From NCBI GenBank assembly GCA_002029975.1, contig LQBE01000027.1, positions 9,891 to 73,890 of the forward strand: DNA of 64,000 nucleotides. Reading direction: 5' to 3'. Positions within the stretch are counted from its first letter, which is position 1, and the number at the start of each line of letters is the position of its first letter. The position numbers and the translations under genes are program-made. Below, in pieces: positions 1-64,000 of this stretch. The stretch comes from a delta proteobacterium ML8_F1 (GTDB lineage: Bacteria; Bacillota; Clostridia; Peptostreptococcales; Acidaminobacteraceae). The notes beneath the pieces are model-generated. The model had not been told where the DNA came from. It did no database searches and was given only the letters and a program-made list of their open reading frames with translations.

Positions 1-148
1 TAACATGTGATTCTTTACACCTTCAGATAATGCGATAACTTTGTCAGCATCTCTGTATATTTTTTTATACAGCATCTGAAGAATAAATGTAGTGTTAAAT
101 CCTATTTCACGGTAATTTGTCTCCCTTAATACTAACTCCCCAGGCTTA
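1..148 (-). pseudogene. Glycosyltransferase fragment (GT4-like), cut by window edge and by an insertion
   Basis: An open minus-strand frame runs from about 148 to base 1 without a stop and reads ...LVLRETNYREIGFN, then YRDADKVIALSEGVKNHML. The segment A-D-x-V-I-A-x-S-x-G-V-K-x is the typical second-domain entry of GT-B glycosyltransferases of family 4 used in exopolysaccharide synthesis. The upstream (N-terminal) part is missing because transposase sequence on the other strand starts at about 140-150. The C-terminal part lies beyond the window. It lies downstream of the wzz-like gene on the same strand, so it was probably part of that surface-polysaccharide operon. Family assignment rests on about 45 residues only. 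Confidence 0.55.
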
Positions 149-880
149 TTTGATAGCGAGAATCTGCAGCTTTGGTCGAACCTGCAAAAACAGTTCGGCG
201 TCTATGGTGTCTGCCATACTATCGAATGGGATTACGAGCAGGAGCGACTCTACAAAGGCGCTGTATTGAAAGAAACTAGGCGCGCTTACCTCCATCTGTT
301 CTATAGCCCTGAAAAAGCTGCCAGCGACCAAGTAAGTAGGAACGACTACTTTACAGCCCTCTACAATGATCTTGAAGAGGGAACGAAGAAGGATTACCGC
401 ATGAAGGACTATGATAAGTACTTTGAGGTAAAGAGTACACCGAAGCGCGGCAAGAAAATCGAACCAAAGCAAGACGCTATGAGACAGGCCGCTCGAAACT
501 TTGGCTATTTCGCTCTTCTTTCGAACGAAGTCAAGGATCCCTTCGAAGCCTTGTCTCTGTATCGTAGCAAGGATATTGTGGAGAAGGGGTTCGGCAATCT
601 AATGGATCGCCTCAACTTCAGGAGAATGCAAGTTTCTTCAGAGCTATCGTTGAATGGCAAGCTTTTCGTTGAATTTGTTGCACTTATTTACCTTTCTTAC
701 GTGAAAAAAAAGATGCAAGACGCAGGACTATTTGAAAAATGGACGCTACAAGGACTACTTGATGAACTTGATACAACTGAGCGTTTTGAATCTCCTGATC
801 ACGGTCGACTCCTTGGTGAAGTGACTAAGAAGCAGGAAGAGATCTACCTAGCATTGGGGGTAGATCCGCCCTCGTTATAA
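140..880 (+). pseudogene. IS1634-type transposase, C-terminal remnant
   Basis: The frame is open from base 116, and recognisable protein begins near 140 (GLFDSENLQLWSNL...) and runs to a stop at 880. The stretch YRSKDIVEKGF, followed by an N-L-x-x-R-L-N-F-R-R segment and a hydrophobic LFVEFVALIYLSYVKKKM, matches the C-terminal end of IS1634/IS4-superfamily DDE transposases: the final catalytic glutamate region and the tail. Complete members are about 500-600 residues, so the N-terminal half or more is missing and no ATG with a ribosome site precedes it. No terminal inverted repeat could be found. It interrupts the glycosyltransferase frame on the opposite strand. Probably dead. Confidence 0.65.
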
Positions 881-908
881 ATTTCGGGAACTCAGGCTAC
901 TCCTTATC

Positions 909-1949
909 TCAATTGCTGTTTTGCCAATATTCTTTGAAAAATGCCACAAATACCCCTAGCATAGCCCCAAGGACAAGTGCTATGGCCAGTGTTAAAGCCT
1001 TCTTTGGTGCAATGGGATGGTCTGACACATTGGTTGACGCACTAAAATGAAGGGTTGTCTCCATAACAGCGACCATGTCTTTATCCATCTTTGAACCATC
1101 TCCAGAAAGAACATAGGCCTGAACATTTGAAAGCTCAGCTTTAAGTTCATCTGTATACCTCAAATTCTTTTCCATGGCTCTAACTATATTTTGAATTTCT
1201 TTTCTCAAATTGATTAAGGTGCCTTGAAGTGCGTCATAATGAGGATTGATCACTTCTTCAAGCATCATCTCTTCAGAAAGTTCCTCTATCCGAACGCCCC
1301 TGTTTTGCGCCAGTTCTGCTGCATAAACCGGATCGCTGGTTACCAACTTTCTAAGGGTAATCACCGACTCAATATCTGCAAACTCCTCTTGAATCTCTTC
1401 CAATTGGGTCTGGGTCTGCAACAAATTCTCTTCTAAGTTTTTATAAGAAACCCCATAGTCTCTAATAAATGAAATCAAAGCCGCTTCCTTATGAATAATC
1501 CTAAGTTCATCTTCTAAATTTTCCGCCAAGGTCAATAGTCTAAGTTCCGCTTCTTCTGGTGAACCGCCAGTAACCTTAAAGGTAAATCTTGTAGACTTTT
1601 CTTCAGTTTCCAGTGTTATGGCATTCTTAAACCCATTGACCGTCGCCTCCATAAGGCCCAAATCATCAATCGTCTCTTGAATTACCTTATTGGAATAAAC
1701 CACATTTAAAAAGTCCATCTTGTCTGTCGTAGGGAAACTATAACTGCCATACCGTGTCCTAACTGACTCCGGAACACTAATACTCCCCTCCAATGACGCT
1801 TCATACACTTCATCTGCAATAACCATCACATAGCCAAGTGCAAGGACACCCGCCACCACAATAAAGGCCACAATCAGCTTCCAATTCTTAATCAGGGCCA
1901 TAATCAATTCCTTTAGGGATATTTCATCTTCATACTGTCTATCTTCCAT
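909..1949 (-). CDS. Wzz/CapA-type polysaccharide co-polymerase (chain-length determinant)
   Basis: 346 residues from ATG at 1949, which has AAGGAGC eight bases upstream; a longer frame to 2027 exists but has no ribosome site. The N-terminus has a membrane helix (about residues 22-46), then a charged, largely helical extracytoplasmic region with coiled coil (about 150-280). A second membrane helix near residues 315-338 is preceded by the proline-containing DHPIAPKKAL. This two-helix topology with the pre-TM2 proline motif is that of Wzz/polysaccharide co-polymerases, which set chain length or couple export in Wzy-dependent surface polysaccharide synthesis. No kinase domain is fused. It is the last intact gene of a minus-strand polysaccharide locus whose continuation is broken. 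Base composition is AT-rich relative to genes beyond 2.3 kb. Confidence 0.8.
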   Translation of the reverse strand: MEDRQYEDEISLKELIMALIKNWKLIVAFIVVAGVLALGYVMVIADEVYEASLEGSISVPESVRTRYGSYSFPTTDKMDFLNVVYSNKVIQETIDDLGLMEATVNGFKNAITLETEEKSTRFTFKVTGGSPEEAELRLLTLAENLEDELRIIHKEAALISFIRDYGVSYKNLEENLLQTQTQLEEIQEEFADIESVITLRKLVTSDPVYAAELAQNRGVRIEELSEEMMLEEVINPHYDALQGTLINLRKEIQNIVRAMEKNLRYTDELKAELSNVQAYVLSGDGSKMDKDMVAVMETTLHFSASTNVSDHPIAPKKALTLAIALVLGAMLGVFVAFFKEYWQNSN

Positions 1950-2095
1950 AAATAAGCTCCTTTTTTCTTTCACCCCTTGAGACACCGCCTCAACAGGTGG
2001 TGGACAGCGGGTGGTTTCGGGGCACAAACCAGATTGAGTCTTCTCTTCTTAAACTACTGAAAACAAGACCAAAAATCTCTTTTGCCCAGATAATT
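1950..2095 (-). other. Long 5' leader of the wzz-like gene
   Basis: About 145 bases separate the predicted promoter (-10 at 2099-2104) from the wzz ATG. The leader is GC-richer than its surroundings and can form paired segments, for example CCCC near 2018-2021 with GGGG near 1970-1973. It may be a processive-antitermination or attenuation leader, as is common before polysaccharide operons, but I could not match it to a named RNA family. Confidence 0.25.
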
Positions 2096-2098
2096 CGA

Positions 2099-2129
2099 AT
2101 TATACCATGAAATTTTCTATATATGTCAA
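2099..2129 (-). promoter_or_regulatory. Sigma-A promoter for wzz-like gene
   Basis: On the minus strand a perfect TTGACA (2124-2129) and a perfect TATAAT (2099-2104) are separated by 19 bases, slightly longer than the optimum of 17. The region upstream to about 2225 is very AT-rich with short palindromes (TTAATTAATAAT) and holds no gene. Confidence 0.6.
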
Positions 2130-2312
2130 TATATGGTTATTATGACATGAAGCATGTATTAATTATTTTATTATTAATTAATAGATATCTATAGAGAAAA
2201 CTTATAGGTTGTGATAATTCCCGGGATTTCAGATGTCCCGGTCCTGAGATTTCAACCAGTGCGCTAGCCCTCCGCAACCGCCCCAATTGTTCCTTCCCAC
2301 CGGGCGCACAGT

Positions 2313-2354
2313 AAAAAACCGACCCTGCTTTTCATATCGAAAAGGGGGTCGGTT
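2313..2354 (-). terminator. Rho-independent terminator of typA
   Basis: On the minus strand AACCGACCC (2346-2354) pairs with GGGTCGGTT (2317-2325) across a 20-base loop that itself can extend the stem (CTTTTC/GAAAAG). The stem is followed by a run of T (2313-2318 on the plus strand reads A). It sits 23 bases after the typA stop. Confidence 0.85.
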
Positions 2355-2376
2355 CTGTATGCTTCCCTCGCAGCTT

Positions 2377-4191
2377 CTAGCTCTTGCTCTTTTTGCCGGC
2401 CCGCATCCTGTCCTGGGCCCCAAGAATTTTCTTTCTCACCCTAAGCGCATCAGGGGTGATTTCAAGCAGTTCATCCTCTTCGATGAATTCAAGACCCTCT
2501 TCAAGGGTGAAGCGCTTGGGACTCAGAAGCTTGATGGCTTCATCGGAACCCGAGGCTCTGACATTGGTGAGTTTCTTGTTCTTGCAGGGATTGACCACCA
2601 TATCCTCCGGCCTGGAGTTGATTCCCACAATCATTCCCTCATAAACATCCTCGGCGGGACCCACAATCATCTGGGCCCTCTCCGACAGGTTAAAAAGAGA
2701 ATAGGCCATGGTCTGCCCTATTTCCTGGGAAATAAGAACCCCCTTGCGGCGACCCTCGATGGGGCCGAGGTAGGCCTCGTAATCGCGGAAGGACCTGACC
2801 ATGGTGCCCTCTCCCCGGGTGACATTGACAAATTCCGAGCGATATCCCAGGAGTCCCCGGGTGGGCACGACGTATTCCAGGTGGGTGTAGCCCTCCTCGG
2901 CCACCATATTCTCCATGCGGCCCTTTCTGAGGTTCAGCTCATTGATCACCGCCCCGGCGTATTCATCCGGAAGATTGACTAAGACCCGCTCCATGGGCTC
3001 ATGGCGCCGGCCCTCCACATCCCTGAAGAGCACATGGGGTTTTGACACAGCGACCTCATAGCCTTCACGGCGCATGTTCTCGAGAAGCACCGACAAATGG
3101 AGCTCTCCCCTGCCCGAAACCTTGTAGCCCTCGTTACCGGGAAGAATCTCCACCCTGAGGCCCACGTTGATTTCGAGTTCTTTCTTGAGGCGCGCCTCGA
3201 TATGCCTGGAGGTCACATATTTGCCGCTCTTGCCGGCAAAAGGAGAGTCATTGACCAGAAAATTCATTCCCAGGGTCGGCTCCTCGATTTCAATGAGGTC
3301 CATGGGTTCAATGAAATCCGCATCGCAGACCGTTTCTCCGATAGAAATATCCGGTATCCCCGCGAGGATGACGATATCCCCGCTGTAGGCCACAGGCACC
3401 TCCCGGCGCTTGAGTCCCTCATTGACAAAAACCCTGGCAATCTTTCCCTTGATGACGGTCTCATCCCGTCGTGAAATCGCCACATATTCACCCTGGGAAA
3501 TCTTGCCCCGGGTGATGCGTCCGATACCGAGACGCCCGATGTAGTCATCATAGCCCAGGGATGAAATCTGCATCTGCAGGGGTTCATCCTTCAAATCCGG
3601 ATAGGGGGTCACATGCTCTTTGATGAGGTCGAAAAGAGGCTCGAGGTCCTCAGACTCCTGGTCCATTTCCCGCATGGCTATGCCCCGCTTGGCAATCCCG
3701 TAGATAATGGGGAAATCCAGTTGTTCATCGGTGGCGCCAAGCTCAGCAAAAAGGTCAAAGGTCATGTCCACGACTTCGTGGGCCCTCTGGTCCTTTTTGT
3801 CAATCTTGTTGATAAAGAGGATGGGCTTAAGTCCGTGTCCCAGGGCCTTCTGCAGCACAAACCGGGTCTGGGGCATGGGCCCTTCACTGGAGTCCACCAG
3901 AAGAATCGCCGTATCCACGGTCTTCATGATCCGCTCCACCTCAGAGGAGAAGTCCGCATGGCCCGGGGTGTCCACAATATTGATTTTAAGCCCCGAATGC
4001 TCAATGGAGCAGTTTTTTGAGTAAATGGTGATGCCCCGTTCCCGTTCCAGGTCATTGGAATCCATCACCTGTTCCACGACAACTTCGTTCTCCCTGAAGA
4101 CACCACTCTGCGAGAGCAGGGCGTCCACCAGGGTCGATTTTCCCGCATCGACATGGGCGATGACGGCGACATTGATTATTCTCTGATTCAT
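2377..4191 (-). CDS. typA: Ribosome-associated translational GTPase TypA/BipA
   Basis: 604 residues from ATG at 4191 (MNQRIINVAVIAHVDAGKST), with AAGGA eight or nine bases upstream; the ATG 24 bases earlier lacks a ribosome site. The GTPase motifs are all present: AHVDAGKST (P-loop), RGITI (G2), DTPGHADF (G3) and NKIDK (G4). They are followed by EF-Tu-like domain II, the EF-G-like domains and the BipA-specific C-terminus (GRGELHLSVLLE, then RGLLGYRSEF). Full length for the family. TypA binds the ribosome and helps 50S assembly and stress adaptation. It is preceded by the EBP1 gene on the same strand with a 69-base gap and ends at its own terminator. Confidence 0.97.
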   Translation of the reverse strand: MNQRIINVAVIAHVDAGKSTLVDALLSQSGVFRENEVVVEQVMDSNDLERERGITIYSKNCSIEHSGLKINIVDTPGHADFSSEVERIMKTVDTAILLVDSSEGPMPQTRFVLQKALGHGLKPILFINKIDKKDQRAHEVVDMTFDLFAELGATDEQLDFPIIYGIAKRGIAMREMDQESEDLEPLFDLIKEHVTPYPDLKDEPLQMQISSLGYDDYIGRLGIGRITRGKISQGEYVAISRRDETVIKGKIARVFVNEGLKRREVPVAYSGDIVILAGIPDISIGETVCDADFIEPMDLIEIEEPTLGMNFLVNDSPFAGKSGKYVTSRHIEARLKKELEINVGLRVEILPGNEGYKVSGRGELHLSVLLENMRREGYEVAVSKPHVLFRDVEGRRHEPMERVLVNLPDEYAGAVINELNLRKGRMENMVAEEGYTHLEYVVPTRGLLGYRSEFVNVTRGEGTMVRSFRDYEAYLGPIEGRRKGVLISQEIGQTMAYSLFNLSERAQMIVGPAEDVYEGMIVGINSRPEDMVVNPCKNKKLTNVRASGSDEAIKLLSPKRFTLEEGLEFIEEDELLEITPDALRVRKKILGAQDRMRAGKKSKS

Positions 4192-4260
4192 ATTTTCATT
4201 CCTTTTTTCCTTCAACTTTCAACCTATCTATCATACACCCCCGAAGCAACCCTTTGCAAG

Positions 4261-6228
4261 TTAAACTTCATCCAGGGGCTGGCAGCCCTTTCTCCCCTTG
4301 AATATCCTGATCTGTCCCCGGGCCGCCAGCTCCTCGAGATATTCTCTGATTCTACCCTCACTGATCTTGTAGTAGGTCTTTGAAAACTCCTCCATGATGG
4401 AGCGCCTTCCCGTCCCGAGACCTCTGGCGGCGCGCCGCCTGACAATCTCCAGAATCTGTTCATGGGGACTCTCTTTACCCCCTCCTTCAAGCTTCAAATG
4501 ACTGGGCAGATTTCTCACATGGAGGGCCCCCCTATCCATTCTGACCATGTACTCAAGGGTATTCCTCAATTCCCTGACATTCCCGGGCCAGGAATATTCC
4601 CCGGCGAAATCCACAAAGCTTTTGTCAACCTCCCGGTCCTCCCCCAGCTCCTTTAGAAAATGGGCAATCAAAGCGGGCAAATCCTTCTTGTGCTCCCTCA
4701 GGGCCGGCAGCTTCACACTGAAAACATTGAGCCGGTAGAACAGATCCCTTCTGAAGGCCCCCTCCTCCGCCATCCGGTTCAAATCCCGGTTGGAGGCGGC
4801 GACAATCCTGACATCCACATGGATGATGGCATCCCCTCCCACCCGCATGATTTCCTTCTCCTGAAGGGCTCTGAGCAGCCGGGCCTGAAGATTCAAAGGA
4901 ATCTCCCCCACCTCATCCAGAAAGAGAGTTCCTCCCTGGGCTCTTTCAAAAACCCCCAGCTTGCCGCCCTTTTTCGCCCCGGTGAAAGCGCCTCCCTCGT
5001 AACCGAAGAGCTCCGATTCCAGGAGGTTTTCAGGCAGGGTGGCACAGTTGATGGCAATATAGGGCTTGTTTTTTCTCGGGGAGTAATTGTGGATGGCTCC
5101 GGCAAAGAGCTCCTTCCCCGTCCCCGTTTCACCCAGAATCAGCACCGAGGAGGAGGAGGAAGCCACATTTCTCGAGATTTCAATCGTCTTTTGAAGGGCG
5201 TCATCCTCCCCCACAATGTCCTCAAAGACATATTTCGCATAATAGCCCTTTTCCGTAAGCTGACCGTGGAGACGGCTCTGTTCCTTCAAAAGCTCAGCGT
5301 ACACCTTCATGAGAATCAGTTTGCCGAAGAAAACCCCGTCATAGCGGACCTCCTTGAGATCCACCACCACCTTCTGCCCGCCTATCTCAATAATCTCTCC
5401 CTCGAAATTCCGGGCTTCGCCCAGTCTTTCAAGGCCCGGGAACCCCGCAACAAGCCTTTGCAGGGCTTCCCCTTCCAGGACAGTCTTCTCCAGACCCAGA
5501 ATATTTGACGCTGTTTCATTGAGAAGGAGAATTTCCTCTTTGTCGTCAAGAAGCACCACCCCCCGGTCGAATTCGTTCATCACCAGCTCAAGGTGGCCCG
5601 ACAGCATTTTCTTGTCGTAAAGGGTATTCCTCAGTCCCTTCCAGTAAGCCGGCACCCTTGCGGCATAGCGCTTGACAATCCGGTCTGCGAAGCGCCGGTC
5701 AATATTGAGGGTGGCTATGAGGTCCAGAATGGTGGACGGGTCGAAAATCCGGTTTCCGATATCCACCACCCGGTCCCGGTAGGCCTCAAGACCCTGGTGC
5801 TCACCGGGGGTGATGATATAATCCACCGTGTCCTTTACCTGTGCCGCGGGATCAAGGGGATACAGACTCAGGCCGTCGATGCCGAAGCCGTAGAGGGTGG
5901 CCAGGGTCTCATTGGCCATAAAACTGTTGAGATTGTAGACATAAGCGCTCGAGCCTTTCTTCAACCCCTTCAATATCCTGACCCCCTCCCCCGTAATGGT
6001 CCGTTTCATCATAACCAGGGGGACCGGAGACCGGATATAGTCCATCATTTCAATCAGAATACTCGGATCCGTATACAGCACCACCTCCACCTCGTCTATC
6101 AGAGGCTGGGACACCTTCCCCGGGCAGTAATAGTCCACCGTCACCTGGTTCTCAAAGATAGTCAGAAGCTCTCTTTTAAAAAATTCGCCAATCTGGTCTT
6201 CAATCACCAGTACCGCAATTCTCTTCAT
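4261..6228 (-). CDS. Sigma-54-dependent enhancer-binding regulator EBP1 (PAS domain, winged-helix-like C-terminus)
   Basis: 655 residues from ATG at 6228, preceded by TTTAGGAGGTCGACG. Residues 1 to about 210 form an uncharacterised sensor region that begins with a receiver-like fold (MKRIAVLVIEDQI) but lacks a clear phosphoacceptor motif. Residues ~215-310 look like a PAS domain (GVVLLDDKEEILLLNETAS). From ~335 comes the sigma-54 AAA+ domain, with Walker A GETGTGKE near 360, GAFTGA near 415 and Walker B LFLDE. The C-terminus (last ~75 residues) is not a Fis-type helix-turn-helix but a charged winged-helix-like segment (SEGRIREYLEELAARGQI). It is divergent from a glutamine synthetase that has a -24/-12 promoter, its likely target. 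EBP2 at 30355-32349 shares the whole architecture. Confidence 0.9.
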   Translation of the reverse strand: MKRIAVLVIEDQIGEFFKRELLTIFENQVTVDYYCPGKVSQPLIDEVEVVLYTDPSILIEMMDYIRSPVPLVMMKRTITGEGVRILKGLKKGSSAYVYNLNSFMANETLATLYGFGIDGLSLYPLDPAAQVKDTVDYIITPGEHQGLEAYRDRVVDIGNRIFDPSTILDLIATLNIDRRFADRIVKRYAARVPAYWKGLRNTLYDKKMLSGHLELVMNEFDRGVVLLDDKEEILLLNETASNILGLEKTVLEGEALQRLVAGFPGLERLGEARNFEGEIIEIGGQKVVVDLKEVRYDGVFFGKLILMKVYAELLKEQSRLHGQLTEKGYYAKYVFEDIVGEDDALQKTIEISRNVASSSSSVLILGETGTGKELFAGAIHNYSPRKNKPYIAINCATLPENLLESELFGYEGGAFTGAKKGGKLGVFERAQGGTLFLDEVGEIPLNLQARLLRALQEKEIMRVGGDAIIHVDVRIVAASNRDLNRMAEEGAFRRDLFYRLNVFSVKLPALREHKKDLPALIAHFLKELGEDREVDKSFVDFAGEYSWPGNVRELRNTLEYMVRMDRGALHVRNLPSHLKLEGGGKESPHEQILEIVRRRAARGLGTGRRSIMEEFSKTYYKISEGRIREYLEELAARGQIRIFKGRKGCQPLDEV

Positions 6229-6242
6229 CGTCGACCTCCTAA

Positions 6243-6280
6243 ATGGATATAATCCCATTCAAATCCATTATAACCCCATT
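6243..6280. promoter_or_regulatory. Two direct repeats 21 bp apart: candidate EBP1 enhancer site
   Basis: TATAATCCCATT (6248-6259) and TATAACCCCATT (6269-6280) are direct repeats exactly 21 bp apart, two helical turns, and ATGGAT/ATCCAT (6243-6248, 6263-6268) adds inverted symmetry. They lie just upstream of the EBP1 start and about 40-75 bp upstream of the -24 element of the glutamine synthetase promoter. That position suits an upstream activating sequence and possible autoregulation. Binding by EBP1 is inference. Confidence 0.5.
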
Positions 6281-6318
6281 TACTTCCCAGTGAAACCCCT
6301 TGTTTCTCCCGTTTAGTC

Positions 6319-6336
6319 TTGGCACGTCCCTTGCTT
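6319..6336 (+). promoter_or_regulatory. Sigma-54 (-24/-12) promoter of glutamine synthetase
   Basis: TTGGCACGTCCCTTGCTT matches the consensus TGGCAC-N5-TTGCW. The -24 GG (6321-6322) and -12 GC (6333-6334) are exactly 12 bases apart. It lies 35 bases before the start codon, downstream of the candidate enhancer repeats. Confidence 0.88.
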
Positions 6337-6370
6337 TCATATAGGACACTATCTCTAAAGGAGGCTTCCC

Positions 6371-7798
6371 ATGTTCAAATCCTATGAAGAACTCAGACAA
6401 TATCTCGACGGCAATGCCATCAAAATCGTCGATTTCAAAATCGTCGACACCACCGGCCGCTGGCATCATCTCAGTATTCCGGCCACCAGGTTCACCGAGG
6501 AAACCCTGACCCAGGGTATCGGATTCGACGGCTCCAGCTACGGCTTTTTATCCGTGGAAAAATCCGACATGGTCTTCATCCCCGATATCACCTCGGCATT
6601 TCTTGAACCCCTGGCCGAAATCCCCACCCTGGTGATGATCGGCAATATCTATCAACTCAAAAACGGCCGGGTCCGCTTCGAAGACGACCCCCGATACATT
6701 GTTGAAAAAGCGAAACAGCTCCTGGTAGACAAAGAGATCGCCGACGAAGCCAAGTTCGGCCCGGAATTTGAATTCTATGTCCTCAACGAAGTGACCGTCA
6801 AAAATGACGTCAACCACATGGAGGTCTTTATCGACTCCGACCAGGGAGAGTGGAAGGCCGGCGAAACCGGCGGCAACCGCGGACTGGCCCTGCATTCCTA
6901 CAACAACTACCACATTGACCGGCCCATGGACCTGAGTGCCGATTTCAGAAATACTGTCACCCTGGCCCTGGAGGATATCGGCATTCCCATCAAGTACCAC
7001 CACTCGGAAAACGGCGGTCCGGGACAGGTGGAAATTGAAGTGATCCACGAGGACGTGGTCAAAATGGCGGACTCCACTATGAAAATCAAGTATTTTCTAC
7101 GCGCCTATGCCGAGGCCATGGGGAAAACCGTTACCTTTATGCCCAAGCCCTTCAATGGCGAAGCCGGCAACGGTCTCCATATCCACATGCATCTGTTTAA
7201 AGAAGGCAAGCCCCTCTTCTACGATGAAAACGGCTACTCCGGGCTCTCCGATACCGCCCTGCACGCCATCGGGGGACTCCTCAAGCACGCCGCCGCCCTG
7301 ATGCCCTTCACCAACCCCTCCACCAATTCCTACAAGCGGTTGGTGCCCGGCTTTGAAGCCCCGGTGAGCATCTGCTACGCCACCTCCAACCGCAGCGCCG
7401 TCATCAGGATTCCCGGCTATGCCACTACGCCCCTGGAAAAGCGTTTTGAAATCCGGTCTCCCGACGGCACCATGAACCCCTATTTCGCCTTCTCCGCCGT
7501 CCTGATGGCCATGATAGACGGCATTGAAAATGCCATTGATCCCGTCAAAGAAGGCTTCGGTCCTTTTGATATCAATCTCTACGACCTGCCCGAAGACCAG
7601 AAGGACCTGGTCAAGGGCCTTCCCACCACTCTTCTCGAAGCCGCCGACGCCCTCGAAAAAGACCATGATTTTCTCCTGAAGGCCGGGGTTTTCAGCAAAA
7701 ATCTCATCGACAACCAGATTGCCCGCCTCAGGAAGGAGCACCAGAGCCTCGCCCAGATGCCCCATCCCGAGGAATTCAAGAAATACTACCATCTTTAG
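6371..7798 (+). CDS. glnA: Glutamine synthetase, type I
   Basis: 475 residues from ATG at 6371 after AAAGGAGG. Type I family signatures are in order: the beta-grasp N-terminus with GFDGSSYGF, GPEFEFYVL (metal-binding glutamates), GPGQVEIE, GNGLHIHMHL (ammonia/glutamate loop histidines), an NRSAVIRIP segment and EKRFEIRSPDGTMNPY. It forms glutamine from glutamate, ammonia and ATP; related paralogues act on polyamines or other amines, but the active-site strings here look like canonical GlnA. I do not see an obvious adenylylation loop. It is a single-gene unit with a sigma-54 promoter and a strong terminator. Control by the divergent EBP1, rather than by GlnR, is the likely nitrogen-responsive route. 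Confidence 0.88.
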   Translation: MFKSYEELRQYLDGNAIKIVDFKIVDTTGRWHHLSIPATRFTEETLTQGIGFDGSSYGFLSVEKSDMVFIPDITSAFLEPLAEIPTLVMIGNIYQLKNGRVRFEDDPRYIVEKAKQLLVDKEIADEAKFGPEFEFYVLNEVTVKNDVNHMEVFIDSDQGEWKAGETGGNRGLALHSYNNYHIDRPMDLSADFRNTVTLALEDIGIPIKYHHSENGGPGQVEIEVIHEDVVKMADSTMKIKYFLRAYAEAMGKTVTFMPKPFNGEAGNGLHIHMHLFKEGKPLFYDENGYSGLSDTALHAIGGLLKHAAALMPFTNPSTNSYKRLVPGFEAPVSICYATSNRSAVIRIPGYATTPLEKRFEIRSPDGTMNPYFAFSAVLMAMIDGIENAIDPVKEGFGPFDINLYDLPEDQKDLVKGLPTTLLEAADALEKDHDFLLKAGVFSKNLIDNQIARLRKEHQSLAQMPHPEEFKKYYHL

Positions 7799-7813
7799 AA
7801 GCACCCGGGAGAG

Positions 7814-7855
7814 CTTTCGGATCCGGTCCACCCGGATCCGAAAGTCCTTTTTTTG
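7814..7855 (+). terminator. Rho-independent terminator of glutamine synthetase
   Basis: CTTTCGGATCCGG (7814-7826) pairs perfectly with CCGGATCCGAAAG (7832-7844) over a five-base loop and is followed by TCCTTTTTTT. Confidence 0.92.
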
Positions 7856-7913
7856 CCTAAAACCCCTCCCATCCGGTATAATGGAGCTATCAATAAGATT
7901 TGGAGTGATAGGC

Positions 7914-9434
7914 ATGTCCGATATCGATCTCAAGAAATTTGAAACCACCATCAAGGTCAGGAACATGAGACGGGAGGATTTCGAGGCCGTCATTGCAATG
8001 GAGAAGCTGTGCTTTCCCAAAATGATTCCCTGGACCATCCCCCAGTTGAAAAGCCATCTCAGGATTTTCCCCGAAGGCCAGATTGTCGTAGAGGTCGATG
8101 GGGTCGTTGTCGGCTCCAGTTCAAGCCTTATCGTCAATTTCGACGAGTACAGCGACCAGCATACCTACGACGAAATCTCCGACAAGGGCTACATCACCAA
8201 CCACAACCCCGAAGGGGACAATCTCTACGGGCTTGAGGTCATGGTCCACCCCGACTACCGCAATATGAAAATCGGCAAACGGCTTTATGAGGCCCGCAAG
8301 GAGCTGGCCCAGCGGCTCAACTTGAAATCCATCGTGATCGGCGGCCGCATTCCGGGCTATCACCGGTATGCCGATACCATGACCCCCAGGCAGTATGCTG
8401 AAGCGGTGATGGCCAAGGATCTCTATGACCCCATTCTGACCTTCCAGCTCATGAGCGGCTTCATCCTCAAGCGCATCATCAAGAAATACCTCCCCGACGA
8501 CAAAGCCTCCCAGGAATATGCCACCCTGATGGAGTGGAACAACATTGAATACCAGGCCTCTACCAAGCGGCACTTCAAGACCGCCTTCCCCGTGAGAATC
8601 TGCGTCATCCAGTACATGATGAAGAAAATCGACTCCTTCGAGGAATTCGCCCACCAGTGCGAGTACTATGTGGATGTGGCCTCCAACTACAAATCCGATT
8701 TCGTGGTCTTCCCGGAGATTTTCACCACCCAGCTCCTCTCCTTCATGGACCAGGAAACCCCCAGCGCCTCGGTGAGGAAGCTCACCAAATACACGGAAGC
8801 CTATATCGAAATCTTCTCTGATTTCGCTGTCCGCTACAATGTAAACATCATCGGCGGCTCCCATTTCGTCGAGGAGGAGGGAAAAATCTACAACATCGCC
8901 TACCTCTTCAGACGAGACGGCAGCATCGACAAACAGTACAAGCTTCACATCACCCCCAACGAGGAACAGTGGCGGGGAATAGCCACAGGAGATGAAATCA
9001 AGGTCTTTGACACCGACTGCGGCAAAATCGCCATCCTCATCTGCTATGACCTTGAATTCCCGGAACTCGCCAGAATCGTCACCGACCAAGGAGCCAATAT
9101 TATCTTCACCCCCTTTTGCACCGACGAGCGCCAGGGCTATCTCCGGGTCCGCTACTGCGCCCAGGCCCGGGCGGTGGAGAACCAGATTTACACCGTGATT
9201 GCCGGCACCGTGGGGAATCTCACCCATGTGGAAAACATGGACATCCAGTATGCCCAGTCCGCCATCTTTACGCCTTCGGATTTCAGCTTTCCCAGGGACG
9301 GCATCATGGCGGAAACCACCCCCAACATCGAAATGGTCATCGTCGGAGACGTGGATCTCGAGCTCCTCAAACGCACCCGCCACTCCGGCACCGTGACCCT
9401 GCTAAAAACCGGCGGGACGACCTTTACGAGCTGA
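7914..9434 (+). CDS. GNAT acetyltransferase / carbon-nitrogen hydrolase fusion protein
   Basis: 506 residues from ATG at 7914 (MSDIDLKKF), preceded by TTGGAGTGAT; the frame is open further upstream into glnA, but that part is a shadow. Residues ~15-215 are a GNAT domain with the acetyl-CoA loop VMVHPDYRNMKIGKRLY. Residues ~225-500 are a nitrilase-superfamily amidohydrolase with the Glu (VVFPEIFTT), Lys (YKLHITPNE) and Cys (LICYDLEFPE) triad. This two-domain arrangement is a recognised but uncharacterised family, with homologues annotated as bifunctional GNAT/carbon-nitrogen hydrolases. Substrate unknown; the pairing suggests acylation and deamidation of the same small amide. Monocistronic, cytoplasmic. 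Confidence 0.88.
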   Translation: MSDIDLKKFETTIKVRNMRREDFEAVIAMEKLCFPKMIPWTIPQLKSHLRIFPEGQIVVEVDGVVVGSSSSLIVNFDEYSDQHTYDEISDKGYITNHNPEGDNLYGLEVMVHPDYRNMKIGKRLYEARKELAQRLNLKSIVIGGRIPGYHRYADTMTPRQYAEAVMAKDLYDPILTFQLMSGFILKRIIKKYLPDDKASQEYATLMEWNNIEYQASTKRHFKTAFPVRICVIQYMMKKIDSFEEFAHQCEYYVDVASNYKSDFVVFPEIFTTQLLSFMDQETPSASVRKLTKYTEAYIEIFSDFAVRYNVNIIGGSHFVEEEGKIYNIAYLFRRDGSIDKQYKLHITPNEEQWRGIATGDEIKVFDTDCGKIAILICYDLEFPELARIVTDQGANIIFTPFCTDERQGYLRVRYCAQARAVENQIYTVIAGTVGNLTHVENMDIQYAQSAIFTPSDFSFPRDGIMAETTPNIEMVIVGDVDLELLKRTRHSGTVTLLKTGGTTFTS

Positions 9435-9466
9435 TTCATTCCAAAAAGAAATGAGCCTTCAGATGC

Positions 9467-9502
9467 AAGAAGGTGCGGACCCCCGGGGGACCGCACCTTC
9501 TT
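9467..9502. terminator. Inverted repeat between convergent genes, probable terminator
   Basis: AAGAAGGTGCGG (9467-9478) pairs with CCGCACCTTCTT (9491-9502), and the loop itself contains a C/G palindrome. There is no long T-tract on either side, so termination efficiency is uncertain. Its position between convergent stops (9434 and 9546) fits a bidirectional terminator. Confidence 0.6.
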
Positions 9503-9545
9503 GATTCCAGAACTCAAATTGACTCACCGTCTGAGAGAAAATTTC

Positions 9546-10766
9546 TCAACCCTCCTGACGGACCTTTTCCACCAGGGCCTTCACACCGGCTTCGATGGTA
9601 GTGAAATCCTCCTCTGAAGCCCGTCCGTTGAAGACATAGCCCGGGACAAAATCCCATTTCATCCGGTAGCGGGTCATGATCTCCTCAAGCTCCCGCTCTG
9701 TTCCCGTGGCCCAGCCGTAGGAACCGAAACTGAAGGCCTTGCGTCCGCAGAGCTTCTTGCGGCCGATTTCCTCCAGAGCCATGGCCACCGGCGGAAACAT
9801 CTGGTACTCATAGGTGGGAGCCGCCACAATGACCCCGGAGGACGCCAGAACCCGGGTCAGAACCTCCCCAAAGGTGGTCTGGGGCAGCTGCAGACTGTGG
9901 CAGACCATTCCCGAAGCGTCGAGGAGCGCCTCCACCCGCCGCACCATTTCTTCAGTGCGGCCGTACATGGACCCCCAAAGAAGGGTGATTTCACCCCCGC
10001 TGGCGTTCAGGGCGTAGTCCACATAACGCTTGTAGGTCGCAATGATTTCACCGGGGTCGCTCCGCCACACCAGACCATGGCCCGGGGCAATGACGGCAGG
10101 GTTCAAATTCTCAGCCACATCAATGGCCTTTTTGACCTGACTGGCGAAGGTGGCCATGACATTGGCGAAGTACCGCAGACCCTCCTCCTCGAAAATGACC
10201 CGGTCCTCCCCGGTCATTTCATCGTCGAAATGAACCCGCTCGAGCTTGCCGAAGGCGCCAAACATGTCACAGGAAAAGAGTGTCATGGAATCCTTCTCCA
10301 GGGTCATCATGGTCTCCGGCCAGTGGACATTGGGCGCCTCATGGAATTCCAGCACCCTGCCCCCGCCCAGGTCCAGACTGTCCCCGGTCTTGACAATTCT
10401 AACCCCTTGGGTTTCACCGTAGTAGGCCTCCAGCATGGCAGCGGCCTTCTTTGTCAGAACCACTTCAAAATCCTTTCGAATCTTTTTGAAATCCCTGATC
10501 CAGCCGGAATGGTCGGGCTCCATGTGGTTGATCACCAGGTAATCAATGGTCCCGGGATCGATACTCAGTTCGTCGAGAAGCTCAAAGAGCTTTTCCGGAA
10601 CCCCGTCCCAGTCGCAAAAGCCGTCAATGATGGCCGTCTTCTCTCCCTTGACAATGTAGGAATTCACCGCCGCATCCCGGGGCATGTCCCACATGCCTTC
10701 AAAAAGCAGGCCCTCTACATTGGCCGTCAGCTTGTAGATGCCTTCACTCAACTTAATCGGTTTCAT
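9546..10766 (-). CDS. fprA: Flavodiiron protein (A-type flavoprotein, FprA/Rbo-type)
   Basis: 406 residues from ATG at 10766 after AGGAGGCG. The N-terminal metallo-beta-lactamase-like half carries the diiron ligand motif NHMEPDHSGW near residues 79-88 and further ligands near CDMFG (a D) and PGHG. The C-terminal half (~255-400) is a flavodoxin domain (LLWGSMYGRTEEM, then AAPTYEY, then FSFGSYGWA). Such proteins reduce O2 to water, and in some cases NO, using electrons from rubredoxin, and are standard in strict anaerobes. No rubredoxin domain is fused. Single gene; a 45-residue membrane ORF and a terminated leader RNA lie upstream on the same strand. Confidence 0.93.
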   Translation of the reverse strand: MKPIKLSEGIYKLTANVEGLLFEGMWDMPRDAAVNSYIVKGEKTAIIDGFCDWDGVPEKLFELLDELSIDPGTIDYLVINHMEPDHSGWIRDFKKIRKDFEVVLTKKAAAMLEAYYGETQGVRIVKTGDSLDLGGGRVLEFHEAPNVHWPETMMTLEKDSMTLFSCDMFGAFGKLERVHFDDEMTGEDRVIFEEEGLRYFANVMATFASQVKKAIDVAENLNPAVIAPGHGLVWRSDPGEIIATYKRYVDYALNASGGEITLLWGSMYGRTEEMVRRVEALLDASGMVCHSLQLPQTTFGEVLTRVLASSGVIVAAPTYEYQMFPPVAMALEEIGRKKLCGRKAFSFGSYGWATGTERELEEIMTRYRMKWDFVPGYVFNGRASEEDFTTIEAGVKALVEKVRQEG

Positions 10767-10922
10767 TTTTCTTCGCCTCCTGTGTACTCTCAGATAATGG
10801 TCTGGAAGGTTCCCAAAGTCTCAAAAAAATCCCCTGGACCCGTCCCCTCCAATTATACCAGATAAACTCCCCTTACAAAGTCAAAAACACCGCTTTAATT
10901 CTCCACTAGGACCACACAAATC

Positions 10923-11060
10923 CTAATCTTCTTCAGAAAATCCCTTTGACCGGCGGGCCTCCACAGAAACAGGGGCGGCCCCGGAAAGCGACATCGCCCA
11001 GAAAACCAGAACAAGCAGTATGGCTGTAGTAAAAAAATAGAACCTGCAATCACGGGACAC
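10923..11060 (-). CDS. Putative small single-pass membrane protein, 45 residues
   Basis: An ORF too short for usual gene finding starts at GTG 11060 with GGAGGAGG seven bases upstream, the best ribosome site in this gap, and stops at 10923. It reads MSRDCRFYFFTTAILLVLVF and then WAMSLSGAAPVSVEARRSKG plus an acidic end: a basic N-terminus, one hydrophobic helix (about residues 9-28) and a charged tail. A longer frame (10895-11137) overlaps in another phase but looks non-coding. It lies downstream of a strong promoter and a terminated leader RNA. I do not recognise a family; a conservation search would decide whether it is real. Confidence 0.4.
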   Translation of the reverse strand: MSRDCRFYFFTTAILLVLVFWAMSLSGAAPVSVEARRSKGFSEED

Positions 11061-11100
11061 AGGGCATCCTCCTCCAAAAATCTCCAGGGGCTGTCCCCTG

Positions 11101-11166
11101 AAAAAAAACCCCCGGCATGGGCCAGAGGGCTGTGCATGGCAGTCTGCCCGCCTTTGCGGCGGCCGA
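11101..11166 (-). ncRNA. Short terminated leader RNA (attenuator, riboswitch or sRNA candidate)
   Basis: From the predicted start near 11164 the minus strand carries a hairpin (CCGCC-GCAAA-GGCGG) and then CCTCTGGC-CCAT-GCCGGGGG (11109-11128), an eight-base-pair stem followed by eight T (11101-11108), a textbook terminator. A further hairpin (CAGGGG/CCCCTG, 11083-11100) and the ribosome site of the small ORF follow. A ~65-base RNA thus ends in front of the small membrane ORF and fprA. It could be an attenuator/riboswitch or a free sRNA. I could not match it to a known riboswitch class. Confidence 0.45.
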
Positions 11167-11170
11167 CTTA

Positions 11171-11199
11171 ATTATAAGGACTCCTTTCCAATTTGTAAA
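11171..11199 (-). promoter_or_regulatory. Strong sigma-A promoter upstream of leader RNA
   Basis: On the minus strand TTTACA (11194-11199) and TATAAT (11171-11176) are spaced by exactly 17 bases. It lies between the end of the amidohydrolase gene (11214) and the leader RNA. Confidence 0.75.
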
Positions 11200-11213
11200 C
11201 AAAAAATACATTG

Positions 11214-12401
11214 TCATCCCCTGGCCAGAAGGTCGAGAATGGCCCCGGCGTAGACCCTGACCCCCACCTTCAAAAGCTCCTCGTCAATGTCAAAGGCGGG
11301 ATGGTGGAGTTCATGGACAATCCCCCGGGCTTCATTCCTGGTGCCGATGTACATGTAGGTGCCCGGCACCGCCATGGCGAAGTAGCTGAAGTCCTCGGCA
11401 CTCATGGAGGGATACTTGACTGTGACCACCCTGGAAGAACCCAGGGCTTCCCTCGCCGAAGCCATCACCCTGGGGGTCAGCTCCTCATCATTGATGGTGG
11501 GAGGAAACCGCCGGTGGTAGGTGAAATCGAAGGTTGCTCCATAGCTCTCACAGATTCCCCGGATGACTGAAGTCATTTTTTCCTCAATCACACTGCGCAT
11601 CTCATTGTCGTAGGTTCTCACCGTCCCCTTGAGACGGCAGGTTTCCGGGGTGATATTGTAGGCATCCCCGGAATTGAAGGCCGTCACACTGATGACCACG
11701 GGCTCGAAGGGATTGAGCACCTTGGCCACGGCACTGGGCAGTCCTGTCACAATCTTGGCCCCCACCATGACCGGATCCACGGTGAGATAGGGCTTGCCCA
11801 CATGGCCCCCTTTGCCTTGAACCACAACATCGAAGACATCCGGCGAGGACATCACCGCACCGGTCTTGATGCCCACGGTTCCCACAGGCAGTTCCGGCCA
11901 GACGTGACCGCCAAGGACATAATCCACCCCGGGGTTTTTCAAAACCCCCTCCTTCACCATGGTATCGGCGCCCCCCTCGGATTCCTCAGCGGGCTGAAAG
12001 AGAAATTTGACCTGACCCTCAAAACTGTCCCTCAGGGCATAGAGGACCATCAAGGTACCCAGGGCCATGGTCATATGGGCATCGTGGCCACAGGCATGCA
12101 TCACCCCGGGATTCAAAGACCCATAGGGCCTGCCGCCTTCTTCTGCAATAGGCAGCGCATCCATATCGGTTCTCAGAGCCACCGTCACGCCCCCTTCACC
12201 GCCTTTGAGAGTCACCGCCAGAGCTGTCCCGGAGAGACCCTCCTGATAGTCAAGGTCGTAGTCCTTCAGAAAATCCTCAATGAATGCCTTGGTTTTGAAC
12301 TCTTCAAAACTCAGCTCGGGATGTCTGTGAAGCTCCCGTCTTATCTCAACCCAGCGGGGATAATACTCCTCGATCAGGGCATCGATTCTTGTTTTTATCA
12401 T
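11214..12401 (-). CDS. M20D-family metal-dependent amidohydrolase (amidohydrolase/N-acyl-amino-acid deacylase)
   Basis: 395 residues from the ATG at 12401 (MIKTRIDALI), chosen because AAAGGA lies eight bases upstream; another ATG nine bases earlier is too close to it. Family marks: RRELHRHPELSFEE near residue 25, HACGHDAHMTM near 100 (metal-binding Cys/His), PAEESEGGA near 135 and the C-terminal SAEDFSYF. Relatives hydrolyse N-acetyl- or N-acyl-amino acids, hippurate, or indole conjugates and act in the cytosol. It is transcribed divergently from the Dpp-type peptide transporter; a sigma-54 promoter almost identical to that of dppA precedes it, so it probably processes something that transporter brings in. 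Confidence 0.9.
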   Translation of the reverse strand: MIKTRIDALIEEYYPRWVEIRRELHRHPELSFEEFKTKAFIEDFLKDYDLDYQEGLSGTALAVTLKGGEGGVTVALRTDMDALPIAEEGGRPYGSLNPGVMHACGHDAHMTMALGTLMVLYALRDSFEGQVKFLFQPAEESEGGADTMVKEGVLKNPGVDYVLGGHVWPELPVGTVGIKTGAVMSSPDVFDVVVQGKGGHVGKPYLTVDPVMVGAKIVTGLPSAVAKVLNPFEPVVISVTAFNSGDAYNITPETCRLKGTVRTYDNEMRSVIEEKMTSVIRGICESYGATFDFTYHRRFPPTINDEELTPRVMASAREALGSSRVVTVKYPSMSAEDFSYFAMAVPGTYMYIGTRNEARGIVHELHHPAFDIDEELLKVGVRVYAGAILDLLARG

Positions 12402-12442
12402 GCATTTCATCCTTTCAAGCCCGTCCTTTATGCTCTGATGAA

Positions 12443-12460
12443 ATGCAAGAGTGATGCCAA
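12443..12460 (-). promoter_or_regulatory. Sigma-54 promoter of the M20D amidohydrolase
   Basis: Reading the minus strand, TTGGCATCACTCTTGCAT has the -24 GG and -12 GC exactly 12 bases apart. It differs by one base from the divergent promoter at 12595-12612, and transcription would start about 30 bases before the amidohydrolase start codon. Confidence 0.85.
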
Positions 12461-12494
12461 GGCAACTGGCGGGAAAAAACCCTCAGATTTCCCG

Positions 12495-12540
12495 TTTACA
12501 GGACTTACAGAACATTTTTTATTTTTGTAAGTCCTGTAAA
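12495..12540. promoter_or_regulatory. Large palindrome between divergent sigma-54 promoters: enhancer site
   Basis: TTTACAGGACTTAC (12495-12508) and GTAAGTCCTGTAAA (12527-12540) form a perfect 14-base inverted repeat with an AT-rich 18-base centre. It lies 55-100 bases upstream of both -24 elements, the normal place for enhancer-binding-protein sites. A partial half-site (AAGTCCTG) recurs near 12556. The cognate activator is not proven. Confidence 0.7.
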
Positions 12541-12594
12541 TGGGCGGATTTCCTGAAGTCCTGCGGATTATGACATTTTTTTGAACCGTTTTCC

Positions 12595-12612
12595 TTGGCA
12601 TCACTTTTGCAT
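12595..12612 (+). promoter_or_regulatory. Sigma-54 promoter of the peptide transporter operon
   Basis: TTGGCATCACTTTTGCAT carries GG (12597-12598) and GC (12609-12610) 12 bases apart, matching the -24/-12 consensus. It lies about 58 bases upstream of the dppA start codon. Confidence 0.87.
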
Positions 12613-12669
12613 AAATAAAAGATGCAAGGTGTCAAAAAGATAAACTATAGGATTGGAGAGGTGAAAAAG

Positions 12670-14280
12670 ATGAAAAGATACTTAAGTTTCCTGCTCATTA
12701 TGCTGATGGCCCTGTCCCTGGCCGCCTGCGCAAGCCAGCCGGCGGAGGAACCCGCCCCAAGTGAAGAGCCGGCCGCCGAGGAGCCGGCCGCCGAGGAACC
12801 CGAAGCTGAAGAACCCGCCACAGACAGCAAATACGGCGGTGAGATTGTCATCACCGACTTTCCCTTCACCGACGTCAAGTCCCTTGATCCCCATGTGGTG
12901 GGCGCCGCCGGCGAAATGCGCCACATTGAAAACATGTACAACGGACTGTTGAGGTACAAAGAAGGTACCTACGGCGAAGTGGAGGGCGACCTGGCCAAGA
13001 GCTATTCCGTTTCCGACGACAACCTGACCTACACCTTTGAACTCCACGAAGGGGTGACCTTCCACAACGGAGACCCCCTGACAGCCGCTGATGTGAAATA
13101 TTCCATAGAAAGAATCATCGACCAGGAGGTCAGAGCCTCCTTCTTTACCGGCCTTCAAAGTGTTGAGACCCCCGACGACACCACGGTGGTCATCACCTTT
13201 GAAAAACCCGTAGCCCCCTTCACCACCTTCCTGGCAAATCCCATGACCGCCATTGTCAACAAGAACGTGGTGGAAGCCAATGACGGGTCCCTGGCCACCG
13301 TGGATGCCGGAAGCGGTCCCTTTATGCTGGAATCCTGGCAGAAGGACCAGCAAATGACCCTGGTGAAATATGACGACTACTTTGAAGAAGGACTTCCCTA
13401 TCTCGACAAGGTGGTCCTCAAACCCATCCCCGATGAATCCGCCAGAAACACGGCGATCCGCACCGGCGAAGTGGACATGATCCTCCAAGTGGATGCCAAG
13501 GATGTCATGACCCTGGGAAGCGAAAGCGACATTGTCGTTGATTCCGTACCCGGCAGCTACTGGGAGTACATCGGCATGAACATGCGCGAAGGCCCCCTGG
13601 CGGTCAAGGAAGTCCGACAGGCCATTGCCCACGGCATTGACAAAGAAGCCATGAACCAGGCAATCAAATTCGGTGAAGCCACGGTGCTCACCGGCGCCAT
13701 GATTCCTCCGGGACACTGGGCCTACGCAGATCTGGACATGTATCCCGCCCAGAACCTCCAAAAGGCTGAAGAACTGCTGGCAGCAGGAGGCTATCCCGAT
13801 GGCTTCGACGTTGAAATGATTGTCCTGTCCAACAGCGATATCGCCATCGCCGCAGCCCAGATGACCAAGCAACAGCTGGCCCCCCTGGGCATCAATGTCA
13901 CCGTCAGCGCCCTTGAGTCAGGGGTGTACTTTGAAAAACTCGGCTCCGGCGACTTCGAGCTCACTGAAATCGGCTGGGTCGGATTCATTGATCCCGATGA
14001 ATTCCTCTACAATATCTTCTACACCGACGGCATGTGGAATCAGCAGGGATACTCCAATCCTGAATTTGACGCCCTCCTCGACCAAGGACGAACCACCATC
14101 GACCAGGACGAGCGAAAAGCCATCTACACCGAAGCCCAGGAAATTCTTGCTGACGACGCCCCCATGGCCTTCCTCTATGTGAACAACCAGATTTCAGCCT
14201 ACAGGGACCACGTCAAGGGCTTTGATGTCAACGCCACTGTCACCCTCAAATCCCTTAAAAACACCTGGATTGAAAAGTAA
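12670..14280 (+). CDS. dppA: Peptide ABC transporter substrate-binding lipoprotein (SBP family 5)
   Basis: 536 residues from ATG at 12670 (MKRYLSFLLIM), with GGAGAGGTG upstream. A lipoprotein signal peptide ends at the lipobox SLAAC (Cys ~19). It is followed by a long Pro/Glu/Ala linker with EEPA repeats (about residues 24-50) tethering the domain to the membrane. The mature domain has family-5 marks: a D-V-K-x-L-D-P-H segment, YTFELHEGVTFHNGDPLTA, and FEKPVAPF. The domain binds di- or oligopeptides outside the membrane and delivers them to DppBC. First gene of a five-gene operon; a hairpin after it probably reduces downstream transcription, giving excess binding protein. Confidence 0.9.
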   Translation: MKRYLSFLLIMLMALSLAACASQPAEEPAPSEEPAAEEPAAEEPEAEEPATDSKYGGEIVITDFPFTDVKSLDPHVVGAAGEMRHIENMYNGLLRYKEGTYGEVEGDLAKSYSVSDDNLTYTFELHEGVTFHNGDPLTAADVKYSIERIIDQEVRASFFTGLQSVETPDDTTVVITFEKPVAPFTTFLANPMTAIVNKNVVEANDGSLATVDAGSGPFMLESWQKDQQMTLVKYDDYFEEGLPYLDKVVLKPIPDESARNTAIRTGEVDMILQVDAKDVMTLGSESDIVVDSVPGSYWEYIGMNMREGPLAVKEVRQAIAHGIDKEAMNQAIKFGEATVLTGAMIPPGHWAYADLDMYPAQNLQKAEELLAAGGYPDGFDVEMIVLSNSDIAIAAAQMTKQQLAPLGINVTVSALESGVYFEKLGSGDFELTEIGWVGFIDPDEFLYNIFYTDGMWNQQGYSNPEFDALLDQGRTTIDQDERKAIYTEAQEILADDAPMAFLYVNNQISAYRDHVKGFDVNATVTLKSLKNTWIEK

Positions 14281-14293
14281 GTGCCATTCAAGG

Positions 14294-14326
14294 AAAAGCT
14301 GGCTTCCTTAAGCCGGCTTTTCTTTT
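14294..14326 (+). terminator. Intra-operon hairpin/partial terminator after dppA
   Basis: AAAAGCTGGCTT (14294-14305) pairs with AAGCCGGCTTTT (14310-14321) over a short CCTT loop, followed by CTTTT. It lies between dppA and dppB, so it likely attenuates transcription and stabilises the dppA message. Confidence 0.75.
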
Positions 14327-14353
14327 AATCATCTCAAGGAGGTGCTCTAAAAG

Positions 14354-15295
14354 GTGCTAAAGTATATCATCAAAAGGATTCTCGTGGCCCTGCCTGTGAT
14401 TTTCGGAATATCCGTCATTGCCTTTTTTCTGATACGGCTGGTGCCGGGGGATACCATCACTGCCCTGCTAGGAGCCAACTACAACGAGCAGCAGGCCCTC
14501 ATCCTCAGAGCCAAGTACGGACTGGACCAGCCCCTGCCTGTCCAGTATCTGATCTGGCTCAAAAATGTTCTGAGCGGAGATTTCGGGGTCTCTTTTTTCA
14601 CCAACGAACCCGTGGTGAAAATCATCATGGAACGCCTTCCTGTCACCCTGGAACTGATGCTCATCAGTCTTCTTTATTCTATTTTTATTGCCATTCCCCT
14701 GGGTACCATCGCCGCATTAAAAAGAAATTCCGCCACAGATTACGGCGCCAGCGTTTTTGGTCTTTTGGGGGTTTCCATCCCCAACTTCTGGCTGGGCATC
14801 CTCCTCATCGCCTATTTTTCCCTCCATCTGAGATGGCTTCCCTCGGGGGGCTTTGTCAGTTTCTGGGTGGATCCCGCCGAAAACATTCGTCACATGATTA
14901 TGCCATCCATCGCCCTGGGTACCGCCGTGGGGGCGGTCATCATGCGGATGACCCGTTCCTCCATGCTGGAGGTCCTCGGACAGGACTACATCAAAATGGC
15001 GGACGCCAAGGGCGTTACCAATAAACGGCTTATTTTCAACCATGCCCTGAAGAACAGCTTTGTTCCCATCGTCACGGTCCTGGGCATCCAGATGGGCTAT
15101 CTCCTGGGAGGGAGTGTGGTCATCGAAAAAATCTTCGCCCTTCCCGGCATCGGACAGCTGTCCCTGCAGGCCATCACCAACCGGGACTACGCCCTGCTAC
15201 AGGGCTGCATCCTGCTCATTGCCACGGGGTTTGTCGTCATCAACCTCATTGTGGACATCATCTATGGTTTTTTGGATCCAAAAATACGCTATTAA
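14354..15295 (+). CDS. dppB: Peptide ABC transporter permease DppB-type
   Basis: 313 residues from GTG at 14354, with AAGGAGGTG about a dozen bases upstream. The typical BPD-transporter-1 layout is seen: an N-terminal helix with RILVALPVIFGISVIAFFLI and VPGD, then five more hydrophobic segments. The EAA cytoplasmic loop lies around residues 205-225, with MLEVLGQDYIKMADAKG, which contacts the ATPases, and the C-terminus reads DIIYGFLDPKIRY, typical of DppB. It forms the channel heterodimer with DppC in the cytoplasmic membrane. Confidence 0.93.
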   Translation: MLKYIIKRILVALPVIFGISVIAFFLIRLVPGDTITALLGANYNEQQALILRAKYGLDQPLPVQYLIWLKNVLSGDFGVSFFTNEPVVKIIMERLPVTLELMLISLLYSIFIAIPLGTIAALKRNSATDYGASVFGLLGVSIPNFWLGILLIAYFSLHLRWLPSGGFVSFWVDPAENIRHMIMPSIALGTAVGAVIMRMTRSSMLEVLGQDYIKMADAKGVTNKRLIFNHALKNSFVPIVTVLGIQMGYLLGGSVVIEKIFALPGIGQLSLQAITNRDYALLQGCILLIATGFVVINLIVDIIYGFLDPKIRY

Positions 15296-15310
15296 AAGGA
15301 GGTCATCCAT

Positions 15311-16150
15311 TTGGGAGAAACATGGTACCGCTTTAGAAAGAACAGACTCGCCTTTACCGGATTCGCCATTTTGATGGTCTTCGTGGTACTGGCGGTTTTC
15401 GCACCCTTTATCGCACCCTACGATCCCTTCACCATGAACGTGGAAGACCGGCTTCAAACCCCCAGCGCAGACTACCTCTTCGGAACCGACCAGTTCGGTC
15501 GGGATATCCTCAGCCGCATCATCCACGGTGCGCGGATTTCCTTTCAGGTAGGCATTATTTCCGTAGGCATTTCCCTGTTCGCCGGCCTTGCCCTGGGCAT
15601 TGTGGCCGGTTACTACGGCAAATGGGTGGACATGGTGATTTCCCGTTTCATTGACATCATGTTCTCGTTTCCGGATATTTTCCTGGCCCTGGTCATTATG
15701 GCCATCCTGGGCACCAGTCTCACCAACGTCATGATTGCCATCGGCATTGTCTACACTCCCATCTTTGCCAGAATCGCCCGAGGGGCCACCCTCACCGTCA
15801 AGGACAACGCCTATATCGAAGCCGCCCGGTCCATCGGAGTTGGTGACCTGATGACAATCCTGCGTCACATACTCCCCAATATCATGGCCCCTCTGATTGT
15901 CCAGACCACCCTTTCCTTCGGCTTTGCCATCAGGTCCGAGGCCGCCCTCAGCTTCCTCGGTCTCGGCGTGCAGCCCGACGTCCCTTCCTGGGGCATCATG
16001 CTCAATGAAGGCAAGGAATGGCTGGAACTCGGATGGTGGATTGCCTTTTTCCCCGGCCTGGCCGCTACCCTGGCAATCCTCAGCTTCAATGTTCTCGGAG
16101 ATGGCCTCAGGGATGCCCTGGACCCCAAACTTAGAAATGAATCAGAATAA
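15311..16150 (+). CDS. dppC: Peptide ABC transporter permease DppC-type
   Basis: 279 residues from TTG at 15311, preceded by AAAGGAGGTCATCCAT. It has the OppC N-terminal helix (RFRKNRLAFTGFAIL), the periplasmic-side segment GTDQFGRDILSRIIHGARIS and the EAA loop with NAYIEAARSIGVGD. The C-terminal GLGVQPDVPSWGIMLNEG and LGDGLRDALDPKLRN are diagnostic of DppC. It is the partner permease of the preceding gene, 15 bases downstream. Confidence 0.93.
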   Translation: MGETWYRFRKNRLAFTGFAILMVFVVLAVFAPFIAPYDPFTMNVEDRLQTPSADYLFGTDQFGRDILSRIIHGARISFQVGIISVGISLFAGLALGIVAGYYGKWVDMVISRFIDIMFSFPDIFLALVIMAILGTSLTNVMIAIGIVYTPIFARIARGATLTVKDNAYIEAARSIGVGDLMTILRHILPNIMAPLIVQTTLSFGFAIRSEAALSFLGLGVQPDVPSWGIMLNEGKEWLELGWWIAFFPGLAATLAILSFNVLGDGLRDALDPKLRNESE

Positions 16151-16165
16151 AGGAGGCGATTCCCA

Positions 16166-17146
16166 GTGGCTGAAGTCATATTGGATGTCCGCAATTTAAA
16201 AACCCATTTCAGAACCCATCAAGGGATTGTCAAGGCTGTAGACGGCGTCAGTTTCAAGGTTCACCGGGGCGAAACCTATGCCCTGGTCGGCGAATCCGGA
16301 AGCGGCAAAAGCGTCACCTGCATGACCATTATGGGCCTCATCGGCAAGAAAAAGGACGAAGTGGTCTCGGGAGACATCTTTTTCAAGGGCACCAACATCA
16401 CCCGGCTCTCTCTCGAGGAACGCAGAAAACTCAGGGGCAGGCACATGTCCATCATCTTCCAGGACCCCATGACTTCCCTCAACCCGGTCTACACCGTCGG
16501 AACCCAGATTGCAGAAATGCCCCTCATCCACGAAGGCAGCGATAAAAAAACCGCCTGGGGACTGGCCGTGGAAATGCTCAAAAAAGTGGGCATTCCCTCA
16601 CCCCGGGACCGGGCCAAGGACTATCCCCATCAGTTCAGCGGAGGCATGAGGCAGCGGGGGGTCATTGGCATGTCCCTTTCTCTGAACCCTGACCTGCTGA
16701 TCGCCGACGAGCCCACCACGGCACTGGATGTCACCATCCAGGCCCAGATACTCGATCTCATGAAGGATCTCAAGGAGCAGACCGATGCCGCCATCGTCAT
16801 GATTACCCATGACCTCGGGGTGGTGGCCCAGATTGCGGATCATGTGGGGGTCATGTACGCCGGCAGCATCGTGGAGACCGCCGATGTCAAAACCCTGTAC
16901 AAACACCCCCTGCACCCCTACACCCGGGGACTGCTCAACTCCATTCCCAAGCCCGGATCCAAGGAGCGCCTGGAGATTATCAAGGGGCAGCCGCCGGACT
17001 TGCACAATATCCCTGAAGGCTGCAGCTTCTCCCCTCGTTGTCCCCATGCCCATGACAAATGCCAAGCGGTTCCCCCGCTGGTCGAGATAGAGCCGGGACA
17101 CTCGGTAGCCTGCTGGCTGATGAAGGAGGATGAAAATGAAGCCTGA
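16166..17146 (+). CDS. dppD: Peptide ABC transporter ATPase DppD-type
   Basis: 326 residues from GTG at 16166 after AAAGGAGGCG. ABC motifs: Walker [12 protein letters not shown]-loop [10 protein letters not shown], signature FSGGMRQRG, Walker [13 protein letters not shown] and H-loop THDLGVVAQ. The oligopeptide-ATPase C-terminal extension ([15 protein letters not shown], then a Cys-containing [12 protein letters not shown]) is present; in related proteins these cysteines coordinate an iron-sulfur cluster. Pairs with DppF. Confidence 0.94.
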
Positions 17147-18107
17147 GCAACCCCTAATCGAAGTCAGAAACCTTAAAAAACATTTTCCTGTCAAGGCCCC
17201 CTTCCTATCTGGAGAAAAGCTCCTGGTCAAGGCCGTGGACGGCCTTGACTTCAATATCTATCCCGGAGAGACCCTGGGTCTCGTGGGAGAATCCGGCTGC
17301 GGCAAGTCCACTACGGGAAGGCTGCTGCTCAGGCTTCTGGAACCCACTGACGGACAGGTGTTTTTCGACGGCGAGGACATCACCGCCCTGAGCCAGCAGG
17401 CCTTGAAACCCCTGCGCAGAAATTTCCAGATGGTTTTTCAAGATCCCTACGCCTGTCTCAATCCCCGGCTCAAGGTCAGGGATATTCTCAACGAACCCCT
17501 CGTCACCCATCATGTCAATCCAAAGGAAAGAAAGAAAATGATTCTGACCCTCCTTGAGCAGGTGGGGATCCCCAAAAGCTACATGGACCGGTATCCCCAT
17601 GAATTCAGCGGCGGTCAGCGCCAGCGGATCGGCATTGCCAGAGCCCTGAGTCTCAATCCCAGATTCATCGTGGCCGACGAGCCCGTGGCCGCTCTCGATG
17701 TTTCCATCCAGGCCCAGATTCTGAACCTCATGAAGGACCTGCAAAGAGACCTCAACCTCACCTACCTCTTTATTGCCCACGACCTCAGTGTGGTGCAGTA
17801 TATTTCCGACCGTATCGGGGTCATGTATCTGGGACAGCTCGTCGAGCTCACTGAAACACTAAAACTCTTTGACAACCCCTCTCATCCTTACACCCGGGTC
17901 CTCCTTTCAGCTGTCCCGGTACCGGATCCTGAACACGTCTATCCTGAATCAACCCTGGCCAAGGGAGAAATCCCCAGTCCCATCAATCCTCCCTCAGGCT
18001 GCACCTTCCATCCCCGGTGTCCCCATGCCATGGCCATCTGCTCCAGGGAAAAACCGCTGATCAAGGACATCGGCGGCGGCCACAAGGTGGCCTGTCATCT
18101 CTACTAG
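17136..18107 (+). CDS. dppF: Peptide ABC transporter ATPase DppF-type
   Basis: 323 residues from ATG at 17136, chosen because AAGGAGG lies six bases upstream; the ATG at 17130 abuts it directly. The start overlaps the 3' end of dppD by 11 bases, implying translational coupling. Motifs: Walker [14 protein letters not shown]-loop [10 protein letters not shown], signature [10 protein letters not shown], Walker [12 protein letters not shown], and the C-terminal [15 protein letters not shown] and [11 protein letters not shown]. Last gene of the transporter operon, followed by a bidirectional terminator. Confidence 0.94.
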
Positions 18108-18140
18108 CACCGACCCGGCAGACGCCTGCCAATACAAAAT

Positions 18141-18190
18141 GAGCCTTCATCACCCTGACGCTTTGGTCAATGGGATGAAGGCTCTTCTAT
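18141..18190. terminator. Bidirectional terminator between dppF and the ECF S-component gene
   Basis: GAGCCTTCATC (18141-18151) pairs with GATGAAGGCTC (18174-18184), with TTCTATTGTT downstream on the plus strand and ATTTTG on the minus strand. The right arm overlaps the last codons of the minus-strand gene that stops at 18167. Confidence 0.7.
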
Positions 18191-18913
18191 TGTTGGGGAA
18201 GTCTTTTCCAGGAAATCTTTTCGTCCGGCGCCACCGAGCCTCCTTCTGAACCGCAGCAGAATCTGATAGAAACTCTTGCCGAAGAGCAGGGAAAAGAGAA
18301 CATTCCCCACGGCATGGAGGGTGTCAAAGGGCAGGCTGGCGAGATAGGTCGCTAAAAAAGTCCTCCCGTTCAGGGGGTAGATAAAGCCCAGCCAGTGCCA
18401 GAGGTTCATGGTCCATCCGAAGATGAAACCGCCCAGGAAAGCCAGCAATGTGAACCATCGGAGCCGCAGCCCGGCCGTTCCCTTGCCCAGCCTTCCAGCC
18501 AGTACCCCCATGAGGCCCCAGGCCAGCATCTGCCAGGGGGTCCAGGGCCCCTGGCCCAGAAAAAAATTGGAGACCAGGGCCCCTACGGCCCCCACCATGA
18601 AACCCGTCTGGGAACCAAAGACATACCCTGAAATCATGACGATGAAGGTGGTGGGCTGGACACTCATAATCACCGCAAAAGGCACCCGCGACACACCGGC
18701 GATGGTGGCCAGGGTGGCTGTCAGGGCGATTTCGCTGGCGGAGACCCTCCTGACCTCGAATCGCAGGAAGAATCCGGCAATCACGCCGCTCACCAGGACG
18801 ACCGACCAGAAGGCCCAGTTGTCCGCCTCCAGGGGACTCCCTGCCAGGAACCCCATAGCCGCTACTCCTGCGAAGGCCGCCAGTTTCAAGAGTGTGGATG
18901 TCATTGTGTTCAT
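18167..18913 (-). CDS. ECF transporter S component, putative cobalamin-specific
   Basis: 248 residues from ATG at 18913 after GGGAGGGGGGCAC; a frame up to 18976 overlaps the neighbouring gene and has no better start. Six hydrophobic segments alternate with short loops, with Ala/Gly-rich helices and an early ATLATIAGVSRVPFAVIMS, as in ECF substrate-binding (S) components. Specificity cannot be read from the sequence. It is the last gene of an operon with EcfT, EcfA and toroid/DUF4430 surface proteins whose upstream region holds a cobalamin riboswitch, so cobalamin or a precursor is the likely ligand. Confidence 0.8.
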   Translation of the reverse strand: MNTMTSTLLKLAAFAGVAAMGFLAGSPLEADNWAFWSVVLVSGVIAGFFLRFEVRRVSASEIALTATLATIAGVSRVPFAVIMSVQPTTFIVMISGYVFGSQTGFMVGAVGALVSNFFLGQGPWTPWQMLAWGLMGVLAGRLGKGTAGLRLRWFTLLAFLGGFIFGWTMNLWHWLGFIYPLNGRTFLATYLASLPFDTLHAVGNVLFSLLFGKSFYQILLRFRRRLGGAGRKDFLEKTSPTIEEPSSH

Positions 18914-18933
18914 GTGCCCCCCTCCCATACGGA

Positions 18934-20418
18934 TCAGGGCCTCACTTTCAGGAACTGATGAATGCTGTAGGCGCACTGGGCCCGGGTCGCCTTCAGTCCA
19001 GTATCGAAGCGGGGATACAGCAGTTCAAGTTCTCCTGCCAGACTGACACTGCCGGCATACCAGGGAAACCCCTGGCCATCCTCCACCGGATCCAGACCCA
19101 GTCCGTTGACAAGAATCGTGGCCAGTTCAGCACCGCTGATTCCCGCCGTCGGATCGAAACGTTCCGGCGACCGTCCCTGAATGATTCCCCGGTGGTAGGC
19201 CGCCATGACGTAGGGGTGGGACCACCGGGTCCGGGGAAGGTCATCAAAACCCAGAGAAACCTGGGAGGTCATGGGGTCGATGCCGAGGGCCTTCACCATC
19301 ATGGTGGTGAATTCCTCCCGGGTCACCGGTTCCTCTGGCCTGAATCTCCCGTCGGGATAACCCTGCATGACCCCCTCCACCACCATGACCGAAACAGAGT
19401 CCGCCGCCCAGTGGAATGAAGCGACATCCGGGAAATCATGAGACCCCGGCAGCCGGTTGACGGGGTGGGCTTTTCCTGAAAGCCCCATGACGGCATAGGC
19501 GGTGATCTGGGCGGGAGCAGACCTCACCCCTTCTTTCCATTCAAAAGCCCCATCGGATCTCTGGCGCTTTGTGAGCTCGTCCACCACCCCCAGGCCCCCC
19601 ACCAGCCACTCCTCGGAGTCCGGGTCGATTCCAAGACTTGCCATAGCCTGAAGAACCCAGGACCCCGAGGCACTGTTGGAGGCCTTCCCCAGAAGGTCAC
19701 TGGCATTAAAGCCCCCATCCAGAGTCTGACGGCCTTTTATGAAAGCCAGCGCTTTGTTGATCCCCTCGGAGCGGTAGGCGCTCTCACCGAGAACCCTCAG
19801 GGCCTGGACAGCTGCCGCCGTGTCATCGGTATCACTGTCTCCTCCCACATGCCATCCGAATCCCCCGTCATCATTCTGAACTTCCAGGAGCCATTGACGG
19901 GCCTTTTCCATGTCCCACTCCCCATCCTCCTGGGAGGACAGGGCCAGAACTGTCCATATGTGGGCATTGACAAGATCCTCCTCGCCCAGCTCTGGATTGC
20001 AGAACTGGCCGTCCGGCTGCTGGAGCCCTTCGAGATGCCGGACAAGGTCCCGCCCCTCCACACCTGCAGCGGCCAGCGCCAGAAGCATTCTTGCGGACTC
20101 TGTGGTGCCGGGTGAATCGACAGCAGCCCTCTGAAGATAGGCCACCGGACTTTTCCCCTCTCTGGACCAGGCGGCTCCCTCAGGGTCCTCCCCGGCCGCA
20201 GCCAGGGCCATGACCACCCAGGAGGTGTTGACCACATCACTGGGGGCCCCCTTTTCTCTGGGGAATCCTCCGTCGTCATTCTGGATTTGCGCAAAATACG
20301 CCAGTCCCCGTGCCACAGCATCCGGAGCCACCGCCTCAGCTAAAACACCGGCGGCCATGGATCCCGCCGCCAGACTCAGAACCAGGACCAGGACCAGGAT
20401 TCTTTTAATGGATCTCAT
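18934..20418 (-). CDS. SLH-anchored terpenoid-cyclase-like toroid protein
   Basis: 494 residues from ATG at 20418 after GGAGGGTGACAA, overlapping ecfA by four bases (ATGA). A signal peptide occupies residues 1-28. Residues ~30-330 hold repeats of the prenyltransferase/squalene-cyclase alpha/alpha toroid type, each with a QNDDGGF or QxPDGQF turn (AQIQNDDGGF, then VQNDDGGFGWHVGGDSDT, then GRQTLDGGFNASD). The C-terminal part has S-layer-homology motifs (GVMQGYPDGRFRPEEPVTRE, then GIIQGRSPERFDP) that bind cell-wall polymers. No catalytic Asp-rich cyclase motif is evident, so a binding rather than enzymatic role is likely. In animal transcobalamins the same toroid forms half of the B12 pocket. Confidence 0.82.
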   Translation of the reverse strand: MRSIKRILVLVLVLSLAAGSMAAGVLAEAVAPDAVARGLAYFAQIQNDDGGFPREKGAPSDVVNTSWVVMALAAAGEDPEGAAWSREGKSPVAYLQRAAVDSPGTTESARMLLALAAAGVEGRDLVRHLEGLQQPDGQFCNPELGEEDLVNAHIWTVLALSSQEDGEWDMEKARQWLLEVQNDDGGFGWHVGGDSDTDDTAAAVQALRVLGESAYRSEGINKALAFIKGRQTLDGGFNASDLLGKASNSASGSWVLQAMASLGIDPDSEEWLVGGLGVVDELTKRQRSDGAFEWKEGVRSAPAQITAYAVMGLSGKAHPVNRLPGSHDFPDVASFHWAADSVSVMVVEGVMQGYPDGRFRPEEPVTREEFTTMMVKALGIDPMTSQVSLGFDDLPRTRWSHPYVMAAYHRGIIQGRSPERFDPTAGISGAELATILVNGLGLDPVEDGQGFPWYAGSVSLAGELELLYPRFDTGLKATRAQCAYSIHQFLKVRP

Positions 20419-22088
20419 TTGTCACCCTCCTCCATGAAACCATTTTTCAGCAACTTCATCCCCTGGGACAAGGTCACAATTCCTGTCTCGTAATTCTTGA
20501 ACAGCTTGCTGATCTGGGGGGAATAGAAGGTGGAGTCCGAAAGGATTTCATGCTTGTCGCCGGACTCGATCACCCGCCCTTCATACAGGAGGACAATCCT
20601 TTGGGCGTATTCCGCTGCAAACTCCACATCATGGGAGACGACAACGACTGTCATACCCCCGGCCACCAAATCCTTGAGGAGACTCCCCAGTTCCTCCTTG
20701 AGGCGGTAGTCGAGCCCCCGGGTGGGTTCATCCAGTAAAAGCATGTCCGGTTCGCTCACCAGGACCGAGGCCAGAGCGACTCTCTGGCGCTCACCGGCGC
20801 TTAAGTCCCTGGAATACTCCTTCTCCAGCGGCTTGATGGCCAGCCTCTGGAGAATTGCCTCCACCCGGCCCTCATCCTTAAGGCCCAGATGCTCCAGGGT
20901 GAACCCCACCTCCTCCCGGACTGTGGGCATGAACAGATAGTCTCCGGGCTCCTGGGAGAGGTAGCCGACCCTGGCGGAAAGCTTCTCCACAGGCACTTCC
21001 CGAACATCCCGCCCCGCCATCATGACCCGGCCTCTTCCCGGTCGCAAAAGCCCGTTGAGATGCTTGAGCAGGGTGGTCTTCCCTCCGCCGTTCTCCCCCA
21101 TCACAACCGTGAAACTGCCGTGTCCGAATCCCAGGTTGATGCCCCGGAGGACTTCATGGCCGTCGGGGTAGGCAAACCAGAGATTCTCCAACTCAACAAA
21201 GGGCTCTGTCTCCTGAAAAACCGGACAGGTGGAGGAAGCCGGGCCCTCCGACCCGGATTGGAAGAGACCCTCTTCCTTGAGGATTCTCCTGCCCTCCTTG
21301 ACCGTCACCGGAACCGCTTCGCAGCCGATCCCCGCAAAGAGTCTGGACAGGGGCGGGACCATGGGCAGGTGGTTCTTCAAGGACCACTCGGCAATACCGG
21401 CGACATCCTCGGAATCCCTGACAATGCGTCCCGATGCCATGGCAATGATCCGGTCGGCGAAATGGATACAACGCTCCATTTTCTGTTCTGCGAGGACCAC
21501 TGTGATGCCGTTTTCCTCATTGAGGCGTCTGATGAGCGTCAAAATTTCCTCGGCGGCGACGGGATCCAGCTGGGAGGTGGGTTCATCCAGGAGCAGGATG
21601 TCCGGCTGCAGGGCCAGGACAGAGCCGAGGACCACCTTCTGTTTCTGGCCTCCTGAGAGTTCATGGACATAACGAGTCCTGAAATCGCTCAGGGAAAGGG
21701 CACTCGAGACTTCCATGATCCGCCTTTGCATCAGACTGTTGGACAGGCCCAGATTTTCGAGACCAAAAGCCATCTCCTCCTCACCGGTGGTCATAACCAA
21801 CTGGCTTTCCGGATCCTGGAACACCACCCCCACCTTCTGGACCAGAGTCCTGCGGTCGAGGTCTCTCAGTTCCCTTCCCACGACCCGGAGACTTCCTTCA
21901 TAGACTCCGCCGTAGAAGTCCTCCAGAAGTCCCGCCATAGCCCGGATGAGGGTCGTCTTGCCGCTGCCTGAACCGCCCACGAGCAGCACAAACTGGCCTC
22001 TGGGCACCGTCAGGTCAATCCGGTCCAGGGTCTTGCCTCTCCCTTCGGGATAGGTGAAACTCAGATTCTTGATTTCAATATCGGCCAA
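20415..22088 (-). CDS. Fused double energy-coupling-factor ATPase (EcfA1-EcfA2 in one chain)
   Basis: 557 residues from TTG at 22088, preceded by an AAAGGG...GAGGA site and overlapping the end of ecfT by 28 bases. Two full ABC domains are fused. The first has Walker A GGSGSGKTT near residue 40, signature LSGGQKQKV and Walker B LLLDEPTSQLD. The second has Walker A GENGGGKTT near 330, signature LSAGERQRV and LLLDEPTRGLD. Most ECF systems use separate EcfA and EcfA'; this fusion supplies both. It powers the S component encoded two genes downstream. Confidence 0.93.
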   Translation of the reverse strand: MADIEIKNLSFTYPEGRGKTLDRIDLTVPRGQFVLLVGGSGSGKTTLIRAMAGLLEDFYGGVYEGSLRVVGRELRDLDRRTLVQKVGVVFQDPESQLVMTTGEEEMAFGLENLGLSNSLMQRRIMEVSSALSLSDFRTRYVHELSGGQKQKVVLGSVLALQPDILLLDEPTSQLDPVAAEEILTLIRRLNEENGITVVLAEQKMERCIHFADRIIAMASGRIVRDSEDVAGIAEWSLKNHLPMVPPLSRLFAGIGCEAVPVTVKEGRRILKEEGLFQSGSEGPASSTCPVFQETEPFVELENLWFAYPDGHEVLRGINLGFGHGSFTVVMGENGGGKTTLLKHLNGLLRPGRGRVMMAGRDVREVPVEKLSARVGYLSQEPGDYLFMPTVREEVGFTLEHLGLKDEGRVEAILQRLAIKPLEKEYSRDLSAGERQRVALASVLVSEPDMLLLDEPTRGLDYRLKEELGSLLKDLVAGGMTVVVVSHDVEFAAEYAQRIVLLYEGRVIESGDKHEILSDSTFYSPQISKLFKNYETGIVTLSQGMKLLKNGFMEEGDK

Positions 22089-22978
22089 ATCCTCAACCCT
22101 TTCTCCATCAGCGCCGGCAGAACAAGACCCAGGGCCATGGTGGCTGCCGGCCAGACCTGCGCCAAATGCACCGGTGTCATCTGGGGATAATACTCAAAAA
22201 AGGCACTTCCTGAAATCAGGGCCGAAAGCCCCGAAACCAGCCCGAGGACCGCCGCCGATGCCACCAGCGTATCCCTCAAATGCCAGACATCCCGTCTGTA
22301 GGCAGTGGCCCTGCCACTGCCGAATCCCCTGGCCACCATGGATTCCGCCTGTTTGAAGGACCTTTCCAGACTTGAGAGCAGCAGGACCCCCACCATGGGA
22401 TAGACCCCGGCAATCCGCTGTCTGAGGGTCCCGGTCTCAACCTGCACCCCCCGGCATTTCTGGACCTCCATAATCCTTTCGAAGTCCTGCATCAGCAGGG
22501 GAAACAGGCGCAGGGAAAAAACCATGATAAGGACAGTCCGCCGGCCAAAGGGCCGGAGCAGTTTCATGAACCGGTCGGGCTGGACACTGTAGGTAAAGAG
22601 ACAAAAAAGACTCATGATGAGCATCAGCTTGATTCCCATGGCAAGGCCGTAGGCCAGAGCTTCAAGGGTAATCCGAATCCCTCCCACCAGGGGCATCGTG
22701 GGACCGGCGTAAAGCACCGTCCGTCCGGCTTTGACGAAAAGGCCGTTGACGACCAGGATCATGAATAGCAGCAGCATAGAGAGTCGCAGATAACCCCGCC
22801 ACTCCCTGCTGTTGCCTGAATCCACAATCATCACAGCCACCACAAGCAAAAGACTCAGGGTGTAGACCGGATGTCTGAAGACCAGGGCCAGAAAAAAAAC
22901 AGATGCGAACCACAGGGCCTGGGTCAAGGGGTTCAACCGGTAGAACAGGTGGTCCTTTTCCTTGTATATGGGCAGCAT
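22061..22978 (-). CDS. ecfT: ECF transporter transmembrane coupling protein EcfT
   Basis: 305 residues from ATG at 22978 after AAAGGAAGC. Five or six hydrophobic helices occur, beginning at residue ~20 with LTQALWFASVFFLALVF. The conserved coupling region near residues 200-215 contains the Ala-Arg-Gly signature (SMVARGFGSGRATAYRR) that inserts in the ATPase grooves. It couples ATP hydrolysis to toppling of the S component in the membrane. It overlaps ecfA, so the two are translated in tandem. Confidence 0.9.
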   Translation of the reverse strand: MLPIYKEKDHLFYRLNPLTQALWFASVFFLALVFRHPVYTLSLLLVVAVMIVDSGNSREWRGYLRLSMLLLFMILVVNGLFVKAGRTVLYAGPTMPLVGGIRITLEALAYGLAMGIKLMLIMSLFCLFTYSVQPDRFMKLLRPFGRRTVLIMVFSLRLFPLLMQDFERIMEVQKCRGVQVETGTLRQRIAGVYPMVGVLLLSSLERSFKQAESMVARGFGSGRATAYRRDVWHLRDTLVASAAVLGLVSGLSALISGSAFFEYYPQMTPVHLAQVWPAATMALGLVLPALMEKGLRIWPILKSRI

Positions 22979-22992
22979 GGCTCAGCTTCCTT

Positions 22993-23979
22993 TCACTCTC
23001 CGGGCTGCAGGGGAAGTCGGTAGACTTCATCCGCCACCAGGGCGACACCATAGGTGTCTCTGATTGAACCGCCCCCCGCTGCCAGCCGCGCCACGGCAGA
23101 CGCCACACCCTGATGGTCCGTTCCCGTGATGAGCCAGAGGGGATTGGAGTCCCCGAGCCCCTCGCCATAGGCGGTGATACTGCCATGGCTTCCCTTGCCC
23201 AGGGACAGCCCCCTGCCTTCATAGTCGAAAAGCCAGAGTCCCTCCTCATCATAAAAGACATAGGCCCCGCTGCGGTCATGGTCTTCATTGAGCCTTCGCA
23301 GCATGGAAACCTGGGCCAGGTGATGCCATTCCCCCAGCACAAGGACAGGGGACTCCCTTGCCAGAATGAGGTCTTCATCCAATTCATGGAGGAAGCTGGT
23401 CTCAGCCCTTATCCCCTGGTCCTCCTGGAGATATTTTTCCAGGTCCCTGGCCAGGGAGTCTGTATCGGTGGTGTGGACGATGAGCACCTGCTCCGGGGGT
23501 TCCCGGTACCCTCTGGTGAAGACCTCGGGGTACATCCCCGTCACTGCGCCGTTGACCTGGGACTTCAAGGACCAGGGATGGTAGTCCCACCAGATGAAGT
23601 CCCCGTCTGAGAGTTCATAATCCATGGCCCCCACATCTGCGGCAATGCCGTTGATGTGGTAGAACCAGTCCCATCGTTTTCCATCGGGACCGGCCCCGGT
23701 GGACTCCAGACCCTCGATGGCCGAAATGAAACCGCCCCCGTATGCGGTGCCGACATCCACCGCCGAAAGAAGGGCGTCATACACCCGCCAGCCCGCTTCC
23801 ACCGGGAGAAGCCTGTCCACAATCACTTCTTCGCCGTAGTCCCGGGTGATGAGCAGCCTCACCCCAGGGTCTCCCGGACCGGACCCGCCAGAATCCTCTT
23901 TGGTCCCGCTGCCACAAGCACTCAGAAGCATCACGAAGGCCAGAAGCAGCAGCCCCCACTTGATTTTTGTCCCTGCCAT
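22993..23979 (-). CDS. DUF4430-domain lipoprotein, putative cobalamin-binding
   Basis: 328 residues if translation starts at ATG 23979 (MAGTKIKW), which has AGGAG eight bases upstream; a start at 24000, directly after the preceding stop, is possible. The lipobox LLSAC gives a lipid-anchored extracellular protein. About residues 55-135 form a DUF4430-type domain (WRVYDALLSAVDV, then FISAIEGLES, then WDWFYHINGIAADVGA, then LSDGDFIWWDY), the fold that is the beta domain of transcobalamin/intrinsic factor. The C-terminal ~190 residues are unassigned. It lies between the giant toroid-DUF4430 protein and EcfT and probably passes ligand to the membrane S component. Confidence 0.8.
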   Translation of the reverse strand: MAGTKIKWGLLLLAFVMLLSACGSGTKEDSGGSGPGDPGVRLLITRDYGEEVIVDRLLPVEAGWRVYDALLSAVDVGTAYGGGFISAIEGLESTGAGPDGKRWDWFYHINGIAADVGAMDYELSDGDFIWWDYHPWSLKSQVNGAVTGMYPEVFTRGYREPPEQVLIVHTTDTDSLARDLEKYLQEDQGIRAETSFLHELDEDLILARESPVLVLGEWHHLAQVSMLRRLNEDHDRSGAYVFYDEEGLWLFDYEGRGLSLGKGSHGSITAYGEGLGDSNPLWLITGTDHQGVASAVARLAAGGGSIRDTYGVALVADEVYRLPLQPGE

Positions 23980-24000
23980 CCGCTCCACTCCTGTCTTCAT

Positions 24001-27000
24001 CTACTCCTTGAGGCTGAGATAGCGGTACATGACTACCGCCGCCTCGGCCCGGGTCAGCCCCTGTCTGCCTTTGAAACTGCCGTCGTCATAGCCCTTCATC
24101 AAGCCGGAATCGGCAACCTGGCTGACGGCCTCCCCGGCCCACTCCGGCACATCATCGGCGTCTGCGAAGAAAATGTCCCCTTGCTCCGGGGTCTCGGCTT
24201 CGCCGATCCTTGAAAGCAGGGCGGCGATTTCATAGCGGCTGATGGCCGCCTGGGGTCTGAAGGTACCGTCAGGATAGCCCGAAATCAGCCCTTCTTCGTA
24301 CCCCCTCGCCAGGTAAGGATAGGACCAGTGAGTGGCCTCGACGTCCTGGAAGGGACTCCGGATCCCAGCCCCCGTTTCCAGGTCCAGGGCACTGACCAGA
24401 ATCTTGGCGAATTCCGCCCGGGTAATGAGTCTTCCCGGTTCAAAACCCTTTCCAGAGCCTGAGATGATCTCCCTGCCCGCCAGAATCTCCACGGCTTCCC
24501 GGGCCCATCCGTAGTTCTCCGTAAGATCCTCGAATCCCCGTCTTTCAGGGGTGCCGATAAGAGCGAACCAGGTAAAATGGTCCACTTCGAAAATCACCTG
24601 TCCGCTTTCAAGGTCCAGGACATAGGGAATCGTCACCCATTTCTCCTTCGTCTCGTCATAGTAGGCCGGTGCCAGGGTCTCCAGATCAAGTTCTCCGTCC
24701 ACCGGAATTTTGAGTCCGATCACCACCGGCTCCTCGAATCCGGTGCCATCGGGGCCAAAGTCATACACAGCGGAGTTAAAGCGGATACCGAAGCTCCGGG
24801 GGGCTTCTCCTACCGTCAATTCCTCCACTGTCAGCCTGGCCTCACCCTCAAGCGCTCCCTCTCCAACCAGGAGGGAAACCTCGCCGTCGTCCATCAGCAC
24901 CTCCTGACCGTCATAGGCTGATTCCATGTCTACGGTATGATCCTCCAGGAAAGCGGCCAGTTCCCCCGCCTCCTCCAGAGACATGCTCCGGTCCTCTCCG
25001 ATGAGGGTCCTTTCACCGTCAATCGTCTCCGCCCAAGCCTTCATCCGTTCAATCTGCCCCTCAGAATCCAGAATCTCCGTCAGGGTTGAATCCGAATCTT
25101 CCCGGCTCTTAGGCCATTGAGGAGCGGCTTCATTGGCGGACTCAAGGGCATACCACCACAGCACCCGGTCACCCTCATCCAAATCGAAATCCAGAGAGGA
25201 TACTCCCGGAACCACCCCGTTTACCGCATATTTCCACCCCAGCATCCCTTCATTGGCCATGCCGTCGATCTTGTAGATAAAGCCATGTTCTTTGAATTCC
25301 CAGCTCAGACCCGTGGCATCCAGGGCGCCCATGGCGGTCTCTCCGAATTCATCCGTGACATAAAGCCTTACTTCTTCGGGACCGAAGATGACCTGTCCCG
25401 AAGAACCGATTACGGCGACATCGACATCGGTGCGGCCCACGGGATCCGGTCCAGCAGAGACGGGTTTAGCTCTGACACTCAGTGGCAACCAGGCCGTTCT
25501 CACCAGCTCTGGCGCTTCCCCCGCCACGTCCTTAGAGACCCGGTACTCGTAGCTTCCGTCGTCGAGTCTCATTGTCACCTGTCCGTCACCGTCGGTCACC
25601 AGGGACTCGGCCAGGCTGTCATCGGAGCCGTCGACCACCCTCACCAGGGCCCCCGTCACAGCGGCAGTGGTGGTTTCCACAAATTGCCATGCGTCGTCGT
25701 AGACATCGTAGGTGACGGTCACTGAAAAAGTGAGTTCATCTCCATCATAGACCGGGTCAGGGCTCAGGGTCACTTCAGGTATCAGGGTGCCGGCATCGGA
25801 GCGGGCCAAGACAATGTCATCCCCCTCTGCCACCGTCGTCCCACTGACGCCGGTCATGGAGGAGACGCCGTTGTGAATGAAGGCCCACCAGGTGCCGTCA
25901 GTGGCATAATCCGCTGTCTCACCGAAGAGCTCATTGATGAAGTATCCGTACTCACTGCCGGTCCAGGTGAAATCATCGCTCTCAAAATCAAAGGTGGCTG
26001 CCAGGACCGCCTCCACCGTGGGGTCCGGGTGACCCTTGTAGGCAACTTCCCCGTCATAGAGGGTCCCGTCTATTCCCTCGATTCTCAAATCCACCCTGGT
26101 GGTAACCAGGGGATTGACTTCAAGGGGCAGCCACTGGGTCCTCACCAGTCTCGGTGCTTCCCCCGCCTCGTCCTTAGACACCCGGTACTCGTAGCTTCCG
26201 GCGTCAAGGTTCATTGTCACCTGTCCATCATCGTCGGTCTCCAGGGTCTCGACCAGGCTGTCATCGGACCCGTCGACCACCCTCACCAAGGCCCCCGTCA
26301 CGGCGGCAGTGGTGGTCCCCACCACGTTCCATGCATCATCGTAGATTTCACTGCTAGTGCTCACCTTGATGGTGATTTCCTCCCCGTCATAGACCGGGTC
26401 GGGACTCAGGGTCACTTCGGGTATCAGGGTGCCGGCGTCGGAGCGGGCCAAGACAATGTCATCCCCCTCTGCCACCTTCGTCCCACTGATGCCGGTCATG
26501 GAGGACGCGCCGTTGTGTATGAAGGCCCACCAGGTGCCGTCAGTGGCATAATCCGCTGTCTCTCCGAAGAGCTCATTGATGAAGTATCCGTCCTCACTGG
26601 CGGTCCAGGTGAAATCATCGCTCTCAAAATCAAAGGTGGCTGCCAGAACCGCCTCCACCGTGGGTTCCGGGTGTCCCTTGTAGGCAACCTCTTCGTCATA
26701 GAGGGTCCCGTCTATTCCCTCGATTCTCAAATCCACCCTGGTGGTGACCGGGGGACTGACTTCAAGGGGCAGCCACCGGGTCCTCACTAAGAAAGGCACT
26801 GCTCCCTCTTCCTCCTTAGAGACCCGGTACTCGTAGCTTCCGGCGGCAAGCGTCGCTGAAGCCAGACCGGAGTCATCGGTGGAAAGAACCTCTAAAGCAC
26901 CAGTGGACCCCTCCTCCCTGAGGGTGACGACCGCCCCGCTCACAGCGGCGGTGGTGGTTGCCACAAATTGCCACTCATCGTCGTAGACATCGTAGGTGGC

Positions 27001-28335
27001 GCTCACTGAAAAAGTGATTTCATCCCCGTCATAGACTAAGTCGGGACTGGTGCCAGTCTCCGGATACAGGGTCCCGGGAGCCATCTCGCCGTAGTAAAAG
27101 AGAATATCGTCCCCCTCTTTCACGGCGGTGTCGGCAATACCGGCGGCTTGGGACTCACCGTTGACCCGGTAGAGCCAGCCGTCAAAGCCTCCGAAACTCC
27201 CTGCCGTTTCACCGGCGATTTCACTGAGATAACCACCTGCATTCGTATAGCTGATCTCCTTTTCATCAAGAGCCTTCGCCACCACATCCTCTACTGTAGG
27301 CGCATCGTCACTGAGAATCTGGTATCCAAAGCTTTCATCAAGGAGAGTCGCTTCAGCCCCCTCGACCCTTAAGGTGAAACCCAGGGTGTCCCATCCATAG
27401 GCCAGCCGTTCAAAAACAGGGGTTCCAAAGTAAAAATCACCAAAGGCACCCAGCACCTGCTTCGTGGCAAAGGCGCTGCCGTCGGAATCCTCCAGCTTAA
27501 ACCGGTAGAAACCGGCGGTATCCGATTCAAAGTCGTACAGGCGCTCAAGGGCCGTCGCGGCTTCGGTCCCCGAGACATCAAACCCTAAGAGGCCGTTGGC
27601 GGTGGAGTTGGCGTTTTCTCCGGAATAGGCACTGGCAAAGCCGCCACTCTCCAGCTGCTTATTACCGAGGTAGCTTCGGGCAGCTGTCAGAGCCTCATCG
27701 ACCCCGGTCTTGCCGGAATGTCCGGCCAGGAGTCTCGCAAGCCATCCCGTGGTGTCCACGTCGCTCGCAGCACCGACCCCCCAGCCGATACCGCCGTCGT
27801 CATTGATCTGACCCGTCAGCCAGTTAAGAGCCTCCTCTACCTCATAGGCCGCCCCGGCCACATCCAGGGCGTGCATGGCAAAAATCTGGGATGTGACCAT
27901 CTGATCGGTGCCCACGAGAAAAGAACCGTCATCCTGCTGCATGGCCACAAGCTCTGCAATCAAGTCCCGGTTATCAAAGTCCTCCGGATTCTTCTCCATG
28001 GCAATGAGGGCGAGGATCCGGCTGCCGTAAAAGCCGGCGGTAGCCTCAGACCCGAAGGTGTCCGAATCCCAGTCCGGCAGCGTCCATCTGCCGTCATAGA
28101 GGTCCACCCCGGCCCCCTTGAGATTGAGAATCTGCTCCCAGTCCGTCAACTCCCCTCCCTGGTCGGCATAGTAGGAGACGATTTCCTCCATGGCTGCCTT
28201 GAGGTCACTGTCGAGTCCGAAGACCCCTTCGAAGCCGGCGTGGCCGCCGAGGGGCATCGATGACAGAATCATCGCCACAACCATGAAAACCGCCAGGAAT
28301 CTAACGGATTTAGTGAAAACTTTTGTCTTTTTCAT
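24001..28335 (-). CDS. Giant SLH surface protein with toroid and four DUF4430-like domains, putative transcobalamin-like B12 binder
   Basis: 1444 residues from ATG at 28335 (MKKTKVFTK), with AAAGGA nine bases upstream; upstream in-frame ATG/GTG codons are too close to that site. Signal peptide ~1-32. Residues ~40-310 carry alpha/alpha-toroid repeats (MQQDDGSF, then INDDGGIGWGVG, then KQLESGGFASA). Then come four DUF4430-like domains (around 330-420, 565-660, 780-875 and 1010-1090), each with a W-aromatic-xx-N-G core (GFDGWLYRVNG, GTWWAFIHNG twice, GWKYAVNG). Linker domains carry SYEYRVSK motifs. A ZU5-like segment (~1150-1260) and three SLH motifs at the C-terminus (GYPDGTFRPQAAISRYE and others) follow. 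Toroid plus DUF4430 is the domain pair of mammalian intrinsic factor. The operon's riboswitch supports B12 capture at the cell surface. Confidence 0.85.
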   Translation of the reverse strand: MKKTKVFTKSVRFLAVFMVVAMILSSMPLGGHAGFEGVFGLDSDLKAAMEEIVSYYADQGGELTDWEQILNLKGAGVDLYDGRWTLPDWDSDTFGSEATAGFYGSRILALIAMEKNPEDFDNRDLIAELVAMQQDDGSFLVGTDQMVTSQIFAMHALDVAGAAYEVEEALNWLTGQINDDGGIGWGVGAASDVDTTGWLARLLAGHSGKTGVDEALTAARSYLGNKQLESGGFASAYSGENANSTANGLLGFDVSGTEAATALERLYDFESDTAGFYRFKLEDSDGSAFATKQVLGAFGDFYFGTPVFERLAYGWDTLGFTLRVEGAEATLLDESFGYQILSDDAPTVEDVVAKALDEKEISYTNAGGYLSEIAGETAGSFGGFDGWLYRVNGESQAAGIADTAVKEGDDILFYYGEMAPGTLYPETGTSPDLVYDGDEITFSVSATYDVYDDEWQFVATTTAAVSGAVVTLREEGSTGALEVLSTDDSGLASATLAAGSYEYRVSKEEEGAVPFLVRTRWLPLEVSPPVTTRVDLRIEGIDGTLYDEEVAYKGHPEPTVEAVLAATFDFESDDFTWTASEDGYFINELFGETADYATDGTWWAFIHNGASSMTGISGTKVAEGDDIVLARSDAGTLIPEVTLSPDPVYDGEEITIKVSTSSEIYDDAWNVVGTTTAAVTGALVRVVDGSDDSLVETLETDDDGQVTMNLDAGSYEYRVSKDEAGEAPRLVRTQWLPLEVNPLVTTRVDLRIEGIDGTLYDGEVAYKGHPDPTVEAVLAATFDFESDDFTWTGSEYGYFINELFGETADYATDGTWWAFIHNGVSSMTGVSGTTVAEGDDIVLARSDAGTLIPEVTLSPDPVYDGDELTFSVTVTYDVYDDAWQFVETTTAAVTGALVRVVDGSDDSLAESLVTDGDGQVTMRLDDGSYEYRVSKDVAGEAPELVRTAWLPLSVRAKPVSAGPDPVGRTDVDVAVIGSSGQVIFGPEEVRLYVTDEFGETAMGALDATGLSWEFKEHGFIYKIDGMANEGMLGWKYAVNGVVPGVSSLDFDLDEGDRVLWWYALESANEAAPQWPKSREDSDSTLTEILDSEGQIERMKAWAETIDGERTLIGEDRSMSLEEAGELAAFLEDHTVDMESAYDGQEVLMDDGEVSLLVGEGALEGEARLTVEELTVGEAPRSFGIRFNSAVYDFGPDGTGFEEPVVIGLKIPVDGELDLETLAPAYYDETKEKWVTIPYVLDLESGQVIFEVDHFTWFALIGTPERRGFEDLTENYGWAREAVEILAGREIISGSGKGFEPGRLITRAEFAKILVSALDLETGAGIRSPFQDVEATHWSYPYLARGYEEGLISGYPDGTFRPQAAISRYEIAALLSRIGEAETPEQGDIFFADADDVPEWAGEAVSQVADSGLMKGYDDGSFKGRQGLTRAEAAVVMYRYLSLKE
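25478..27060. repeat. Tandem in-gene repeats, 642-bp period (214 residues)
   Basis: The marker CGGTACTCGTAGCTTCC recurs at 25541, 26183 and 26825, exactly 642 bp apart. Units about 25478-26119 and 26120-26761 are nearly identical over long stretches; a third copy from about 26762 is partial and more diverged. Each unit encodes a DUF4430-like domain plus a linker domain. The low divergence suggests recent duplication or ongoing homogenisation. Confidence 0.9.
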
Positions 28336-28398
28336 TTTCATTCTTCCTTTCACATCTGGTATTCTCCCGGTGACCGGTTCAACCCCGTGAAAACATGC

Positions 28399-28428
28399 AA
28401 AAAACCCCCGATAAGATCATCGGGGGTC
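28399..28428 (-). terminator. Riboswitch terminator hairpin, operon-proximal copy
   Basis: On the minus strand ACCCCCGAT (from 28427) pairs with ATCGGGGGT over a GATCTT loop and is followed by six T (28399-28404). This is an intrinsic terminator 64 bases before the giant surface protein gene. Its hairpin is copied at 30032-30057 on the other side of the insertion element. After the insertion this copy sits behind the transposase gene. Confidence 0.85.
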
Positions 28429-30031
28429 CAGACTGTAGATAAACCCCTGTTTGAGAAGTTCTTCAAGCAGGGTTTCTCTATTTTATGTAGATGAATTCAT
28501 CTCAAAAGAACCTATATCCCCTTTAAAAACAAAAAGACTGGGAATCCCCAGTACCATCAAGCTCCTTGCCACTGCCAAGTGGCGAGTTTTTTAAGATTCA
28601 TACATGCGAAGGTGAGCATCACCTCGCTATGCACCTTCCCAAGTCCCCGATAGTGTGTATAGCGCAGGCCATGCTTTTCCTTCATATCTGCAAATACTCT
28701 TTCAACCGTTTCTTTTCTCAGGCTGTAAAGCTCTCGGTTGTAACGGCTATGCCTTAAGTGCTCCGCCTCCTCGAGGGCACTGCGCCACACATGTCGGGTG
28801 ATGACCTTTTGATGATTGCTGCTTCGGGTACATTGGGACAGATGCTTGCAGTGTTCACAAACCTTGGGATCTGAAACGTAGTAGCGGTAGCCATCCTTTC
28901 TAATCCCCGTCAAATGCAGTCGTTCATTGGCAGGACACAGGTATTCGTCATAATGCTCGTCATAAACATACTCATGTCTTCGGAATAAACCTTTGCCCGT
29001 CATGGGCCTTTTATAGGGCAACATCGGTCGTATTCCCCGATCCAGGCAAGTCTTTGCAATATGAGGGGTAATATAACCCGCATCAGCGACAATGGCTTTG
29101 ATTTCGGGAAATCTTCTGGTGACATCGGTTAGCAAGGGATCGAAGTTAACGCTGTCATGGATATTGCCACTGCTCAGGTGCATCCCCAGTACGAAGCCAT
29201 TGCGGTCGCAGGCGGTGTTGACGGAATAACAGAACATCCGATTGAAGTGGTCCTTGTAGAACATGCCAGCGTCGGGATCCACCGGACTTTTAGTCAAAAT
29301 TTTTTCTTTAGGATTATTTTCTTCTTTTTTTTTAATAGGAGCCAGGCCTTCCGCTTCTCTTTGTGCATTGATTTCCGCTTCCAGGGCCTCCGTGAAAATC
29401 CGACCTTCTTGTTTCACAATAACCTTCATCCGTTTGTTTTTATTGGCACTGGCTTTGATATGGGAGCCATCGATGAATACTTCTTCTGGGTTGACATAGC
29501 CGGCGTCACAGGCCTGGTATAGAATTCGGTTGAAAATCTGAGTAAAGACTTCTGTTTCACCAAAGCGTTTCACATAATTCTTGCCAAAGGTTGAAAAATG
29601 AGGCAGAGGTTCCTCTAAACCAATGTTAAGAAACCAGCGATAAGCGACATTGGTTTCTATTTCTTTGAAGGTTTGACGAATGGACCGAATACCAAAAAGA
29701 TATTTGATGATGGCAATCTTGATGATCACCACCGGATCGATACTGGGTCGCCCATTATCCACAACATATAAATCCTGGACAAGATTGTAGATATATTCAA
29801 AGTCCATTACAGCATCAATTTTTCTCAACAAATGATTCTTTGGTACTAGAGCATCCAAACTAATCATGGTCACTTGATCACGATGATTCCCATTTTGTTT
29901 TCCCAACATCATAAATCACCCCTTAATCTAGTATTCGACATGAATCACGATTATCCTTTTTGGAGATTTATGGAAATTTATGGCATGAAAAAGGTCCACT
30001 CAAAAGTGAATGGACCTTTTTCTACAGTCTG
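28429..30031 (-). mobile_element. IS1182-family insertion sequence, complete, 1603 bp
   Basis: The ends are CAGACTGTAGA at 28429-28439 and its inverse TCTACAGTCTG at 30021-30031, an 11-base terminal inverted repeat. The element contains one transposase gene (28557-29912) and a transposase-terminator-like hairpin near 28442-28480. It is flanked by direct repeats of 26 bp (28403-28428 and 30032-30057), identical and comprising a whole hairpin. The element is intact and probably arrived recently. It separates the cobalamin riboswitch from its operon. Confidence 0.88.
28557..29912 (-). CDS. IS1182-family DDE transposase
   Basis: 451 residues from ATG at 29912 (MMLGKQNGNHRDQVTM...). The N-terminus has the IS1182/IS5-superfamily DUF772-like region (LVPKNHLLRKID, then RPSIDPVVIIKIAIIKYLFG, then NVAYRWFLNIG). 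The DDE core follows: EVFIDGSHIKA (first Asp), AIVADAGYITP (second Asp) and RKETVERVFADMKEKHG (Glu). Length and motifs are complete with no frameshift, so it is potentially active. It is transcribed in the same direction as the cobalamin operon behind it. Confidence 0.95.
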   Translation of the reverse strand: MMLGKQNGNHRDQVTMISLDALVPKNHLLRKIDAVMDFEYIYNLVQDLYVVDNGRPSIDPVVIIKIAIIKYLFGIRSIRQTFKEIETNVAYRWFLNIGLEEPLPHFSTFGKNYVKRFGETEVFTQIFNRILYQACDAGYVNPEEVFIDGSHIKASANKNKRMKVIVKQEGRIFTEALEAEINAQREAEGLAPIKKKEENNPKEKILTKSPVDPDAGMFYKDHFNRMFCYSVNTACDRNGFVLGMHLSSGNIHDSVNFDPLLTDVTRRFPEIKAIVADAGYITPHIAKTCLDRGIRPMLPYKRPMTGKGLFRRHEYVYDEHYDEYLCPANERLHLTGIRKDGYRYYVSDPKVCEHCKHLSQCTRSSNHQKVITRHVWRSALEEAEHLRHSRYNRELYSLRKETVERVFADMKEKHGLRYTHYRGLGKVHSEVMLTFACMNLKKLATWQWQGA

Positions 30032-30057
30032 AACCCCCGATAAGATCATCGGGGGTC
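30032..30057 (-). repeat. Target-site duplication: riboswitch-proximal copy of the terminator hairpin
   Basis: These 26 bp are identical to 28403-28428 and contain the same nine-base-pair stem. Here the stem is followed directly by the end of the insertion element (CAGACTGTAG) instead of a T-tract, so the riboswitch's own terminator has lost its U-run on this side. Confidence 0.9.
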
Positions 30058-30114
30058 AATACACCTGACAAATTGCACCAAAGCACATTTCATGAAGTAT
30101 ACCCCTTATCGACC

Positions 30115-30297
30115 GTAAGGCTGTATGACACGAAAACAAGGTGGTATTCTGGCTTAGCTCTCATCATTCACCATGCCCTTCCCAAGATCAACTCAGTGGT
30201 ATGCACAGGAACTCCTTCAATACAGCGGCGGGACCGCGTGGGATTCAAACCCACTTCCCTCGGACGACTGGGCGTCCGACTTGTCTTCTATTCAATT
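30115..30297 (-). promoter_or_regulatory. Cobalamin (adenosylcobalamin-type) riboswitch
   Basis: On the minus strand the aptamer core reads GGGAAGTGGGTTTGAATCCC then CACGCGGTCCCGCCGCTGTA, followed by GGGAAGG, TGATGAGAGC and the B12-box-like TAAGCCAGAATACCACC (within 30140-30159). These match the cobalamin riboswitch consensus (GGGAA-GGTGAA-TCC, GCGGWCCCGCCACTGT, AAGCCRGGAnACC). A hairpin terminator (30032-30057) follows about 60 bases later. Before the insertion it would have governed the toroid/DUF4430/ECF operon. Exact ends are estimated. Confidence 0.93.
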
Positions 30298-30303
30298 ACG
30301 TTA

Positions 30304-30331
30304 ATCATATCACGAAACCCGGACTTGTCAA
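30304..30331 (-). promoter_or_regulatory. Sigma-A promoter of the riboswitch transcript
   Basis: On the minus strand TTGACA (30326-30331) and TATGAT (30304-30309) are spaced by 16 bases, placing the start near 30297, just before the riboswitch aptamer and 24 bases after the EBP2 stop codon. Confidence 0.75.
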
Positions 30332-30354
30332 TCCCCGGGGAAGCCGCCTGTCCT

Positions 30355-32349
30355 TTACAAACTGAGGCTCAGAACCTTGAGCCCTTCTTGGGTGATCCGG
30401 GTCCCCTGCTTGCCCACCCCCACCTGGACATAGTTCTCCTCCCTCAGCTCCTCGAGCATTCTTCTGATCTCCCTTTCTGTGACAAATACCCCCCGGGCTT
30501 CAAGGGCCCTGAGGAGGCTCATCCGCCCCACCTTTTCCCGGGACTCGAGTTTTTCCTTGAGAATCGTGAGAATCTTGAGCTTTTCCTCCCCCACATGAAG
30601 ATCCTCCCCTCTTTGGCTGATGGCTCTTCGAAAGGTGTAGGGCAGTCCCTCCAGGGTAATCCTCTCTTCGGACATGAAGGCGAGGTATTCTGCGATATTT
30701 CTCAGCTCCCGGACATTTCCGGGCCAGGTGTACTCTTGAAAGATTTCAAACAGCCCCTCGTCAATCGCCTTGTCCGACTTGAATTCCCTGAGGAAATGGT
30801 GAAACAGCACGGGGATATCCTCCCGGCGCTCTCTCAGGGGGGGGACTGTCAGGGGAAAAACATTGAGCCGGTAGTAGAGGTCCCAGCGAAACTTTCCCTC
30901 CCGGGCCAGGGCATGAAGGTCCCGGTTGGTCGCTGCGATGATCCGCACGTCCACCCGACGGATTTTAGTGGAGCCGATACGGATGATTTCAGATTCCTGA
31001 AGCACCCTGAGGAGCCTTGACTGCATCCCCAGGCTGAGTTCCGCGATTTCATCGAAAAACAGAGTCCCGTGGTGGGCCTGTTCAAAGAGACCGATTTTCC
31101 CCTCTTTCTTGGCTCCGGTAAAGGCCCCGGTCTCATAGCCGAAGAGCTCCGACTCCACAAGGTTTTCCGGCAGGGCCGCGCAGTTGATGGCCAGAAAGGG
31201 AAACTTGGCCCGGTCAGACGCATTGTGGATGGCTCCGGCAAAAAGCTCCTTGCCGGTACCGCTTTCGCCGGTTATCAGAATTGTGGACTGCGCCACGGCC
31301 ATTTTCTCCGTCAGACTCTTCACCCGGCGAATCAGTTTGCTCTCACCGATGATTTCATCAATGGTGTATTTCGCCACGTGGCCTGAAAGAGAGAGTTCCT
31401 TTCTCACCATGTCCTCAAGGCGTTTGATTTCCGTGACATTCCTCAGGATAATCATATCCCCCACCTTCTGGTTGAAGACATAGATGGGCTTGGTGCTGAC
31501 AATCAGCTTTTCGTGGTGATACTTGACCAGCTGGTCCGATATGTACCTGGCATTCCCAAGAAACCGGCTGATATCCGGGATGATTTCATCAATGGATTTC
31601 CCCATGAGGTCCGTCGCCGACAGAATTTTCTTGGAAGCCTCGTTGACCATGATGACATGACCCTCGTTGTCCGTCTCAATAACCCCCTCGTTGATGAGAT
31701 TCACAATGGTGTTCTTTTCCTGCTGGACATAGACATTGTCGTCAATCAGACTGGAGACCCCCCGGTCCACGGTGACAATGGTCTTTTGATACCGCTGGAT
31801 AATCTCCTCCCGCTCGCTCGGCTCCAGAGACAGTTCATTGAGCACATCGAGGATGGTGTCCACGTCGTAGACCATGTGGCCGATATTGTAGATGGTTTCC
31901 ACGGTCTCGGGAATCAGGTGCACTTCGTTGGTGGTGATGGCCACCTTGATTTCATCGATGGGCTCCACCCCGGGGTAGAAGGGGTAGAGCTCCAGGTCAA
32001 AGCCCAGGGAATAAATCGAGGAAATGGTTTCAAAAGTCACATCGATGCCGTTGTTCACGAGATAGATGCGCTCCTTCACATCAATCATCTTCAGGAGCTC
32101 GAAGGACTTGTTGGTGAAAGTCCTCCTGATGGGGATGATTTTTGTCGAGGGCTTCAGGTGCTTGCGCACAAGATTGATCATCAGGGGAGTGGACATCAAC
32201 AGGATATCCACGTCGATGGCGGAACGGTCGATCTTGTTGAAATTAAAAGAAGCAATGGTGAAGCCCTCTCCGAGAACCCCATCAAGAACCTCGTGGTAGA
32301 ACTGCCTGGTATTGTCATTGAGGGCGCCGATTCCGATAATCTTATTCAC
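30355..32349 (-). CDS. Sigma-54-dependent enhancer-binding regulator EBP2 (PAS domain, winged-helix-like C-terminus)
   Basis: 664 residues from GTG at 32349 after AAAGGAGTGAC. Residues ~1-210 are a sensor region of the same kind as EBP1 (paired alpha/beta segments, no clear phosphoacceptor). Residues ~220-310 are a PAS domain (GVIETDNEGHVIMVNEAS). From ~335 comes the AAA+ domain with GESGTGKE near 362, GAFTGA near 408 and LFFDEIAEL. The C-terminal ~75 residues (VTEREIRRMLEELREENYVQ) resemble a winged helix instead of a Fis helix-turn-helix. It follows the NicX-like/NCS1 permease pair on the same strand but has its own promoter. A possible target is the sigma-54-like promoter at 34966-34983. 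Confidence 0.9.
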   Translation of the reverse strand: MNKIIGIGALNDNTRQFYHEVLDGVLGEGFTIASFNFNKIDRSAIDVDILLMSTPLMINLVRKHLKPSTKIIPIRRTFTNKSFELLKMIDVKERIYLVNNGIDVTFETISSIYSLGFDLELYPFYPGVEPIDEIKVAITTNEVHLIPETVETIYNIGHMVYDVDTILDVLNELSLEPSEREEIIQRYQKTIVTVDRGVSSLIDDNVYVQQEKNTIVNLINEGVIETDNEGHVIMVNEASKKILSATDLMGKSIDEIIPDISRFLGNARYISDQLVKYHHEKLIVSTKPIYVFNQKVGDMIILRNVTEIKRLEDMVRKELSLSGHVAKYTIDEIIGESKLIRRVKSLTEKMAVAQSTILITGESGTGKELFAGAIHNASDRAKFPFLAINCAALPENLVESELFGYETGAFTGAKKEGKIGLFEQAHHGTLFFDEIAELSLGMQSRLLRVLQESEIIRIGSTKIRRVDVRIIAATNRDLHALAREGKFRWDLYYRLNVFPLTVPPLRERREDIPVLFHHFLREFKSDKAIDEGLFEIFQEYTWPGNVRELRNIAEYLAFMSEERITLEGLPYTFRRAISQRGEDLHVGEEKLKILTILKEKLESREKVGRMSLLRALEARGVFVTEREIRRMLEELREENYVQVGVGKQGTRITQEGLKVLSLSL

Positions 32350-32370
32350 ACAGAGTCACTCCTTTGTCCC

Positions 32371-32399
32371 ATTATACCTTTAGAGGTCATACGGGACAA
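32371..32399 (-). promoter_or_regulatory. Sigma-A promoter of EBP2
   Basis: On the minus strand TTGTCC (32394-32399) and TATAAT (32371-32376) are spaced by 17 bases, about 20 bases upstream of the GTG start. Confidence 0.65.
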
Positions 32400-32432
32400 G
32401 TATGTAAGTCCAGAAAAAATCACAGGGTGCAC

Positions 32433-32464
32433 AAAAACGGCCCGGGCTTTACTTCCCCGGACCG
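32433..32464 (-). terminator. Terminator after the NCS1 permease
   Basis: On the minus strand CGGTCCGGG (32456-32464) pairs with CCCGGGCCG (32438-32446), followed by TTTTT. It ends the NicX-like/permease transcript before EBP2. Confidence 0.8.
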
Positions 32465-32503
32465 CCTTGTACCTGTTTTTTCTGTAATGTGTTTTACTGG
32501 CCT

Positions 32504-33832
32504 TTAGAAACCGGTTTCGTCCTCCACGGTCATCCCGGTGGAGACGTTGATTTTAAGGACAGCCATCAGATAATCTATGATCAGGTAAAGACCGCTGCCC
32601 AGGACGAGACTGTTGAGCGCCCCGGTGCCCCAGGGAATGTAGTAGCCCAGGACGGAAGCCAGAATCCAGGCGATGAAGGCCGGCCAGTAGATATCGACAT
32701 ACTCGGTGCCGGGTCCGTACTCATACTTGCCCTTCTTCAGCACATAATAGTCCACGATGATGATGCCCGCCATGGGAGGAATGGTCACTCCGAGCAGGAC
32801 CAGCCAGGCGACAAAGTAATCCGCCAAACCCGCCACTCCGATAAGGGTGGCCAGAATGCCTCCCACCAGCACAATCCGGGATTTCTTCACATTAATGATA
32901 TTGGAGAGTCCCAGGGACGAAGTGTAGAGGTTGTTGTCATTGGTGGTCCACTGGGCGGAGATCAAAACAATCAGGGCCGGAAATCCAAGACCCAGGGCCA
33001 GCATGGAGGAGGGCAGGTCTCCTGTGCCCGTGGCCAGGCTGGTAATCAGCCCCGCCAGGATGACGAAGGAGTTGGCGACCACGAATCCGAAAATAGTGGC
33101 AATCCAGGCCGCTTTGGAGTCCCGGGCGTAACGGGTGATATCCGCCTGGGCGGAAGCCCCCGCCGCAAAGGAACCTACGGCAATGACAATCCCCACTCCC
33201 AGGGAAACCGGTTCCGGTGGAACCAAATCGAAGAGGAGAGAGATGCTTCCCACCTGTCTTACCGCTGCATAAATTCCAATGAAAGAGGTGATTAACAGAG
33301 CCGGAATCGCAATTTTACTCAGCAAACTCAGCCCCTTATAACCAAAATACGCCGTCATCATCATCAGCAATCCCCCCCACAGGGCAGCCACCCTGGCATT
33401 GGTGATGAAACCTCCCTCAGGGAACATGGTGTTGATGGTAATCCCAAAAAAACCCACCTGGACCGAATACCAGCCCAGCATGGTGATGGCCAGAACCCCG
33501 CCGATAATCATTGAACCCTTCCTTCCGAAGGAATGGCGGGACAACATGGCCGTCCCCACTCCTTCCCGGGCTCCGGCAGCCCCCACCAGGCCCCCGTAGA
33601 CCGCCAGAATGGTGTTGCCGATGACCGTGGCCAGAATGGCCTGTCTCAGGGATAAACCCATAGCCATGGCCGACCCGGCAAAAAGCCCGCTCATGGCGAT
33701 ACAGAATCCCGCCGCCACAATGGCCACATCGAAGGTGCTTCTGCGTTCCTCCGGGGAAACCCGGCTCACTGCATGATCCCCCTGCACGTCCTTGCTTGCC
33801 TGTAGACTTGTTGCTTCATTTGCTTGACTCAT
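32504..33832 (-). CDS. NCS1-family nucleobase permease (cytosine permease CodB-like)
   Basis: 442 residues from ATG at 33832, with AAAGG immediately upstream. About 12 hydrophobic segments are seen, starting with VAIVAAGFCIAMSGLFAGSA. NCS1 marks include the early SFGRKGSM segment, GAGASAQADITRYAR-like SFAAGASAQADITRYARD and QWTTNDNNLYTSSLGL. These resemble CodB (cytosine/H+ symport) most closely, but hydantoin or allantoin cannot be excluded. It lies 59 bases downstream of an M29/NicX-like enzyme and shares its transcript, next to a PucR-type regulator. That context fits uptake of a nucleobase or related nitrogen ring. Confidence 0.85.
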   Translation of the reverse strand: MSQANEATSLQASKDVQGDHAVSRVSPEERRSTFDVAIVAAGFCIAMSGLFAGSAMAMGLSLRQAILATVIGNTILAVYGGLVGAAGAREGVGTAMLSRHSFGRKGSMIIGGVLAITMLGWYSVQVGFFGITINTMFPEGGFITNARVAALWGGLLMMMTAYFGYKGLSLLSKIAIPALLITSFIGIYAAVRQVGSISLLFDLVPPEPVSLGVGIVIAVGSFAAGASAQADITRYARDSKAAWIATIFGFVVANSFVILAGLITSLATGTGDLPSSMLALGLGFPALIVLISAQWTTNDNNLYTSSLGLSNIINVKKSRIVLVGGILATLIGVAGLADYFVAWLVLLGVTIPPMAGIIIVDYYVLKKGKYEYGPGTEYVDIYWPAFIAWILASVLGYYIPWGTGALNSLVLGSGLYLIIDYLMAVLKINVSTGMTVEDETGF

Positions 33833-33891
33833 CCTTTAACCCCCCTTGTCTATATACATTGATTTTTCAAGTGACTAGCCCGTCAGTCCCG

Positions 33892-34935
33892 CTATTTTCC
33901 GCAGGCCTTGGCCAACTCAGACAAAGCCGGATGAACCAGTTTGCCTTCTTCCATAATCAACTCCCCGTCAAGCCAAACGGAAGAATTGAGACAGATGCCA
34001 TCGGCGTGGGAAGCGGCATCCCGAAAAGCTCCTTCAAACATAGGTCCCTGGTAGCCGAATCCCCACTCCGTACTGCCCCATACCCGTTCATCCTCGGTAC
34101 AGAGGCCCGTCAATTGAGACCCTGGGTTGAAACCATAGCAAACATGGGCCACATTGTACATCCTGGAATCTCCGAGTTTTTCCAGCCAGTTCTTGACCGC
34201 CTTGGCCTCTGCCTGACCCTGGATGTCCACGATGACCCCCTTCTCCACCACCAGTCTGATGGGATGGGCCAGCACCCCCAGATCTGCCTCACCGCCACCT
34301 GAGAAAGAGCCGTCAAAAACAATGACCCCATTGATGCTTTCCTCTATGGGGGCCCAGCCAATCTGTCCGATGAGAAAATGAGGGCCCGGGGTTTCCGCCG
34401 TCAATTCGTTGGTCACCGGTCGGTCCGGGTGGTTTTCAAAACTGATATCCGTCCCCGCCGGGTTGGTGATTCTCATTTTTTTTGCATGCTTGGTCATGGC
34501 CACCACCTTGTTTTGAAAGGCCACTTGGGCCACCATGTTGATTTTTCCAATGCACCTGACCACCCGGTCTGTATCCAGTCCCCCCAGGAAGAGGTTTCTG
34601 GTTCTACCGTTGGCCATGGCCACCTCCCAGGGCGAGGAGTAGAGCAACCACTGGTTGTTGAATTCAATCCAGGCATCCGTAGCAGAAACAGCCGCCTTCA
34701 ATGCGTCCGGCAAACCGGGGTCTGCCAGTTTTCCATAACCCTCCGGCGTCGAATGCCAGGCCACCATAACCTTGCCCCCCAGAGCCTCTGCCGCCTTGGC
34801 GGTTTCCTCTGCCACCCGCCAGTCATTGATGGAATCAACGGTAATCAACACACTTTCACCAGGCTTCACCTTTATCATGTCCCTGACTATGATATAGGCC
34901 GCCCGTGCCAGTTCCAAATCCTTGCCTATTGGCAT
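33892..34935 (-). CDS. M29-family metalloenzyme (aminopeptidase II / NicX-like)
   Basis: 347 residues from ATG at 34935 after AAGGAGGAATTGAAC; the frame extends to 34983 without a better start. The N-terminus (ARAAYIIVRDMIKVKPGESV) and the central segment (KKMRITNPAGTDISFE) place it in the leucyl aminopeptidase/aminopeptidase T group (COG2309). That group also contains the dihydroxypyridine dioxygenase NicX. At 347 residues it is shorter than classical M29 peptidases (~410; compare 60081-61316). The late segments GFGYQGPMFEGAFRDAASHA and DGICLNSSVWLDGEL are likely metal-site regions. Linked to the NCS1 permease and PucR, it could act on a nitrogen heterocycle product instead of peptides; that is inference. 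Confidence 0.72.
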   Translation of the reverse strand: MPIGKDLELARAAYIIVRDMIKVKPGESVLITVDSINDWRVAEETAKAAEALGGKVMVAWHSTPEGYGKLADPGLPDALKAAVSATDAWIEFNNQWLLYSSPWEVAMANGRTRNLFLGGLDTDRVVRCIGKINMVAQVAFQNKVVAMTKHAKKMRITNPAGTDISFENHPDRPVTNELTAETPGPHFLIGQIGWAPIEESINGVIVFDGSFSGGGEADLGVLAHPIRLVVEKGVIVDIQGQAEAKAVKNWLEKLGDSRMYNVAHVCYGFNPGSQLTGLCTEDERVWGSTEWGFGYQGPMFEGAFRDAASHADGICLNSSVWLDGELIMEEGKLVHPALSELAKACGK

Positions 34936-34965
34936 GTTCAATTCCTCCTTGAATTTATAATTGTA

Positions 34966-34983
34966 GGCAAACCTGCTGCCCAA
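34966..34983 (-). promoter_or_regulatory. Possible sigma-54 promoter of the NicX-like/permease operon
   Basis: On the minus strand TTGGGCAGCAGGTTTGCC keeps GGCA and TTGC with the invariant 12-base spacing, but the -24 element departs from TGGCAC. The predicted start is about 20 bases before the gene. A competing sigma-A -10 (TATAAT near 35052-35057) lies farther upstream without a clear -35. Confidence 0.4.
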
Positions 34984-35094
34984 TCTGGTCTCTTCAGCCG
35001 AGGGAACTTCCCTCCTCGATTTGCGAATCTTTTGAATATTCTCTCATTTGTATTATAAGTCAGATTAATCCTCGAAACTGCTGGAAAACCACTC

Positions 35095-35134
35095 AAAAAA
35101 GACTGGGTTTTCTGTGCTTAAGCACAACCCAGTC
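35095..35134 (-). terminator. Terminator of the pucR-type gene
   Basis: On the minus strand GACTGGGTT (35126-35134) pairs with AACCCAGTC (35101-35109), with an inner GTGCTTAAGCAC palindrome, and is followed by TTTTTT (35095-35100). Confidence 0.9.
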
Positions 35135-35169
35135 TCAATATTTCCAAGTCAAAGTATGAACACACCGAT

Positions 35170-36858
35170 TTAGTCACTTTCGAAATTCATTTGGTACAAG
35201 CTCAGAATCAACTTGTAATTGGTCTTGAAGGGTTCCACAAAGGGGTCCGCTTTGAAAATACGCTTGATCTTATCCCTCCGGTAACGGATGGTATTCCGGT
35301 GGATGTGAAGTTTTTCAGCAATCTCCCTGTAGTTTTCATCCGTCATCAGAAGAACGAAGGAGTCATAGAGGTCGGTACCCTTCTCCTGATCATGGTCTTT
35401 GAGGAGGCGAATCTGGCCCACGACATACCGCTGAAGCTCCTTGTCCCGGACCAGTTTGTCCAGGAAATAGAACATCAGTACATTGTCAATCCCCACCGGC
35501 AGGCCGTCATACTTGAGTTTTTCCAAAACCTCTGTGGTTTTCAGGGCCTTGTGATAACTCTCCCCAAGATCCATGGCCTGCTCGGAATAACTGCCGAAAC
35601 CCGCTATAAACCTGCCCCGGCCGTCAAAATCTTTGAAAATTTTCCTGAGATTCTCTCCCAAAACCCTGGCCCTGGCTGCCACAGCCTCCCTCTCATCCTC
35701 TCCATGGAGGAAAATCACCAGCCCCTTTTCCGTTTCAAAGAACACATTCTCCCCGTGGTCCCGGGCCACTATCCGCCGAACCTGTCTCCCCACTTCCTCC
35801 CAGGTGAAGGAAGAAAATCCCGGAGCAAAGAGCAATCGCGCCACCATCACCATTTTTTTCAGTCTCAAATCCCAACCGAATTTCCGGGCAGCCGCCAGGA
35901 GGGCTTCATTGGTCTTGAACTGGCCCATCAGCATTTCCATGAGAAAATCTTCCTTTTTCCTGGCCTCCGCCCCTTCCACCGCCGCACGATTCATCAGGAT
36001 GGTAGCAAAGGCCGTGATGGCCTGGCCGATGGCAATGTTCTCCAGGGTCGTCAACCCCGCGCTTTCCATCACCAACAGAACACCATAAAACTGCCTTCCG
36101 AAGGCTATGGGCCACAGGGTCACCTGCCCGAAGGACTCTTCCACCTCAAGAACCCGGCAATCGAAGAGCAGCCTGCGGCTTTCTTGCTCCAGAAGGATGC
36201 CAATATCCTTTTCCCGCTTCAACAACTGCCTTCCCTCATGGTCCTGGGCATACTCCGACACCAGTTGAAACCGGGCATTCACAATCCTGACAGGCCGATT
36301 AAGAATTCCCGACAGCTCCCGGGACACCTTGCTGATATCATTGCCTGCGAAAACAATATTGCTTAGTTTTTCATGCACCTCAATGGTATAGTGGAGGTTT
36401 TTGGTTTCCCGACTGATGAGTTCCTCCAGGATAGGAAAAATCACCTCGATGTATGCGATTTCCTCCGGTAGGAGAATCACCGGCAAAGCCAGCTGGTCGG
36501 CCCTTTCAAGAAAGGACTTCGGCAACTCCTTCATGTAGGTCTGGGCATAACAGATTACCAGGGCAGCGGACCGGTTGGCCGCCATGGATTCCAGCATCTT
36601 GATCTGCTTGTCCACGTCATCCCGGATGTTGAAGAAGGTAGTCAACCATATTTCGTTCCCCTTGAACCACTTCTCTGCCTCCGGCACCTCGATGACACTG
36701 ACGTTTTTAACAACGTTCTCAAGACCGCTGTGACCTGCCACCACCCGGCCCATACGCAGTCCTCCGATTCCAAGGGCCTCTCTGACGGTGATATGCTCCA
36801 GACCGGCATTCACTATCCCGCAGCCAGGATCCCTGCCGCTTTCATCATTCTTTCCCAT
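35170..36858 (-). CDS. PucR-family transcriptional regulator
   Basis: 562 residues from ATG at 36858, with GGAAGG seven or so bases upstream; a frame up to 36930 lacks a ribosome site. Residues ~20-150 form the PucR purine-catabolism N-terminal domain (TVREALGIGGLRMG, then EVPEAEKWFKGNEIWLTTF). A GAF-like/GGDEF-like middle part follows (~170-460). The C-terminal PucR helix-turn-helix is REIAEKLHIHRNTIRYRRDKI near residue 525. PucR proteins sense purine breakdown products and activate purine or allantoin genes. Monocistronic and followed by a terminator; it faces the NicX-like/permease unit and lies about 5 kb from the purine operon, the two plausible targets. Confidence 0.9.
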   Translation of the reverse strand: MGKNDESGRDPGCGIVNAGLEHITVREALGIGGLRMGRVVAGHSGLENVVKNVSVIEVPEAEKWFKGNEIWLTTFFNIRDDVDKQIKMLESMAANRSAALVICYAQTYMKELPKSFLERADQLALPVILLPEEIAYIEVIFPILEELISRETKNLHYTIEVHEKLSNIVFAGNDISKVSRELSGILNRPVRIVNARFQLVSEYAQDHEGRQLLKREKDIGILLEQESRRLLFDCRVLEVEESFGQVTLWPIAFGRQFYGVLLVMESAGLTTLENIAIGQAITAFATILMNRAAVEGAEARKKEDFLMEMLMGQFKTNEALLAAARKFGWDLRLKKMVMVARLLFAPGFSSFTWEEVGRQVRRIVARDHGENVFFETEKGLVIFLHGEDEREAVAARARVLGENLRKIFKDFDGRGRFIAGFGSYSEQAMDLGESYHKALKTTEVLEKLKYDGLPVGIDNVLMFYFLDKLVRDKELQRYVVGQIRLLKDHDQEKGTDLYDSFVLLMTDENYREIAEKLHIHRNTIRYRRDKIKRIFKADPFVEPFKTNYKLILSLYQMNFESD

Positions 36859-36976
36859 ATGCCCTTCCTTCCTCGGCGCCGTCCATCTCAAGTATCCACC
36901 GTCATCCCAGTCCGCCTTTGCAGGTTTCATACCCTTGACCTCAGATATATACTCACAAAGGGTCTCAAAACTTCAA

Positions 36977-37000
36977 TGCCCCCCGTAATCACGGGGGGCA
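36977..37000 (-). terminator. Hairpin after the GHL10-amidase gene
   Basis: TGCCCCCCGT (36977-36986) pairs with ACGGGGGGCA (36991-37000) over a four-base loop. The following T-tract on the minus strand is weak (GAAGTTTTG), but the stem is very stable. Confidence 0.65.
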
Positions 37001-37035
37001 TCCTTCCCTTGTATCAACTGACACTTCAAAGCAGC

Positions 37036-39903
37036 CTATCTGAAATAGTCCAGGATCCCCTGGGACAGGGCCTCCGCCAGGTCATTCTGGCCCTCGGGAC
37101 TTTCCAGATAGTCGAATTCTATGGGGTTGACCATAAAGCCCATTTCCACCAGGAAGGTGGGGGCCCAGGTGCCCCTGACCACATAGAAATTACTGATACT
37201 TTCCCCCCTAGAAGGTCTCTTGAGGGTTCCCACCGCCTGGTTCAAAACCGATTGCGCCGCGGACTTGGCAAAGGAATTGATATAATGCACCGAGAAACCC
37301 TTCACCTGGTTGATGTCCCTGTCCAGGGCCACGCTGTTGGCATGCACAGAGATGAACAGGTCCGGCTTGACATTCATGGAAGCATTGAGGCGATCCTCCA
37401 GACTCAGGTAGGTATCCTGGCTTCTGGTCATGACGACCCTTGCACCGAGGGCTTCGAGTTTGCTCTTTAGAATCTCCCCAGTGGCAAGATTCACTGCTTT
37501 TTCAGGATAGAGGTTCCGGGTGATGCCAAAGGCGCCGGGATCCGAACCCCCGTGTCCCGGATCCACCATGACCGTGATGCCGGCAAGAGGTTTTGCCCCA
37601 GCAGAGGCCTTGACGGGTTTTTTCACCTGGAGGACAATCCCCTCATCGGTTTTTTCAACCAAAAATCCTGAAAAGGTCTCGGGATTCCTGATCTTGAAAT
37701 CGATATGAAGATCCTCCCCCTCCAGGGTCCCTTCGGCGCTTTCAATAATCCGGCTTCCGGAAACATCAGGGGTGACGGCCCGGGACACATCCTGGATTCT
37801 GAGGGTCAGAATCCCCCCGGCATAGCTGGCCACCGCCACAGGGGAATGCTCCAGGGCAAAGCTCAGGCTTTCAAAGCGCTCACCCGGGGCAAAGCTGATT
37901 TCTCCAACTTCCCCAGGCCCGTAGGTCGTATCATAAAAGAGGGTCACATCCTCCTTTTTCACCCAGTTTCCCATGGAAAGCTTCAGGTAGTCCCCCAGCA
38001 TGTAAACAACCCGGTCCTCCATCCCCTCGGTGAGGATGAAGCTGGACCCGCCGCTTCCCCCGGCCTGGAAGTAGGTGTCAATCCAGTCTCCCTTGACCCG
38101 GGCCATCAGGGGCGAATCCTGGCCGATGACCAGGACACCGCCCTTGCCGGTAGCGGTATCGGTGGTTCCCTGGTAGGCCATGGTATAGGTCACATTGCCG
38201 AGAGAAGTGACTTTTCCCCTGCTTCCTGACGGAAAGGGAATCACGCCGCTGAAGTTTGTGTAGTAGATTCCCTCCGGATACTCATAGCTGGTGGCCGGGG
38301 TCAGGGTGACCGTCTTGCTGCCAAGGGTGGCCGTCACCGTCGCTCCGATGGGCGCATTGATTCCCACACTGAGGGCAGAACCCGGAGTCCCCATGGTCAT
38401 GGTGGCCGGCAGGGCCGTAGTCTGGCTCAGGGCCGCCCTGTCATACCGGGTGGGCTCCCAGGTACTAGTCGTCTTGGTAATCACCCGGGTCACACTCTGA
38501 CCCTTCTGGGTGAAGGTGAAGCGGTTGATTCCCTTGTCCAGTGTGACAAAGGCTCCAAAATACCCCTTTTCACTTCGGTTCAAGACCTCTTTCCCGTTGA
38601 GGTAGAGGGGGGTCTTGGGGTCGGATACCCCCGTGAAAAAATAGCCGCTTCCCGAGGTGGTCAAGTCCTCAAGAGGATTGGTGATTTCAAGACCGCCGCT
38701 CACTGCAGGGACAAACAATTCCTGGGGGCTGTCATTGTGGTAATGGGTGATTGCCTCCCTGAGCCCCGGCAGCGCCATGATGGTCCCATAGCGGAAGTGG
38801 ACACTGCCTGTGACCTCGGGCTTGGTCTCATTATACGCCAGCTGGCGGACAATCTCCTCCTCAGTAGACCAGGGACCCGTCGCGGTGGAGCCGACCTTGT
38901 AGTCTGCCAGACCGATATACAGCTTGACGCCGGTATCCCTGACCACCTCGCTCCACCAGTCCACCAGGGTTTTGTACTCGGCGATTTCAAAGCCGATATT
39001 CCAGTAGATCTGCGGATTGATATAGTCCAGATACCCCTCCTTGACCCACAGCCGGGTGTCGGCATAGTGGGCGGAGTAGGACTGGTTTCCCCGGGTCGCC
39101 GAACCCAGGGGACTGTAGGAATCATTGGCCCAGATGCCAAAGGGACTGATGCCGAAGGCAACCGACGGGTCAAGGCGGTTAATGGTCTTCTGGACCATTT
39201 TCACCATTTCAGTGACATTGTCCCGACGCCAGTCGTGGATACTGCTGTAGCCCTTGCCATAGGCGGCAAAGGTTTCAGCATCATCGAATTCCGTGGTGGG
39301 ATAAAAGTAGTCGTCAAAGTGGATGCCGTCTACATCATAACCGCTTACAATCTCCATCACCCCCGCTGAAACGATGCTCCGGGACATGGGCTGGCCTGGA
39401 TCAAAATAAAGATTGTCCCCGTAGCGCTTGACCAGATGGGGATATTTTCTCGCCAGATGGTCCTCGGCGACCTTGGCCCAGGGATCCCCAGAGCCCGCAG
39501 TGATCCGGTAGGGATTGATCCAGGCATGGAGTTCAATGTCCCGCTTGTGGGCCTCCTCAACCCAGAATTCCAGAGGGTCGAAGCCTCCGGTGGGGGCCTT
39601 GTCCGTTTCCCCTGTGAGATAGGCGGACCAGGGGAAATAGGTGGAATCGTAAAAAGCATCGCCCGAGGGTCTCACCTGGAGAAACACAGCGTTGAAACCC
39701 ATGGCGTCTACATTGTCTAAAATTTCAATGGCCTCGGCCTTTAAAGAGGCACTGTCCACCGTTGGCGATCTGGGATAGTCCAGGTTGAGCACCGTAGCCA
39801 CCCAGATGCCGCGCAGCTCTTCGTAGCTGCCTCCCAGAGCAAAAGTCGGCAAACTGGTCAGCAGGATCAATAGGACAATTAAAACACTCAAACTTTTCTT
39901 CAT
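37036..39903 (-). CDS. Secreted GHL10/DUF187 glycosidase fused to N-acetylmuramoyl-L-alanine amidase
   Basis: 955 residues from ATG at 39903, AGGAGAGG upstream. Signal peptide ~1-25. Residues ~28-400 are a GHL10 (YngK/DUF187) TIM-barrel hydrolase (RGIWVATVLNLDYP, then FNAVFLQVRPSGDAFY, then DVDGIHFDDYFYP). The middle ~400-760 holds beta-rich linker domains. The C-terminal ~175 residues are an Amidase_3 zinc amidase (VMVDPGHGGSDPGAFG, then ARVVMTRSQDTYLSLEDRL, then LFISVHANSV, then a final VEMGFMVNP). GHL10 proteins act on stem-peptide-free glycan strands, so one chain can first strip peptides and then cut the bare glycan. Likely in wall remodelling or sporulation/daughter-cell separation. Single gene. 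Confidence 0.88.
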   Translation of the reverse strand: MKKSLSVLIVLLILLTSLPTFALGGSYEELRGIWVATVLNLDYPRSPTVDSASLKAEAIEILDNVDAMGFNAVFLQVRPSGDAFYDSTYFPWSAYLTGETDKAPTGGFDPLEFWVEEAHKRDIELHAWINPYRITAGSGDPWAKVAEDHLARKYPHLVKRYGDNLYFDPGQPMSRSIVSAGVMEIVSGYDVDGIHFDDYFYPTTEFDDAETFAAYGKGYSSIHDWRRDNVTEMVKMVQKTINRLDPSVAFGISPFGIWANDSYSPLGSATRGNQSYSAHYADTRLWVKEGYLDYINPQIYWNIGFEIAEYKTLVDWWSEVVRDTGVKLYIGLADYKVGSTATGPWSTEEEIVRQLAYNETKPEVTGSVHFRYGTIMALPGLREAITHYHNDSPQELFVPAVSGGLEITNPLEDLTTSGSGYFFTGVSDPKTPLYLNGKEVLNRSEKGYFGAFVTLDKGINRFTFTQKGQSVTRVITKTTSTWEPTRYDRAALSQTTALPATMTMGTPGSALSVGINAPIGATVTATLGSKTVTLTPATSYEYPEGIYYTNFSGVIPFPSGSRGKVTSLGNVTYTMAYQGTTDTATGKGGVLVIGQDSPLMARVKGDWIDTYFQAGGSGGSSFILTEGMEDRVVYMLGDYLKLSMGNWVKKEDVTLFYDTTYGPGEVGEISFAPGERFESLSFALEHSPVAVASYAGGILTLRIQDVSRAVTPDVSGSRIIESAEGTLEGEDLHIDFKIRNPETFSGFLVEKTDEGIVLQVKKPVKASAGAKPLAGITVMVDPGHGGSDPGAFGITRNLYPEKAVNLATGEILKSKLEALGARVVMTRSQDTYLSLEDRLNASMNVKPDLFISVHANSVALDRDINQVKGFSVHYINSFAKSAAQSVLNQAVGTLKRPSRGESISNFYVVRGTWAPTFLVEMGFMVNPIEFDYLESPEGQNDLAEALSQGILDYFR

Positions 39904-40141
39904 TATAGGTTCACCTCTCCTTGTCCCCATTATACCTTGAAGAGGCCCTTCGGCAGTTTAAAATTTCGTGACATTTCCTCAGAGTTCCCTGTCCGGCACG
40001 GTATATATAGTGCGTTTTTTTGTAATTTTAACATCTGTTTTACTCACCTGAGCTGAATCATGTGTTAAGCTTATAAAGATGGCTATAAAATAGCGAAAGA
40101 AACCTCTATATGATAATCAATCTCATCAAGGAGTGGATCGC
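39904..40141. other. Intergenic region with divergent starts
   Basis: 238 bases between the GHL10-amidase and the pseudopilin, AT-rich. Candidate -10 hexamers are TATAAA at 40095-40100 (plus strand) and TATAAT at 39931-39936 (minus strand). No convincing -35 partners, RNA gene or ORF were seen. Confidence 0.4.
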
Positions 40142-40498
40142 ATGCCGGTTCTAAAGGAAAAAAAGGGCTTCACCCTCATAGAACTCACCCTCGTCATTGC
40201 CATAGTGGGTATCATGCTGGCCGCCGCATCCCCCCGCTTTCTAGGCTTCCTTGACCGTACCCGGACCTTGACGGACCATATAAACCTCCGAACCCTCAAC
40301 ACCGCCACCTTCGCCCTGTGCCTCCCCTGCCAAAATGAGCCTCCAGTCCCCGGGGACCACCCTGAAAAGGAACAGGTCCTGATGCAGACCCTTGTGGAAA
40401 AGGATCTGCTGTCCAGGACCATTGAACCGGTTTCAGACCAGGGCCGCTTTTTCTTTGATGCCGATGCAGGCCTGTGGCGGTACGAATTCATCAAATAA
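40142..40498 (+). CDS. Solitary type IV pilin-like (pseudopilin) protein
   Basis: 118 residues from ATG at 40142 (MPVLKEKKGFTLIELTLVIA), with AAGGAGTGG about eight bases upstream. The prepilin peptidase site KKG/FTLIE and the following 20-residue hydrophobic helix are textbook class III/IV prepilin, including the Glu at mature position +5. The soluble part is short (~85 residues) with two cysteines in a CLPC motif. No prepilin peptidase, assembly ATPase or other pilin lies nearby. It may be a minor pilin of a distant Tfp/competence system. Ends at a strong terminator. Confidence 0.88.
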   Translation: MPVLKEKKGFTLIELTLVIAIVGIMLAAASPRFLGFLDRTRTLTDHINLRTLNTATFALCLPCQNEPPVPGDHPEKEQVLMQTLVEKDLLSRTIEPVSDQGRFFFDADAGLWRYEFIK

Positions 40499-40518
40499 CT
40501 CAAGGAAACCTGCTATTT

Positions 40519-40554
40519 AAAGCGATACGGCCAAAAAACCGTATCGCTTTTCTA
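40519..40554. terminator. Terminator between the pseudopilin and the convergent nitroreductase
   Basis: AAAGCGATACGG (40519-40530) pairs with CCGTATCGCTTT (40539-40550), loop CCAAAAAA, followed by TTC on the plus strand and by AAA/TTT flanks on the other. The arm abuts the nitroreductase stop codon. Confidence 0.85.
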
Positions 40555-41355
40555 GTATCTGTAGCTCAGAATATACTCATAGGGCCCCCGGGGAGGATGT
40601 TTCTCCACCTCCAGCCCACCGGTAATTCCAAGGGCCTCCGCCCCGAGCTCGAAATGGGCCATGGCAATCCCGATGTCCAGGTACCGGGTGGCTGACTTCG
40701 CCACATAAAAATGCACCCTGGCCCTGTCCTCTTCCAGAAGAAGCCGCCAGGGCTGGCCATTCCTTCCCGAGGGAGCCCGGGAAACCCCTTCAAGGACCTC
40801 TGAAAAAATCCCCCCATAGGTCTCTTCGTCATAGGGCGTGTCAAAATCACCCGTAAAAACCCACTGCTTGAAAGAAAGCCGCCTCGAAGCCCCTGAAAGG
40901 ATCTTGAAGGTCCTGTCCACCAGGGTCTTTTGGTTTTTTTTGAGGCCTACCGGCGTGACCGCGGCGAGGCGTGAGCCCTCCTCCCCAGGCATAAACCGGG
41001 CAAAATCCCCGGGACGATAGGTCCCGGCGATCCAGCAGGTGCCAAAACCAAGGGCAGTGATGAAAAGGACCAGCTGTTCAAGCCCAAAGCCCAGGTCCAC
41101 CAGAGCCTCCCGGGTTCCTGAGCAGCTCCCGAGGATATAGGCGGGAGCATGGCGGACCACCCCGAAGGTGGCCTTTGGCCCCAGGGTTTCCCCCGAAATC
41201 AGCCGGAGGCTAATCCCCTGGGCAAAGGGCCCCCCGGTCGCCATGATCCGATTGGCCTCTGTGCTAATGACCCGGACCTGATTCGGGGAAAGGGGTCCCT
41301 CCTGGAAGGTTCTCACCGACTCCCTGGCAGCCATGGCCTTCATTACATCATACAT
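40552..41355 (-). CDS. Nitroreductase-family protein (putative TM nitroreductase type)
   Basis: 267 residues from ATG at 41355 with GGAGGAAGG upstream. The N-terminal half has AARESVRTFQEGPLSPNQV and GFGLEQLVLFITALGFGTCWIAG, and the C-terminal half repeats a nitroreductase motif (VSRAPSGRNGQPWRLLLEE, then YLDIGIAMAHFELGAEALG). This double layout is that of the single-chain putative TM nitroreductase family. It would bind FMN and reduce small electrophiles with NAD(P)H; substrate unknown. Single gene, convergent with the pseudopilin and divergent from the purine operon. Confidence 0.83.
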   Translation of the reverse strand: MYDVMKAMAARESVRTFQEGPLSPNQVRVISTEANRIMATGGPFAQGISLRLISGETLGPKATFGVVRHAPAYILGSCSGTREALVDLGFGLEQLVLFITALGFGTCWIAGTYRPGDFARFMPGEEGSRLAAVTPVGLKKNQKTLVDRTFKILSGASRRLSFKQWVFTGDFDTPYDEETYGGIFSEVLEGVSRAPSGRNGQPWRLLLEEDRARVHFYVAKSATRYLDIGIAMAHFELGAEALGITGGLEVEKHPPRGPYEYILSYRY

Positions 41356-41429
41356 CCCATCACCTTCCTCCTACTTTCTTGATACCGCTTGGGCCCGGAA
41401 TCAAACAAAAACCCCTGCTTTTATAACTG

Positions 41430-41450
41430 TTTTACAACTAAACTGTAAAA
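41430..41450. promoter_or_regulatory. Inverted repeat upstream of the purine operon
   Basis: TTTTACA (41430-41436) and TGTAAAA (41444-41450) flank a seven-base spacer. A good -10 (TATAAT, 41502-41507) with no recognisable -35 lies downstream, as expected for an activator-dependent promoter. The repeat may be an operator for PucR or another regulator. The rest of 41356-41589 holds no gene. Confidence 0.4.
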
Positions 41451-41589
41451 AAATTATAGTGTCTTCAGCCAAACACCTACACGCTTATGAACAAGTCATA
41501 GTATAATAGAAAGCAGAAGAACAGTTTTTACACAGTCCCGCGACCTGGGCTGCCAGGGAACAAAGCCACCACTATCAAGGAGGTCCGCT

Positions 41590-43671
41590 ATGAAAATAAC
41601 CGATGTCGTCCACCGCGTCGACACCCAGGAAAAAATCAAGGGCACTGCGCAGTACATCGAAGACATCCACTTTGAAGGACTGCACTATGCCAGAACCCTG
41701 AGGAGCACCATCGCCAGGGGGAGAATCCTGTCCGTCACCTATCCCGAGGGGTATCCCTCAATCACTGTTGTGGATGCCCGGGACAGCATCGCCAGAAATG
41801 AAGTCAGCATGATTACTGCAGACATGCCCATCTTCGCCAGGGATGAGGTCCATTATATCGGGGAGCCCATCGCCCTGGTCGTCGGCAGGGACAAGGACGA
41901 AATCATCGCCTTCATGAAGGAGATTGACGTCGTCTATGAACCCATGACCCCCCTGTTCACCTGTGACGACAACGAGGCGAATGTCTTTACCCGGCGCCAC
42001 TACAGCAAGGGGGACCTGGCCTCTTTAGAGGGCTGCGAGGTCTTTGAAGCCCATTACAAAACCCCCTACCAGGAGCAGCTCTACATGGAAAAACAGGGCA
42101 TTGTCGCCCTCGTCGCCGGCGAAACCGTGGAAATCTACGGGTCCATGCAATGTCCCTACTACGTGGTCAATGCCCTGAAGAACGCCCTGGGATATCCCGA
42201 GGAGAAAATCCGGGTGGTCCAGACCGTTACCGGAGGCGCCTTCGGTGGCAAGGAGGACTACCCCTCAATCATGGCCTGCCAGACCGCCCTCGCCGCCCTG
42301 AAAATCGGAGCACCGGTACAGCTGGTCTATGACCGCAGAGAAGACATCCAGTTCACCACCAAGCGCCATCCCGCATTCATCACCGTCACCTCCTACACCC
42401 GGGAGGGTCATGTGGAGGGGATGAAGATCGCTGTCAAGATCGATGCCGGCCCCTATCTCGGCCTCAGCGACGTGGTCCTGCAGCGGGCGATTCTCACCAT
42501 GACCGGCGCCTACCAGATTCCCCATCTTGAAGTGGCGGGCACCGTCTACAAAACCAACAATATCTTCAACGGCGCCTTCCGCGGCTTCGGCGGCCCCCAG
42601 AGCCTCTTCGCCCTGGAAACCCATATGAGCCGGCTGGCGAAACGCCTCGGCAAAGACCCTTTGACTTTCAGAGAGGAACACTTTGTCCATCAGGGGGAAC
42701 TCACCTCCACAGGCGGTCGCTTCCACGAAGCCATCCATCTGGAGGAGATGTCCCGGATGCTCAAGGAGATGTCCGGCTACCCCGAACTTGACACCGAAGG
42801 CCACGGCAGACTCGTGGGCCACGGGGTCGCCGTAGTTCCCCACGGCGGCGGTTTCACTGGAGACGGGGAGGCTGAGCACATCAAGGCCGTGGTCAAACTC
42901 AGAAAAGACACCGAGCAGTTCATCCACATCCTGGTCTCCAATGTCGAAATGGGCCAGGGAGCCCTCACCGCCCTTTCCAAGATCGTGGCCAGCGCTCTGG
43001 ATGTCCCCCTGGAAAGGATTGTCTACAACAACCCGGATACCCGGGTGGTTCCGGACTCGGGACCCACTGCCGCTTCCCGGACCACCATGGTGGTGGGAAG
43101 GCTCCTGTACAATGCCGCCCTCAAAATGAAGGAAGCCCTTCAGGAGCAGGAGGAAGTGGTGGTCACCGAACACTACCGCCAGCCGGACTACCTGGAGTGG
43201 GACCAAGAGCAGCTCAAGGGCAATGCCTACCTGTCCTACTCCTGGGCCGCTCTCCTGGCCCGGGTGGAGGTGGACCCCGTCACCTATGAAGTCACCTGCA
43301 CCGACCTGTACGGGGTCTATGACGTGGGCATGCCCATTGATGAAAAAATGCTCCTCGGCCAGGTCCACGGCGGTGTCGTCCAGGGACTCGGCTACGGCAT
43401 GATGGAATACATGGACTCCAAGGACGGCCTGATCCAGCACAACTCCTTCAGTTCCTACGCGGTTCCCACCACGATGGATATCCCCCAGATCCACACCCGA
43501 TGGCTGATCAATCCCTATATTGAAGGTCCCTTCGGAGCCAAGGCAGCCGGTGAACTCACCCTGGTGGGGGTAGCCCCCGCCATCGCCACCGCTGTTGCCG
43601 ACGCCCTGGACAGGGAAATCTCAGAAATTCCAGTACTTCCTGAAAATCTTTTAAAGGTGGTGACCTCATGA
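41590..43671 (+). CDS. Molybdenum hydroxylase large subunit (purine/xanthine dehydrogenase-like), first complex
   Basis: 693 residues from ATG at 41590 after AAGGAGGTC. It begins directly with the aldehyde-oxidase a/b hammerhead domain (DVVHRVDTQEKIKGTAQYIEDI). The molybdopterin-binding parts follow: VTGGAFGGKE near residue 212, GAFRGFGGPQ near 328, VEMGQGALTALSKIVA near 450 and GPFGAKAAGELT near 646, whose Glu is the catalytic base. Somewhat shorter than classical XdhA (~760). With the next two genes (ATGA overlaps) it forms a complete Mo/2Fe-2S/FAD enzyme hydroxylating a purine ring. First gene of a 17.5-kb operon. Related purine hydroxylases may carry a selenium-containing cofactor, which the sequence cannot show. 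Confidence 0.9.
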   Translation: MKITDVVHRVDTQEKIKGTAQYIEDIHFEGLHYARTLRSTIARGRILSVTYPEGYPSITVVDARDSIARNEVSMITADMPIFARDEVHYIGEPIALVVGRDKDEIIAFMKEIDVVYEPMTPLFTCDDNEANVFTRRHYSKGDLASLEGCEVFEAHYKTPYQEQLYMEKQGIVALVAGETVEIYGSMQCPYYVVNALKNALGYPEEKIRVVQTVTGGAFGGKEDYPSIMACQTALAALKIGAPVQLVYDRREDIQFTTKRHPAFITVTSYTREGHVEGMKIAVKIDAGPYLGLSDVVLQRAILTMTGAYQIPHLEVAGTVYKTNNIFNGAFRGFGGPQSLFALETHMSRLAKRLGKDPLTFREEHFVHQGELTSTGGRFHEAIHLEEMSRMLKEMSGYPELDTEGHGRLVGHGVAVVPHGGGFTGDGEAEHIKAVVKLRKDTEQFIHILVSNVEMGQGALTALSKIVASALDVPLERIVYNNPDTRVVPDSGPTAASRTTMVVGRLLYNAALKMKEALQEQEEVVVTEHYRQPDYLEWDQEQLKGNAYLSYSWAALLARVEVDPVTYEVTCTDLYGVYDVGMPIDEKMLLGQVHGGVVQGLGYGMMEYMDSKDGLIQHNSFSSYAVPTTMDIPQIHTRWLINPYIEGPFGAKAAGELTLVGVAPAIATAVADALDREISEIPVLPENLLKVVTS

Positions 43672-44138
43672 CTCAAGTGACCTTTACCCTCAATTCCGAA
43701 ACCGTATCCCTTGAAACCACTCTCTCAAGAAGACTCCTGGATGTCCTCAGGGAAGACCTCGGACTGACTGGCACAAAGGAGGGCTGCGGCGAAGGGGAAT
43801 GCGGCGCCTGCCAGGTCTATCTGGACGGGGCCCTGGTGAATTCCTGCATGGTTCCCATGGCCAACGTCATGGGCAGAGAAGTCGTCACCATTGAAGGCTT
43901 CAGCCAGACTGCCGACTACGCGAAAATTGAATCCGCCTATATGGAAGAGGGGGCGGTGCAGTGCGGCTACTGTATCCCGGGAATGGTCATGGCTACAGGC
44001 GCCCTCTTGAAGACCAACCCCCACCCGACCCTCAGTGAGATTAAAGACGGTCTTTCAGGCAATATTTGTCGCTGCACCGGCTACCAGACGATTTTCAAGG
44101 CTGTCCAGCGGGCGGCTACCGAGGAGGTGGACGAATGA
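43668..44138 (+). CDS. Molybdenum hydroxylase 2Fe-2S subunit, first complex
   Basis: 156 residues, ATG at 43668 overlapping the preceding stop by four bases. The N-terminal plant-ferredoxin-type cluster is GCGEGECGACQVYLDG with a fourth Cys in VNSCMVP. The C-terminal helical [2Fe-2S] domain has CGYCIPGMVMA and NICRCTGYQ. It carries electrons from the molybdenum site to FAD. Complete and of normal length. Confidence 0.95.
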   Translation: MTQVTFTLNSETVSLETTLSRRLLDVLREDLGLTGTKEGCGEGECGACQVYLDGALVNSCMVPMANVMGREVVTIEGFSQTADYAKIESAYMEEGAVQCGYCIPGMVMATGALLKTNPHPTLSEIKDGLSGNICRCTGYQTIFKAVQRAATEEVDE

Positions 44139-44962
44139 TACCGGCACATATACGTCCCGAATCCCTGGAGGAACTCCTGACGGCCCTGGATACGGCCTCC
44201 TACACCATTTTTGCCGGAGGCACTGACCTTTTGATCAGAAAACGACAGTGGCAGGGAGCCGAGAGACGCTTTGAAGAGCCCCTGGCTTTCATCAACCACC
44301 TGGAGGAACTCAAGGAGGTTGTCATCACCCAGGATCATTTCCTCATCGGCGCCCTGGCCACCCAGGAGGATATCGCCTCCAACGAGGCGCTTCCAGACTA
44401 CCTGAGAGAGCCCTATCGGCAAATGGCCACCCTGGCCATCCGCAACATCGCCACGGTGGGAGGCAATCTTATCAATGCGGCAAGCGTCGGGGATTCTCTG
44501 CCGGTTCTTCTGGCCCTTGACGCCCGGGTGATTCTGAAGTCGGTGGCAGGGGAGCGTTCCCTGACCCTGGATGAACTGATTGTCGACAAATATCGCACAG
44601 CGATCAAAAAGAATGAAGTTCTCACCCAGGTCATCATCCCCAGAAGACACTTCAGCGGCTACTACTACAAGAAAATCGGGCAGCGAAAGGCCTCCATCCT
44701 CTCAAAACTTTCCGTTATCCTGCTCTACCGCAAAAACAAGAACCTTGAAGACCTGCGCATCGCCGTCGGTGCCGTCAACAGCAGGCCCCTGCGATTGAAG
44801 GAGGCTGAAAGAACCCTCCTGGAAACCGGCTGTATCGACGCTTATCTCAAGGCCCTCTTAGAAAGCTTCCACTCAGAGGATGACAAGCGTTCCACCAGGG
44901 AATACCGGGAAACCGTGACCCTTGACATCATCAGAAAACAACTGGAACAACTATTCTCATAG
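44135..44962 (+). CDS. Molybdenum hydroxylase FAD-binding subunit, first complex
   Basis: 275 residues from ATG at 44135, overlapping the 2Fe-2S gene by four bases (a longer frame from 44066 is a shadow). The FAD-binding PCMH motifs are intact: [12 protein letters not shown] near residue 25, and [19 protein letters not shown] near 105, followed by the C-terminal CO-dehydrogenase flavoprotein-type domain ([15 protein letters not shown]). It passes electrons to NAD+ or ferredoxin. Third subunit of the first complex. Confidence 0.93.
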
Positions 44963-44975
44963 GAGGTGCACCCAA

Positions 44976-46175
44976 GTGCATACACATGAAATAACCGCCC
45001 AGGCTGAAGCCGTGAAATCCGATCTTTTCCGTTTTTTAAGGGATATGATTGCCATTCCCTCCACCAGCATGAACGAAGCCGGGGTAGTGGAACGAATCAT
45101 CAAAGAAATGAAGGCCCTGGACTACGACGAAGTCAAGGTCGACCCCATGGGCAATGTCATGGGACGCATTGGCAGTGGCGAAACCGTCATCGTCTTTGAC
45201 GGCCATATCGACACCGTGGACGTGGGGGAAATCGGCAACTGGACCTTCGACCCCTTCGAGGGCAAGGAGGACGAGGACTATATCTACGGCCGGGGAGCCA
45301 GTGACCAGGAGGGGGGCTTTGCTTCAGCGGTTTACGCCGGGGCCCTGATCAAAAAACTGGGGCTGCCCGGGGACTTCACCCTGTGGGTGGTGGGCAGTGT
45401 CCAGGAGGAAGACTGCGACGGCCTGTGCTGGCAGTATATTCTGGATGAAAAAATACTCCAGCCGGATTTTGTGGTCTCTACGGAACCCACCAGTCTCAAC
45501 GTCTATCGGGGCCAGCGGGGCCGCATGGAAATCCGGGTCAATGTCAAGGGGGTCAGTTCCCACGGCAGCGCCCCTGAACGGGGAGACAACGCCATCTATA
45601 AAATGGCCCCCATTCTCCTGGATCTTGAAAAGCTCCATACCCGGCTCAAGGAAGATCCCTTCCTGGGCAAGGGTTCCCTCACCGTCTCGGAAATTTTCTA
45701 TTCCTCACCCTCGAGGTGTGCCGTGGCCGACGGCTGCAGCATTTCCATCGACCGGCGTCTCACCTTCGGCGAAACCGCTGAAAGCGCTCTGGAGGAGATC
45801 CGGAGTCTGGCAAGTGTCCGGGCCGCCGGAGCCACCGTCGAAATGTACCGCTACAAGGGTCCCTCCTACACCGGTCTTATCAAGGAGGTTGACGCCTACT
45901 TCCCGGCCTGGGCTATTCCAGAGGACCACGAGGTGACCGAAACCCTGGTCAAAGCCTTTGCCAGGACCTTTGAAAAGGATCCCCTGGTGGACAAATGGAC
46001 CTTTTCAACCAACGGTGTCGCCACCATGGGCCTGCACCATATCCCCACCATCGGCTTCGGTCCGGGGCGGGAGGAGGAGGCTCACGCCCCCAACGAAAAA
46101 ATATTGAAACAGGAACTGGTGGATGCCGTCAAGGTTCTGGCTCTGGTCCCCAGTATCTACAAAGGAGCGATTTAA
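44976..46175 (+). CDS. ygeY: M20-family hydrolase YgeY
   Basis: 399 residues from GTG at 44976 after AGGAGGTGCACCCAA (an upstream frame to 44922 overlaps the previous gene). Metal-site motifs: [10 protein letters not shown] near residue 70, [10 protein letters not shown] near 105, [12 protein letters not shown] near 140 and the dimer-domain [12 protein letters not shown] near 195. It has the YgeY-type deacylase/dipeptidase length and sequence feel. In the anaerobic purine clusters ygeY stands beside ygeW, ssnA and hyuA and is thought to hydrolyse an open-ring ureido or formyl intermediate; the exact reaction here is not established. Confidence 0.88.
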
Positions 46176-46176
46176 T

Positions 46177-47142
46177 ATGCACGGAACACTCAAGGGCAGA
46201 CATTTCATCACCCTCAGAGACTGGTCAAAGGAAGAAATCAACCTGCTCCTGGACGTCTCGAAGGACCTCAAGAGAAAGCATTACATGGACATCACCACCA
46301 ACTACCTCCCCAACAAGACCATTTTCCTCATGTTCTTCGAGGAATCCACCAGAACCCGGAATTCCATGGAAGCGGGCATTGCCCAGTTGGGGGGCCATGC
46401 CAACTTTCTGGACACCTCCACCATGCAGGTCAACCACGGAGAAGTCGCCAAGGACACCGGTGTCATTCTCTCCAGTTTCGGCCACGGCATCGCCTGCCGC
46501 AACTGCTTCTGGGGAACCGGCAACCAGTACATCACAGAACTGGCCCGGCATTCCTCCCGTCCGGTGATGAATCTGCAGTGCGACCTTTACCACCCCATGC
46601 AGGGTGTCGCCGATCTGCTCACCATCCAGGAACGCTTCCCCCAGGGCACCCAGAATCTCAAGGTCTCCATCATCTGGGCCTTCGCCACAAGCCATAAAAA
46701 ACCCATCAGCGTTCCCCTGACCCAGGCGCTTCTCTTTCCCCGGTACGGCATGGATGTCACCCTGGCCCATCCCGAAGGTTTTGAGCTGCCGGACTGGGTG
46801 ATTGAAGAAGCCCGGGAGAACGCCCTCAAAAACGGAGGCTCCTTCAGGGTCATCCACGACATGGAGGAGGCCTTCAGAGACGCCCATGTGGTGATTCCCA
46901 AGAACTGGGGCTCCTGGAGCGGCAAAAATCCCCAGGTCAATCTCGAGGACTACCGGGACTGGAAATGCACTGAAGAAAAAATGGCCCTTGCCGATGAAAA
47001 TGTCATCTACATGCACGCCCTGCCGGCAGACCGGGGCAACGAGGTGGAGGATGCCGTCATTGACGGTCCCCACTCCGTGGTGTACCAGGAGGCTGAAAAC
47101 CGGATCCATACCGCCAAGGCCGTCATGGCTCTGACCCTGTAA
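46177..47142 (+). CDS. ygeW: YgeW-type carbamoyltransferase
   Basis: 321 residues from ATG at 46177, with AAAGGAGCG upstream and one base after the ygeY stop. The carbamoyl-phosphate site FEESTRTRNSMEAG lies near residue 50. The late HALPADRG corresponds to the HCLP loop of ornithine carbamoyltransferases, and HPMQGVADLLTIQE is the usual substrate-side motif. The order and spacing match YgeW, although E. coli YgeW is longer (about 396 residues). In purine catabolism it would run in the degradative direction, giving carbamoyl phosphate (and thus ATP through a carbamate kinase, not in this window) from a ureido acid. Confidence 0.85.
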   Translation: MHGTLKGRHFITLRDWSKEEINLLLDVSKDLKRKHYMDITTNYLPNKTIFLMFFEESTRTRNSMEAGIAQLGGHANFLDTSTMQVNHGEVAKDTGVILSSFGHGIACRNCFWGTGNQYITELARHSSRPVMNLQCDLYHPMQGVADLLTIQERFPQGTQNLKVSIIWAFATSHKKPISVPLTQALLFPRYGMDVTLAHPEGFELPDWVIEEARENALKNGGSFRVIHDMEEAFRDAHVVIPKNWGSWSGKNPQVNLEDYRDWKCTEEKMALADENVIYMHALPADRGNEVEDAVIDGPHSVVYQEAENRIHTAKAVMALTL

Positions 47143-47155
47143 GGAGGAAACCCCA

Positions 47156-48556
47156 TTGAAAAGAGTGCCTGTAATCGGACCCACCTATGAAGAAATGCTC
47201 CATCCCTGGAAAATCGATGCTGAAATCAGAAAAAAAGCTTATGAGATGCGCACCGTGGACCATCTGCATCCCCTGAATCTCTACAATATCACCTGGCGGG
47301 GCATCGACGACCAGGTCAAGTACTTCGTGCTGACAAAGGAATTCACCGGGGTTGACGCCAATATCGTCGTCCTTTACGCCAAGGACATGCCCTCGGGCTC
47401 CCACAAGGTAGGACCCACCTACTCCGTCCTGACGGAAATGACAGTGACCCATCAGGTGGACCCCCTGGTTCACCGCCTGGTCTGGCCCTCCACCGGCAAT
47501 TACGGCGTGGGAGGCGCCTGGGTGAGCAACCGGATGAACTACAACTCCCTGGTCATCCTCCCCGAGGAGATGAGCACCGAGCGGTTCAACCTCATCGAGG
47601 AGTACGGCTCAAAGGTCATCGCCACCCCGGGATGCGAATCCAATGTCAAGGAAATCTATGACAAGACCCATGAACTGAGGGCCGAGGACCCGGAGCACAT
47701 CCGGATTCTCAACCAGTTCGACGCCATGGCCAACTACCGCTTCCACGAGTATGTCACCGGAAACACCATGGTGGAAACCGTCCGGGAAAATGCCATCGGC
47801 AACGGTGAAATCGCCGCCGTAGCCCTGACCGTGGGCAGCGCCGGCACCATCGCCGCGGGAGACCGGGTGAAAAAAGTATTCCCCCATGCCAAAGTCGTTG
47901 CCGGAGAACCCATCCAGTGCCCCACCCTTTCCCTCAACGGATACGGCGGCCACGACATCCAGGGAATCGGTGACAAGCATGTGACCTGGATTCACAACAC
48001 CTACAATACCGACGGGGTCGTTCAGATTGACGACATGGACTGCAAGCGGATGCTCAAGGTCATCACCACCGAGGAGGGCCAGGCCTATCTCAAAACCATC
48101 ATGGACCCCGAAACCGTGGATTTCATCAAGGACAAACTCGGGATTTCCGGCGTTGCCAACATCATCGCCGGCATCAAAACCGCCAAATACTACAATCTGA
48201 AGGAAGGCGAGAATGTCCTGGTAGTGGCCACGGACGCCATCGACCGCTATCACTCCGTCATGGCCCAGCAAAAAACCCTGGACTTTGAAACCGCCAGGGC
48301 CTACCACGAGCGGATATTCCTCTTTCAGGAGCCCTCCTACTTCTTTGAAGGAGACCAGCTCAACCGCGCCCGCTGGCACAATCTCAAGTACTACACCTGG
48401 GTAGAGCAGCAGGGCAAAACCGTTGAGGAGCTCAATGCGCAAAAGGACCAGAGCTACTGGCTCGAAGAAGCTGAAAAAGTGTCCGAAATTGACCGGCTGA
48501 TTGAAGCCTACCGTCAAAAACATGCGGCAGAGCTCAAAGAAATGATGGGATTATAA
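47156..48556 (+). CDS. PLP-dependent enzyme of the fold-type II (cysteine synthase/threonine synthase) group
   Basis: 466 residues from TTG at 47156 after AAGGAGGAAACCCCA. The PLP lysine is in PSGSHKVGPTYS near residue 83. Other fold-II marks are WPSTGNYGVGGAWVSNRMN (N-G loop) and ALTVGSAGTIAAGDRV (phosphate-binding Gly loop). It occupies the place held in E. coli by ygeX (diaminopropionate ammonia-lyase), but the length (YgeX ~400) and motifs differ, and it looks like a separate subfamily. It could eliminate ammonia from 2,3-diaminopropionate or another small amino acid formed after ring opening; this is inferred from position only. Confidence 0.75.
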   Translation: MKRVPVIGPTYEEMLHPWKIDAEIRKKAYEMRTVDHLHPLNLYNITWRGIDDQVKYFVLTKEFTGVDANIVVLYAKDMPSGSHKVGPTYSVLTEMTVTHQVDPLVHRLVWPSTGNYGVGGAWVSNRMNYNSLVILPEEMSTERFNLIEEYGSKVIATPGCESNVKEIYDKTHELRAEDPEHIRILNQFDAMANYRFHEYVTGNTMVETVRENAIGNGEIAAVALTVGSAGTIAAGDRVKKVFPHAKVVAGEPIQCPTLSLNGYGGHDIQGIGDKHVTWIHNTYNTDGVVQIDDMDCKRMLKVITTEEGQAYLKTIMDPETVDFIKDKLGISGVANIIAGIKTAKYYNLKEGENVLVVATDAIDRYHSVMAQQKTLDFETARAYHERIFLFQEPSYFFEGDQLNRARWHNLKYYTWVEQQGKTVEELNAQKDQSYWLEEAEKVSEIDRLIEAYRQKHAAELKEMMGL

Positions 48557-49848
48557 TGTTTGAACGGGGATTTGTCGGAGGCGACCTCTATCTTGAGGGC
48601 GCCTTCAAGACCATGAATCTGTACACCGACCAGGGGAAAATCGCCGCCATCAGCGGCGAAAGACTCCCCTGTCGGGAAACTGTCGATTGCAGGGGCCTCA
48701 AGGTCCTCCCCGGATTTATCGATCCTCATGTCCATTTTGCCCTGAACCTGGGGGAATTCACCTCGGCGGATGATTTTGAATCCGGCTCAATCAGCGGCGC
48801 CTTCGGCGGCGTGACCACCTTCATCGATTTCCTTGATCCCGTCTTAGAGGCGGAGGCCTTCCATGAGAAACTGGCCCAGAGAAAACTCTTCGCCCAAGCC
48901 TCAAGAGTCGATTACAGCTTCCACACCACCCTGGGACATTTTTCCGGCGATGTCCAGCCACTGATAAACGCCTCCCTGGCAGCGGGACTGACCAGTGTCA
49001 AAGTCTTTACTACCTATTCCGAATCCCGGCGAGACTGTCCGAAACCCGTCATCGAAGCCCTCCTGAGAAGTCCCCTGACCGTCCTCTCCCACACAGAAAA
49101 GGATGACCTGGTGGACCCCGACTGGCTGGAAACCGCCACCTATGAAGCCTCAAGACCGGTGAAAAGCGAAACCCTGGAGGCCCTCGCCCTGGCGGACCTG
49201 GTTGAAAAAACCGGGGGCAGCCTGTACATGGTCCACACCTCGGCGGGATCCACCGTGAAGGCCCTTGAGGAACATTACGGCCATCTGCTGGGGCGACAGT
49301 TCTTTTTGGAAACCTGCCCCCAGTACCTTCATCTGAACCGTGACTGTTTCAAAGGAAAAGAGGGCCCCCTCTATCTCCTGGCCCCTCCCCTCAGAAGTCC
49401 CGGGGAACAGGCCCTGCTCAAGGACCGTTTCAGCAGCATCTACAGTATCGGGACGGACCACTGTCCCTTCATGCGGGCCGAAAAGCTCCGTTACCCCGAG
49501 GCCTCCAAGGTCCCCAAGGGCATCGGGGGCATCGAATATTCCTTTTTACTGCTCTATGAGCTTTTTGGCGATGAAGTGATCGACCGCTTCACCTCCCACC
49601 CGGCAACCCTCTTCCACCTCAAGCACAAGGGGGCCCTGAGGGTGGGCATGGACGCCGACCTCAACCTTTTGGATCCCCAGGGGACAACCCTTGCCGGCCG
49701 GGGACATTCCAAAAGCGACTACTCCCCCTACGAGGGCAAAAATCTCAAGGGCCGCATCCGGGCCACCTACCTCCGGGGAGAGCCCCTTGTCATCGGGGAC
49801 CGGCTTTATCCCTCACAGGGAAACTTCTTGAGGAGGCGATTGGATTGA
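48556..49848 (+). CDS. hyuA: Dihydropyrimidinase/hydantoinase-like cyclic amidohydrolase (HyuA-type)
   Basis: 430 residues from ATG at 48556, overlapping the previous stop by one base (TAATG). Amidohydrolase motifs: FIDPHVHFALNLG near residue 57, the carbamylated-lysine segment SVKVFTTYSE near 150, VLSHTEKDD (His), MVHTSAGST (His) and a late IGTDHCPF (Asp). It opens cyclic amide rings such as hydantoins, dihydropyrimidines or, in this setting, an imidazolone/allantoin-like purine product. Named by its place in the ygeW-ygeY-ssnA set, where E. coli has hyuA; real substrate not known. Confidence 0.82.
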   Translation: MFERGFVGGDLYLEGAFKTMNLYTDQGKIAAISGERLPCRETVDCRGLKVLPGFIDPHVHFALNLGEFTSADDFESGSISGAFGGVTTFIDFLDPVLEAEAFHEKLAQRKLFAQASRVDYSFHTTLGHFSGDVQPLINASLAAGLTSVKVFTTYSESRRDCPKPVIEALLRSPLTVLSHTEKDDLVDPDWLETATYEASRPVKSETLEALALADLVEKTGGSLYMVHTSAGSTVKALEEHYGHLLGRQFFLETCPQYLHLNRDCFKGKEGPLYLLAPPLRSPGEQALLKDRFSSIYSIGTDHCPFMRAEKLRYPEASKVPKGIGGIEYSFLLLYELFGDEVIDRFTSHPATLFHLKHKGALRVGMDADLNLLDPQGTTLAGRGHSKSDYSPYEGKNLKGRIRATYLRGEPLVIGDRLYPSQGNFLRRRLD

Positions 49849-51095
49849 AGGCCCTCGTCAATGTGAGCATCTATGACTATGCACACTACATCCCAAGGGG
49901 CTACGTCATCTTTGATGAAAAAATCATCGAGGCGGGCCCCATGGCGGATTTCAGGGAGGACTCCCTGCCCCTGGTCGACGGCGGAGGCAGGCTGCTGATT
50001 CCCGGACTCATCAACTTCCACACCCATATCTATTCCATGTTCATCCGAGGCTTTAATCTGGGGGCCTCCCCAAAGACCTTCCAGGACATCCTGGATAAGC
50101 TGTGGTGGAAGCTCGATTCCCACCTCACCCTGGAGGACCTCGAGGCCAGCGCCTATCACTACGGCATCGAATCCCTCAAATCCGGAGTGACTGCCCTGAT
50201 CGACCACAATGCCTCAGGAGCGGTCACCGGGAGTCTCAAAGCCATCGAAAAGGGTCTTGAACCCCTGAAAATCCGCTCCCTGCTCTGCTTCGAGACCAGT
50301 GACCGGTTTGATGTCAGCCAGGCCATAGGAGAAAATGACCGGCCCCACTTCGGTCTCCATGCCTCCATGTCCCTGAGTGAGGAGACCCTGGACAGGGTAT
50401 CCAGAGTCTTAAGAGGAAGACCTGTCCACGTCCATGTGGCGGAGAGCCGTGAAGATGTTCAGGACGCCCGGCTCAAGTACGGCAAACCCCCCGTAAAGCG
50501 GTTCCATGACAAGGGCCTGTTGAATCCCGACGCCCTGCTTGTCCACTGTGTCCACATCGGGGAGGAGGAGGCGGCACTCATCAAGGCGGCAGGGGCCTGG
50601 GTGGCCCTGAATCCCGCCTCCAACATGAACAACGCCGTGGGCACCTTTGACTATGGGCGTTTCAGACGCCACGGCATTCCCCTCCTGGCCGGCACTGACG
50701 GCCTCGGAGCGGATGTTGCCGGCTCCTGGCGGAACATCTTCTATGTGGGCAAGCAATCCCTCAAGGATCCCAGCGGCATTGCGCTCCAGGAAATCCAGGA
50801 TTATATCCTGGCATCCTACAGGTATTTCAACCGGCTCAAGGGCACCCGTCTGGGAAAAATCGCCCCAGGCTATGACGCTGATTTTCTCCTGATCGATTAT
50901 CTGCCTCCCACCCCCATGACTCCGGAAAATGCCTTCGGACATCTTTTCTACGGGGTCTTTGAATCCTTGAAACCTGCCTCGGTCTATCTCTTCGGCGAAG
51001 CCCTGATAGAAGACTACCAGTTCAAGGGCGAAAGCAGGAACTACACGGATACTGTCGAACTATTGTGGCAAAGATTGGAGGAAGCCCGTGAATAA
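49845..51095 (+). CDS. ssnA: SsnA-type amidohydrolase
   Basis: 416 residues from TTG at 49845 (AGGAGGCGATTGGA before it), overlapping the previous stop. Metal sites NFHTHIYSMFIRG near residue 55, LHASMSLSEETLD (His), VHVAESREDV and LAGTDGLGADVAG near 280 place it in the chlorohydrolase/guanine-deaminase branch. The NLGASPKTFQDILDKLWWKLD stretch is SsnA-like. SsnA is a conserved member of anaerobic purine/uric acid clusters and is thought to deaminate or open a purine-derived ring. Confidence 0.88.
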   Translation: MKALVNVSIYDYAHYIPRGYVIFDEKIIEAGPMADFREDSLPLVDGGGRLLIPGLINFHTHIYSMFIRGFNLGASPKTFQDILDKLWWKLDSHLTLEDLEASAYHYGIESLKSGVTALIDHNASGAVTGSLKAIEKGLEPLKIRSLLCFETSDRFDVSQAIGENDRPHFGLHASMSLSEETLDRVSRVLRGRPVHVHVAESREDVQDARLKYGKPPVKRFHDKGLLNPDALLVHCVHIGEEEAALIKAAGAWVALNPASNMNNAVGTFDYGRFRRHGIPLLAGTDGLGADVAGSWRNIFYVGKQSLKDPSGIALQEIQDYILASYRYFNRLKGTRLGKIAPGYDADFLLIDYLPPTPMTPENAFGHLFYGVFESLKPASVYLFGEALIEDYQFKGESRNYTDTVELLWQRLEEARE

Positions 51096-52161
51096 TCTAA
51101 CAGTAACCCTTCTGGGAGTGACCTTTGAGAACCCCTTGATGCCGGCCTCCGGGCCCATCGTAGGAACCCTGGACAACCTCAGATTCTTCAACGACTCCAA
51201 AACAGGCGCCGTGGTGACAAAAACCATTTCTGTGGAGGGAGCCCAGGTTGCCAAGCCCTGCATTGTGGCCTCAAAGCACACGGTCTACAACACCGAACTC
51301 TGGAGCGAAAAGCCCCTCACAGAGTGGACCGACCACATTCTGCCGGCCTTCATGGCCCTCAAGAAAAAACCCCTGCTTGTCAGTCTGGGCTACACAGCCG
51401 CCGATGCGGATATTCTCGTGCCCAGACTGGATGAATTCGCCGACTTTTTCGAAGTCAGCACCCATTACGGCAAGGATGAACTCGGGCCCCTGGTGAGCAG
51501 TATTGTCAGACACACCGACAAACCCCTCTTCATCAAGCTGAGTCCCCATGTAACCGATTACCTCGGCTTCATAGAAGAAGCGGTGAAATTCGGTGCCAAG
51601 GGGGTCGTGGCCGTCAACTCCGTCGGACCCGGCACCGTGGTCGACTTGAAGCGACGAGCCGTGACGCTGGGCCTCGAGGGCGGGAAATCCTGGATTTCAG
51701 GGCCCGCCATCAAGCCCATCGCCCTGAACCGGGTCATGAACATCAGAAAAAACTTCCCCTCTCTTCCCATCATCGCCACCGGTGGCGTGGCCAGTGCCGA
51801 GGATGTCCTGGAATTCATCCTGGCCGGAGCGGATCTTGTCCAGATGCTGTCCGCCGCCCTGATCAACGGACGGGGGGTCTACGACAGGATTGTTGACGAT
51901 TTGCCCCGGGCCATGGCCCGGTATGACATTGAATCCATTGAATCCCTGCGCCTCACCCCGCTGAACCCCCTGCCCCAGGGTCCGGGAGGACATCCCCTTG
52001 TCAACCATGAAACCTGCACCCAGTGTCTCATCTGTGTCAAGGTCTGTCCTGAGGAGGCCATGAGCCTTCAGTCCGTCATCACATGCGATACCACGCGGTG
52101 CATGCAGTGTGGTCTTTGCCAGTCCCGGTGTCCGGTGGATGCCATAGAGGGGGTGCTGTAA
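51088..52161 (+). CDS. Dihydroorotate-dehydrogenase-family flavoprotein with two C-terminal 4Fe-4S clusters (PreA-like)
   Basis: 357 residues from GTG at 51088, eight bases inside the end of ssnA, after GGAGGAAGCCC. Residues ~5-290 form a class-1 DHODH/PreA TIM barrel (NPLMPASGPIVGTLDN, then FIKLSPHVTDY, then NSVGPG, then IIATGGVASAEDVLEFILAG). The C-terminus has two ferredoxin motifs: CTQCLICVKVCPEEAM and CMQCGLCQSRCPVDA. PreA with PreT interconverts uracil and dihydrouracil. No PreT-like partner is nearby, so electrons probably come from ferredoxin. It may reduce a C=C or C=N bond of a purine-ring intermediate, possibly replacing YgfK of other clusters. Confidence 0.85.
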   Translation: MNNLTVTLLGVTFENPLMPASGPIVGTLDNLRFFNDSKTGAVVTKTISVEGAQVAKPCIVASKHTVYNTELWSEKPLTEWTDHILPAFMALKKKPLLVSLGYTAADADILVPRLDEFADFFEVSTHYGKDELGPLVSSIVRHTDKPLFIKLSPHVTDYLGFIEEAVKFGAKGVVAVNSVGPGTVVDLKRRAVTLGLEGGKSWISGPAIKPIALNRVMNIRKNFPSLPIIATGGVASAEDVLEFILAGADLVQMLSAALINGRGVYDRIVDDLPRAMARYDIESIESLRLTPLNPLPQGPGGHPLVNHETCTQCLICVKVCPEEAMSLQSVITCDTTRCMQCGLCQSRCPVDAIEGVL

Positions 52162-52164
52162 GCC

Positions 52165-53376
52165 ATGGGTTATCATCTTAAGTGTGTCAATTGCCACAAA
52201 ACCTATGCCCCGGACCACGACCGCTACACCTGCGACGACTGCGGGGATTTGAAGGGCACCCTCGAGGTGGTCTATGACTATTCGAAGCTGACCCTTTCAA
52301 GGGAGGATTTCAGCCCCTATGAAGGACTCTTCCAGTTCACAGACCTGCTTCCCGTGGGTTCAAACACCAGCATCGACGAAGCCATGGGAGGAACTCCCCT
52401 CTTGGAGTTCGAAGGCCTCCTCGGACTGGACCGGGTTTTGATCAAACACGACGGCCTGGGCTTTTCCTCTTCCTTCAAGGACCGGGCAAGCATCATCGCC
52501 GTCAACAAGGCCCTCGAACTGGGCTACGACACCGTCTACTGCGCCTCCACGGGCAATGCCGCTTCTTCCCTGGCCCTGGCCTCGGCCCACACTCCCTTGA
52601 AAACCGTTATTTTCGTTCCAAGCACCATCCCGAAGGGCAAGCTCGCCCAGCTCCTTGTAGCCGGGGCCCAGGTCCTGCCCATCAAGACCACCTACGATGA
52701 AGTTTTTGACATCTCCCTTGAAATCGGAAGAAAAAAAGGCTGGTATTGCCGCAATTCCGCCATCAACCCCTACCTCCTGGAGGGAAAGAAGACTGCCGCC
52801 TTCGAAATCCTGGTCCAGAACCACTATGAAGTGCCGGACTTTGTCTTTGTCAGTGTCGGCGACGGCACCATCGTCAGCGCCCTGATGAAGGGATTCCGGG
52901 AATTCCGGGACCTCGGTCTTGTAGACGCCATCCCCAAAGTCGTGGGCGTCCAGGCCCGGGGCGCCGCCACCATCCAGCACGTCTTTGAAAAAGGGGCTCC
53001 CTTTGAACCCGCCCCCGAGGAGGTCTCAACCATCGCCGACAGCATTTCCGTAGGCAATCCCAGGGATGTGGTAAAAGCCTGCACCTACGCCCAGGCCCTG
53101 GGGGGAACCTTTATAAGCGTCAGCGACGAAGCGATTCTTGACAGTATCCATGAAATGGCCGCCAGCACGGGGGTCTTCGCAGAGCCTGCAGGGGCCGCTG
53201 CCTATGCAGGGCTAAAGACCATGGTCGCCTCAGGAGAAATCCGGCCGGAACACCTCGTCTGTGTTGTGGTCACCGGCAACGGTCTCAAGGACATCGATGC
53301 GGTAAAAGGCCAGACACCGGTTGAATTCTACGAGGTCGCCCAGGTTTATGAACTGATGAAGGGGGAAACAGAGTGA
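52165..53376 (+). CDS. Threonine-synthase-like PLP enzyme
   Basis: 403 residues from ATG at 52165, three bases after the previous stop. It starts with a zinc-ribbon-like pair of CxxC motifs (residues ~7-27) typical of class II threonine synthases. Then follow the PLP lysine in SSSFKDRASIIA near residue 105, the STGNAASSLALAS loop and the Gly loop VSVGDGTIVSALMKG. It resembles threonine synthase, but an unrelated anabolic gene inside a catabolic operon is unlikely. It probably catalyses a PLP-dependent elimination or deamination in the pathway. It is the second fold-II PLP enzyme of the operon and is not a close copy of the first. Confidence 0.75.
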   Translation: MGYHLKCVNCHKTYAPDHDRYTCDDCGDLKGTLEVVYDYSKLTLSREDFSPYEGLFQFTDLLPVGSNTSIDEAMGGTPLLEFEGLLGLDRVLIKHDGLGFSSSFKDRASIIAVNKALELGYDTVYCASTGNAASSLALASAHTPLKTVIFVPSTIPKGKLAQLLVAGAQVLPIKTTYDEVFDISLEIGRKKGWYCRNSAINPYLLEGKKTAAFEILVQNHYEVPDFVFVSVGDGTIVSALMKGFREFRDLGLVDAIPKVVGVQARGAATIQHVFEKGAPFEPAPEEVSTIADSISVGNPRDVVKACTYAQALGGTFISVSDEAILDSIHEMAASTGVFAEPAGAAAYAGLKTMVASGEIRPEHLVCVVVTGNGLKDIDAVKGQTPVEFYEVAQVYELMKGETE

Positions 53377-54116
53377 ATTTCGAAGAAATCATCATGCCCG
53401 CCACCGTAGCGGAGGCCTACCACGCTCTGGTGACCAGGGAAAATCCCGTGGTCATAGGGGGTGGAGGCTTTATCAAGCTCCAGAAGCGACGTGTCACCAC
53501 CGCCATCGACCTGTCTAGGTGCGGACTCGATGCCATCCATCTCACCCCGGAAAACATCGAAGTCGGGGCCATGGTCACCCTCAGAACCATTGAAACCCAC
53601 GAAGAAATGCCCAGGGCTCTAAAGACAGCCATGAGAAACATCGTCGGTGTGGCCCTGAGAAACCTGGTCACCGTCGGGGGAAGCGTCATGGGAAAATACG
53701 GGTTTTCCGACGTCATCACCCCCCTGCTCGCCCTTGACACCCACCTTGAGTTTCACAGCAAGGGACGGATGAGCCTGGAGAAATTTCTTCAAAGCCAGGA
53801 CAGAACCCCTGACATACTTGTAAAGCTTATCGTGCCAAGGGCCGCCCACTCAGCCTTTTACAACCTGCAGCTCACTTACACGGATTTTTCCATGGTCAAC
53901 CTGGCCATCGCCAAAAATCATCACCTCCGGATAGCCGTAGGGGCCCGGCCCGGGGTTGCCCGGCTTTTGAAAGACCCCAACCTGCACCTGAGTCCCCAGG
54001 AGATCCTCGAACCTCTCAAATTTGCCGATGATGACAAGGCCAGCGGGGAATACCGACGTGCTCTTGCCGAAACCCTTCTCGCCGATGCCCTCAAGGAGGT
54101 GGCCCAGTGGAAATAG
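53373..54116 (+). CDS. Molybdenum hydroxylase FAD-binding subunit, second complex (short, divergent)
   Basis: 247 residues from GTG at 53373, overlapping the previous stop by four bases. The fold is recognisable from VVIGGGGFIKLQ and LRNLVTVGGSVMGKYGFSDV, but the usual AGGTDLL motif is replaced and the protein is about 30 residues shorter than the first-complex subunit. FAD binding or the redox partner may therefore differ. It is followed by the matching 2Fe-2S and large subunits. Confidence 0.83.
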   Translation: MNFEEIIMPATVAEAYHALVTRENPVVIGGGGFIKLQKRRVTTAIDLSRCGLDAIHLTPENIEVGAMVTLRTIETHEEMPRALKTAMRNIVGVALRNLVTVGGSVMGKYGFSDVITPLLALDTHLEFHSKGRMSLEKFLQSQDRTPDILVKLIVPRAAHSAFYNLQLTYTDFSMVNLAIAKNHHLRIAVGARPGVARLLKDPNLHLSPQEILEPLKFADDDKASGEYRRALAETLLADALKEVAQWK

Positions 54117-54571
54117 TTCTAACGGTCAATAAAAAGGACCACCACGTCATTGTAGAACCGGATGAAATGCTCCTCGATACCCTCAGACGCCTGGGGTACA
54201 AAAGCGTCAAAAAAGGCTGCGATACTTCGAATTGCGGCATCTGCAGCGTCTCCATCGACCACAAGCTCGTCCCCTCCTGTTCCTACCTTTCGGTACGGGC
54301 CCAGGGCAAAGACATCCTCACCGTTGAAGGCCTCGAAGAAGAGGCGCGGCTTATCGGAGAATCCCTTACCCGGGAGGGGGTGGAGCAGTGTGGCTACTGT
54401 TCTCCCAGCCTCGTCGTCGCCATCCACACCATGCTTGAAGAGCTCAAACAGCCCACAGAGGATGAAATCAAACACTATCTGGCGGGAAACATGTGCCGGT
54501 GCTCCGGTTTTGAAGGCCATCACCGGGCCATCAAACACCATATGGAGGTGAACCTCAATGGGAGTCAATAA
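54107..54571 (+). CDS. Molybdenum hydroxylase 2Fe-2S subunit, second complex
   Basis: 154 residues from GTG at 54107, inside the end of the FAD gene. Cluster 1: GCDTSNCGICSVSID with a further Cys in VPSCSYLS. Cluster 2: QCGYCSPSLVVA and NMCRCSGFEGH. All eight cysteines are present. It links the molybdenum site of the next gene product to the FAD subunit. Confidence 0.94.
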   Translation: MEIVLTVNKKDHHVIVEPDEMLLDTLRRLGYKSVKKGCDTSNCGICSVSIDHKLVPSCSYLSVRAQGKDILTVEGLEEEARLIGESLTREGVEQCGYCSPSLVVAIHTMLEELKQPTEDEIKHYLAGNMCRCSGFEGHHRAIKHHMEVNLNGSQ

Positions 54572-56849
54572 ACCCATCCGAAAAAAAGACGGTCTGGGAC
54601 TTACCATGGGCAAACCCGCCTACACGGCGGATATCTCGCCGGAAAACGCTCTGGTGGTCAAGGTCCTGAGAAGCCCCTATGCCTATGCAAAAATCAAAAC
54701 CATTGATACCACCGCCGCCTTGAACATGCCGGAAATCAAGTGCGTCCTCACCTATCAGAATGTTCCGGGCAACATGCTCACCCGGGCCGGCCAGGGCTAT
54801 CCCGAACCCTCTCCCTACGACCGAAAGACCCTGGACAGGACCCTGCGATATGTGGGGGATGCGGTTGCCGTGGTCGCCGGAGAACATGTCAAGGCGGTAG
54901 AAAAGGCACTGGAGATGATTGAGGTCACCTACGAGGTCCTCGAGCCGGTCCTGGACTTTGAAACCGCCAAGGACCACCCCGTCAAAGTCCACGACAAGGA
55001 CGGCACCTTTGAAATGTTCGATATCGGCCACTTCCCGGAACGAAACCTGGCGGCAAGCTATGCCATGGAAATCGGCGACGTTGAAAAAGCCCTGTCGGAA
55101 TCCGACGTGGTTTATGAGGGTCGCTTTTACACCCAGGCCCAGAGCCACGCCATGACCGAGCCCCATATTTCAACCGCCTACCTGGACTATCAGGAAAGGC
55201 TCAATGTCATCACCTCCACCCAGACCCCCTTCCATGTCAGAAGAATTATCTCAAGAACCCTGAATCTTCCCATGGAAAACATCCGGGTTTTCAAGCCCCG
55301 GATCGGAGGGGGCTACGGCGGCAAACAGGCCATCCACGGGGAGCTCTACGTCTCCTTGGTCACTCTGATGACGGGACTGCCCGCCACCTACAATTACACC
55401 CGTCGAGAGGTTTTTGAATCCACCTACTCCCGCCATGCCATGCGCATCGACGTCCGTCTCGGCGCCAGCCGGGACGGGACCCTCAAGGTCATCGACACCG
55501 AAATTCTTTCCAATACCGGGGCCTACGGAGAACACGCCCTCACGGTCCTCATGGTGGCCGGGTCCAAAACCCTTCCCCTTTACAACAAAGTCGAGGCCGT
55601 GGGCTTCCGGGGGGATGTCGTCTACACCAATATCACCCCCGCCGGGGCCTATCGGGGCTACGGCGCCGTCCAGGGCAATTTCGCCATAGAATCCGCCATG
55701 GACGAACTCGCAGACAAGCTGGGCATGGATCCCATTGTGCTGCGTAAGAAGAATATGATCAAGGAAATGGAGACCTCCAAGGTCTTTGAAATCATGGGAG
55801 AGGGCAAGGAAGGCACCGCCATGACCGTGGAATCCTGCAAGCTTGACAAGTGCCTTGACGATGTCCTCGAGCGGATCAACTGGAAGGACAAATACCCCCG
55901 CATCGAGGTGGATGAACACACCATCCGCAGCGTGGGCCTGGCCATCGCCATGCAGGGCAGCGGCATTCCTGAAGTGGACATGGGCTCGGCGAGTCTCAAA
56001 CTCAATGATTTCGGTGTTTTCAACCTCACCGTCGGCGCCACGGACATCGGCACCGGCAGCGACACCATCCTGGCTCAGATAGCCGCCGAGGTCCTGATGG
56101 TGCCTACGGATAAGATCAGCGTCTACTCCTCGGATACAGACCTCACCCCCTTCGATGTGGGCGCCTATGCCTCAAGCACCACCTACATTTCCGGCAACAG
56201 TGTCAGGATTGCAGCTGAAAAAATGGTCGAGGAAATCAAACGGGTGGGACGCCGCCACTTCGGGGTGGCAGAGGTCACCTATGACGGTGAATTCATTTAC
56301 GCCGGAACCGACCGCATCTCCCTGGTGGAGCTGTCAACCCTCATCACCTACTCGGAGGACCAGGAGCAGCTGCAGACCATCGGTTCCTATGTGGGCACGA
56401 AAACACCCCCGCCCTATATGGCCGGGGCTGCAGAAATTGAAATCGACAAACGCACTGGACACTACAAGATTCTGAACTTCTACGCCTCTGTGGACTGTGG
56501 CACCACCATCAACCCCAACCTCGCCCTGATTCAGATGGAGGGGGGGCTTCTGCAGGGTATCGGAATGGCTTCCTATGAAGATGTGAATTACACCGCCAGG
56601 GGCCGTCTGATCAATTCAAGCTTTCTGAAATACAAGGTTCCCACCCGGATGGAGGTGGGAAAAATCGATGTGAAATTCATAGAAAGCTATGAGCCTTCCG
56701 GACCCTTCGGCGCCAAGTCCGTGGGGGAAATTGGCATAGACACTCCTCCCGCTGTGGTGGCCAATGCCATCAAGAACGCCCTGGGAGTCCGCATGAACCG
56801 CCTGCCCATCCTTCCCGAGGATATCTGGCGGGCACTGAAAAACACATAA
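54558..56849 (+). CDS. Molybdenum hydroxylase large subunit (xanthine dehydrogenase-like), second complex
   Basis: 763 residues from ATG at 54558, overlapping the 2Fe-2S gene by 14 bases; GGAGGTG lies upstream. Motifs: KPRIGGGYGGKQA near residue 248, PAGAYRGYGAVQG near 362, DIGTGSDTILAQIAAEVL near 500 and GPFGAKSVGEIG near 714, with the catalytic Glu. Standard length for XdhA. Clearly distinct in sequence from the first complex, so the two hydroxylases likely attack different ring positions or different purines (for example hypoxanthine/xanthine versus a later intermediate). Confidence 0.92.
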   Translation: MGVNKPIRKKDGLGLTMGKPAYTADISPENALVVKVLRSPYAYAKIKTIDTTAALNMPEIKCVLTYQNVPGNMLTRAGQGYPEPSPYDRKTLDRTLRYVGDAVAVVAGEHVKAVEKALEMIEVTYEVLEPVLDFETAKDHPVKVHDKDGTFEMFDIGHFPERNLAASYAMEIGDVEKALSESDVVYEGRFYTQAQSHAMTEPHISTAYLDYQERLNVITSTQTPFHVRRIISRTLNLPMENIRVFKPRIGGGYGGKQAIHGELYVSLVTLMTGLPATYNYTRREVFESTYSRHAMRIDVRLGASRDGTLKVIDTEILSNTGAYGEHALTVLMVAGSKTLPLYNKVEAVGFRGDVVYTNITPAGAYRGYGAVQGNFAIESAMDELADKLGMDPIVLRKKNMIKEMETSKVFEIMGEGKEGTAMTVESCKLDKCLDDVLERINWKDKYPRIEVDEHTIRSVGLAIAMQGSGIPEVDMGSASLKLNDFGVFNLTVGATDIGTGSDTILAQIAAEVLMVPTDKISVYSSDTDLTPFDVGAYASSTTYISGNSVRIAAEKMVEEIKRVGRRHFGVAEVTYDGEFIYAGTDRISLVELSTLITYSEDQEQLQTIGSYVGTKTPPPYMAGAAEIEIDKRTGHYKILNFYASVDCGTTINPNLALIQMEGGLLQGIGMASYEDVNYTARGRLINSSFLKYKVPTRMEVGKIDVKFIESYEPSGPFGAKSVGEIGIDTPPAVVANAIKNALGVRMNRLPILPEDIWRALKNT

Positions 56850-56860
56850 GGGAGGCGCCT

Positions 56861-58600
56861 ATGAATCCCAAGGAAAAAATGAAAAAACGCATTCATCTGG
56901 CCGCAGGCCATGACCCCGTGGAACTGGTCCTGAAAAACTGCCGGGTGGTCAATGTCTTCAACCACCAGATTGTCACCACCAATGTGGCCATCGACTCCGG
57001 AAAAATCATCGGACTCGGAGACTATGCCGCCAGGCGGGAGATTGACCTCGGCGGCAGGTATCTGGTGCCGGGGCTTATCGATTCCCATGTCCACATTGAA
57101 TCCTCCCAGGTCACTCCAGGAGAAATGGCCAGGGTGGTGGTGCCCAAGGGAACCACCACCCTGGTGGCGGATCCCCATGAAATCGCCAATGTCCTGGGTA
57201 CCCCGGGGATTGAATTCATGATTGAAGCCTCAAAGAACATCCCCCTGAACGTCTTTTTTATGATTCCCTCCTGTGTGCCTGCGACAGAGTTCGAACACTC
57301 CGGCGCCTCTTTGAAGGCCGAAGACATCGCCCCCCTGCTGGCCCGGGACAAGGTCATCGGCCTGGGGGAAATGATGGACTATCCCGGCGTGGTCAGCGCC
57401 TCTGATACCGTAGTGGACAAAATGCTCCTGGCTGAAAAGCATCTCATCGACGGCCACAGTCCAGGGCTCAGCGGCAAGGACCTCAATGCCTATATCATCA
57501 ACGGCATCCGCACGGACCATGAGTGCGCCACCGTTGAAGAGATGACGGAAAAGCTTGGCCTGGGCATGTACATTGCCCTCAGAGAGGGATCGGCGGCCCG
57601 GGACCTCGAGCAGCTCCTCAAGGGGGTCACACCGGAAAACCAAAGACGCTGCACCCTGTGCACCGATGACAAGAACCCCCACGATGTCATCCACGAGGGT
57701 CATATCGACCACAGCGTCCGAAAGGCCATAGCCATGGGAATTCCGCCCATCAGCGCCATTCAGATGGCCACCATCAACACTGCAGAATGCTACCATCTGA
57801 GGGATATCGGCGCCATTGCCCCGGGCTATGATGCAGACCTTGTGGTGGTGGAGGACCTCATGGATTTCAGAGCTGAAAGGGTTTTCAAAAAAGGGGTCCT
57901 GGTGGGAGAGGGGGGCCGGGCCCTCTTTGATATTGATCTGCCCGACTTGTCCCAGGTGACTGACACCGTCAAACTCCGGGACATCACCCTCAAGGACCTT
58001 GAAATCCCCCTGGAAAAGGATATTGTCCGGGTTATCCGCATGACTCCCAACTCTCTGGTGACAGAAATGGTCACCCGGAAGGTTTCCGTGGATGAGAATC
58101 ACTGCTTCAGGGTGGAGCATCCCATTGATATTCTGAAACTGGCAGTGATTGAGCGTCACGGGCACCATGGAACCATCGGTCTGGGACTTATTGAAAACTT
58201 CAGGCTCAGGGGAGGAGCCATCGCCACCACCATCGCCCATGACAGCCATAACCTCATTGTCGTGGGGGACAATGACCACGACATGCTCCTGGCCATTGAC
58301 GCAATCAAAAAAATCAAGGGTGGCATCGCCCTTGCCGCCGGAGGCCGGGTGCAGGGGACGCTTCCCCTGACCATCGGAGGAATCCTCTCTGAGCGCTCCA
58401 TGGACGAGGTAAGCCAGAAGCTCCTCGAACTCAAGGCCATCGCCCACAGGGAACTTGGCATTCCCGAGGGCATCGATCCCTTTATGACCTTGAGCTTCAT
58501 GGCCCTTCCAGTGATACCGGAGCTCAAGCTGACCGACCAGGGTCTGTTCAATGTCACGGACTTCACCTTTGTGGATCTGGAAATCAAGGAGGTCCCATGA
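56861..58600 (+). CDS. ade: Adenine deaminase
   Basis: 579 residues from ATG at 56861 after GGGAGGCGCCT. Ade-type motifs: VPGLIDSHVHIESSQVTPGE near residue 70, PSCVPATEFEHSGA near 130, GLGEMMDYPGV near 165, HSPGLSGKDLNAYIING and RCTLCTDDKNPHD near 270, plus the C-terminal domain with HGTIGLGL and IAHDSHNLIVVGDND. It converts adenine to hypoxanthine plus ammonia with an Mn/Fe centre. Feeds the molybdenum hydroxylases encoded before it. Confidence 0.95.
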   Translation: MNPKEKMKKRIHLAAGHDPVELVLKNCRVVNVFNHQIVTTNVAIDSGKIIGLGDYAARREIDLGGRYLVPGLIDSHVHIESSQVTPGEMARVVVPKGTTTLVADPHEIANVLGTPGIEFMIEASKNIPLNVFFMIPSCVPATEFEHSGASLKAEDIAPLLARDKVIGLGEMMDYPGVVSASDTVVDKMLLAEKHLIDGHSPGLSGKDLNAYIINGIRTDHECATVEEMTEKLGLGMYIALREGSAARDLEQLLKGVTPENQRRCTLCTDDKNPHDVIHEGHIDHSVRKAIAMGIPPISAIQMATINTAECYHLRDIGAIAPGYDADLVVVEDLMDFRAERVFKKGVLVGEGGRALFDIDLPDLSQVTDTVKLRDITLKDLEIPLEKDIVRVIRMTPNSLVTEMVTRKVSVDENHCFRVEHPIDILKLAVIERHGHHGTIGLGLIENFRLRGGAIATTIAHDSHNLIVVGDNDHDMLLAIDAIKKIKGGIALAAGGRVQGTLPLTIGGILSERSMDEVSQKLLELKAIAHRELGIPEGIDPFMTLSFMALPVIPELKLTDQGLFNVTDFTFVDLEIKEVP

Positions 58601-59061
58601 ATCCCTTTATGAAAGCCGCCATCGAGGAAGCCCGGATAGCTGTGGAAGAGGGCCTCGGCGGTCCCTTCGGCGCCGTTGTCGTCAAGGACGGAAAAATCAT
58701 CGGCCGGGGACACAATGAGGTGGTTGACACCCACGATCCTACAGCCCACGCCGAGATTCAGGCAATCCGGGCGGCGACAAAGCTTATCGGCTCCCATGAC
58801 CTCAAGGGATGCAGCATCTACGCCACCTCGGAACCCTGTCCCATGTGCTATGCCGCAATCCACTGGGCAAGAATCGAAAAAATCTATTACGGCTGCACCC
58901 GCAAAGACGCCGCCGCCATCGGTTTTGACGATGAACTCCTCTACGATGTCCTCAGGGGCAAAGCCACCCATGCCCGTCTGGCCCAAGAACAAATTGAAAG
59001 GGATGCCTGTCTTGAACCCTTCAAGGCCTGGGAAAAGAGCACTCAAAAGGTTTTATACTGA
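58597..59061 (+). CDS. guaD: Guanine deaminase (cytidine-deaminase-fold type)
   Basis: 154 residues from ATG at 58597, overlapping ade by four bases. Zinc motifs HAEIQAIR near residue 50 and SEPCPMCYAAIHWA near 80 are those of the CDA superfamily. The C-terminal IERDACLEPFKAWEKS, and the length (~155), match Bacillus-type GuaD instead of tRNA adenosine deaminase TadA. It converts guanine to xanthine. Last gene of the purine operon. Confidence 0.9.
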   Translation: MNPFMKAAIEEARIAVEEGLGGPFGAVVVKDGKIIGRGHNEVVDTHDPTAHAEIQAIRAATKLIGSHDLKGCSIYATSEPCPMCYAAIHWARIEKIYYGCTRKDAAAIGFDDELLYDVLRGKATHARLAQEQIERDACLEPFKAWEKSTQKVLY

Positions 59062-59064
59062 AAA

Positions 59065-59095
59065 AAGAGGATCCTTAAACGGGATCCTCTTCTTG
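59065..59095. terminator. Bidirectional terminator at the end of the purine operon
   Basis: AAGAGGATCC (59065-59074) pairs with GGATCCTCTT (59082-59091), followed by CTT on the plus strand and preceded by AAAAAA, which gives a T-tract for the minus-strand transcript. The right arm overlaps the last codons of the minus-strand small gene. Confidence 0.85.
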
Positions 59096-59326
59096 GTATT
59101 CACTGAGCAGCCTGCTCAAAGCCGCAATGGTGGCGCCGATACTGATGTTTTTGAGCTCTCCACGACCAATCCAGTCATGGCCTTCATAGGTGTGATAGGT
59201 TTCCAGTAGTTTTTTGAGTTCCGAGAGACCGAAATTCTTGTCATTTTCCAGCTGATATTTGAAATTGACGTAGATTCTCTCAAAGGTCTCATCGTATTTT
59301 TTCTGCTCCAGGGCTGTCATATCCAT
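59075..59326 (-). CDS. Small conserved-looking protein of unknown function, 83 residues
   Basis: ATG at 59326 overlaps the xdhC stop (TGATG) with AGGAGATGG eight bases upstream. The product is acidic and helical (MDMTALEQKKYDETFERIYV, then GLSELKKLLETYHTYEGHDW, then GRGELKNISIGATIAALSRL) and has no signal peptide or metal motif. Translational coupling to xdhC suggests a role in molybdenum hydroxylase maturation or regulation. I do not recognise a family. Confidence 0.7.
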   Translation of the reverse strand: MDMTALEQKKYDETFERIYVNFKYQLENDKNFGLSELKKLLETYHTYEGHDWIGRGELKNISIGATIAALSRLLSEYQEEDPV

Positions 59327-60084
59327 CAAACCATCTCCTGTTCCATATTTTTTAGTGTATCGTATCTCACGGCCTGAATCTGCGCCATGATTGAAAGGGC
59401 GATATCCCGGGGTTTTTTACCTCCCAGTTTCAGACCCGCAGGGGTATAGAGCCGCCGGATATCCACCCCGGACCCGGCAAGGCTTTCTTTGATGGCCGCG
59501 GCTTTCCTTGAATTGCTCACAAGACCGATGTATCGGGCCCGGGTTGCCATGACCCTCTCTAAAACCATTTCATCATAGCGATGCCCGTGGGTGGCAATCA
59601 GGACATAACTGTCCGCTTCAATCTCAAGGGCCCCAAGAACCTGATCAAAGTCCCCAAGAACAATCGCCTTGGCCTCCTTGAACCGGTCCTCGAAATTCTC
59701 CCCAACCCGATGGTCCACCAGGGTAATTGTGAATCCCAGATTTTTTGCCAGATCATAAACCCCTTGTGAAACAAGATCTCCTCCCATCAGATACAGGTGG
59801 TCACTCTTTCCGATAATCTGCACCTCGATGGTTATTTTCCCCTCTTCAAGGTGCCGATGTATCCAGTCGTCGACCCCCCTTGCCAGAATCAGCCGAGCCT
59901 CTTGTAGCACCGACTGTCTCAGGGAATCCCTCCCGATGCCCCCTTCAAGGACCTCCCCCTGGGGATTGATGATCATCTCCTCACCCGCAACCGCCATCTG
60001 AGGCACTTCACTGCTTGTGACCCTGAGGAGCCCGAGGATTTTTTCTTCTTCATAGCGATAAAGCAGTTCATGGTACACACTCAT
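59326..60084 (-). CDS. xdhC: XdhC/CoxI-family molybdenum-cofactor maturation protein
   Basis: 252 residues from ATG at 60084, overlapping the preceding gene by four bases (ATGA). The N-terminal XdhC_CoxI region and a C-terminal NAD-binding Rossmann domain are seen (LYLMGGDLVSQGVYDLAK, then TLVDHRVGE, then SYVLIATHGHRYDEMVLE, then a C-terminal KLGGKKPRDIALSIMAQI). Such proteins bind and sulfurate the molybdenum cofactor and insert it in xanthine dehydrogenase-type enzymes. It is convergent with the operon holding the two hydroxylases it presumably serves. Confidence 0.9.
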   Translation of the reverse strand: MSVYHELLYRYEEEKILGLLRVTSSEVPQMAVAGEEMIINPQGEVLEGGIGRDSLRQSVLQEARLILARGVDDWIHRHLEEGKITIEVQIIGKSDHLYLMGGDLVSQGVYDLAKNLGFTITLVDHRVGENFEDRFKEAKAIVLGDFDQVLGALEIEADSYVLIATHGHRYDEMVLERVMATRARYIGLVSNSRKAAAIKESLAGSGVDIRRLYTPAGLKLGGKKPRDIALSIMAQIQAVRYDTLKNMEQEMV

Positions 60085-61316
60085 AGTTTCACCTTGAAAT
60101 TCCCCATGGTAAAAATCTCGATTTCTCTGCCCTGTGAATCAATCCCCGTAATTTTGAGATCCGGGGTCCCGACCATAAAATCCTCGTGGGCCATGGAGGT
60201 ATTCATGCCTTGGGAGGCCAGAGCCTTTTTCGTCATGGTTTCCCCCCCCTTGAGGCAGCCGGGGTAGGCCTGGCCAAAAGCCAGATGGCAGGAGGCGTTT
60301 TCATCAAAAAGCGTGTTGTAAAACAAGATATTCATCTGGGATATGGGGGACTCATGGGGCACAAGGGCCACCTCCCCGAGATAACATGATCCCTTGTCCA
60401 GCTCAATGAGATTTTTCAGGGCCTCCTGGCCTTCGTCGGCGCGGTAGTCAACCACCTTGCCCTCTTTGAAAGTCAGCGCCATGCCCTTGATCAGGGTCCC
60501 GCTGTAGACAAAGGGCTTTGAAGCCACCACCCGGCCGTTGACCCCTTCTTTTTTGGGAAGCGTGAAAACCTCCTCTGTGGGAAGATTGGCCATGAAGACC
60601 ACCCCGTCTCGGCGCTTTTCCTCTCCCCCCAGCCACTGGTGGGCTTCAGGAAGCTCAATGGTCAGGTCTGTCCCGAGACTATTGGTGTAGTGCAGGCTTT
60701 TAAGCTCAAGGCCGTTGAGATATTCCACCCGTTTTCTCAGAGCCTCGCCATGGACTTTAAGATTCTCAAGACTGCCCATCTCACCCAGGCGGTTGGCCCT
60801 GAGGATGGCCTCCCAAAGCCCCTCGACGGCAGTTTCCGTCAGTTCATCGGGGAAAACCTTCTTGGCCCAGGCGGTGGTGGGAACCGCTGCCACACACCAG
60901 GTGTTTTCATTGTTCATCAGTTTCTCGCGATAATCCTGAAGGGCTTCTCCTGAAGCCTTGGTGTAAATCATCACCTTGTTGGGATCAACCCCTTTCAAGG
61001 CATCGGGATCCGTTCCGGACAAACGGATATAGGCGGCGCCCTCCTTCTGGGTCTCCTCGTAGAAACGGGTTTTCCACCCGGGGATTCTCCCCAGAGTCTC
61101 CTGTGAGGCATAGAGGAATTTGTAGCGGTCTATCTTGACGTCCATCCAGTTGACAAAAACCTCCCTGGCCCCATGGGTATAGGCAACCTGGGTCAACAGC
61201 TCCACAAATTCATAATTCTCCACCGGGGATGTGATCACAAGATCCTGGTCCTTTTGAAGATTGACCCCCGTTTCAATCAGCAGCCTGGCATAGTCCTTCA
61301 GTCGATGTGCTTCCAT
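60081..61316 (-). CDS. M29-family aminopeptidase (AmpS/PepS type)
   Basis: 411 residues from ATG at 61316 (MEAHRLKDYARLL), with AAAGGAGATTTGAAA before it. It has the M29 opening (LIETGVNLQKDQDLVITSPV), VFVNWMDVKIDRYKFLYAS, and the metal-site segments ESPISQMNILFYNTLFDENA, CHLAFGQAYPGCLKGG and MAHEDFMVGTPDLKITG. Length is standard for aminopeptidase II/AmpS. It would release N-terminal residues from peptides in the cytosol. First gene of a three-gene unit with xdhC and the 83-residue protein, an unusual combination. Confidence 0.88.
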   Translation of the reverse strand: MEAHRLKDYARLLIETGVNLQKDQDLVITSPVENYEFVELLTQVAYTHGAREVFVNWMDVKIDRYKFLYASQETLGRIPGWKTRFYEETQKEGAAYIRLSGTDPDALKGVDPNKVMIYTKASGEALQDYREKLMNNENTWCVAAVPTTAWAKKVFPDELTETAVEGLWEAILRANRLGEMGSLENLKVHGEALRKRVEYLNGLELKSLHYTNSLGTDLTIELPEAHQWLGGEEKRRDGVVFMANLPTEEVFTLPKKEGVNGRVVASKPFVYSGTLIKGMALTFKEGKVVDYRADEGQEALKNLIELDKGSCYLGEVALVPHESPISQMNILFYNTLFDENASCHLAFGQAYPGCLKGGETMTKKALASQGMNTSMAHEDFMVGTPDLKITGIDSQGREIEIFTMGNFKVKL

Positions 61317-61544
61317 TTTCAAATCTCCTTTATGTAATCTGATGATTTTCCTGATGGTTCGCCTTTTCCCTTGAAAAAAACCGCCCCCTGGAGGGACCGT
61401 GTATTCCTAAGAGCCCCCTATCATGACGCGATTGACTGGATCAAGATTTTTTGCCCGCCTAAAAGAACCCCCGTATTCAAGAAAAAGGCCTTGGCTTTTT
61501 CAGTACAATCCACCAGCGGGAAGAAATCTTTGGTCCCGGAGAAA
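61317..61544. other. Intergenic region upstream of the M29-xdhC unit
   Basis: About 230 bases without a gene. It contains an imperfect hairpin (AAAAAGGCC...GGCTTTTT around 61482-61500) and G/C-rich stretches before a T-run on the minus strand (near 61375-61395) that may be an attenuator. No clear promoter or known riboswitch was found. Confidence 0.35.
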
Positions 61545-61564
61545 GTCTGCCTGAGGAGGCAGAC
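61541..61564 (-). terminator. Terminator of the HD-GYP response regulator
   Basis: GTCTGCCT (61545-61552) pairs with AGGCAGAC (61557-61564) over a four-base loop. On the minus strand TTTCTCC follows; weak T-tract. Confidence 0.65.
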
Positions 61565-61582
61565 AAGCCTCAAGCCCTGCCC

Positions 61583-62533
61583 CTAGTCCTCCTGACTCAG
61601 AACCTCATGGAGGTAGAGGGTCACCAGTTCAGGGTCGAACTGGCTGCCGGCACACTCCTTGAGAACCTGGATGGCCTCTTCCCTTCTAAAGGCCTGCTGG
61701 TAGGGACGGCCATTGAGCATCACATCATAAGCATCCACGATGGCGATGATTCTGGCACCCAGGGGGATTTCACTGCCCCTGAGCCCACTGGGATAGCCGT
61801 TGCCGTCGAAATGCTCGTGATGATGCCGGATAAGCTCTGCAATGCCTTCAAGATCCTTGCCCTGGTCCACAATTCTCGCCCCCACATCCGAATGTCTTTT
61901 GACAATCTTCCACTGGTCCGGGGACAGGGGCCTGGAGGCAGAGAGAATTTCAAAGGGAATGATAATCTTTCCCAAATCATGGAGCACCGCCGCATATTCC
62001 AGATTGAGGGCCTCCATGGCATTCATCCCGACAACCTCGGCAAATCGCTGGCAGTGCCTGATAACCCGCTTGGTGTGATCCACCGTTTCCACATTTTTTT
62101 CATAGAGGGCTTGTATCAGCGGTTTGCAGGTCTCCTCAATACGGGTCCTTTTTTCCAAAAGACTGTTTTCATATCTCCCCTGGGCAAGCTCGATGGTGGC
62201 CTTGAGCATTTTTTCCGTATAGGGCTTGATCAGATACCCGTGGGGATTGATTTTTTTCAGGCGGTTCATGGTCATCTCATCGGAAAAGGCCGTAATGAAA
62301 ATAATGGGTACCTCCATGGTCTTCATAATCTCCCGGGCCGCGTCAATACCGTCAACGCTCCCCTCCAGGAGAATATCCATGAAAATCATATCCGGCAGGC
62401 CTTCCAGGGCGTAGGCCACGGCCTCCTCGGCATTCCTGGCAAAATGCATGACGTTGAACCCCATATTCTTGAGGCGGAACTTCAGTTCCATTGCAATAAT
62501 ACTTTCGTCCTCGACTATCAGCGCTTTCTTCAT
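61583..62533 (-). CDS. Response regulator with HD-GYP output domain (putative cyclic-di-GMP phosphodiesterase)
   Basis: 316 residues from ATG at 62533 (MKKALIVEDES), with GGAGGATGCT upstream; a frame to 62605 overlaps the neighbour and has no site. Residues 1-120 are a receiver domain (LIVEDES acidic pocket, MIFMDILLEG phosphoacceptor Asp near 53, the conserved Lys in YLIKPYTE). Residues ~135-310 are an HD-GYP domain (TVDHTKRVIRHCQ, then AVLHDLGKI, then HHHEHFDGNGYPSGLRG, then ARIIAIVDAYDVM). The GYP signature is intact, so cyclic-di-GMP hydrolysis is expected. Confidence 0.92.
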   Translation of the reverse strand: MKKALIVEDESIIAMELKFRLKNMGFNVMHFARNAEEAVAYALEGLPDMIFMDILLEGSVDGIDAAREIMKTMEVPIIFITAFSDEMTMNRLKKINPHGYLIKPYTEKMLKATIELAQGRYENSLLEKRTRIEETCKPLIQALYEKNVETVDHTKRVIRHCQRFAEVVGMNAMEALNLEYAAVLHDLGKIIIPFEILSASRPLSPDQWKIVKRHSDVGARIVDQGKDLEGIAELIRHHHEHFDGNGYPSGLRGSEIPLGARIIAIVDAYDVMLNGRPYQQAFRREEAIQVLKECAGSQFDPELVTLYLHEVLSQED

Positions 62534-62601
62534 AGCATCCTCCAAAATCCCCCGGCCTGGCCCCTCATCTTCCAAAGCGTGGAAAGCCCAGGGAAAAACT
62601 A

Positions 62602-63345
62602 TCATATCTCCATAATCCGCTTCAGATTCGGTCCCTTGTTTCTTGAAATCGGCACCGTTTCAAGGGTGCCTTTCAACCAGGCCTCATGGGTCCCGTCGGG
62701 ATTGCCCATCATTTTCTCCACCTTGAGCAGGTTGATGATGTAATTCTTGTGACACCGATAAAAACCAAAATCCTTGAGCTTTTCCTCCCACTGGTTCAGG
62801 GTGCCTCTTTGCTGGAAAGTGGTGTCTTCCAGGACAAATTTCACAATTCCCTTGTGGATTTCCAGGTATATCAGCTCCTTGGGGTTGACCATGAAGACCT
62901 CGTCTCCCTTCCACAGGGGGATTTTTTTATACTGGTTGCTGGATTGCTTCTCCATGAGCTCCCCCCGGTGGATACGATGTCTCGTGAGGGCCAGCTCAAC
63001 GGAAAACCTCAATTCCCGGGATTCAATGGGCTTGATGATATACCCGTAAACCAGGGTATTTTTGACCCGCTCCAGGGTTTTTTCATCACTGTAGGCGGTG
63101 ATATACACCATGGGAATCTCATGAACACTCGAGACAATCTCTGCGGTATCGATGCCGTCCAAGGCTCCCGGCAGATTGATGTCCATCAGGACAAGATCCA
63201 CAGGGTTGTCCCCCAGAAACTTCAAAGTGTCCTCCCCGTTACTCATGATACCGGCAACTTCATAACCGAAATCCTCCAAACGCTTCTTGATTTCCAGAGC
63301 AATGATACTCTCATCCTCCACAATCAAAATTCTGTCCTTTTTCAT
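62602..63345 (-). CDS. Response regulator with LytTR DNA-binding domain
   Basis: 247 residues from ATG at 63345 (MKKDRILIVEDES) after AGGAGGGATTCAG. The receiver domain spans residues 1-120, with phosphoacceptor in LVLMDINLPG and Lys in YIIKPIES. The LytTR domain at ~145-245 (YLEIHKGIVKFVLED, then FYRCHKNYIINLLKVEKM) binds DNA through beta strands. The receiver is of the SDGID/GALDGIDTA type shared with the HD-GYP protein, suggesting that both are phosphorylated by the same kinase. It lies 17 bases after the kinase. Confidence 0.9.
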   Translation of the reverse strand: MKKDRILIVEDESIIALEIKKRLEDFGYEVAGIMSNGEDTLKFLGDNPVDLVLMDINLPGALDGIDTAEIVSSVHEIPMVYITAYSDEKTLERVKNTLVYGYIIKPIESRELRFSVELALTRHRIHRGELMEKQSSNQYKKIPLWKGDEVFMVNPKELIYLEIHKGIVKFVLEDTTFQQRGTLNQWEEKLKDFGFYRCHKNYIINLLKVEKMMGNPDGTHEAWLKGTLETVPISRNKGPNLKRIMEI

Positions 63346-63361
63346 CTGAATCCCTCCTAGA

Positions 63362-64000
63362 TTATTCTTTTGGAAACTCGATGGTGAATCGTGTCCCTCC
63401 CTCATGACTGATAGCCATGGTTCCTCTCAACTGGTTCACCAGGTTTTCCACCAGTTGAAAACCCAGTGTGGTCAACTTCCTGCTTTGAATATCCTCAGTC
63501 ATTCCTATTCCGTTGTCCCTGATGTCAAGAAAGATTCGGTTGCCCTTTTCTAAGGCACTGACTGTGATGACACCGACCTTTCTGCCTTCAAAGGCGTGCT
63601 GCAGGGCATTGGTCACCAGTTCATTGATTATCAGTCCCGCCAGAATCGATTTGTCCAGGTTGAGATTGATTTCATCGATCTCTGTCTTCAAACTGACCTT
63701 TGCAGACCCTTCCTGGTAATAGTCCACCAGCTTGTAATTGATGGACTCCACGTAATCCTTGAAGTTCAGCCTGCCGATATCACTGGATTGATAGATTTTT
63801 TCATGCAGCAGGGCCATGGTTTTTATCCGGTTTTCACTGTTTCTGAGGATTCGCTTCGCCGTCGAGTCGTCGATATAGGAGGCTTGAAGATACATCAGAC
63901 TGGAAATCACCTGGAGATTGTTTTTCACCCGGTGATGAATTTCCTTCATCAGAACGGCTTTTTCCTCCAGGGAACTCAGAATGGTCTGCTCCTGCTTTTG
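63362..64000 (-). CDS. Sensor histidine kinase, HisKA_2 type (5' part beyond the window)
   Basis: The frame is open to base 64000, so the N-terminal sensor part is missing; the visible 212 residues are the transmitter. The HisKA_2/HWE-like dimerisation helix has [18 protein letters not shown], including the phosphoacceptor His. The ATPase domain follows ([49 protein letters not shown]). It is immediately upstream of two response regulators on the same strand and very likely phosphorylates both. Confidence 0.92.

Follow-up and report, generated by a model that had tools for sequence, protein, structure and literature searches.

The region at positions 12443-12612 of the window (the whole 64,000-nucleotide stretch of DNA analysed) is, judged from its sequence, a genuine and functional-looking divergent sigma-54 control region, in which two promoters are directed away from a long inverted repeat lying between them. 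One promoter precedes the gene for an M20D amidohydrolase and the other an oppABCDF operon. The best explanation, to which we give a probability of roughly three in four, is that the repeat would act as an enhancer shared by both promoters and driven by the AAA+ sigma-54 activator EBP2, whose gene lies about 20 kb off, also in the window, and that EBP2 would also regulate its own gene. The features on which this reading is built are collected in Table 1.

Table 1 Features of the proposed M20/opp divergon and of its candidate activators (window coordinates)
Feature	Position	Strand	Remarks
Sigma-54 promoter of glnA, beside EBP1	6319..6335	plus	upstream box differs; outside this switch
M20D amidohydrolase	11214..12410	minus	TIGR01891, above cut-off
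Sigma-54 -24/-12 promoter of the M20 amidohydrolase gene	12443..12460	minus	TTGGCATCACTCTTGCAT; predicted start ~12433
Inverted repeat, proposed shared enhancer (UAS)	12491..12544		arms 12495-12509 and 12526-12540
Sigma-54 -24/-12 promoter of the opp operon	12595..12612	plus	TTGGCATCACTTTTGCAT; predicted start ~12622
OppA-like solute-binding lipoprotein	12670..14280	plus	SBP_bac_5
OppB-like permease	14354..15295	plus	
OppC-like permease	15311..16150	plus	
OppD-like ATPase	16166..17146	plus	
OppF-like ATPase	17130..18107	plus	
EBP2, AAA+ sigma-54 activator, proposed for both promoters	30355..32349	minus	GAFTGA; C-terminal winged-helix-like domain
Sigma-70-type promoter of EBP2	32371..32399	minus	TTGTCC-17-TATAAT; kept in the genus mate (L070)
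Half-site, proposed autoregulatory operator	32403..32417	minus	TTTTCTGGACTTACA, 54-68 bp before the EBP2 start codon

Both promoters match the consensus exactly, with GG at -24 and GC at -12 in a TGGCA-N6-TTGC-like context. Their positions and divergent orientation agree with the original prediction, as does the difference of a single base between TTGGCATCACTCTTGCAT and TTGGCATCACTTTTGCAT, which falls in the spacer. This near-identity is ordinary consensus constraint and is not itself conserved, since in the genus mate (the only other species of the genus compared) the M20 and opp sides differ at two spacer bases. When the genome of 2.38 Mb was searched with TTGGCAYNNNNNTTGCA, allowing one mismatch at most, 30 sites were found as against 5 with the reversed control, and many of the sigma-54-like sites adjoin activator genes. 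From seven random exact sites, a divergent pair no more than 200 bp apart would be expected about 0.0009 times. Symmetric pairs of this kind had been called rare, which is true within this genome only; elsewhere, divergent sigma-54 promoters served by one activator are known, as in zraP/zraSR (PMC4987338). The genome has a single sigma-54 gene (rpoN; PF04552, E 1.7e-58) and 17 strong, full-length genes for sigma-54 activators, with one further weak match.

On the M20D side the true translational start is probably the second ATG, at about 12401. The OppA-like protein is taken to start at 12670, as judged from its signal peptide and ribosome-binding site; the mechanical open reading frame begins at 12622. 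With an SBP_bac_5 binding protein, two permeases and two oligo_HPY ATPases, the operon has the composition of an Opp/Dpp-type transporter; none of its genes reached a subtype cut-off in NCBIfam, so that peptide import is a family-level assignment only. The idea that sigma-54 promoters and a shared enhancer place an M20 amidohydrolase and such a transporter under common control is one that the sequence evidence supports.

The palindrome between the promoters had been described as a perfect 14-base inverted repeat and proved to be longer. Its left arm, TTTACAGGACTTACA, is followed by its exact reverse complement, giving 15 perfectly paired bp, and when the arms are extended to 12491-12509 and 12526-12544, 18 of 19 bp pair. 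Dinucleotide shuffling of the 134-bp interval, repeated 400 times, gave no perfect repeat longer than 10 bp. The repeat spans 46 bp end to end and is centred at about 12517.5, which corresponds to approximately -85 of the M20 promoter and -105 of the opp promoter when the GC is taken as -12. A single conserved site thus lies at enhancer distance from both members of the divergent pair; the offsets of its centre differ by 20-21 bp, that is two helical turns, so that the same face of the helix would be turned toward both promoters.

The closest public relative of the locus, L070 (from a Clostridia metagenome assembly and equivalent to contig C12 of G001, the genus mate), encodes an M20 protein 79% identical to that of the window and has the same divergent layout, with both promoters and the repeat retained with the same arms and spacing. 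From the centre of the repeat the distance to the M20 promoter is 57 bp in both genomes, and that to the opp promoter is 77 bp in the window and 78 bp in the genus mate. The promoters are identical at 16/18 and 17/18 positions and the arms at 15/15 and 13/15, whereas the spacers have diverged (17/34 and 21/54 identical positions). Among the 148 genomes searched, about 40 of them from the same family, the repeat was present in two, the source genome and the genus mate; the footprint therefore rests on these two genomes. No sigma-54 site was found upstream of the M20 relatives at about 28 further loci from public genomes.

The link to EBP2 comes from a second occurrence of the motif. As a probe for a regulon, the repeat arm is informative only at two mismatches or fewer: with up to three, 70 matches were obtained versus 122 in the control, which is mostly background. 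At the stricter threshold six near-matches were found in the genome outside the repeat, and the only one not inside an open reading frame lies in the EBP2 promoter, so that the genome-wide use of the palindrome as a query, proposed at the outset, has yielded a single non-coding candidate. This half-site, immediately upstream of the -35 element of EBP2, is a single one, with only a weak second half, and carries two differences. Scored with a matrix derived from the four arms of the repeat, it reached 16.7, and the best of 4000 random 260-bp stretches reached 15.5. A half-site (TTTTCAGGACTTTCA) is found at the same place upstream of EBP2 in the genus mate (L070; also found in G001), and none was detected in the promoters of the other 16 activators of this genome, all of which scored well below it. 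The half-site in the promoter of EBP2 points to this protein as the likely activator of the promoter pair, and its position suggests that EBP2 probably limits its own expression from the sigma-70 promoter.

EBP2 has the features of a sigma-54 activator, with the AAA+ sigma-54 interaction domain (PF00158, E 1.8e-68) and GAFTGA in its translation. The Fis-type helix-turn-helix (HTH_8) that is usual in clostridial activators was absent from it by Pfam, and its modelled C-terminus runs helix-helix-helix-strand-strand (mean pLDDT 80, pTM 0.43); taken together, these suggest that the DNA-binding domain is likely to be winged-helix-like. The N-terminal part gave no match to PrpR_N (PF06506) in Pfam at E 0.001 and is predicted to have an alpha/beta fold. 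A structure search with EBP2 did not identify the sensor domain, the top matches sharing the AAA+ domain only.

The surroundings of EBP2 also speak for it as the activator. No strong sigma-54 site was found within several kilobases of the gene in either genome, and among the activators compared in both (the genus-mate activators C3, C10 and EBP2 were left out of one extraction, in which longer antisense open reading frames took precedence) EBP2 is the sole one that has no neighbouring sigma-54 promoter in either; most of its relatives in other genomes have one. In the genus mate the two are immediate neighbours, EBP2 adjoining oppF, the last gene of the opp operon, in convergent orientation. 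In the window a block of about 12 kb (18150-30350) separates opp from EBP2. It holds ABC/ECF-type transporter genes, genes for very large repeat proteins and a transposase gene (28557-29912), and it is missing from that place in the genus mate.

In two other genomes (G043 and G054), relatives of EBP2 with 48% overall identity (43% for the N-terminal query) are encoded divergently to an M20 gene that is followed by a gene for a transporter-like membrane protein, its type assigned by eye, and a sigma-54 site lies between. The repeat motif was looked for at the targets of these relatives and was not found; in the DNA-binding domain, however, they share only about 31-33% identity with EBP2. EBP2 is the likely activator of both the M20 gene and opp from one enhancer.

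If so, the switch could operate as follows. The sigma-54 holoenzyme would be poised at the two consensus -24/-12 promoters, one for the M20D amidohydrolase and the other for oppABCDF. EBP2, a one-component AAA+ activator, would sense a signal, perhaps a peptide or an amino acid, through its N-terminal domain and in the signal-bound state would occupy the 46-bp repeat as the enhancer common to both promoters. From there it would loop to the holoenzyme and open both promoters, and joint activation of M20 and opp would couple uptake to hydrolysis. Binding of EBP2 to the half-site beside its own -35 element would probably lead to autorepression.

The shared enhancer might be real and yet serve a different activator, with EBP1 (4261-6258) as the most obvious candidate. 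EBP1 shares the conserved gene block, keeps its synteny with M20/opp in the two genomes and is closer than EBP2 to the promoter pair in the window. EBP1, however, is divergent from glnA (glutamine synthetase), an adjacent sigma-54 target of its own, and in the intergenic region 6259-6335 a different box, ATCCCATTCAAATCCATTATAACCCCAT, of about 28 bp and free of mismatches between the two genomes, lies upstream of the sigma-54 promoter; moreover, the half-site of the repeat was not found near EBP1. We consider this assignment improbable; the conserved box that EBP1 has at glnA was the reason for setting it aside as activator of M20/opp.

A repressor or some other classical regulator might instead use the repeat as its operator, with the sigma-54 activator binding elsewhere; this is about equally improbable. 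Long perfect inverted repeats are typically used by repressor dimers, and the half-site at EBP2 adjoins the -35 of a sigma-70 promoter as well. At the divergent locus, on the other hand, the repeat overlaps neither sigma-54 promoter and, 57 and 77 bp away from them, occupies a typical enhancer place; a sigma-70-like promoter was looked for in the region of the pair and none was found, and the motif is restricted to the divergent locus and EBP2. As a strong dyad with a T-rich loop the repeat also resembles an RNA hairpin or terminator, a function that is very unlikely, since both sigma-54 transcripts are predicted to start downstream of it and so would not contain it, and no terminator-like site was called in the region. 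Consensus matches by themselves are weak evidence, but a chance resemblance lacking any function is scarcely credible in view of the shuffles, the excess over the reversed control and the retention of promoters and arms while the spacers diverged.

Other activators of this genome resemble EBP2. Five of the 17 (EBP1, EBP2, L152, L153 and L161) apparently have no Fis-type helix-turn-helix and have a C-terminal winged-helix-like domain in common; Pfam gave no name to this domain in EBP1 and EBP2, the two of the five that were scanned. At least three of the winged-helix type (EBP2, L152 and L161) are located near genes resembling M20 peptidases. The paralogue of EBP2 on contig C3 (L152, G000:C3; also L204) has, at about 2005-2050, a weaker 46-bp inverted repeat, TTTATTGGGAT...ATCCCAGTAAA, placed between the activator and the sigma-54 promoter of its M20 operon and equal in end-to-end length to the enhancer studied here. 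Many of the repeats found in a search for a common 46-bp repeat across EBP2-type activators are directly 3′ of the activator gene and may be terminators. It is possible, as a tentative generalization, that EBP2 represents a clostridial class of winged-helix enhancer-binding proteins which read inverted repeats with arms set far apart (46 bp in all), in contrast to the compact sites of the Fis type, and that one symmetric element can serve two promoters.

Further combinations of an activator with Opp-type genes were observed. At L163 (G000:C8:34000-50000; 7087-14625) a Fis-type activator is followed by a sigma-54 site and a set of binding protein, permease and ATPase genes, making a second activator-plus-Opp locus that is kept in the genus mate (L213). 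At a third such locus, L153 (G000:C16:1-14000; 5404-13229), the activator is of the winged-helix type. It is encoded divergently to a sigma-54 site and a large serine-peptidase-like open reading frame, after which come an Opp-like binding protein and a permease; it is kept in L205.

The divergon proposed here leaves the general understanding of sigma-54 promoters unchanged. What it would provide is a concrete set of activator, enhancer and targets for the sigma-54 control of peptide-type uptake together with hydrolysis inside the cell, in a member of the Clostridia that has received little study; it assigns a candidate activator located outside its target operons and draws attention to little-described winged-helix enhancer-binding proteins linked to peptidase operons. 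In a partial search of the literature no description of this M20/opp divergon was found, and several known systems share parts of its design.

In enterobacteria one activator, ZraR, controls the two divergent sigma-54 promoters of zraP/zraSR (PMC4987338). The likeness lies in the divergent pair served by one activator; ZraR, however, is a two-component activator related to zinc and envelope stress, and its gene is one of the two divergent targets, whereas EBP2 is encoded elsewhere and is apparently autoregulated from a sigma-70 promoter. The hyc and hyp operons are likewise divergent, with an intergenic region common to both. In enterobacteria they are targets of sigma-54 and FhlA with the same enhancer motif (PMC4987338). 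The FhlA system differs in its formate signal, its hydrogenase genes, its motif and the family of its activator.

Another parallel is the Clostridium difficile operon CD2699-CD2697, located beside the activator CD2700, which is sigma-54-dependent, its expression dropping to 0.03-0.09 in sigL (PMC7438776), and includes an M20D peptidase (PMC9130780). Here too an M20D peptidase and membrane proteins are under sigma-54; the arrangement differs in being a single operon beside its activator, and an Opp ABC transporter and a divergent promoter pair are not described for it. XcyR and YpdR of Clostridiales are sigma-54 activators with predicted peptide-degradation regulons and with enhancer motifs distinct from TGT-N10-12-ACA (Nie et al., PMC6615313). 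They differ from the present case in that their listed targets name no Opp transporter, and the words 'oligopeptide' and 'divergent' are absent from the main text of that study (PMC6615313), in which 38 of the 263 activators were not clustered with their own targets. The M20/opp divergon is accordingly a new example of an arrangement whose two components, the shared control of divergent sigma-54 promoters and the sigma-54 control of clostridial M20D genes, were already known.
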